Source of the DNA: Candidatus Omnitrophota bacterium
Lineage (GTDB): Bacteria > Omnitrophota > Gorgyraeia > JABMRJ01
Assembly: GCA_013202745.1 (NCBI GenBank)
Contig: JABMRJ010000118.1
Span: 1 to 36,067, forward strand
DNA: 36,067 nucleotides
Direction of reading: 5' to 3'
The notes beneath the pieces were generated by a model. That model did no database searches. It was not told the DNA's origin and was given only the letters and a program-made list of their open reading frames with translations. Made by a program: the position numbers and the translations under genes. Shown here in pieces: positions 1 through 36,067 of the stretch. Numbering within the stretch: position 1 is the stretch's first letter; each line of letters opens with the position of its first letter.

Positions 1-5
1 CTATT

Positions 6-3000
6 ATGCCGATGCCCAAGAAGAGACCCGAAGCCGCAGATCCTTTCCTTTTACTCCAATTGAGAAGGCCGGGAGAGAAATTATCGGACGAGGATAAGTT
101 GAGGAGATTTTCAGTCGAGGATATCAATAGGCAATTTCGTAAACTCCTCAAGATCTGCCATCCAGATGTGAATCCTCCGGAATTGAGGGATAAAGCAAAT
201 AAAGTTATCAAGGCTCTTGTTATCGCAAGAGAAAAGGCGATTAGGCAGCTGGTAAGGTTAGGAACGATCTTGCCAGAGGAGTATGCTGAGAGGGTAAGGA
301 TAGAAAGGAAGATGGAGGAAGAAGAGGCTAAAAGGCACCTTAGAAGAAAAAAGAGATTTTTACCCGCCCCGTCCTCAACAGAGCAAGAAGACAGCTTTAT
401 TATAAAGGGTGAAGAGGCGAAGGAGGAACTTGCCAGGGTCATTGCTGAAGGAGAGTTTAAGGAGTATGAGATCCGCGATGATCTATTGCGTTATATAGAA
501 AATTTATTTGTTAGGTTTGATAAGACCTATGGAGGGCAGCCCGGTATGGAGAAGATATTCGCATCGGTAACTCAAGCCATTGAGGATTTAACGGCAAAGA
601 GAATAATAGCATTTAAATCCATAGTCTTAGGTTCGAGGGATATCGAAGGCCAGACAGACCAGTTTGCGCTCGGATTTGGCAGCGAGGATATGCTCGGTTA
701 CGCAGATGACCTGCTAAGAAATTTGAGCTTAACCAGCGACCATCTACCTTGTGAATATCTTCTCCACGAAGCCCTCTGTGCGCGTTTCGGCCATGAGAAG
801 GCGCGCGAGGTTCAGAGATTAATCTTTCCCATGAATTACCCTGATGATAAGAAATACCCCGAAGGCATGTTGAGAGAGTTCATAAGAGAGTTCATCAACA
901 AGCGTGCGCAGGCCCTTAAGTCTCCTGTGCCCTCAGCAGGATCTGCAAAAGGATCCGATGAATATATCGAACCATATGCGCCCAATGAGAATATGGAGAC
1001 GATCATAGATGGTATGAGATCCGGGAGTCTAAGCTTTAATATCCCCGCGTTTGTAAAAGGCGACGGTACGATGGCTATATACGGTTATTACCCGGAAGGC
1101 GCTACTTCTGGCAGGCGTATACCTATAAAACTGGGTGTCTTTCCGGATAGATCGCTCATGAGAGGTGGCAGGGGTGTTGTAATAAGCGGCAGATTATTTA
1201 AAGATGGCTGCAGGGGTATTACGATATGGGCAGTTGACGATAAAAACGAAAAGGCGTTTCCCATAGTAAGCTATAAGCTTTATAAGGAAGGGCTATTTTT
1301 CGGAAAACCCGAAAGAATCTTTTTGGATCTGGAAGGCCTTGATGAAGAAGAGATTCCTTCGACAAAAGACTTGGCTGTTGCAGGATTTCTCTACTGGGCC
1401 GCAAAAGGCGAGAATGCGCCTGAGGTTTTGAATTTCAAGCCACCGGGAGAGAGTTCGTCAAGGGTATATCTATACAACACCCCAAAAGGAGCTGTAAGGC
1501 ATACCTTCGATATGTCAAAGGTGCTCTTGAAGAATGGCATAAGAGGCATATCCGAGGTATACGGGGAAGATGGGCGTGGAATATGCTATTGGATCCTTGA
1601 TGAAGAGGGGGTTCCGATCATCCCTGTAGCCGGTTATAAGATCTATGAAGGCAGCCGTTTTGTCACAGACCCCGTACTTTATGGGTTTGGATTGGCGGAT
1701 TACGAAAAGGGCGATTATCCAACATCGCGGGCTACGAACTATGACGAGGCGCTGGCTGTAATGAAGTTAATCTATTGGCTTGCGACAGGAAGCGGTACTG
1801 AGCCGGGAGATCTTGTCCGTGTCTCATCAGGCCAGTCGAGACGGTGCGCATCACTCTATAGCCATGGAGGCAAGATAGATCACTATATACCGAGCATTAA
1901 GGACAAATATATATTTAGACAGAGGGTAGTCCTTAAAGACGGCTCCAGAGGTATTATCTACAGAAGTTTAGACGCTCAAGGCAGTCCATCATCCCCATTA
2001 AGAGGTTTTATCCTCTTTAGAAATGGAAAGTTCTTGAAGAAGGCCGAGATCGAGAAGATCCCTGACGATCAGCTCCAGAAGGTGTTGGATAAGTCTGATG
2101 GGGTCCGCGCAAGCGCTCCTGTAGCTCGAAAAGGAAGAGCAGTCAATGTTCTTATCCCGGAAGTATTAAATACTATAAGGGAAGTATTTGTAAGGGCGAT
2201 AGAGAGGACGGCTCAGGCACCTACCTTAGCTGAATTCGTAGATGCAGTAAGAGCCAAACACAAGATCTCTGCGAGTGTTTCCGCTATGCGTGATGGCATA
2301 AAGAAGGTTACTGGGGAGATAGCCGATGACTTACAGATAGAATTGAAGACCTTATCTGCATACTTAGACAAAAGGGGAAAAAGAGGGATACTCATCGTTC
2401 CGTACCATCTTGAGATTATCAAAGAAGCATTCTGTAGTGTCTACAGGGAGAGGGGGGAGTTGCTAAGCCCCGCCCAGCTGTCGGCACACCTATTGAGAGA
2501 GCATGGCGAAGAACTTCTTTTAGACGAGGAGGCGGTAAGAAGGGCTATGATAAAGCTTATACCTGCATTATCCGGTGAATTAAGTATAATCGAAGCCTAT
2601 ATAGCAAGGGCTATAAAAGGGGAAAGACCAGCACCGAGTGATAGATTACCAGATAGAACAGCTACCGTGGATGGTCAGGAAGAATTGAAAGAGGGCAGCC
2701 TTAAAACTGAAGAGATAGAAGATATCGTTAAGAATGCTTGGAGGAGTATAAGCAGCGCAGATTTTATAAAACCCGAGCAAGTAGCCTATATGACACCCGC
2801 TAATTTATGTGTAATCTTCACAGAGGAGGGTTATTATGATGATAAGTTTGCCAGAATGTGGTTCGATGGCGTAATCAGGCTCCTTAATCAAAGCAGCGCA
2901 GGGGATGCAGAGAGATTTGCGGAGATAATCTTTGCCTTATGGCAGGGGAAGGTGCCAGAGTTGCGGTTTGCGAGTCAGAGCCGGCACATCGTCAGAAACC

Positions 3001-6000
3001 TGGAGAGCCTTGTAGCACTTGCATCTAAGAAGTGCCTACTTAATAGACCAACCCTTACCCTGTTAAGAGGGGTTACGGAGACCATCAACAAGTCTGCGTC
3101 AGAAGGATCCCCGAATAACAAAGCCCCTTCTGGAGACGGGTATATAATAAAAGGAGAAGAGGCCAGGAGGAGGTTAGATGAGGTTATAGAGGCAGAGGAT
3201 TTTGTGCCTCTGGATATACCGGAAGGCGCGCTTGAGTACCTGTATAGTTTTCCGGAAGCTCTCGCGGACAGGCTGCAGAAAGATGATCTTACAAAGACGA
3301 TCGCAGATGATATAATCCTGGCATTAGAAGATATAAAAAAGAAGAGAAAAGTCGGATTCGAATCTATAGTCTTGAGCTCACAAGGGGTCCCAGGACAAAA
3401 GGAAGACCAATTCGCGCTCGGTTTCTGGAATAAGGAGAAAGATATCCTCGGCTATGCAACGGATCTTTTGGAATATTTAGGCCAGATAGACGGTAGATTC
3501 AAAACAAACCTGGTTGCAGAATATATCCTCCACGAAGCCCTCTGCGCCCGTTTCGGCCACCAGCCCGCCCGCGATATCCAGCGTGCAATATTCTCTGAGA
3601 ATTATCCTGATGATGATATCTATTCCGAAGGCTTATTAAGAGAAGTCTTGAGATATTTTGTAAATAGCCGTGCCTCAATACCAAGCTGGACAGAGATTCT
3701 TAATGCACCTTCAGATGGCGAGATATTAAACCTTACTGAAGGATTAACCGATGAAAGATACCTTTCATATTTTGAAAGATACAGCGAACCCCGCTATGAA
3801 AGTGATACCGAAGTTAGGAATGAGAATATTTCAACAGTTATGGATAGTTTAACGCATAGAAGTGTAGCGCTTGTTCTCGGCTACGGCTCCATAAACCAGA
3901 GCATTCTTCAAGATTTTGATCAAGTTATTTTAGTGGACATGAACAAAGACGCATTAAGGCACGCATGGAATAACTTGTCGCAGGAATTGAGGAAAAAGAC
4001 ATACCTGGTGAGGACAGATGCCTCCTGGCTTGCTGCAGATATTATTAGAGTGATAGAAAGAATTGAAGGAAAAGATATAAGCTTTAAAGATGCTGTGAGG
4101 ATTATAGCGGGCGCCATCGATATGTGCAGAAACAGAGTATTTCCGTATGATTTCGCGGATCTAGTTATCTCCGAAAGGACATACTATGACCTGGAGAAAT
4201 CACTTTTAGAATATATTATGAGAAAACTAGAAGAGATGTATCCTGGTAACATGTCAGAAGGCAAGATGAAGAAAAAAGTAAGAGATATATTTATAGTAGC
4301 GTTAAAACATCTCCAGGTCGAACAATGGCATAAGATTTTATCGGAAGGCGGCTCAGCTTATTTAAGCGTCTTGGATAAGCTAAAGATGCCGATGAAGATA
4401 GAATACATAGATATTATAGAAAGATGGGATCCGCTCTTTAGCGCAGTCGAAGAATTTAATCTTATCGATAGATCCGTAGATTTACCAATCAAATTCTGGT
4501 CATGGAGAGAAGCTCCAAAACATGCCCCTGTGTGGCGCGTAAGAGGCTTCTGGTTCTCTAAAGGCGCCTCACAGGCCGAACCGGCACAGACCGGCGAAGG
4601 CGGGATGGCGGTAAGAAAGGATATAAATAGATGGATAGAAGACGCAGATAAAGGCGATGGGGAAGCCCTTGGAAGGCTCATAGGGCATATTGAAAGATCG
4701 GTCTGGGTAAATCCGGAGGATAGGATAAAAGAGGTAGAAATTATAGGCGTAAGACTGCAAGGTTCTGCGCAAGAGAGGTTCCTCAAAGGGGTCAGAAGGT
4801 GGTTCGAAGAAGATATTATTGAAATATTAAAATGCGACGAATCGAGGCTTGATGAACTCAATAGAAGATTCCGGGAATTATTCAATATGCATATTATACC
4901 GTGTTTTTCCGAAGCGATGGTCGAAAGTTATTTATCCTATCCGTACCATGCAAAGAGATTAAAGGTTGCCCTGAATGGAAGGGATGCGGCATATTCATTC
5001 TTCACAGGGGCCTGCAAAAAAATGGGCTGGTCGATTAGAGAGATATATGATACTGTTTTTGAATTGTGCTATAACGTCCGAAAACACGGCGGAGGCGGTA
5101 TAGTCCTTTTAAGAAATATCTATTCCGGCACAGAGAATATAGGTATTGAAATAGTAGCCAGAGATAAAGGGCCTGGCATAGGAGATGCCGAAGAGGCGAG
5201 AAAGAGGGCCTTTCTGCCGAAACCTGGCGGAATAGGATTTATAACTATAATAGGCGACCCTTCCAAAGCGCCGTCCGTCTTTGCCAAAGAAGGTGAGATA
5301 GTCTATGAAACGAGCGACGGATCAACGGGCCGTCTCTTCAGATATGATCCTGATGAAAAGAGATTTGTTGAGACAGAACAAGTGCGCAGAATCGAGCAAG
5401 GCACACGCGCCAGATTGACCTTGATGAGAAAAGATTTACCAGAGCCCGAACCTGCGCCAGAGTTGGATGTTGGTAAGGTAGAAACGCCTGAAGGGGTCCT
5501 GCCGGAATTTATGGCGGGGAGAAAGTACTGCATGAGGATAAATAGAGACCAGGCAACAGCAGGCCGGTATGAGACTGCTCTTATGTGGTGGTCCAGATTG
5601 TCAAGGGCCTTCCCGCAGGCAGAATTTGACCTTCAGGTAATAGAAAATGCAAATAAGGAAAACGGATTTGTGGAGATAACATGCACAAAAAATGTGAGGG
5701 ATGAAGCGACAGGCGTTTCTTATGAAGAGACGCATTCCGGCGCTGTAAAGGTTACAAATCCAGATCGCCTCGATGAAACGCGTACACTCCTAAAGATTCT
5801 CAATATGGCGTTTATAGCGAGTAATGTGCCGGATGTAGATAGCAGAGAATATACGGCAGATGTAGAAGTTTTCTTAAGATTTATTAATAGTATCTACAGG
5901 TCGATAAAGGGAGAGGAATTATTTAGAGATGATACGATCTCTTCATCGCCTCAGGAAGTGATAGATTTAATAAGGCATATAGAGATGGAACTTCCGGATG

Positions 6001-6068
6001 CAGAGCCTGTTGATTATGATAAACAGCTTGAACTCAATAATGCCATAGAAACGTTGAAAGCGGTATAA
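6..6068 (+). CDS. Giant multidomain protein (~2020 aa): N-terminal DnaJ-like J-domain, tandem unknown repeats, duplicated HEALCARFGH domain, Rossmann/methyltransferase-like segment, RsbW-like HATPase; 5' end may extend beyond the window
   Basis: Continuous 2020-codon ORF. J-domain signature FRKLLKICHPDVNP (HPD at nt 159-167). Two copies of IIKGEEA...DQFALGF...LHEALCARFGH. VLGYGS...VILVDMNKDAL. HATPase N-box ELCYNVRKHG and G1 box DKGPGIG. First ATG is only 6 nt into the window with no upstream stop visible. Confidence 0.9.
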   Translation: MPMPKKRPEAADPFLLLQLRRPGEKLSDEDKLRRFSVEDINRQFRKLLKICHPDVNPPELRDKANKVIKALVIAREKAIRQLVRLGTILPEEYAERVRIERKMEEEEAKRHLRRKKRFLPAPSSTEQEDSFIIKGEEAKEELARVIAEGEFKEYEIRDDLLRYIENLFVRFDKTYGGQPGMEKIFASVTQAIEDLTAKRIIAFKSIVLGSRDIEGQTDQFALGFGSEDMLGYADDLLRNLSLTSDHLPCEYLLHEALCARFGHEKAREVQRLIFPMNYPDDKKYPEGMLREFIREFINKRAQALKSPVPSAGSAKGSDEYIEPYAPNENMETIIDGMRSGSLSFNIPAFVKGDGTMAIYGYYPEGATSGRRIPIKLGVFPDRSLMRGGRGVVISGRLFKDGCRGITIWAVDDKNEKAFPIVSYKLYKEGLFFGKPERIFLDLEGLDEEEIPSTKDLAVAGFLYWAAKGENAPEVLNFKPPGESSSRVYLYNTPKGAVRHTFDMSKVLLKNGIRGISEVYGEDGRGICYWILDEEGVPIIPVAGYKIYEGSRFVTDPVLYGFGLADYEKGDYPTSRATNYDEALAVMKLIYWLATGSGTEPGDLVRVSSGQSRRCASLYSHGGKIDHYIPSIKDKYIFRQRVVLKDGSRGIIYRSLDAQGSPSSPLRGFILFRNGKFLKKAEIEKIPDDQLQKVLDKSDGVRASAPVARKGRAVNVLIPEVLNTIREVFVRAIERTAQAPTLAEFVDAVRAKHKISASVSAMRDGIKKVTGEIADDLQIELKTLSAYLDKRGKRGILIVPYHLEIIKEAFCSVYRERGELLSPAQLSAHLLREHGEELLLDEEAVRRAMIKLIPALSGELSIIEAYIARAIKGERPAPSDRLPDRTATVDGQEELKEGSLKTEEIEDIVKNAWRSISSADFIKPEQVAYMTPANLCVIFTEEGYYDDKFARMWFDGVIRLLNQSSAGDAERFAEIIFALWQGKVPELRFASQSRHIVRNLESLVALASKKCLLNRPTLTLLRGVTETINKSASEGSPNNKAPSGDGYIIKGEEARRRLDEVIEAEDFVPLDIPEGALEYLYSFPEALADRLQKDDLTKTIADDIILALEDIKKKRKVGFESIVLSSQGVPGQKEDQFALGFWNKEKDILGYATDLLEYLGQIDGRFKTNLVAEYILHEALCARFGHQPARDIQRAIFSENYPDDDIYSEGLLREVLRYFVNSRASIPSWTEILNAPSDGEILNLTEGLTDERYLSYFERYSEPRYESDTEVRNENISTVMDSLTHRSVALVLGYGSINQSILQDFDQVILVDMNKDALRHAWNNLSQELRKKTYLVRTDASWLAADIIRVIERIEGKDISFKDAVRIIAGAIDMCRNRVFPYDFADLVISERTYYDLEKSLLEYIMRKLEEMYPGNMSEGKMKKKVRDIFIVALKHLQVEQWHKILSEGGSAYLSVLDKLKMPMKIEYIDIIERWDPLFSAVEEFNLIDRSVDLPIKFWSWREAPKHAPVWRVRGFWFSKGASQAEPAQTGEGGMAVRKDINRWIEDADKGDGEALGRLIGHIERSVWVNPEDRIKEVEIIGVRLQGSAQERFLKGVRRWFEEDIIEILKCDESRLDELNRRFRELFNMHIIPCFSEAMVESYLSYPYHAKRLKVALNGRDAAYSFFTGACKKMGWSIREIYDTVFELCYNVRKHGGGGIVLLRNIYSGTENIGIEIVARDKGPGIGDAEEARKRAFLPKPGGIGFITIIGDPSKAPSVFAKEGEIVYETSDGSTGRLFRYDPDEKRFVETEQVRRIEQGTRARLTLMRKDLPEPEPAPELDVGKVETPEGVLPEFMAGRKYCMRINRDQATAGRYETALMWWSRLSRAFPQAEFDLQVIENANKENGFVEITCTKNVRDEATGVSYEETHSGAVKVTNPDRLDETRTLLKILNMAFIASNVPDVDSREYTADVEVFLRFINSIYRSIKGEELFRDDTISSSPQEVIDLIRHIEMELPDAEPVDYDKQLELNNAIETLKAV

Positions 6069-7070
6069 TCAAAAGAGCTTGCCTACGCTTAAAATTATCG
6101 ATTTCTCTTCATTGTCTGCAAGCAGTTTCAGCAGCGCTTCACCAGTACCTTTAAGGAACCTCTTCTTGAACCTTATCTCGATACCGAGAGGCTTGCCGTT
6201 CTTATCCCGCAGAATAAGTTGAAGATCATTATCCTTGCTCAGTTTAACCTCAGCGCCGAATGAGATGAAGTTTTTCCTTCCGTCTGAATACCTGATCTCG
6301 AAGAGAAGTCCCGTTCTACGCGTAAGTTGCCATTTACCAAATAGGGTGATGGTCTTTATCCGAGAACGTTCTCCGCCCAATTTTGTCCCGAATGTATAAA
6401 CAAGGGCATTCTTCTTGCCGAAGAGTCCAGCCCTCGCGAGTCTTGCCTGAAAAATAAAACCGGAACGCCCTTTAAGATCTAAAGCATAATTTAGCCTGTT
6501 TTTATCTATTATCTTCCAGCATCCTTTGAAGATGAGCCTGCTATTACGATTCGCGCCTTTTTTAGTATATGAGTATTCGACTTCATTATCCTTGTTTATC
6601 TCCCAGTTGCCTGTAAATGTGAGCGTATCGTCTTTACCGCCTCTTCTCTCTACCTTAAACAATATCCTCTGTCTCTTATCGAGTGCCCATCTTCCGTTAA
6701 GATTTAATGTGCGGGTCAGCATAGTACCGTCACTATTCCTTGTGCTTACGCCAAAACCAATGGTATTCTTCTTTACGAATAATATGTCGCCCTTGATAAG
6801 AAAGACCTCTTTTGAGCGCTGCTTATAAGAATGACGCAGAGTAATCTTAAGGTCATGGTCTTTGGTTAAAGAGTACTTGCCATTGAGGCTTATCCTGTGA
6901 GGCAGATCGTTTGCTTTGCCTGAATTAGGGGGAGTCTTTATAAGGTATTGGAGGGTGTTATCATTAGCCGTCTTGAACCTACCATCGAGGCTGAGCCTGT
7001 GTTTAGGCACGCCCGATCTACCGCCTTTATGGATTACAAGCCTATTATAAGGGTCTATCTCATATTTCAT
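6069..7070 (-). CDS. Hypothetical beta-repeat protein (333 aa), no signal peptide apparent
   Basis: 333-aa ORF with periodic units such as LNLNGRWALDKRQRILFKV, LTFTGNWEINKDNEVEYSY, LIFKGCWKIIDKNRLNYAL, ITLFGKWQLTRRTGLLFEI. The repeat periodicity in this frame supports real coding. Confidence 0.8.
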   Translation of the reverse strand: MKYEIDPYNRLVIHKGGRSGVPKHRLSLDGRFKTANDNTLQYLIKTPPNSGKANDLPHRISLNGKYSLTKDHDLKITLRHSYKQRSKEVFLIKGDILFVKKNTIGFGVSTRNSDGTMLTRTLNLNGRWALDKRQRILFKVERRGGKDDTLTFTGNWEINKDNEVEYSYTKKGANRNSRLIFKGCWKIIDKNRLNYALDLKGRSGFIFQARLARAGLFGKKNALVYTFGTKLGGERSRIKTITLFGKWQLTRRTGLLFEIRYSDGRKNFISFGAEVKLSKDNDLQLILRDKNGKPLGIEIRFKKRFLKGTGEALLKLLADNEEKSIILSVGKLF

Positions 7071-7113
7071 AAGTATGTGCGGCTACTTGCTTTTAAGATA
7101 TTTGTATGGTAAT

Positions 7114-7132
7114 CTTATTATAACATAATAAG
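7114..7132. repeat. 8-bp inverted repeat in the divergent intergenic spacer
   Basis: CTTATTAT-AAC-ATAATAAG, overlapping the AAGG ribosome-binding region of the nucleotidyltransferase gene. Confidence 0.5.
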
Positions 7133-7140
7133 GATATCGG

Positions 7141-7752
7141 ATGAAGGTTATTATATTAACTGCAGGGGAGGGGACGAGGACTAAGAAGCTTTTTCCCGGT
7201 ACCCCTAAAGCACTTATACCTATTAATGAAAGGCCGGCATTAGAGTACCTTATAGACCAGTATAAGGGGTTTGATATATTTATTAATGTAAGGGCAAACG
7301 AGGCCAAGAGTTTTAAATACCTGAAATTGCCCCTGCTGGTCGAAGAGACACCGCTCGGAAATGCCGGCGCCGTAAAGTATTTCTCAAAAGAGTTGGGAGA
7401 TAAATTTATAGCTACCCACACAGATATCCTTTCAGACCTCGACCCGAAGAGACTGGCTGCTTCGCACAAGGGCTGTGCAACTATGGCGGTCAAGGATCTC
7501 TCCAAGCCTAAGAACTTCGGTGTAATTACCCATGAGGGCGGACTGGTAACCGGCTTTACGAGAAGACGCCTCATAAACTGCGGCATCTATTCATTTTCTA
7601 AAGAGGTTATTGAATATATCGGTAAGGGGTTCCAGGATTTCGATAAGGACCTCTTTCCTCGTCTGATAAGCGCCAAGAAGCTCTATATCTATGAGCATGA
7701 AGGCGCATGGGAAGATATAGGCACACAAGATTACTGGAAGAAGACCAGATAA
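7141..7752 (+). CDS. Sugar-phosphate nucleotidyltransferase (NTP_transferase family)
   Basis: N-terminal MKVIILTAGEGTRTKKLFPGTPKALIPINERP matches the GxGTR...PK nucleotidyltransferase signature; C-terminal EGAWEDIGTQDYWKKTR is typical of the family. AAGG upstream of ATG. Confidence 0.88.
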   Translation: MKVIILTAGEGTRTKKLFPGTPKALIPINERPALEYLIDQYKGFDIFINVRANEAKSFKYLKLPLLVEETPLGNAGAVKYFSKELGDKFIATHTDILSDLDPKRLAASHKGCATMAVKDLSKPKNFGVITHEGGLVTGFTRRRLINCGIYSFSKEVIEYIGKGFQDFDKDLFPRLISAKKLYIYEHEGAWEDIGTQDYWKKTR

Positions 7753-7764
7753 GGAAGATGAGAT

Positions 7765-9450
7765 ATGTTTAGAAAAAAGAGAGAGATAGTAGACCTCCTT
7801 GTTGAGAAGAAGATGGTGACGACAGAGCAGATAGCTGCTGCCAATAAGGAGATCAAAAAGACCGGCCTTACTCTCGACAAGGCCCTCATAAAGCTCGGGT
7901 TTATCACCGAAGAGGATGTGGCATACACCATGGCCGAGGATCTCGGCGTGCCGTTTATGGATATAAGGGAGTATATATTGGATCCAAAGGTCATGGGGGT
8001 TATTACGGAGAATATGGCGAGGGAATATAAAGCCGTGCCGGTATTCAGGGTCAAGGATACATTGACTGTTGCCATGGTCAACCCGAAAGATATAGTCGCT
8101 ATAGATGAGATAAGAAATAAGACGAAGTGCAGTAATATCGAGGCGGTACTGGGGTCTAAAGAAGCCATCATGAAGACGGTCGATCAATACTACAGCGGGG
8201 TCGCCAAGTTCGACGATGTCTTGAAGGGCATAGCCAAGGGCGAAGCCGCTGCGCTTAAGGATGATGTGGGCGTCAAGGAATTGACTCAGATGGCAGAAGA
8301 GGCGCCTATAGTCAAGCTCGTAAATCTTCTCATCCTGGAAGCCGTTAAAGTAAGAGCGAGCGATATCCACATTGAGCCGGATGAGACTCTTACAAGGGTA
8401 AGGTACAGGATAGACGGAGTCTTGCGCGAGATAAATACCACTCCAAAACATCTACAGCAGGCGATAGCATCGAGGGTAAAGCTCTTATCAAGGATGGATA
8501 TCTCTGAAAAGAGGAAGCCCCAGGACGGTAAGATAGAGATGAAGCTGGAAGATAAGAGCCTCGACATGAGGGTATCGACATGCCCTACAGTGCACGGGGA
8601 GAATATAGTAATAAGGATATTGGATAAATCGAGTGTAATGCTGGGATTGGGCGATATAGGTTTTAGTGAGGATGATCTGAAGAAATATGATGAGCTCATA
8701 CATAGGCCGCACGGGATAGTACTCGTGACAGGACCAACGGGCAGCGGAAAGACATCGACCCTCTATGCTTCAATCGCCACTATAAATTCCATTGAAAAGA
8801 ATATAGTTACCATTGAAGACCCCGTAGAATACCAGATCCCCCTTATAAGGCAGACACAGGTCAATCCAAAGATAGGTTTTACATTTGCAGAGGGCTTGCG
8901 CACATTCTTGAGGCAGGACCCCGATATAATTATGGTCGGTGAAATAAGGGACAGGGAGACCGGGGAGATAGCTGTCCAGGCATCGCTCACGGGCCACCTC
9001 GTCTTTTCTACGCTCCATACAAACGACTCATCCACGGCAGTTACGAGGCTTATGGAGATGGGAATCGAACCCTTCCTGATATCGAGCACACTTTCAGGGG
9101 TATTGGCCCAAAGGCTGGTAAGGGTTATCTGCAAGAGGTGTAAAGAAAGCTACACCCCTCCGGCCGATGTCTTGAAGCGCCTTGGTTTCAAGGAGAAGAT
9201 CAATTTTTACAAGGGGAAAGGCTGCACAAAATGCAACTATTCAGGGTTTGCGGGGAGACTGGGTGTCTTTGAATTATTGATTCTGGATGACAAGATGAAA
9301 GAGCTTATTGTAAAAAAGGTATCCGGTGATGAAATAAAGAAACTCGCTATAGAGAGGGGCTTGAGGACACTCTTCCAGGATGGTATGGAGAAGATAAAGA
9401 AGGGCATTACAACACCCGAAGAGATATTGAGGGTATTGGAGATGGGGTAG
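7765..9450 (+). CDS. gspE: Type II secretion / type IV pilus assembly ATPase (GspE/PilB)
   Basis: Walker A GPTGSGKTSTLY, Asp box, Walker B PDIIMVGEIRDRETGEIA, HTNDSSTAVTRLMEMG, and zinc motif CKRC...CTKC; T2SSE N-domain upstream. Confidence 0.97.
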   Translation: MFRKKREIVDLLVEKKMVTTEQIAAANKEIKKTGLTLDKALIKLGFITEEDVAYTMAEDLGVPFMDIREYILDPKVMGVITENMAREYKAVPVFRVKDTLTVAMVNPKDIVAIDEIRNKTKCSNIEAVLGSKEAIMKTVDQYYSGVAKFDDVLKGIAKGEAAALKDDVGVKELTQMAEEAPIVKLVNLLILEAVKVRASDIHIEPDETLTRVRYRIDGVLREINTTPKHLQQAIASRVKLLSRMDISEKRKPQDGKIEMKLEDKSLDMRVSTCPTVHGENIVIRILDKSSVMLGLGDIGFSEDDLKKYDELIHRPHGIVLVTGPTGSGKTSTLYASIATINSIEKNIVTIEDPVEYQIPLIRQTQVNPKIGFTFAEGLRTFLRQDPDIIMVGEIRDRETGEIAVQASLTGHLVFSTLHTNDSSTAVTRLMEMGIEPFLISSTLSGVLAQRLVRVICKRCKESYTPPADVLKRLGFKEKINFYKGKGCTKCNYSGFAGRLGVFELLILDDKMKELIVKKVSGDEIKKLAIERGLRTLFQDGMEKIKKGITTPEEILRVLEMG

Positions 9451-9456
9451 CGCATT

Positions 9457-10668
9457 ATGCCGGTATTCAGGTATAAGGTACGTGACAAATTCGGCAAGCA
9501 GTCCACGGGGTTGATGGGCGGAGATAGTAGGGATGCCATTGCCAGCCATTTCGAGGCGATGGGGTATACGCCTATAACCATAGAGGTCGAAGAAGATGTA
9601 AAGGAATCCGCTCTTCTTGGTAAGCGGAAGAAGATAAAACGCGAAGATATGAATATCTTCAACCGCCAGCTTGTGACCATGATAAAGGCAGGGTTGCCCC
9701 TGCTTGCCTCTCTCAACTCCCTGGAAAAACAGACCAGTAGCCCGACCTTAAGAAACATCATCAAAGATATCATAAAAGATATAGAAGGCGGGAGCAGCTT
9801 TTCACAAGCGCTCAAAAAACATCCCACAGTATTCAATGACCTGTATGTCAATACCATAAAGGGTGGCGAGATGGGGGGTGCCCTCGACATCGTCCTTGAG
9901 AGACTGGCAGACTTAAGCGAGCACGAAGCGGACAATATACAGAAGATAAAATCGGCCACAAGGTATCCTATCATAACCATAAGTGTCCTTGTGATAGGTT
10001 TCTCAGTCCTTGTAACATTCGTCGTCCCAAAATTTACTTCTATATTTGATCAATTTGAAGGGCAGCTGCCTTTACCCACAAGGATACTGATAGGTATAAA
10101 TTACCTTATCACTAACTACTGGTATGCAATAATTGGCGTAGGTGCCATAAGCTTTTTTGCGGGAAAAAAATATATAAATACGAAACAGGGAAGGCGCGTA
10201 TGGGATAGGATTAAGCTTAAAATGCCTGTATTCGGCACGCTTATATTTATGCTGACCATGTCCCGTTTTACGCGCATTACGGCCATAATGATAAGGAGCG
10301 GTGTGCCTATACTTGCGATACTGGATATGGTGTCAGGCACTACGGGAAATGTCCTTATTTCAGAAGCCATAAGGGATGTCTTAAAGAGCGTTAATGAAGG
10401 AAAAAGTATGGCTGAGCCCATGGCGAAAAGCAAAGTCTTCTCTCCTATGGTGGTCCAGATGGTTGCCATAGGAGAAGAGACAGGGCAATTAGATGACCTC
10501 CTCTTCCGTGTTTCTGAATATTATGATAGTCAGGCAGATTATATCATAAAGAACCTGACTACTATGATAGAGCCTATACTTATCGTTACCCTTGGGTGTG
10601 TGGTCCTATTGCTGGCCCTTGCCATATTCCTGCCTATGTGGAATATGATAAGCTTAATAAAGAAGTAA
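9457..10668 (+). CDS. gspF: Type II secretion / type IV pilus inner-membrane platform protein (GspF/PilC)
   Basis: FNRQLVTMIKAGLPLLASLNSLEKQ and IGEETGQLDDLLFRVSEYYD are GspF/PilC family motifs; multiple TM segments; follows gspE. Confidence 0.96.
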   Translation: MPVFRYKVRDKFGKQSTGLMGGDSRDAIASHFEAMGYTPITIEVEEDVKESALLGKRKKIKREDMNIFNRQLVTMIKAGLPLLASLNSLEKQTSSPTLRNIIKDIIKDIEGGSSFSQALKKHPTVFNDLYVNTIKGGEMGGALDIVLERLADLSEHEADNIQKIKSATRYPIITISVLVIGFSVLVTFVVPKFTSIFDQFEGQLPLPTRILIGINYLITNYWYAIIGVGAISFFAGKKYINTKQGRRVWDRIKLKMPVFGTLIFMLTMSRFTRITAIMIRSGVPILAILDMVSGTTGNVLISEAIRDVLKSVNEGKSMAEPMAKSKVFSPMVVQMVAIGEETGQLDDLLFRVSEYYDSQADYIIKNLTTMIEPILIVTLGCVVLLLALAIFLPMWNMISLIKK

Positions 10669-10697
10669 ATAAAGTAGCGATTTTTAGATTGGTTGCA

Positions 10698-10726
10698 TTG
10701 ACGTTGTGATTTTTATATGATATACT
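10698..10726 (+). promoter_or_regulatory. Candidate sigma70-type promoter (extended -10) for the pilin gene
   Basis: TTGACG (10698-10703), 17-bp spacer, TATACT (10721-10726), preceded by TGa (extended -10). Confidence 0.7.
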
Positions 10727-10784
10727 TTAAGACAGAGGTGAAAAAGATACCTTTTAATGAAGGTAGGGAGGAGGTGGATATAAA

Positions 10785-11111
10785 ATGTTCTTAAGAGATA
10801 ACAAGGGTTTTACACTGATAGAGCTGATCATGGTCATAGTGATACTCGGAATATTGGCTATAGTAGCCATTCCTAAGTATGGTGACCTGAAAGCCGATGC
10901 CGAAGCTGGGGTAGCCGTAGGCGTAAAGACCGCTATTGAGTCTGGCGCAAGGATATGGAATGCCAGATATATGATGGGGTCAACGGATGCTACCACTGCA
11001 TATCCAGCAGCATGGACAGACTGTCTGGAAGAGACCGCAGATGTAGATGCAAAGTATAACATAACCTACACATCTGCAGACGGTAAGGTTACCGGCATAG
11101 TACAGAAATAA
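10785..11111 (+). CDS. gspG: Major pilin/pseudopilin (GspG/PilA-like)
   Basis: Prepilin signal NKG|FTLIELIMVIVILGILAIVAIPKY; strong SD GGGAGGAGG upstream. Confidence 0.93.
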   Translation: MFLRDNKGFTLIELIMVIVILGILAIVAIPKYGDLKADAEAGVAVGVKTAIESGARIWNARYMMGSTDATTAYPAAWTDCLEETADVDAKYNITYTSADGKVTGIVQK

Positions 11112-11143
11112 TCATAAGGGCATGATACTTATGTAATTTAGCC

Positions 11144-11176
11144 AAAAAGGGAAGGACTAAATGTCCTTCCCTTTTT
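11144..11176 (+). terminator. Intrinsic terminator downstream of the pilin gene
   Basis: Perfect 14-bp inverted repeat AAAAAGGGAAGGAC-taaat-GTCCTTCCCTTTTT ending in a T-run. Confidence 0.85.
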
Positions 11177-11190
11177 ATAGAGATTCTAAG

Positions 11191-13605
11191 ATGCAAATGA
11201 AAGAACCTATACTAAAACGAAAAGAATCCTTACTTATCTTACTGTTTTTCGCATTAATTTTATTCTGGTTCCATGACGTTATATTCTACGAAAACATCTT
11301 TTCTGATTCAGACCTCGGAAGATACTTCTATCCCCTCAGGCATTTTGCAGTAAATTCTATGAAAGGCGGTGACGTGCCCCTCTGGAACCCCTACATTCAT
11401 GTCGGTAAGCCTTTACTGGCAACTCTCCAGACGTGTGTATTCTATCCTGTAAGCATTATCTATTATATCATCCCTGCGTTTGATGATGCATTCGACTGGT
11501 ATATAATATTCCATTTTATCTTGGCCGGCATATTCATGTATATACTCATGCGTTATTGGAAGCACTCAAGGACGGCCGCTTCTGTATCATCTGTTGTTTT
11601 TGTATTCGGGGGCTACCTTTCGTCGGTCATAAGTTTGAATACATCATTGAGCTCTGTTGTGTGGCTGCCCATTATAGTGCTCTTTTTTGACAAGGCCCTA
11701 AGGACAAAACGCCCCTTCTATGCAGTAGTTGCAAGTATATTCATGGCCATACAGTTCCTTGGCGGCGAGCCGACCATGATATACTGCACGACATGGCTTA
11801 TATTCTTCTATTTATTGGGTTTTATCTATACATCACGCAGTAGGGAATGCGGGCCAAAAGGTGTGCTGATGCTTTTCGGTCTCTTTGTAATAACTGCAGG
11901 GCTCTGGGTATTAATCTCTGCCATACAGCTTCTTCCATTCATTGAACTTCTCTCAAAGTCGACAAGGGCAGGCGTAAATGATTTTAATACTATAACGACA
12001 TGGTCATTATCACCTCCGGAACTATTAGCGTTTTTTATACCATATGTACTTGGAAATATCAGTATACCTGCGGCATATCTCGACACCCAACAGTGGATGA
12101 CCAATTTTTATTTAGGTATAATACCGTTTTTCTTTATACTCTTCGCCTTTATTTCACGCCCATCAAAGAAGGCCAAATTTTTCGGCATACTTACAGTACT
12201 ATTCCTCATCCTGGCCCTGGGCAGGTACACCCCTATGTACAAGATACTCCATGATTATATATTCGGATTCGGCCATATACGTTATCCTATAAGGTTTATC
12301 TTTGTAGCGATATTCAGTATTTCCATCCTTGCGGGCATGGGATATGATGCATTTGTAAAGATATGGGACGATGAAAGAAAAAAGACCATTACGAAATGGA
12401 TAGTCGTATTAAACGGCCTCCTTGGAATTTTACTCATCTCTTTCCTTAAATTCCAGGAGCCGATCTATCGCTTTATAGTAAGCTCAAGGATATTGATAGA
12501 TAAGATAACTTTAATTAATCTTGAGAAGCTATTTAATGTCTTCCTATTTGACAGCGCGCATATCTGTCGTTTCTTCATCGCCTTTACCCTCGCAGCAATG
12601 GTCATCATACTCTATTTAAACCGTAAGATCGGCAAGGGCATCTTCGGGTTCCTTATAGTAGCCCTTGTCTTTATAGACCTGTATAGCGTAAATACCCGCA
12701 TAGCGGATATAGTAAACAATGAGATCTTCAAGCATGAGCCGCCCGGCTACAGCCTGCTAAAAAGAGATAAATCCCTCTTTCGCATAACGCGCACAGGACC
12801 AATACAGACATTAAACAAGTCTGTCTGGGGTGACAATTATGATTTAGCACAGTATTACAGAAAGGCCACATTCTATACTAATGCGCCTATGATATACGGC
12901 ATATATGATGCAGATGGCTACGGTTCTCTATTCAGAAAAGACAGGATCGATTTTATGGAGCTTATATTTAATGCAGAGTATCCCACAAGATCCAAGCTTA
13001 TAAATCTTCTTAATATTAAATATATGATCAGCGCTGAGCCACTCAGGGCGGGCCATTATGAGATGATATTCAAGGACAAGGTAGACAGGATACCTGTATT
13101 TAAGGACGGCAAGGTGTACACATACTACTATATAAGCAAGAATAATGCATGCATGGATAGGGCATTTTTGGTAAGAGAGGCAAGGGTTGCCGGGGATAGG
13201 GAAGAGGCCCTGGAGATCTTGGGAGAAGAAGGTTTTGACCCTGCAGAATTGGTTGTACTCGAGGAAGAGCCCAAAAGTTTCGATAAAAAGAGCGGTTTGA
13301 ATATAAAAGAATCTGTCAAGATAGTAAGTTATAAGCCTAAAGAGGTCATTATAGAGGCCTCTTGCAAAGAGCCTAAATTTCTTATATTGAGCGACTCTTA
13401 TTACCCCGGATGGAAGGTATTTGTCGACGGAAAAGATGATAAACTATATAGGGCGTATTATTTCTTAAGGGCCGTGCATCTTGACAGCGGCAAGCACGTT
13501 GTTAAGTTTGTTTTTGATCCGCTCTCTTATAAGATAGGCAAGATTATATCATTAATTACCATAACCTTTTTGGCTCTCTTCCTATTACGATTTGCTTTAT
13601 TATGA
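11191..13605 (+). CDS. YfhO-like polytopic membrane protein (GT-C-type glycosyltransferase family)
   Basis: ~800 aa, many TM helices, N-terminal DVIFYENIFSDSDLGRYFYPLRHFAVNSMKGGDVPLWNPYIHVGKPLLA and C-terminal ILSDSYYPGWKVFVDGK...YYFLRAV are YfhO-type features. The ORF-track start (11161) lies in the terminator loop, so the start is moved to ATG 11191 (or 11197). Confidence 0.85.
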   Translation: MQMKEPILKRKESLLILLFFALILFWFHDVIFYENIFSDSDLGRYFYPLRHFAVNSMKGGDVPLWNPYIHVGKPLLATLQTCVFYPVSIIYYIIPAFDDAFDWYIIFHFILAGIFMYILMRYWKHSRTAASVSSVVFVFGGYLSSVISLNTSLSSVVWLPIIVLFFDKALRTKRPFYAVVASIFMAIQFLGGEPTMIYCTTWLIFFYLLGFIYTSRSRECGPKGVLMLFGLFVITAGLWVLISAIQLLPFIELLSKSTRAGVNDFNTITTWSLSPPELLAFFIPYVLGNISIPAAYLDTQQWMTNFYLGIIPFFFILFAFISRPSKKAKFFGILTVLFLILALGRYTPMYKILHDYIFGFGHIRYPIRFIFVAIFSISILAGMGYDAFVKIWDDERKKTITKWIVVLNGLLGILLISFLKFQEPIYRFIVSSRILIDKITLINLEKLFNVFLFDSAHICRFFIAFTLAAMVIILYLNRKIGKGIFGFLIVALVFIDLYSVNTRIADIVNNEIFKHEPPGYSLLKRDKSLFRITRTGPIQTLNKSVWGDNYDLAQYYRKATFYTNAPMIYGIYDADGYGSLFRKDRIDFMELIFNAEYPTRSKLINLLNIKYMISAEPLRAGHYEMIFKDKVDRIPVFKDGKVYTYYYISKNNACMDRAFLVREARVAGDREEALEILGEEGFDPAELVVLEEEPKSFDKKSGLNIKESVKIVSYKPKEVIIEASCKEPKFLILSDSYYPGWKVFVDGKDDKLYRAYYFLRAVHLDSGKHVVKFVFDPLSYKIGKIISLITITFLALFLLRFALL

Positions 13606-13619
13606 TTAGATGGTATACT
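13592..13619 (+). promoter_or_regulatory. Candidate promoter for the minor pseudopilin operon
   Basis: TTGCTT (13592-13597), 16-bp spacer, TGgTATACT extended -10 (13611-13619), located at the 3' end and just after the YfhO ORF. Confidence 0.45.
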
Positions 13620-13639
13620 ATTATAATATTGCGGTATAT

Positions 13640-14158
13640 ATGAAAAAAGGCTTTACTTTAATAGAACTTATAATTGTTGTAATAATAATAGCCATAGTGG
13701 CAATCACTGCCTTGCCGCGGCTTGCACAGATTGGTGAAATCAGGATGCATATGGCGTCCCGCAAGATGGCTGCGGATATGAAGTGGGCCCACGAATACGC
13801 CATAGCACGCAATCGCAACACGAGCATGGTCTTTAACCCTGCGCCTACTAATACTTATGTGATACAAGAAAATTCATCAGGCAGTTGGCAGACTCTTATA
13901 GATCCGACAACAGGGGATCCATTTAGCATTAATCTTAATACAGGGGAATATAAGGGTGTGAGCATTAAGAGCGCAGACTTTGGCGGAGGCAGAATACTTG
14001 TATTCGACGCCATGGGGAGGCCTTATACAGATAGTGCTCTTACCACAGAACTTACAAATATCGGTACTGTGATACTGGAGGTAGCAGGTGCTAGTAACGT
14101 GACTGAAACTACAATAGCTGTTAGCCCGGAGACAGGGGTAGTATCATTTAATGAATAG
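13640..14158 (+). CDS. gspH: Minor pseudopilin (GspH-like)
   Basis: MKKG|FTLIELIIVVIIIAIVAITALPRL prepilin signal. Start moved from 13610 to 13640 because the upstream ATG overlaps the candidate -10 and precedes the signal by an unneeded 10 aa. Confidence 0.85.
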   Translation: MKKGFTLIELIIVVIIIAIVAITALPRLAQIGEIRMHMASRKMAADMKWAHEYAIARNRNTSMVFNPAPTNTYVIQENSSGSWQTLIDPTTGDPFSINLNTGEYKGVSIKSADFGGGRILVFDAMGRPYTDSALTTELTNIGTVILEVAGASNVTETTIAVSPETGVVSFNE

Positions 14159-14726
14159 AAGAGATAAGGCATTTACATTGGTGGAGCTTATCGTAGTCCT
14201 GGTGGTAATGACAGTAGGGCTCGTTACCCTTATAATGTTACTAAAGAATGCAAGCGTCAATAATGCTGCAGCGCACTTTGTAACCACAGCTAATGAATTG
14301 GCCAAGGGCAAGATGGAGGAGCTTATAGGCATCGCTAAAAAGGATGGATTTGTAAGTATACCTACGGGAACGTATTCAGATGAAACTCCGGTCGCAGGTT
14401 TTGATAAATACAATAGATTGACGACGGTCTACTATGTTGCACCGCCGGACTTTCAGCAGGTAGGTTATCAGACAGATTACAAAAAAGTAAAAGTGACTGT
14501 AACGAGCGCAGCCGGCCTATCAACTGAAGTGGTACTGGATCCGATATTCAGCGATCACAAAAAGAAATCACCAGCAGGAAAACCACTTAGCCCAGGTATT
14601 CTAACGCCTGGAGAGATGGAGCCGTTACCAGAACCTGAACCAGAGTTTGAGCCACAGCCGGGATATGAGCCAATGCCGGAATCTGAATATGAAGTAGTTC
14701 CATATGAAGAAGAGCATTATGAATAG
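14151..14726 (+). CDS. Minor pseudopilin (GspI-like) with acidic Pro-rich tail
   Basis: MNRRDKA|FTLVELIVVLVVMTVGLVTLIMLLKNA; C-terminal PLPEPEPEFEPQPGYEPMPESEYEVVPYEEEHYE. Confidence 0.85.
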   Translation: MNRRDKAFTLVELIVVLVVMTVGLVTLIMLLKNASVNNAAAHFVTTANELAKGKMEELIGIAKKDGFVSIPTGTYSDETPVAGFDKYNRLTTVYYVAPPDFQQVGYQTDYKKVKVTVTSAAGLSTEVVLDPIFSDHKKKSPAGKPLSPGILTPGEMEPLPEPEPEFEPQPGYEPMPESEYEVVPYEEEHYE

Positions 14727-15198
14727 ACATACTAAGGGGTTTACTCTTGTAGAGATGGTAGTCACTATAGTAGTCCTTTCCGTGATGTTATTTAGCGTCA
14801 TGATGATCCTTACGGAGGGTCTTAAGATTTGGTGGGTCAATAGAAATTATGTTGAATTAAGAGCTAATGGCCGCTATGCCCTCTGGAAGATGGGCTTGGA
14901 GTTCCGCGAGGCAGAGTTTGTATTTTCTCAATCAGGAAATCAATCTGCCATAAGTTTTCTGTCGGATATAGATAGAGATGGAAACAGGGAGAAGATAGAT
15001 TATTGGCTGTCCGGCAATATGCTGGCAAGGAGCGAAGATGGGGGTACTCCATGGCCTTTAGCATATGATATGAATACAATCACTTTTAACTGGGATGCGC
15101 CGCTTCTTACAGTTGCAATGGAGCTTGTAAGGGGCGCCGAAACCGTTAACTTGCAGACGAGCGTAACAGCGAAATGTATCCCGCAGAGTCAGCTTTAG
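14719..15198 (+). CDS. Minor pseudopilin (GspJ-like)
   Basis: MNRHTKG|FTLVEMVVTIVVLSVMLFSVMMIL prepilin signal; ATG at 14719 preferred, preceded by GAAGAAGAG. Confidence 0.82.
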   Translation: MNRHTKGFTLVEMVVTIVVLSVMLFSVMMILTEGLKIWWVNRNYVELRANGRYALWKMGLEFREAEFVFSQSGNQSAISFLSDIDRDGNREKIDYWLSGNMLARSEDGGTPWPLAYDMNTITFNWDAPLLTVAMELVRGAETVNLQTSVTAKCIPQSQL

Positions 15199-16964
15199 TG
15201 AAAGATAGAAGGGGCGTATCTATAATATTTGCTGTTTTTGTACTGCTTGTATTGAGCGTACTGGCGCTTGCGATATTTTCTATGATATCCAGTGATATAA
15301 GCAGTGCTGTGATGGGCGTAAATAGTTCCAGGGCGCTATATGTGGCTGATGCAGGCATAGAGATAGGCGCGCAGGCTATCAATTATGATGTGGCGGCAAC
15401 GGACGGCAATAATACGACTACGCCGTCAAACAATGGTTATTGCGGTGTATTTTACATAGAAGGGTATAATTATGGCAGTACGGGTATGTGTGTCGCTCCT
15501 GAAAACGCATGTCTCCACGGCGTTGATTGGAATAATGCCAATACTACACAGACAGCTCTCATCGGCCCCACTGCCGGTTCAAGCCTCGTTTTATGGGATT
15601 TTAAACAGAGACGCAATCTTATCGGAGGCAGAATAGTAAATCTGGAGATGCGTATAAGGGCAAGGAGGGTAAATATCCCAGGAATTCCCGGTCCGCCGAT
15701 AACACCTATAGTTGCACTACAGTATACGCTTGACGGAGAAGCTAACTGGAACGAGATAGCACAGCTTAACATAGACAATAATGGCTGGAGCCCGGCTGCT
15801 TATAGGGTATTTGGATTCCCGATGGTCTTAGCGGTAGATTGGAACTTATTGATGAATAGCAGCGGGAGCAATTTCAGGATAAGGGCTATGGTGATGAATA
15901 ACGGCAATATGAATTGTGAAGTCGATTGGCTTTCCTTGAGGGCTACCGTTGAAGTCGATAGCTATTTAGAGCCATGGTCAACATCCGGTAAAGGTTATTA
16001 TCTTCCCAAGGGCATCAATTTTCCGGTCTCTCTGGGCGGTGCCACGCTCGATTATATAACGGTAGTCGATGAAGCAGGTAAGATAAATCTCAATTACAGC
16101 ATCACAGACACTACCGTAATGCCCAAGATCATACCCGTCCTTAAGTATCTGATGGAGACGGTAGGTGTCAGTGATCCAACTGGTCTGGCGCAGACCATTA
16201 CAGCCCGCGTAGGGAGCGGCCAGCTTTTTAGTTCAATAGAGGAGCTTAAAGATCCGGGCGGCATAAAGATGGAGGCGGATGATTTTAATAAGATAAAGCC
16301 GTATATTACCGTCTATTCATGGGTCAATAATAGCGGGACGAGGCCAGGGATTGTCATTGAGCCCAAGGCGCGTGCGCCGATAAATATAAACACCGCCAAC
16401 ACTGTCGTTTTATCGGCTGTTTTTAAGTGCAGTACTGATGATGCGTTTTTGATAGAGTGGCTTGTAACTGATATAATGTCTCGACGGGAATCTCAGCCTT
16501 TTACACATATGTTTTCGAGTTATGCAACACAGGCCGCTACGCGCGACCTGACCTCTTTTGCAGGCTATATACAGCTATTGATAGATGGAGGCGGCGGGAG
16601 AATGTTTACTGTTAGCCAGATCTCTGCGTTGGAGCAGATAAGGGGAAACGCCGACGCCACCTATTATAATAAAACGGTATTGCCGGCAAACCCTCCTCCT
16701 CCGGTTGGATATAATGATTGGACAGAGGTAAGTACCCCAGTCGTAGAATTCTGTTATTCATCCAATGCATTTGCCATAAGGGCTGAGGCAAAGAGTAAGG
16801 ATGTTTCACGTTTAGTAAGGTCGATTTACGGCGACAGGTATGATTATCCTACATATGGCTATAATTCTGTAGGGACATTTTATATGCCGACAGATATGAA
16901 TGATAGCGACCCTGAGCAATACTGGAGAGAGGAGCGCGGTTCAGATATATATGCTGCCTATTAA
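15198..16964 (+). CDS. gspK: GspK-like minor pseudopilin / tip protein
   Basis: KDRRG|VSIIFAVFVLLVLSVLALAIFSM N-terminus, GspK-type helix-hairpin-helix region (INLNYSITD..., PININTANTVVLSAVF). GTG start at 15198 (TAGTG overlap) fits the signal better than ATG 15174. Confidence 0.85.
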   Translation: MKDRRGVSIIFAVFVLLVLSVLALAIFSMISSDISSAVMGVNSSRALYVADAGIEIGAQAINYDVAATDGNNTTTPSNNGYCGVFYIEGYNYGSTGMCVAPENACLHGVDWNNANTTQTALIGPTAGSSLVLWDFKQRRNLIGGRIVNLEMRIRARRVNIPGIPGPPITPIVALQYTLDGEANWNEIAQLNIDNNGWSPAAYRVFGFPMVLAVDWNLLMNSSGSNFRIRAMVMNNGNMNCEVDWLSLRATVEVDSYLEPWSTSGKGYYLPKGINFPVSLGGATLDYITVVDEAGKINLNYSITDTTVMPKIIPVLKYLMETVGVSDPTGLAQTITARVGSGQLFSSIEELKDPGGIKMEADDFNKIKPYITVYSWVNNSGTRPGIVIEPKARAPININTANTVVLSAVFKCSTDDAFLIEWLVTDIMSRRESQPFTHMFSSYATQAATRDLTSFAGYIQLLIDGGGGRMFTVSQISALEQIRGNADATYYNKTVLPANPPPPVGYNDWTEVSTPVVEFCYSSNAFAIRAEAKSKDVSRLVRSIYGDRYDYPTYGYNSVGTFYMPTDMNDSDPEQYWREERGSDIYAAY

Positions 16965-18576
16965 GATTGCGAAGAAGAGATATTTTGTGGCTGTAGAAGT
17001 ATCATCCACTTATCTTAAAGTAGTAGTCATGGATGAGGCGGATAAGAAGATCCTGACAGCAGCCGTTAAGGATATTTCTTCTGTGAACAACCAGGATATA
17101 AAGGGTAAGGTAATCGTCAATCTATTAAATGAGATAATACCGCGCGATGTTATTAAATCCTCTACAGGATTACTCTGCCTGGCAGATGAACCATTGCAGA
17201 TCAAACGCCTGGAACTTCCGCATATGCCTGTAGAGGAGTTTCGTGATGCGCTGAAGTGGAGGGTAAAGGGCATCATACCGTTTGACGCGGATAAGTCCGT
17301 CTTGGACTACGATATTCTCGGTGAGCTGCAGGATGAAGACGGCGCAAAGAAGACAGATATAATAATGGCTATTACCCCGAGGGAGGGCGTAGACGAGAAG
17401 GTCTCTTACGTAAAAGAGTCAGGCATAGATATGGTAACATACGCAAGCATAAAACCTTTTGTCATAACCAACCTCCTGAAATTATTGCCTGAAGTTAAAA
17501 AGGAGGATGCCTGTGCCGTCCTAGATATAGGACACAAGGAATCTACCGTAGGTATCTATAGAGATAACAAGCTGCGCTTTGTGCGCAATATACCCGTAGG
17601 ATTAAATCATATTAAGCAATCTATCAAGGGGCCTGTGATTTCGGATAAAGGGCCTATCGAGCTTACGTCTGACGATATGGAGAGACTGAGATCTATCGGT
17701 ATTCCGGATAATGAAGAGCTCCTTTTAGACGGTAAGATACAGGGTAAACATCTTATGTTTATGTTAAGGCCGGTTGCGGAGTCCCTGTGTAAAGAGGTAG
17801 GCCGTTCATTCGATTATTACAACGCACAATTAGAAGGCGGCCATATATCCAAGATACACATAATGGGCGATGGCTCTAATTACAAAAATATAGATAAGTT
17901 TATAGGGGAGATCCTCAACACTGAGACAGAATATATAGGGCTGCCGGATTCTCTTAAGGAATCCGTGCCGGATAATATAAAGACCGACGGTATGATGCCG
18001 CTTATCGCTGCGCTTATCGCCACTGCGCTAGGCGCGCCGGAGTCTAAGATTAACCTGCTTCCCATGGATTATAGGGTCGAGAAATCCCAGCGTATACAGA
18101 AGATCTCTATAAGGATTGCCGGTATCACTACAACAGCTATTCTTATTACATCTTTTCTTATGGTAAATCTCCAGATAAGCAACTATAAACAGCTTCTCGC
18201 TACAGCGAAGAGCCATAAAAAGATAATCGATGAAGTGCGCGAAGTATACGATAGGACGATCGAGAGAGAACGATTTGTCAGCGCAGTAAGAAATAGCGAA
18301 GTACCCACCATCTCAATAATGAAAGAATTGAGCAATATCATACCGCCCAAAATACTCTTAAGTTCACTTATCATAGAGCAGCGCACCAAGGCAATAGGAC
18401 TGCAGGGTGTGTTATATCTGGGGGCCAATGTCGCTGAAGTCGTCCTGGCCGATTTCATGGATGAGCTGGAAAGGTCACCATTCTTCAGTAATGCCGTACT
18501 CGAGACATCCAGAAAAGATATATATGAAGATAGGAATGTCGCAATATTTGCGATAAAATGCGCGATCCAGAAATAG
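16951..18576 (+). CDS. PilM-PilN fusion (GspL-like) assembly protein
   Basis: Actin-like PilM domain (YFVAVEVSSTYLKVVVMDE; CAVLDIGHKESTVGIYRDNKLRFVRNIPVG; HIMGDGSN), then TM and PilN-like periplasmic domain (ITTTAILITSFLMVNLQISNYKQ...IMKELSNIIPPKILLSSLIIE). Start at ATG 16951 preferred to 16900. Confidence 0.88.
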   Translation: MLPIKIAKKRYFVAVEVSSTYLKVVVMDEADKKILTAAVKDISSVNNQDIKGKVIVNLLNEIIPRDVIKSSTGLLCLADEPLQIKRLELPHMPVEEFRDALKWRVKGIIPFDADKSVLDYDILGELQDEDGAKKTDIIMAITPREGVDEKVSYVKESGIDMVTYASIKPFVITNLLKLLPEVKKEDACAVLDIGHKESTVGIYRDNKLRFVRNIPVGLNHIKQSIKGPVISDKGPIELTSDDMERLRSIGIPDNEELLLDGKIQGKHLMFMLRPVAESLCKEVGRSFDYYNAQLEGGHISKIHIMGDGSNYKNIDKFIGEILNTETEYIGLPDSLKESVPDNIKTDGMMPLIAALIATALGAPESKINLLPMDYRVEKSQRIQKISIRIAGITTTAILITSFLMVNLQISNYKQLLATAKSHKKIIDEVREVYDRTIERERFVSAVRNSEVPTISIMKELSNIIPPKILLSSLIIEQRTKAIGLQGVLYLGANVAEVVLADFMDELERSPFFSNAVLETSRKDIYEDRNVAIFAIKCAIQK

Positions 18577-18579
18577 GTT

Positions 18580-19179
18580 ATGAAAAATAAATTAAACCTA
18601 AAATTGAAGATAAACATAGAGCTTAATAAGACGCAGAAACTCATATTCCTGATGGCGTTTATAATCTTTATAGTCATCTTTATATTGTGGCTCTTCGTGT
18701 ATTCGCCTACCAGGGCTAAGGCGAATGTCTTAAAAGAGGAGCTGGATGCCATCCGGTTAGATATAAGGGATATCACGAGGATAGCCGGGGGCCAGAAGAA
18801 CATGGATGTGGCCTACAAGAAATTCCATGAAAAGCTTAAGGAGCTGAATAGGATAATACCGACAGAGGAGAAGTCTGCATTAAGCCTCCTCTCAAAGATT
18901 GCAGATGAGATGGGCATAAAGATATTGATCATGAATCCCGGAGGCGCAGTAGAGAGCCAGATCGATTTAGAGATAAAAGGCAAACTGATAGCCGAGATGC
19001 CCATATTGCTGGAGTTAAGGTGCGATTATAAGACTCTCGGTGAATACCTTAATAGGATAAGGACCGAATTGCCCGTGCTTGTCGTGGTCAATGAAGTCAA
19101 GATGAGCCGTTTAGCAGAAGGCGGGAATACTTACTTGAAGGCAAACTTAAACCTTAGATTGTTCATGCTCAAAGGCTGA
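18580..19179 (+). CDS. PilO/GspM-like pilus assembly protein
   Basis: Single N-terminal TM, coiled coil, and LLSKIADEMGIKI...LGEYLNRIRTELPVLVVVNEVKMS typical of PilO; directly follows PilM-N. Confidence 0.8.
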   Translation: MKNKLNLKLKINIELNKTQKLIFLMAFIIFIVIFILWLFVYSPTRAKANVLKEELDAIRLDIRDITRIAGGQKNMDVAYKKFHEKLKELNRIIPTEEKSALSLLSKIADEMGIKILIMNPGGAVESQIDLEIKGKLIAEMPILLELRCDYKTLGEYLNRIRTELPVLVVVNEVKMSRLAEGGNTYLKANLNLRLFMLKG

Positions 19180-19201
19180 TGGTGGTCGATAGAGGAATAT
19201 T

Positions 19202-19615
19202 ATGAAAAAGAAACATATGGAGATGGCGATAACGGGTGCCGCTGTAATCGCTTTACTTATAATACTTGCAAATACATTTATGAGTCCCGAGAAGAACGCA
19301 ACCAAGTCGTCATCAGAAGAGTTAGATTCACAAAAGGGTAAACCGGCTGATAATAAGTCCGCAGATGTGGCAGCGAAAGATAAAGACTGGGGCAGGGATC
19401 CCTTTGGCCTCGAAAAACTTCCTGAAGAAGAGTCAGTAGTCAGTTTTGTGCTAAATGGTATTATATGGGATGAAGATAACCCCTATGCGATAATAAATGA
19501 TGAAGTCGTCAGGGAAGGCGATAAGATACGCGGTTATAAGGTGATAGAAATAAAAGAAGGCAGTGTGCTATTGGACGACGGTACAGAGCGATTTTCACTC
19601 GATGTGTGGCAATAA
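19202..19615 (+). CDS. PilP/GspB-C-like periplasmic protein
   Basis: N-terminal TM and WGRDPF...SFVLNGIIWDEDNPYAIINDEVVREGDKIRGYKVIEIKEGSVLLDDG (HR-like domain). Confidence 0.68.
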   Translation: MKKKHMEMAITGAAVIALLIILANTFMSPEKNATKSSSEELDSQKGKPADNKSADVAAKDKDWGRDPFGLEKLPEEESVVSFVLNGIIWDEDNPYAIINDEVVREGDKIRGYKVIEIKEGSVLLDDGTERFSLDVWQ

Positions 19616-19671
19616 CTGTAGAGCCGCATACCCTCCATTTTAACCACCAGGCTTTAAACATCCATTTATGC

Positions 19672-19701
19672 TTGACTCCTTAGATATTATTATGATATTA
19701 T
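19672..19701 (+). promoter_or_regulatory. Candidate promoter upstream of the lptCA-type gene
   Basis: TTGACT (19672-19677), 18-bp spacer, TATTAT (19696-19701) within an AT-rich segment. Confidence 0.5.
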
Positions 19702-19729
19702 AATAAGCTAAAGTATATAATAATATCTA
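19681..19729. repeat. 13-bp perfect inverted repeat flanking the promoter/start region
   Basis: TAGATATTATTAT (19681-19693) and ATAATAATATCTA (19717-19729), 23-bp spacer. Confidence 0.75.
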
Positions 19730-20658
19730 TGAAGAAGAATAAAACCCTTATAATAATAGCGGTCGTGCTCTCCATCATCATCCTACACACCTTCGGGAAG
19801 GTCAAGAAGGCGAGGATGATAGCCGTTTCATTAAAAGACGTACCTCAAGCAGTCGAGCAGAAGATCCTATCATTTGATCTATCCAATTATGCTGAAGACG
19901 GCAGTAAGAAGTGGCAGCTCAAGGGGGATTCGGCAGATGTGCTCTCTGAGATAGTCAACCTGAATAATATCGTCATGGAGACATACGATGATCCAAAGGT
20001 GGACTTAACGGCCATTAGAGGCGCTTATGATAAGGACAATAAAGAGATCAAGTTATACGATGATGTTGTGGTCATAACATCAGACGGGATAAGGCTCACC
20101 ACAGATTATCTTAAGTGGGATGGAAATACCGACACAGTCTCTACTGATCAGCATGTCAAGATTGTGCGCAATGACGTAGTGGCTACGGGGATAGGTGCGC
20201 TTGCGCTGCCTCAGATGAAGAAGGTTATCTTGAATAAGGACGTTATCGTAAAGCTTGCCAAAAATGTCATGCAGGGCATGGATATGAGCATGGATGATTC
20301 AAAAAAAGAGGACGACGGCCCCCCGCAGGCGACCATAACCTGTGATGGGCGCCTTGAGATAAATTATGAGGAGAATACAGCAGTCTTTAATGATAACGTA
20401 CTTGTAGAAGACAAAAAGGGAAAGATCTATTCGGATAAGATGGACGCGTTTCTCGACCCTGTTACAAAGGATATACTCAAGGTTATTGCAGAGGGAGACG
20501 TCAAGGTGGTGCGCGGTGAGGATTCGACATTCAGCCGGAAGGCCATTTATACTACGCACGACCAGAAGATTGTCCTCGTTGGAAGGCCTAGGATATATAT
20601 CCGTTCTTCCAATGATGATATGAAAGATATGGAGAAAGGATTTAAGGGGTTAAGGTAG
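19729..20658 (+). CDS. LptC-LptA (OstA)-type fusion, LPS export periplasmic protein
   Basis: N-terminal TM then LptC-like FDLSNYAEDGSKKWQLKGDSADVL, followed by OstA-like ATITCDGRLEINYEENTAVFNDNVLVEDKKGKIYSDKMDAFLD...VIAEGDVKVV; immediately followed by lptB. Confidence 0.82.
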   Translation: MKKNKTLIIIAVVLSIIILHTFGKVKKARMIAVSLKDVPQAVEQKILSFDLSNYAEDGSKKWQLKGDSADVLSEIVNLNNIVMETYDDPKVDLTAIRGAYDKDNKEIKLYDDVVVITSDGIRLTTDYLKWDGNTDTVSTDQHVKIVRNDVVATGIGALALPQMKKVILNKDVIVKLAKNVMQGMDMSMDDSKKEDDGPPQATITCDGRLEINYEENTAVFNDNVLVEDKKGKIYSDKMDAFLDPVTKDILKVIAEGDVKVVRGEDSTFSRKAIYTTHDQKIVLVGRPRIYIRSSNDDMKDMEKGFKGLR

Positions 20659-21381
20659 ATGCATCTATTACAGACAGAAGGCCTGGTAAAGAATTACGGC
20701 GGCAGAAGGGTAGTCGACGAGGTGGCCATAAATGTCAAGCGCAGCGAGATAGTAGGGCTGCTTGGCCCAAATGGCGCCGGCAAGACGACAACATTCTATA
20801 TGGTTACAGGGCTCGTCAGGCCTGACAGCGGCAGGATAATATTTGATAATCAGAATATAAGCAACTTTCCCATGCATGAGCGCGCAAGGTGCGGCATAGG
20901 ATACCTGTCTCAGGAGCCGTCCATCTTCAGAAAACTCACAGTAGCGGATAATATAATGGCGGTGCTGGAGACGCTCAATATAGGGCATAGTGAACGCCAG
21001 AAGAGACTTAAGAAGCTTCTTGGGGAGCTCAAGATATCGCACCTTGCCAAGAATAGGGCATATACCCTCTCCGGAGGTGAAAGAAGGCGCCTTGAGATCA
21101 CCCGTGCACTGGTGACCAACCCTCTCTTTATACTCTTAGACGAACCATTCAGCGGCATAGACCCGATAGCGGTATTCGAGTGCCAGCAGATCATAAGGGA
21201 GCTGAGGGAGCGGGGGCTCGGCATACTCCTTACCGATCATAATGTAAGGGAGACACTCTCTATAACGGACCGTGCTTATATAATGTGTGAAGGCAGGATA
21301 CTTATATCCGGCACAAAGGATGAATTGATTACCAACCCTGAGGCGAGAAAGATCTATCTCGGCGAAAAGTTTTCTATGTAG
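20659..21381 (+). CDS. lptB: LPS export ABC transporter ATP-binding protein LptB
   Basis: Walker A GPNGAGKTTTFYM, signature LSGGERRRLEI, Walker B LFILLDEPFSGIDPIAV; LptB-type GYLSQEPSIFRKLTV. Confidence 0.96.
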   Translation: MHLLQTEGLVKNYGGRRVVDEVAINVKRSEIVGLLGPNGAGKTTTFYMVTGLVRPDSGRIIFDNQNISNFPMHERARCGIGYLSQEPSIFRKLTVADNIMAVLETLNIGHSERQKRLKKLLGELKISHLAKNRAYTLSGGERRRLEITRALVTNPLFILLDEPFSGIDPIAVFECQQIIRELRERGLGILLTDHNVRETLSITDRAYIMCEGRILISGTKDELITNPEARKIYLGEKFSM

Positions 21382-21388
21382 GGGCATT

Positions 21389-22672
21389 ATGGATATTAGA
21401 CATAAATATAAAGATATAGAAGGTTCGAGAAGAGAATTTACCGTCCACGTCTTTTCGGAAGAAGTAAAAAAAAGACTCGATGCTGTATATGAAGATATAA
21501 AGCGGAATGCCAATATTCCGGGATTCAGGAAGGGGAAGGCACCTTTTGATATACTGGAGAAGCACCACAAAGGCGCAGCACACGAGAGGGTCTTAAACGA
21601 CCTTATAGGTGATTCTTACAGGGTAGCGATGGAGGAGTCGAAAACGGTTCCTATAAGCCTCCCGCAGATAAGCGATGTAGAGTTTAAGGATGCCAAAGAG
21701 ATATCTTACAAGGCGACCGTTGATACAAGGCCTAAGTTGAGCATAAAAAGATATAAAGGCATCAAGGTAGAGAAGAAAAAGGTTGTTGTTAAAGACGCGG
21801 ATATAGATAAATATATAACAAGCCTGCGGGAGGCCTACGCGCAATTTAAGAGCATAGAGGATAGGGCCGCTGTATTAGGAGATTATCTTATGTGTGACCT
21901 CTTGTGTGAGGTTGACGGCAAACCTATACAAAAAGAGCAGAAGAATATACTCCTTTCCCTGGATAAACAGCATACACTGCCCGGACTTGTAGAGGGGCTT
22001 GCGGGTATAGAGAAGGGTCAGGCAAGAGAGATAAAAGCGATTCTCCCTGAAAATCCTAACGACCCGCAATATTCAAAAAAAGAGGCGCTGTTCAAGGTCA
22101 AGGCCAATGAGATAAAGGTAAAAGAGCTTCCCGAGGTCAACGACGAATTCGTAAAGAGTTTGGGCGCGTATAAGAGCGTAACCGAACTTAAGGATGCTGC
22201 CAGGAAGGATCTTGCGAAGAGAGAAGAGAATAGGCTAAAGACGGATATGCATAACCAGCTGATAACTAAGCTTCTGAAAGACGTGCAGTTCGCTCCGCCA
22301 AAAGGGCTTGTCATTGAGGAGTCCGAAAGGATAATGCAGGATATAAAGAATGACCTCCAGAAGAAGAATCTAAAGAAGGCAGATATAGACAAAAGGGTAG
22401 GAGAGCTTAAGGATAACGCAGGCAAGGAAGCCGTAAAGAGGGTAAGGCTCTACTTTATGCTCGATGAGATAGCCAGAATAGAAAAGATCACAGTCCATAC
22501 CAAAGAGATAGATAATACATTCGATCTACTGGCACAGCAGTCAGGTAAGTCCAAGGAAGAAGTGAAGAAGCATTATGTAGATAATCAATTATTGGGAAGT
22601 CTTAAGAATCAGCTCAGGGAGAATAAGGTGATGGAGTTTCTCCTCAATAGCGCTGATATAAAAGAGGTATGA
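21389..22672 (+). CDS. tig: Trigger factor
   Basis: Ribosome-binding motif NIPGFRKGKAPFDIL; full-length 427 aa; next to clpP and lon. Confidence 0.95.
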   Translation: MDIRHKYKDIEGSRREFTVHVFSEEVKKRLDAVYEDIKRNANIPGFRKGKAPFDILEKHHKGAAHERVLNDLIGDSYRVAMEESKTVPISLPQISDVEFKDAKEISYKATVDTRPKLSIKRYKGIKVEKKKVVVKDADIDKYITSLREAYAQFKSIEDRAAVLGDYLMCDLLCEVDGKPIQKEQKNILLSLDKQHTLPGLVEGLAGIEKGQAREIKAILPENPNDPQYSKKEALFKVKANEIKVKELPEVNDEFVKSLGAYKSVTELKDAARKDLAKREENRLKTDMHNQLITKLLKDVQFAPPKGLVIEESERIMQDIKNDLQKKNLKKADIDKRVGELKDNAGKEAVKRVRLYFMLDEIARIEKITVHTKEIDNTFDLLAQQSGKSKEEVKKHYVDNQLLGSLKNQLRENKVMEFLLNSADIKEV

Positions 22673-22695
22673 AAAGAAAAAAAGGGAGGTAGGTT

Positions 22696-23289
22696 ATGAG
22701 CATATTGATACCTATGGTTGTAGAACAGACGGGAAGAGCGGAGAGGGCCTACGACATATACTCAAGGCTTCTTAAGGACAGGATTATATTTATAGGGACT
22801 ACTATAGATGATAATGTATCCAATTTGATCATAGCCCAGCTTCTCTATCTGCAGATGGATGACCCGGACAAGGATATAGATGTATATGTAAATACGCCGG
22901 GCGGGATTGTAACGAGCGGTCTGGCTATATATGATACGATGCAGTTTATAAAACCCGACGTAAATACATACTGCGTCGGACAGGCAGCGAGCATGGGGGC
23001 TGTCCTCCTTGCGGCCGGCACAAAGAAGAAGAGATTTGCGCTCCCGCATGCAAGGATCATGATGCACCAGCCGTGGGGCGGTGTACAGGGCGCTGCAGCA
23101 GATATAAATATTCAAGCCAAAGAGATAATGTGCCTCAGGAGCCGTATAGAGGATATATTGGCGAAACATACAGGCCAGTCGATGGATAAGATAAAGAGAG
23201 ATACAGACCGTGACTACTTCATGTCAGCCGAAGAAGCGCTCAAGTACGGCATAGTGGACGAAGTTATTACAAATATAAAGAAGAGATAA
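22696..23289 (+). CDS. clpP: ATP-dependent Clp protease proteolytic subunit
   Basis: [34 protein letters not shown]; catalytic [11 protein letters not shown] and [22 protein letters not shown]. Confidence 0.98.
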
Positions 23290-23299
23290 CAAAGGCATT

Positions 23300-25651
23300 A
23301 TGTCAAAGACAAAGACGGATAGGAATATGGCAACTAGAGTCGAGTTACCGCTATTACCCCTGCGGGACATAGTGATATTTCCGCACATGGTCGTTCCCCT
23401 TCTTGTGGGGCGGGAGAGGTCTATACGGGCCCTCGATGAGGCTATGTCAGGGAATAAAGCTATACTTCTATGCGCGCAGAAGAACTTAAAGCAGGATGAC
23501 CCCGGTATCGATGATATATACCATATAGGGGCGCTTGCAAATATAATCCAGTCTGTTAAACTGCCTGACGGGTCCTTTAAGGTGCTGGTCGAGGGTATCA
23601 AGCGCGTCAGAATAGACAAATTCCTCTACACAGATAAATTCTTTAGAATATCCTTTGAGGATTTGAGCACCAGGACGGAGAGGGGCATAAAGATAGAGGC
23701 GCTTATGAGGGGCGTCGTCAACCAATTTGAGGAATATGTAAAACTCAATGCCAAGATACCCCCTGAAGTCCTCACGTCTGTTACGGCTACTGAAGATCCG
23801 GGCGAGGCAGCCGATATTATGGCCGCGCACCTTACGCTGAAGGTAAATGAAAAGCAAAAGTTCCTTGAGATCATAAACATAGAGAAGAGATTGAAGGCCA
23901 TAGGCGAGCTATTGAGTAAAGAACTTGAGATCCTCCGCATAGAGAAGAGGATAATGAGTGACATAAAGAAGGGGATCGAGAAGTCACAGAAGGATTTCTA
24001 TTTACAGGAGCAGTTGAAGGCCATAGAGAAAGAGCTCGGACAGAAAGATGGCCACAAATCAGAGATAGACGGCCTAAGACAGAAGATCCACAAAGCCCGT
24101 ATGCCCAAAGAGGCCCAGGAGATAGCGCTCAGGGAGTTGAATAAAATTTCAAAGATGATGCCGGTATCTCCGGAAGCCACAGTAGTGAGGAATTATATAG
24201 ACTCACTCGTTAATCTGCCGTGGTCAAAGAGTACGGCGGATAATCTGGACGTGGAACACGCAAGGACGGTTTTGGAAGAGGATCATTACGGGTTGATGAA
24301 ACCCAAAGAGAGGATACTGGAGTATCTTGCAGTCAGGAAGCTATCCGGCTCCATGAAAGGGCCTGTCATCTGTTTTGTGGGTCCGCCGGGCGTCGGCAAG
24401 ACATCGCTTGCAAAATCTATCGCCCGCGCGCTCGGAAGGAATTTTGTAAGGGTATCACTCGGCGGCATAAGGGATGAGGCGGAGATAAGAGGCCACCGTA
24501 GGACTTATATAGGCGCATTGCCGGGCAGGATAATACAGTCGATGAGGAAGGCCAAGAGCAGGAATCCGGTATTTCTCCTCGATGAAGTCGATAAGATGTC
24601 AGTCGATTTTAGGGGGGACCCCTCAAGCGCTCTGCTCGAAGTCCTGGACCCTGAGCAGAATAGCTCTTTCAGCGATCACTATCTTGAAGTGGCCTTCGAC
24701 CTATCAGAATGCCTATTTATTACTACGAGCAACATACAGTACAACATCCCAGCGCCGCTTGTAGACAGGATGGAGGTCATCAAACTGCCGGGATATACAG
24801 AGTATGAGAAGCACAAGATTGCCATAAAATTTCTTATACCTAAAGAGATAAAGAGTAACGGGCTCGAAGAAGATAATGTACATATACAGAAGGGCGCTTT
24901 GATAAAGATCATCAAGCAGTATACGCACGAGGCCGGTGTCAGGGAGCTCCAGAGGAAGATTGCACAGGTTTCCAGAAAGGTTGCCGGCCATGTCGTCAAG
25001 GATGGCAGGGATGTAAGGTGTGTAATCACCTCGGAGAATCTGCATAAGTATCTCGGTCCGCCGCAATATAGCGAGACCAGAAAAGAGACCAAAGACGCGG
25101 TGGGCGTTGCCATGGGACTGGCCTGGACCGAGGCCGGCGGTGACATCATGCCTGTTGAGAGCACGCTTATGTCAGGCAGCGGCAAGCTCATGCTTACCGG
25201 AAAACTCGGTGAAGTCATGCAGGAATCTGCGCAGGCGGCTCTCAGCTATATAAGATCAAAGTCGAAGTTACTCGGTATAAATGGTTTTTACAAAAAGAGC
25301 GATATGCATATACATGTGCCTGAAGGAGCCATACCTAAAGACGGCCCGTCCGCAGGCATCACGATAGCTGCGGCCATGGTCTCTACGCTGACAAAGCGCC
25401 CTTTGAGAAATGATGTGGCAATGACCGGTGAGATTACCTTAAGGGGAAGGGTCCTTCCCGTAGGGGGTGTGAAGTCTAAGATCCTGGCAGCGCACAGGGC
25501 AGGTATAAAGAATATAGTAATGCCTAAGGAGAATAGTAAAGATCTTGTCGATATACCTAAAGATGTAAAGAAGGACTTAAAACTTATACTGGTAGACGAT
25601 ATGGATGATGTACTAAAGGTTGTAATGAGACCAAAGAAGAGGATAAAATGA
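23300..25651 (+). CDS. lon: ATP-dependent protease Lon
   Basis: LON N-domain [27 protein letters not shown], Walker [14 protein letters not shown], catalytic [10 protein letters not shown]. Confidence 0.98.
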
Positions 25652-26730
25652 AAAGACAGCTTTTAATGACACCGGGCCCCACCCCGGTACCAAAAGCAAT
25701 AATGGACAAGATGGCAGAGCCCATCATACACCACAGGACCCCTGAATACAGGGAGATATTCAAAAGTGTTTGCGCGGATTTAAAGACGGTATTTAAGACC
25801 CGGAATGACTGCTGCGTACTTACATCGAGCGGTACAGGTGCTATGGAAGCGAGTGTAGTCAATATGCTTTCACCGGGAGATAAGGCCATTGCGGTAAGGG
25901 GCGGAAAATTTGGAGAGAGGTATTACGATATCTGCAAGGCTTATGGCGTAGATGTTATCCCGGTAGATATAAAATGGGGTACGGCGCCGGACCCGAAAGA
26001 GATAAAGAAGATACTCGATGACAATCCCGGAATAAAAGCGGTCTACACGGAACTCTGCGAGACATCTACGGCAACCGTATATGATATAAAAGCCCTGGGC
26101 AATGTCATAAAAGATTACAGCGCTATATTTGTGGTAGATGCCATAAGTGGTCTCGCAGCCGATGACCTGCAGACCGATACCTGGAATGTAGATATTGCGG
26201 TAAGCGGTTCCCAAAAAGCTCTCATGCTCCCTCCGGGATTATCCTTTTTAAGTGTGAGCGAGAAGGCATGGGGAATGGCTAAGAACTCCAGGCTCCCGAA
26301 ATATTATTATGATTTGAATAAATATAGGAAGTCATTGGATCAAGGCGATACGCCCTTTACCCCTGCAATAACATTGACCATAGGTTTGAAGAGAGCCCTT
26401 GAGGCCATAAAGAAGAAAGGTATAGACAATATATTAAAGGAGTGCAAAGGTATGGCAAAGCAGCTGAGAAATGAAGCAGAGAAGCTCGGGTTCGAGATAT
26501 TCTCGAAGTCTCCGTCCAATGCAGTCACGGCACTTAAGGTCCCAGCAGGTGTTGATGGCGCACTGCTCGTTAAGGCCATAAAGACCAGAGGTATTACCGT
26601 TGCAGGCGGCCAGGCAGAGCTTAAGGGTAAGATCATAAGGGTATCACATATGGGTGCCGTTACAGAGAATGATATAACAAAGACAGTAGGTGTGCTGAAA
26701 GAAGCACTTAAGGAATTAAATACAAAATAG
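25648..26730 (+). CDS. Class V aminotransferase (alanine-glyoxylate / serine-pyruvate / phosphoserine-type)
   Basis: [32 protein letters not shown] and PLP lysine region [20 protein letters not shown]; overlaps lon stop by ATGA; adjacent to serA. Confidence 0.92.
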
Positions 26731-26741
26731 AGGGAGATCTT

Positions 26742-28325
26742 ATGCCGATAAAAATACTTATAAGCGATCCCATGTCCGAAGAAGGTGTAAAGATACTGCA
26801 GAACGAGAGGAGTTTCAGGGTGGATATAAAGCCCAAACTCCCACCTGATGAATTGAAAAGAATCATAAAAGATTATGACGCCATACTCATAAGGAGCGGT
26901 ACAAAATTGACAGGGGATATAATCAGGGCATCTAACTTAAAGATCATAGGAAGGGCGGGTGTCGGGCTCGATAACGTGGATCTTGGCGCAGCCACAAAGA
27001 AGGGCGTAATAGTCGTCAATGCGCCTGCGGGCAATACGATATCGACTGCAGAGCATACAGTGAGCCTGTTGATGGCGCTCTCGCGTAATATTACACAGGC
27101 CAATAAGTCCTTAAAGGCCGGCGAATGGAACAGGAAGAAATTCATGGGTGTTGAGCTTTATGGTAAGACACTGGGCATAATAGGCCTTGGGCGTATAGGC
27201 GGAGAGGTAGCTGCGCGGGCGAATTCTTTTAAGATGAATATAGTGGCATACGACCCTTATCTATCAGTAGATATGGCCAAGAAGATGAAGGTTGAACTGG
27301 TGGACTTAGAAGAGCTTTTTCGGGTATCCGACTACATAACGGTCCATACACCTATTACGGATAAGACGAAGCATATGATAAGCGATAAAGAATTCAAGAT
27401 GATGAAGTACGGTGTGCGTCTGGTAAATGTGGCGCGCGGCGGTATAATAGATGAGACAGCGCTCTTTAAGGCGCTCGAATCCGGTAAGGTGGCCGGCGCA
27501 GCGCTTGATGTATTTGAAAAGGAACCGCCGACAGATAGCCCTTTGCTTAAACTGGATAACGTAATCGTTACGCCGCACCTCGGCGCTTCTACTGAAGAGG
27601 CGCAGGTCAATGTGGCTATAGATATCTGCGAGACCGTAAGGGATGCGCTGCTCGATAAAGGTTTACGAAACGCCGTCAATATGCCGAGCCTCGATGCCGA
27701 AGAGTTTAAGGCGATAAAGCCTTATATCAACCTTGCAGAGAAGATAGGCTCGATGCATGCCCAGCTTATAACGGGGCACATAAAGCAGGTGGATGTGCGC
27801 TATATCGGGGATATAGCCAATGTTAAGGTTGAACCGATCACAGCGGCTTTAATAAAGGGGATGCTTAGCCCGATATTGCAGGAGACGGTCAATTATGTGA
27901 ATGCGCCGCTGATAGCAAAAGACCGCGGCATGAGGATAGTCGAGTCCAAGGCAGGCGAGATGGAGGATTTTGCAAGTCTTATCTGGGTGAGGGTCAAGTC
28001 TGATAAGGCGTCTAATGCTATAACCGGAACTCTATTTATAAAATCCGAACCGAGGATAGTTAAGATAAATAATTTTTATGTAGAGGCCATACCTGAAGGA
28101 TGCATGCTGGTTATATATAACAAGGATGTCCCAGGAATTATAGGCCAGATAGGCACCCTTCTTGGTAGAAGTAAGATAAATATAGCCGGAATGTCCTTCG
28201 GGAGGGAAAAGCCCGGCCAGAGCTCCATAACTGTATTGAATGTTGATTGCGAACTTCCAAAGAAGGTCCTGGAAGAGATAAGGGCGGCAAAGAATATTAT
28301 CGATGTAACGATGATTAAATTATAG
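26742..28325 (+). CDS. serA: D-3-phosphoglycerate dehydrogenase
   Basis: GRAGVGLDNVDLGAATKKGVIVVNAPAGNTISTAEH, LGIIGLGRIGGEVA, C-terminal intervening and ACT domains; 527 aa. Confidence 0.96.
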   Translation: MPIKILISDPMSEEGVKILQNERSFRVDIKPKLPPDELKRIIKDYDAILIRSGTKLTGDIIRASNLKIIGRAGVGLDNVDLGAATKKGVIVVNAPAGNTISTAEHTVSLLMALSRNITQANKSLKAGEWNRKKFMGVELYGKTLGIIGLGRIGGEVAARANSFKMNIVAYDPYLSVDMAKKMKVELVDLEELFRVSDYITVHTPITDKTKHMISDKEFKMMKYGVRLVNVARGGIIDETALFKALESGKVAGAALDVFEKEPPTDSPLLKLDNVIVTPHLGASTEEAQVNVAIDICETVRDALLDKGLRNAVNMPSLDAEEFKAIKPYINLAEKIGSMHAQLITGHIKQVDVRYIGDIANVKVEPITAALIKGMLSPILQETVNYVNAPLIAKDRGMRIVESKAGEMEDFASLIWVRVKSDKASNAITGTLFIKSEPRIVKINNFYVEAIPEGCMLVIYNKDVPGIIGQIGTLLGRSKINIAGMSFGREKPGQSSITVLNVDCELPKKVLEEIRAAKNIIDVTMIKL

Positions 28326-28344
28326 AGACGATGGAGATGATGCC

Positions 28345-29595
28345 ATGGTAAAGAAAAAAGGAAAGAGAAGCAAGATATATATCCTGGATGTAACGAACAG
28401 GGATGGTGTGCAGACTTCCAAACTCGGACTGGCGAAGCTCGAGAAGACGATGCTCAATATGTACCTCAGTGACATGGGTGTCTACCAGAGCGAGTTCGGG
28501 TTTCCCGTTACGCTGCATGAGACCAACTATATTAATGCCAACCTGGAGCTTGTAAAGATGGGCGTCATTAAGCCTATGATCTTGAGCGGATGGATAAGGG
28601 CGATAAAGGATGATGTGAAGAAGGCCTTAAGACTTACCAGGGTAAAGCACCTCAATCTTTCTATATCTACTTCAGAGCAGATGACGCGCGGCAAGTTCCA
28701 GGGCAGGAAGACGAGAGATGATATACTCAGGATGATGACCGGCGCTGTCGATCTTGCAAGGAAGAAGGGTGTCAAGATCCTGGGAGTGAATGCAGAGGAC
28801 GCCTCGCGTACAGACGACGAGTTCCTTATAAAGTTCTCAAAGGCAGCGCGTGACCACGGGGCAGACAGGATAAGATACTGCGATACCCTTGGGTATGACG
28901 ATCCATTTACTATCTACAGGAGGATAAGACAGCTTGCAAGCGAAGTCAGGCTCCCTATAGAGATACATTGCCATAATGACCTGGGTATGGTGGTGGCCTG
29001 CAGCGTAGCCGGGGCCAAGGCAGCCATAGACAGCGGTGTAGACGCTTATATAAATACGACAGTAAATGGGATGGGCGAGCGCGCAGGTAATGCGGATCTC
29101 GTAAGCGTCATCCTTGCTATAAAGTATTCAAGCGGTTTTGGCGGAAAGTACATACTGGATGAGAATATAAAGCTGAATAATGCATGGAGACTGGCGAAAT
29201 ATGCTTCCTATGCATTCGGGGTTCCCATACCTATAAATCAGGTGGCTGTAGGATCAAATGCATTTGCACACGAGTCAGGTATACATGCAGACGGAGCCCT
29301 TAAAGACAGGCGCAATTACGAGCTATATGATTTCGAGGAACTCGGAAGGGGCGACCCGGAGCTAATAGAGACGGGCAGGCAGATTACAGCAGGCGAATAC
29401 AGCGGTATCAAAGGTTTCAGAAATGTCTACGAGAGGCTTGAGATAAAGTTCAAAAACGACAAAGAGGCGACAGAGATACTCGATCTCGTAAGATACGCGA
29501 ACGTACATACCCAGAAACCGCTGACAAGCGACGAACTTAAGTTTATTGCCAAGTATCCGGCTGTTACCAAGAAGATCCTTACAATGGCCCCGTAA
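28345..29595 (+). CDS. Homocitrate/isopropylmalate/citramalate synthase-family (DRE-TIM metallolyase) enzyme
   Basis: DVTNRDGVQTSKLG, IEIHCHNDLGMVVA metal-binding HxH, NTTVNGMGERAGNADLVSV; no LeuA-type regulatory domain visible. Confidence 0.88.
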   Translation: MVKKKGKRSKIYILDVTNRDGVQTSKLGLAKLEKTMLNMYLSDMGVYQSEFGFPVTLHETNYINANLELVKMGVIKPMILSGWIRAIKDDVKKALRLTRVKHLNLSISTSEQMTRGKFQGRKTRDDILRMMTGAVDLARKKGVKILGVNAEDASRTDDEFLIKFSKAARDHGADRIRYCDTLGYDDPFTIYRRIRQLASEVRLPIEIHCHNDLGMVVACSVAGAKAAIDSGVDAYINTTVNGMGERAGNADLVSVILAIKYSSGFGGKYILDENIKLNNAWRLAKYASYAFGVPIPINQVAVGSNAFAHESGIHADGALKDRRNYELYDFEELGRGDPELIETGRQITAGEYSGIKGFRNVYERLEIKFKNDKEATEILDLVRYANVHTQKPLTSDELKFIAKYPAVTKKILTMAP

Positions 29596-29610
29596 ATTAT
29601 GGAGGAGAGG

Positions 29611-30336
29611 ATGAAAAGATTTAGCATTAAAGAAATTGCAGCAGGTTTTTTAGCAGGTTTGTTATCTCTATTTCTTGTATCCGGGATTCTGGCCCAGACA
29701 GATGATGAAGGTTTTGTAAAGAGGATGATAGGTAAGTTTAAGGATGAAGAGGCAAAGGTAGAGGAGTCAGGAGCTGTAATGCCTATGCCTATGCCGAAAG
29801 CGGCCCCAGCCCCTGTCCCCGAACCGGAAGATTTAGTCGATGTAGGGGAAGCGGGCGGAAGGACTATAGCAGATTTTACAGATAAAGAGATAGCGGATAG
29901 GATAAAGAGCGTCCTGGAACGCCGTTTTGAGATCATCAATTTTATTGGAGAATTGAAGTCTGTGACTGATGAGAATGGCGTCTCATACCTGGTATATTTG
30001 GATCCTGAGGATGGCACTACGACAAAATTGAGCGAACTTCCAAGACAACTATTGATAAGGGTATTAAACAGGGTAAACGGTGAGATGAACCGCCTGAATA
30101 ATGAAGCCATCATGAGGCAGGTCCAGCAGATACAGCAGCAGGCGCAGATGGTGAATAGGATCTCTCAGCAGCAGGCACCAAAGGTTTACCAGCCGCCGCC
30201 CCAGCCGCCTAGACCGCCACAGCCGCCGCCGCAGCCTCCTAAGATATATACGCCTCCGCAGCCTCCGCCTAGGCCACCGGTAAACCAGACTCCTCCCCGT
30301 GCGGGCGGGTTGCCCCAAGGGGCACCAAAAAGATAG
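29611..30336 (+). CDS. Predicted exported protein with Pro/Gln-rich C-terminus
   Basis: N-terminal signal sequence MKRFSIKEIAAGFLAGLLSLFLVSGILAQ; C-terminal PPPQPPRPPQPPPQPPKIYTPPQPPPRPP. Start at 29611 preferred because ATG 29599 is part of the SD GGAGGAGAGG. Confidence 0.8.
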   Translation: MKRFSIKEIAAGFLAGLLSLFLVSGILAQTDDEGFVKRMIGKFKDEEAKVEESGAVMPMPMPKAAPAPVPEPEDLVDVGEAGGRTIADFTDKEIADRIKSVLERRFEIINFIGELKSVTDENGVSYLVYLDPEDGTTTKLSELPRQLLIRVLNRVNGEMNRLNNEAIMRQVQQIQQQAQMVNRISQQQAPKVYQPPPQPPRPPQPPPQPPKIYTPPQPPPRPPVNQTPPRAGGLPQGAPKR

Positions 30337-30345
30337 AAAGGGTAG

Positions 30346-31620
<1,275 letters not shown>

Positions 31621-31634
31621 AGTATGGAGGTGGT

Positions 31635-33749
31635 ATGAAGTTCGATTTACTATGGCTTGCGCCTGTGGGATCTATAGTCGCACTATTATTCGCTACATAT
31701 TTGGTAATTAAAATATTAAAAGAGCCTGCGGGTTCACCGCAGATGATAAGTATACAGAATGCCATAAGTGAAGGCGCACAGGCCTATATAAAAAGGCAGT
31801 ACGGGGTGCTCATAATATTCTTTGCGCTTATGTTTATACTCCTTATGGTGCTCGTCTCGGCAGGTTATCTTCCTATATTCGTTCCGTTCGCCTTTTTAAC
31901 GGGCGGTTTCTTCAGCGGCCTATCCGGATATATCGGGATGACCGTTGCGACCAAGGCAAATGCCCGCACGGCAAATGCCGCGAAACAGAGCTTAAATAAA
32001 GGGCTGCGTGTCGCCTTCTCAAGCGGCTCTGTCATGGGTTTTTGCGTAGTGGGATTGGGGCTTCTTGATTTAAGCATATGGTATTATGTCCTTGATTATT
32101 ATTACTCCCACGTAAATATAGTTACTGACCAGATGCTCAAGATACAGTATATAACGAGCACTATGCTTACCTTTGAGATGGGCGCAAGCTCTATGGCGCT
32201 CTTTGCCCGCGTAGGCGGCGGCATATTTACCAAGGCGGCCGATGTAGGCGCTGACCTGGTAGGCAAGATAGAATCGAATATACCTGAAGATGACCCAAGG
32301 AACCCCGCGGTAATAGCCGATAATGTCGGCGACAATGTAGGTGATGTAGCGGGTATGGGCGCGGACCTTTATGAGTCCTATGTGGGCTCTATCGTAGCTA
32401 CCATGGTCCTCGCCGTTGCGGGCGGTTTCGGGCTGGCAGGCGTTACAGTACCTCTTGTTATGGCTGCGATTGGCCTGCTCTCAAGCATAATAGGCAGTTT
32501 CTTTGTAAGATCGAGAGAAAAGGCCGACCAGGGTGAGCTCCTCTTTGCGCTCAGGAAGGGTATATTTATAAGCGCCGGATTGATAGCAATCCTTTCATTC
32601 TTTATAATCAAATACACACTTGGCCTTGAACATATAGGCGTATATGGATCTATAATAACGGGCCTATTGGCGGGTATAATTATAGGATTATCGACGGAAT
32701 TCTTTACATCGGACAGGTATAAGCCCACAAGGACTCTCGCATCTTCATCGCTTACAGGCCCTGCGACCGTAATAATAAGCGGCATGTCTCTGGGCATGAT
32801 GTCAACAGCGGTCCCTGTCATTACAGTAAGCATAGCGATACTGGCCAGCTACTACCTGGCAGGCTTGGGCGTAGCCGAGCACCTTAAATTTAACGCCGGT
32901 CTATATGGTGTAGGTATCTCTGCGGTCGGCATGTTGAGCACATTGGGGATTACGCTAGCAACCGATGCATACGGGCCTGTAGCAGACAATGCCGGCGGCA
33001 TAGCGGAGATGGCAAAGGAGCCGCCGTATGTACGTGAGAGGACCGATGCGCTCGACTCCCTGGGTAATACTACAGCGGCTACCGGAAAGGGCTTTGCGAT
33101 AGGCTCTGCCGCACTCACGGCGCTCGCGCTTATAGCTGCGTACCGCAATGAGATAGAGCTCCTCGGGGTGAAGCTATCTTTAAGCCTCCTGGATCCGCGT
33201 ATAATAGTAGGTATCTTTATAGGCGGGATGCTCCCGTTTCTATTCTCAGCGCTTACCATGCGTGCTGTTGGAAGGGCTGCAGGAGCAATAGTGATTGAGG
33301 TAAGGAGGCAATTTAGAGAGATAAAAGGCATCATGACCGGAGAGGCCAAGCCGGATTATGCAAATTGCGTTCTCATATGCACAAAAGCCGCACAACGTGA
33401 GATGATAGCACCTGCTGTGTTAGCATTGACAGCGCCGATTATCGTAGGATTCTTCTTCGGCGTAGGGGCGGTAGTAGGACTCCTTACAGGGGCCCTTGCA
33501 AGCGGTTTTGTAATGGCGATAATGATGGCCAATGCCGGCGGCGCCTGGGATAATGCAAAGAAATACGTCGAGAAGGGCGCCTACGAAGGTAAGGGTTCAG
33601 CTCAGCATAAAGCGCTCGTTGTGGGTGACACGGTAGGAGATCCTTTTAAGGATACATCCGGGCCGAGCCTCAATATATTGATAAAACTTATGTCAATGGT
33701 CTCTGTGGTATTCGCATCATTCATAGTAGCCAATACGTTGATGAAATGA
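31635..33749 (+). CDS. hppA: Membrane-bound ion-translocating pyrophosphatase (K+-dependent type)
   Basis: [80 protein letters not shown]; ~16 TM; SD GGAGGTGG. Confidence 0.97.
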
Positions 33750-34435
33750 TAGATAAAGCCGATTTGCCAAGGCACATCGCCATAATAATGGACGGAAACG
33801 GCAGATGGGCAAAGATTCACAACCTTCCCAAGATAGCCGGGCACCGCAAGGGCGTAGAGGCTGTAAGAGAGGCCGTCACATACTGCCGCGCGGAAGGCAT
33901 CCAGGTGCTTACCGTCTATGCATTCAGCACAGAGAACTGGAACAGGCCCAAGAAAGAGGTAGGGGCTTTGATGGCCCTCCTTGGAGAAGAGATTAGTAAA
34001 GAGACGGATAACTTAAAGAAGAATGATGTCCGCCTATCTTTCATAGGAAGGATAGATGACCTGCCGGGCCCTCTTTTAAAGAGGATAAGAGAATCAGAAG
34101 ATAGGACTAAAGCATGCAAGGGCTTGATATTCAATCTCGCTATAAATTACGGCGCAAGGAGCGAGATAATAGACGCTGTAAATAAGATATTAAGTGGTCC
34201 AAAGAAAGAGATAAAGGAAGAGGAGTTTAGTAGCTTCCTCTATACAAAAGGCCTTCCGGACCCGGACCTTCTCATAAGGACAAGCGGCGAGATGCGTATA
34301 AGCAACTTCCTGTTATGGCAGGCATCTTATGCAGAGTTCTATTTTACTGAAAAACTCTGGCCGGATTTTACAAAAGCGGACTTAAAAGAGGCCATAGAGA
34401 CTTACCAAAAGAGGTCACGCCGTTTCGGCAAATAG
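33746..34435 (+). CDS. uppS: Isoprenyl transferase / undecaprenyl diphosphate synthase
   Basis: [67 protein letters not shown]. Confidence 0.97.
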
Positions 34436-34437
34436 CG

Positions 34438-35253
34438 ATGAGGACATTCATAAAAAGATTCATAAGCTCGTTACTCTTCATACTCCTTGTAGTATTTACC
34501 TTATTTATAGCCCCGACGTGGTTTTTCTCGCTCATCACCACCCTGTTGATAGGGGTCGGCCTGTATGAATTCTATACTATGGTCGAGAAGAGGGATATAT
34601 TCGTATTCAGGTACTTCGGCATAATACTGGGCGTCCTCGTCCCTTTGAGCATACACCTTAAGGCCGGCGGGATTATACCGGATATAGAGCCCCTCCTCAT
34701 AGTCCTCATATGCCTAATCACCGTCATGGTCCAGCTTACCAGGCGTGACAGCTCCGAGGCCTTGAAAAGGATGTCAGTAACACTCTTTGGTATTCTTTAT
34801 ATAAGCTGGCTCTTCTCATTTATAATTAAGATAAAGTTCCTCACAAACGGCGCACCCTTGTGTGCATTCCTCATACTGGTGACAAAAGGCGGGGATATAG
34901 GGGCATATTTAGTAGGGAGCCTCGTAGGAAAACACGCCCTGATACCGAGGATAAGCCCGAAGAAGTCCGTAGAGGGGCTTATCGGCGGGCTCTTATTCAG
35001 TTTTGTAATAGCCATTCTCTTTAGGCCGTTTTTGCAATTTATCCCTTTTTACCACATACTTATATTGGGTGCACTCCTTGGCATACTCGGACAGATGGGC
35101 GATCTTTCAGAGTCTCTCATAAAGCGCGACTGCGATGTAAAGGATGCAAGCAGCATATTTCCGGGACTGGGCGGGGCGCTCGACATATTAGACAGCCTCT
35201 TATTCACTACCCCGGTCTTCTATTTTTACTTAAAGATGCTATTTAACCTCTAA
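34438..35253 (+). CDS. cdsA: Phosphatidate cytidylyltransferase
   Basis: Polytopic membrane protein; [37 protein letters not shown] and [36 protein letters not shown] are CdsA signatures. Confidence 0.95.
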
Positions 35254-35260
35254 AAATATT

Positions 35261-36067
35261 ATGAAAAGAATTGCGGTATTAGGCTCCACAGGTTCTATAG
35301 GCATAAACGCGCTTAAAGTAATCTCAAAATACCCCCGCCGTTTCAAAGTAACCGCACTTGCATGCGCATCCAATTCCAAGCTCCTTGCGAAACAGGCAAA
35401 GAGATTCAAGCCAAAGGTACTCGGCATAAACGACACATCAAAGATAAGGGGCTTAAGAGATAATCTTGGAGGCATGAACTGCCGCATATTAGGCGGTATA
35501 GAGGCACTCGAAGAGATTGCAGGTTCAGGCTACGCGGACCTTATACTCATTGCTATATCCGGCAATATATCACTCCTTCCTCTTATAAAGGCCATTGAGG
35601 CAAAAAAAGAGATAGCCTTGGCAAGTAAAGAGCCGCTCGTCAGCGCAGGCGATATCGTAATGAGGCTGGCAAAGAAGAAGGGTGTAGATATAATACCCGT
35701 CGACAGTGAGCATAGTGCAATATTTCAGTGTCTTGCGGGAAGAGACGCGAAGGAATTGAAGAATATCTACCTTACGGGATCCGGAGGGCCGTTAAGGTCC
35801 GTAAAGAGATCTCTCTTTGACGCTCTTCCGGCAGCAAGGGTGCTTGCCCACCCAAAATGGCGGATGGGCAGGAAGATATCAGTCGATTCAGCCACTTTGA
35901 TGAACAAAGGGCTTGAAGTAATAGAGGCGAAACACCTATTCAATGTCCCGGAGAAGAGAATAAAGGTCCTGGTCCATCCGGAGGCAATAGTCCATTCCAT
36001 GGTGGAATTTATCGACGGAGCGATCCTTGCACAGCTTGCCATACCGGATATGCGCCTGCCCATACAG
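35261..36067 (+). CDS. dxr: 1-deoxy-D-xylulose 5-phosphate reductoisomerase (truncated at the window end)
   Basis: Translated directly: [30 protein letters not shown]..., [33 protein letters not shown]-like [36 protein letters not shown]. No stop before the window end, so it is absent from the ORF track. Confidence 0.96.

What the first reader, a model, noticed from the sequence alone, without database searches (positions are those of the whole stretch)
6..6068. Giant protein combining a J-domain with an RsbW-like HATPase and a methyltransferase-like segment
The ORF starts with a J-domain (HPD motif in KICHPDVNP) and ends with a GHKL-type ATPase (ELCYNVRKHG ... DKGPGIG ... KPGGIGFITI ... GTRARLTL) resembling anti-sigma serine kinase folds more than sensor kinases. 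A Rossmann-like VLGYGS/VILVDMNKDAL segment (~3855-4200) lies between. I know of no described family joining chaperone recruitment, a possible SAM-dependent enzyme and an RsbW-like ATPase in one chain. A role as a signalling or stress scaffold is inference.
Basis: partly seen in the sequence, partly recalled or inferred. Interest (0 to 1): 0.72.

Follow-up and report, generated by a model that had tools for sequence, protein, structure and literature searches.

The report
Tail end of a giant mosaic protein
This is the last 2,020 residues of a much larger patchwork protein from an uncultured Omnitrophota bacterium; it carries a chaperone-type J-domain, a module of unproven function and an anti-sigma-type ATPase, and ends in a previously unnamed domain found only at the very end of such proteins, most of which start with an export signal.

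Summary
The ORF is real, but it is not a whole gene. Its frame runs off the contig start (window base 1 = contig base 1), so the J-domain is simply where the assembly begins. It is the C-terminal part of an Omnitrophota "giant ORF", a class already described (PMC10066038).

- J-domain: confirmed (HPD kept; whole module shared with a 10,855-aa open frame in the same genome).
- ATPase: confirmed; the family profile's best solved match is the anti-sigma factor SpoIIAB (6e-8), and ATP-site residues are invariant in 8 members.
- "Methyltransferase": Rossmann-like only; not proven.

Each module recurs alone in other giant frames (one of at least 57,756 aa), never in this order: a shuffled mosaic.

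New here: the last ~187 residues are a domain without Pfam or PDB match, found in 23 of 384 Omnitrophota genomes. In all 30 loci checked it ends 0-14 residues before the stop codon. Intact-5' ORFs carrying it start with a Sec-type signal peptide in 17 of 21 cases.

So this chain, with no membrane span between J, ATPase and tail, is most likely exported: cytosol-type ATP-dependent modules on a giant surface or prey-directed protein. The true N-terminus is unseen, so export is inference.

The parts
3..6068 (+). Open frame, 2,021 codons, open at its 5' end (contig edge): C-terminal part of a giant mosaic protein
6..341 (+). J-domain module; HPD at 159-167; best Pfam stretch 108-215
   Evidence: DnaJ 23.1 bits; module shared with C75 aa 3633-3731; profile to PDB J-domains 9e-9 (51)
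393..905 (+). Unnamed module, copy 1 ('IIKGEEA ... EYLLHEALCARFGH ... FPMNYP')
   Evidence: No Pfam hit; alignment A5, 19 sequences
1203..2042 (+). Repeat-rich region (three 'RGI.YW..D..G ... GY.LY..G.FL' units)
   Evidence: Relatives in C157/C47 of the same genome and in G209 and G367
2103..3185 (+). Middle region without detected relatives
3138..3671 (+). Unnamed module, copy 2; predicted compact fold, pLDDT about 90
3795..4574 (+).
   Evidence: Relatives in 12 of 384 genomes; G033 58%, G197 25% (41); weak Rossmann fold hits
4797..5441 (+). GHKL ATPase of SpoIIAB/RsbW type: E at 5061 and N at 5073 (N box), D at 5163 (G1 box), G at 5229 (G2 box)
5505..6065 (+). C-terminal tail domain (CT), ends at the stop codon
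   Evidence: 30 of 30 loci end 0-14 residues before the stop; alignment A6; model pLDDT 87, pTM 0.82; no Pfam or convincing fold match

Best explanation
The ORF is the C-terminal 2,020 residues of a giant mosaic protein of an uncultured Omnitrophota bacterium, built from modules that recombine among giant genes of this phylum. Shown: the 5' end is cut by the contig; the modules recur singly in other giant frames; the tail domain occurs only at C-termini; J-domain and ATPase keep their key residues. Inferred: like most ORFs that share its modules and tail, the full protein begins with a Sec signal peptide and is exported. With no membrane span between J-domain, ATPase and tail, all three would then lie outside the cell. 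Proposed mechanism: the tail is an address or anchoring domain that sorts or holds giant proteins at the cell surface; the J-domain (recruits and stimulates an Hsp70) and the SpoIIAB-like ATPase/kinase need ATP, so they would act only where ATP is available, most plausibly in a prey or host cell that has been opened or joined to the predator. The first part (mosaic giant) is about 95% likely, export of this chain about 60%, action in prey cytosol about 20%. The confidence given is for 'exported mosaic giant with a C-terminal address domain'.
For: Contig edge and open frame. Other giant frames in the same genome: 10,855, 4,358, 4,007, 3,997 and 3,934 aa. Module-by-module matches in different giant frames and different orders. 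CT at the exact C-terminus in 30/30 loci, 23/384 genomes; all 14 named loci are Ca. Omnitrophota. Signal-peptide-like starts in 30/43 intact-5' ORFs carrying any module versus 45/118 other ORFs, Fisher p = 6e-4; for CT-bearing ORFs 17/21 (84). Giant frames with both signal peptide and the ATPase: G249 (57,756 aa), G046 (10,288), G060 (4,640), G239 (4,375), G267 (2,974); with signal peptide and J-domain, HPD kept: G072/L193, 4,015 aa. No hydrophobic span in the window frame; no strong span (>= 2.0) before CT in nearly all signal-bearing CT ORFs. One giant of this genome joins by 141- and 135-bp contig overlaps: C157 (signal peptide) -> C47 -> C134 (CT end). Predation and open cytoplasmic contact described for a relative (PMC13153191); giant proteins proposed to act on prey (PMC10066038).
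Against: The window protein's own N-terminus is not assembled. One CT-bearing frame of this genome (C162, 4,007 aa) shows no signal peptide. My signal-peptide test is home-made and liberal (38% of control ORFs pass). In some giants (G060, G267) one strong hydrophobic span separates signal peptide and ATPase, which would put the ATPase in the cytosol. No Hsp70 or ATP is expected outside the cell. No expression or localisation data.
Confidence: 0.6

Rival explanations
1. Membrane-spanning giant: signal peptide and ectodomain outside, one or more membrane spans upstream of window base 1, and the J-domain, ATPase and tail inside the bacterium's own cytosol, as a giant receptor or scaffold that works with its own DnaK and STAS proteins.
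For: Many giant frames have hydrophobic spans (C75 21, G033 41, G249 about 100). In G060 and G267 one strong span lies between signal peptide and ATPase. STAS-domain proteins, the usual partners of SpoIIAB/RsbW, exist in all 8 genomes tested. ATP and Hsp70 are in the cytosol.
Against: CT-bearing ORFs are mostly signal peptide plus no further strong span; G046, G036 (ATPase) and L193 (J) have no span before the module; no STAS hit lies on the contigs of these giants.
Confidence: 0.22
2. Patchwork without enzymatic role: modules were captured by recombination and serve only as bulk or binding surface (coat or adhesin); ATPase and J activities are lost.
For: The J-domain alone is below Pfam's cut-off with an unusual helix I-II stretch; the Rossmann module has an incomplete SAM motif; a kinase in C162 has lost motifs; PMC10066038 proposes coat or adhesion roles.
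Against: N, G1 and G2 box residues invariant in 8 ATPase members, 24-45% identical to the window copy; HPD kept in all 5 giant J-domains read; kinase (C47) and glutamate dehydrogenase (C75) embedded in this genome's giants keep catalytic motifs.
Confidence: 0.13
3. Assembly chimera of separate genes.
For: Fragmented bin (195 contigs); read-level support not available here.
Against: 2,021 codons without a stop (10^-55 by chance); the modules elsewhere also sit in long ORFs; same base composition as another giant of the genome (GC3 0.45 in both); in-frame chimeras at each module border are implausible.
Confidence: 0.03

Closest known systems
Giant ORFs of Omnitrophota (e.g. the 39,678-aa protein of Ca. 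Velamenicoccus archaeovorus; PMC10066038)
   Same: Same phylum, very long open frames, few recognisable domains, signs of export; proposed roles at the cell surface and in predation
   Different: Reported domains are adhesion- or carbohydrate-type and transmembrane helices; no J-domain, SpoIIAB-type ATPase or conserved C-terminal domain was found in the passages read
SpoIIAB / RsbW anti-sigma factor kinases
   Same: Same ATP-binding fold by profile (6e-8), including N box ExxxNxxxHG, G1 DxGxGI and a similar ATP lid
   Different: SpoIIAB/RsbW are stand-alone ~150-aa cytosolic proteins that act with STAS partners (own knowledge); this is a module in a giant chain with its own N-terminal extension
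J-domain proteins (DnaJ/Hsp40)
   Same: Helix II, HPD loop and helix III
   Different: No zinc-finger or substrate-binding part recognised; embedded in a giant; apparently exported in L193
Proteins with a signal peptide plus C-terminal sorting domain (type IX secretion CTD; PEP-CTERM)
   Same: Layout: N-terminal signal peptide, conserved domain at the exact C-terminus
   Different: No Pfam sequence relation detected; no C-terminal membrane helix; sorting machinery not searched for

Membership tests
Omnitrophota giant ORF | Very long uninterrupted frame (> 20 kb in PMC10066038) | tested here: inconclusive
   Only 6.07 kb of this frame is assembled; it is open at the contig edge. Sister frame C75 in the same genome is 32.6 kb (15)
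Omnitrophota giant ORF | Omnitrophota genome | tested here: met
   All named relatives of the tail are Ca. Omnitrophota; same-phylum relatives share most modules
Omnitrophota giant ORF | Export or membrane features in the same chain | not testable with these tools
   N-terminus missing; no span in the visible part; present in relatives
DnaJ / J-domain | HPD motif between helices II and III | tested here: met
DnaJ / J-domain | Score over Pfam's gathering cut-off | tested here: not met
   23.1 against 27.8 bits; met by the paralogue in C75 (33)
DnaJ / J-domain | Stimulates an Hsp70 ATPase | not testable with these tools
   needs an assay
SpoIIAB/RsbW | GHKL fold with intact N, G1 and G2 boxes | tested here: met
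SpoIIAB/RsbW | NCBIfam anti-sigma F model match | tested here: inconclusive
   2 of 8 family members match TIGR01925 (best 2e-7); the window copy does not
SpoIIAB/RsbW | STAS partner and sigma factor target | tested here: inconclusive
   STAS proteins present in all 8 genomes searched, but such proteins are common and none is linked to this gene (98)
SAM-dependent methyltransferase | Significant profile or fold match | tested here: not met
   Pfam E 0.09 (11); no PDB methyltransferase hit; fold E >= 0.05, prob <= 0.84 (82)

The most novel reading that the evidence does not exclude
Omnitrophota export giant mosaic proteins marked by a phylum-specific C-terminal address domain and loaded with ATP-dependent, normally cytosolic modules (J-domain, SpoIIAB-type kinase, protein kinases, metabolic enzymes) that act in the cytosol of a prey or host cell: a single-chain 'takeover' cargo.
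Probability: 0.2. Interest if true: 0.92.

Novelty: new variant of a known kind. Interest (0 to 1): 0.62.

Why it matters
Omnitrophota giant proteins are among the largest predicted in prokaryotes and their function is open. The C-terminal domain described here, exclusive to the ends of such ORFs and paired with signal peptides, gives a handle for recognising the ends of these genes in fragmented assemblies and for asking where the proteins go. Chaperone-, anti-sigma- and kinase-type modules in proteins that look exported pose a direct, testable question: do these bacteria send ATP-dependent machinery into other cells?

Tried and rejected
Tail as a known family: no Pfam hit in 30 members except one chance-level match; fold searches gave weak, conflicting hits (viral thioredoxin-like proteins, complex I and mitoribosomal subunits, low TM-scores). 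Repeated 'HEALC...GH' module as a zinc protease: the position of the second zinc ligand of HExxH is C, E or other residues, and no PDB or Pfam relative was found. Joining C103 to another contig: no 150-bp or 25-bp match to its first bases elsewhere in the bin, so the upstream part is not binned. First named-genome scan with the ATPase region found nothing. A 30-member tail alignment was too diverse for the pattern search; a closer subset worked. GC and GC3 give no sign that the ORF is foreign. The V. archaeovorus paper (PMC9004380) and the West-Roberts giant-gene preprint are not held, so overlap with their domain tables could not be excluded. The adjacent convergent ORF (6069-7070) was checked for linkage to giants: only one other hit.

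Full report
WHAT IS THERE. The window is contig C103 (36,067 bp) of a 1.67-Mb, 195-contig genome bin. The frame 3..6068 on the + strand has 2,021 codons and is open at its 5' end; only five bases precede the first ATG. By base composition an open frame of this length has a chance of about 10^-55. No other contig of the bin contains the first 25 or 150 bases, so the upstream neighbour is not in the bin.

J-DOMAIN. Pfam DnaJ scores 23.1 bits, under its cut-off of 27.8. A second copy of the whole module lies in contig C75, where one open frame of 10,855 aa fills the contig; that copy passes the cut-off. The two share helix II, HPD, helix III and a downstream 'LPEEYAERVR'-like stretch. Their joint profile finds solved J-domains at 9e-9. 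Across 384 Omnitrophota genomes this profile also finds J-domains inside frames of 4,015 (G072), 5,915 (G381) and 32,526 aa (G380), all with HPD.

ATPASE. The window copy alone is weak (HATPase_c_2 E 0.05), but it belongs to a family of eight of which six hit HATPase_c_2 (best 1e-5) and five HATPase_c (best 2.6e-7). Its profile's best solved relative is SpoIIAB (6e-8), ahead of histidine kinases (best 0.0023). N box E and N, G1 D-x-G-x-G and a G2 glycine are invariant across the eight. The profile finds relatives in 44 of 384 genomes, many in very long frames (57,756; 33,383; 25,332; 20,993; 19,582 aa); the weakest of these may be ordinary GHKL ATPases.

'METHYLTRANSFERASE'. The 260-aa module at 3795-4574 has close relatives in a 9,541-aa frame (58%) and a 6,804-aa frame (25%) and matches in 12 of 384 genomes. 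It looks Rossmann-like (VLG.GS ... VDxN), but Pfam (E 0.09), PDB sequences and a partial model (reasonable confidence in the first half, poor after) do not decide between methyltransferase and dehydrogenase.

OTHER MODULES. A ~170-aa module occurs twice (393-905 and 3138-3671; 46% identical), has no Pfam or significant PDB relative, folds confidently in the model, and recurs in more than ten other genomes. A repeat-rich region (1203-2042) recurs in C157/C47 of the same genome and in G209 and G367. No other locus found has the same module order, so the chain is a mosaic, not an orthologous multidomain family.

THE TAIL DOMAIN. The last ~187 residues form a domain found in 23 of 384 Omnitrophota genomes, five times in this genome (C50, C103, C162, C166, C134). 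In all 30 loci where I read the ORF end, the match stops 0-14 residues before the stop codon, most with an ending like 'EYNRLxxxxLxxAA'. AlphaFold gives a confident alpha/beta fold (pLDDT 87, pTM 0.82) without a convincing match. A scan of 84,980 named species found it only in Ca. Omnitrophota (14 loci; pattern-limited sensitivity).

N-TERMINI. Among ORFs with an intact 5' end that carry any module of this chain, 30 of 43 begin with a Sec-type signal peptide by a home-made rule, against 45 of 118 other ORFs (p = 6e-4); among tail-bearing ORFs 17 of 21. Several rule failures still look like signal peptides by eye. Signal peptides are present on ATPase-bearing frames (G249, G046, G060, G239, G267) and on the J-bearing 4,015-aa frame L193. 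One giant of this genome can be pieced together from contig overlaps of 141 and 135 bp: C157 (signal peptide) to C47 to C134 (tail), about 10.7 thousand residues with one apparent one-base frameshift at a run of six G. Its modules include GHKL ATPase, radical SAM, Fe-ADH, PCC, Ser/Thr kinase and TPR.

MECHANISM. Steps shown: mosaic, shuffled modules; C-terminal-only tail; preserved ATP-site and HPD residues. Steps inferred: this chain has a signal peptide upstream; it is exported; the tail sorts or anchors it; the ATP-dependent modules act where ATP is present. The window frame has no hydrophobic span, so J-domain, ATPase and tail lie on the same side of the membrane; in most relatives the tail follows a signal peptide without a further strong span. 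In G060 and G267, however, one strong span precedes the ATPase, which would place it in the cytosol; the membrane-receptor reading is therefore kept as the main rival. Literature support for contact with prey cytoplasm exists for V. archaeovorus (PMC13153191).

VERDICT. Observation partly confirmed; interpretation partly supported. Giant Omnitrophota ORFs are known; the module content, the SpoIIAB-type ATPase and J-domain in them, and above all the C-terminal-only tail paired with signal peptides are not described in the passages I could read. The most relevant preprint was not available.

Noticed in passing
G249:C2:22777-196044 (L049-L058): One open frame of at least 57,756 aa, open at the contig end, with a signal-peptide-like start, about 80-100 hydrophobic spans, and both the ATPase and the unnamed module.
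   Followed up: partly
G000:C75 (L011, L012): Whole 32.6-kb contig is one frame; it embeds a complete-looking glutamate dehydrogenase, radical SAM, AAA and J-domains.
   Followed up: partly
G000:C47:11973-11992 (L013): Apparent one-base frameshift at GGGGGG inside a giant frame; assembly error or programmed frameshifting.
   Followed up: partly
L205:1181-14194 (G197:C33): 4,338-aa tail-bearing ORF with signal peptide that embeds a phosphomannose isomerase and matches ROK and uridine-kinase profiles.
   Followed up: partly
L065:2600-4114 (G036:C146): 505-aa ORF: signal-peptide-like start, a nucleotidyltransferase-like motif (GSxxxG...SDxDI) and the same ATPase, with no membrane span.
   Followed up: partly
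window 6069-7070, minus strand: Convergent 333-aa strand-repeat ORF ending in Phe, abutting the giant's stop codon; one relative (43%) on contig G239:C7, about 5 kb from an ATPase-bearing giant.
   Followed up: partly
window 7765-19179: Type IV pilus / type II secretion cluster (PilB/GspE, PilC/GspF, three pseudopilins, PilM-PilN fusion, PilO) next to the giant gene.
   Followed up: no
window 11161-13605: YfhO-type membrane protein between pilus genes.
   Followed up: no
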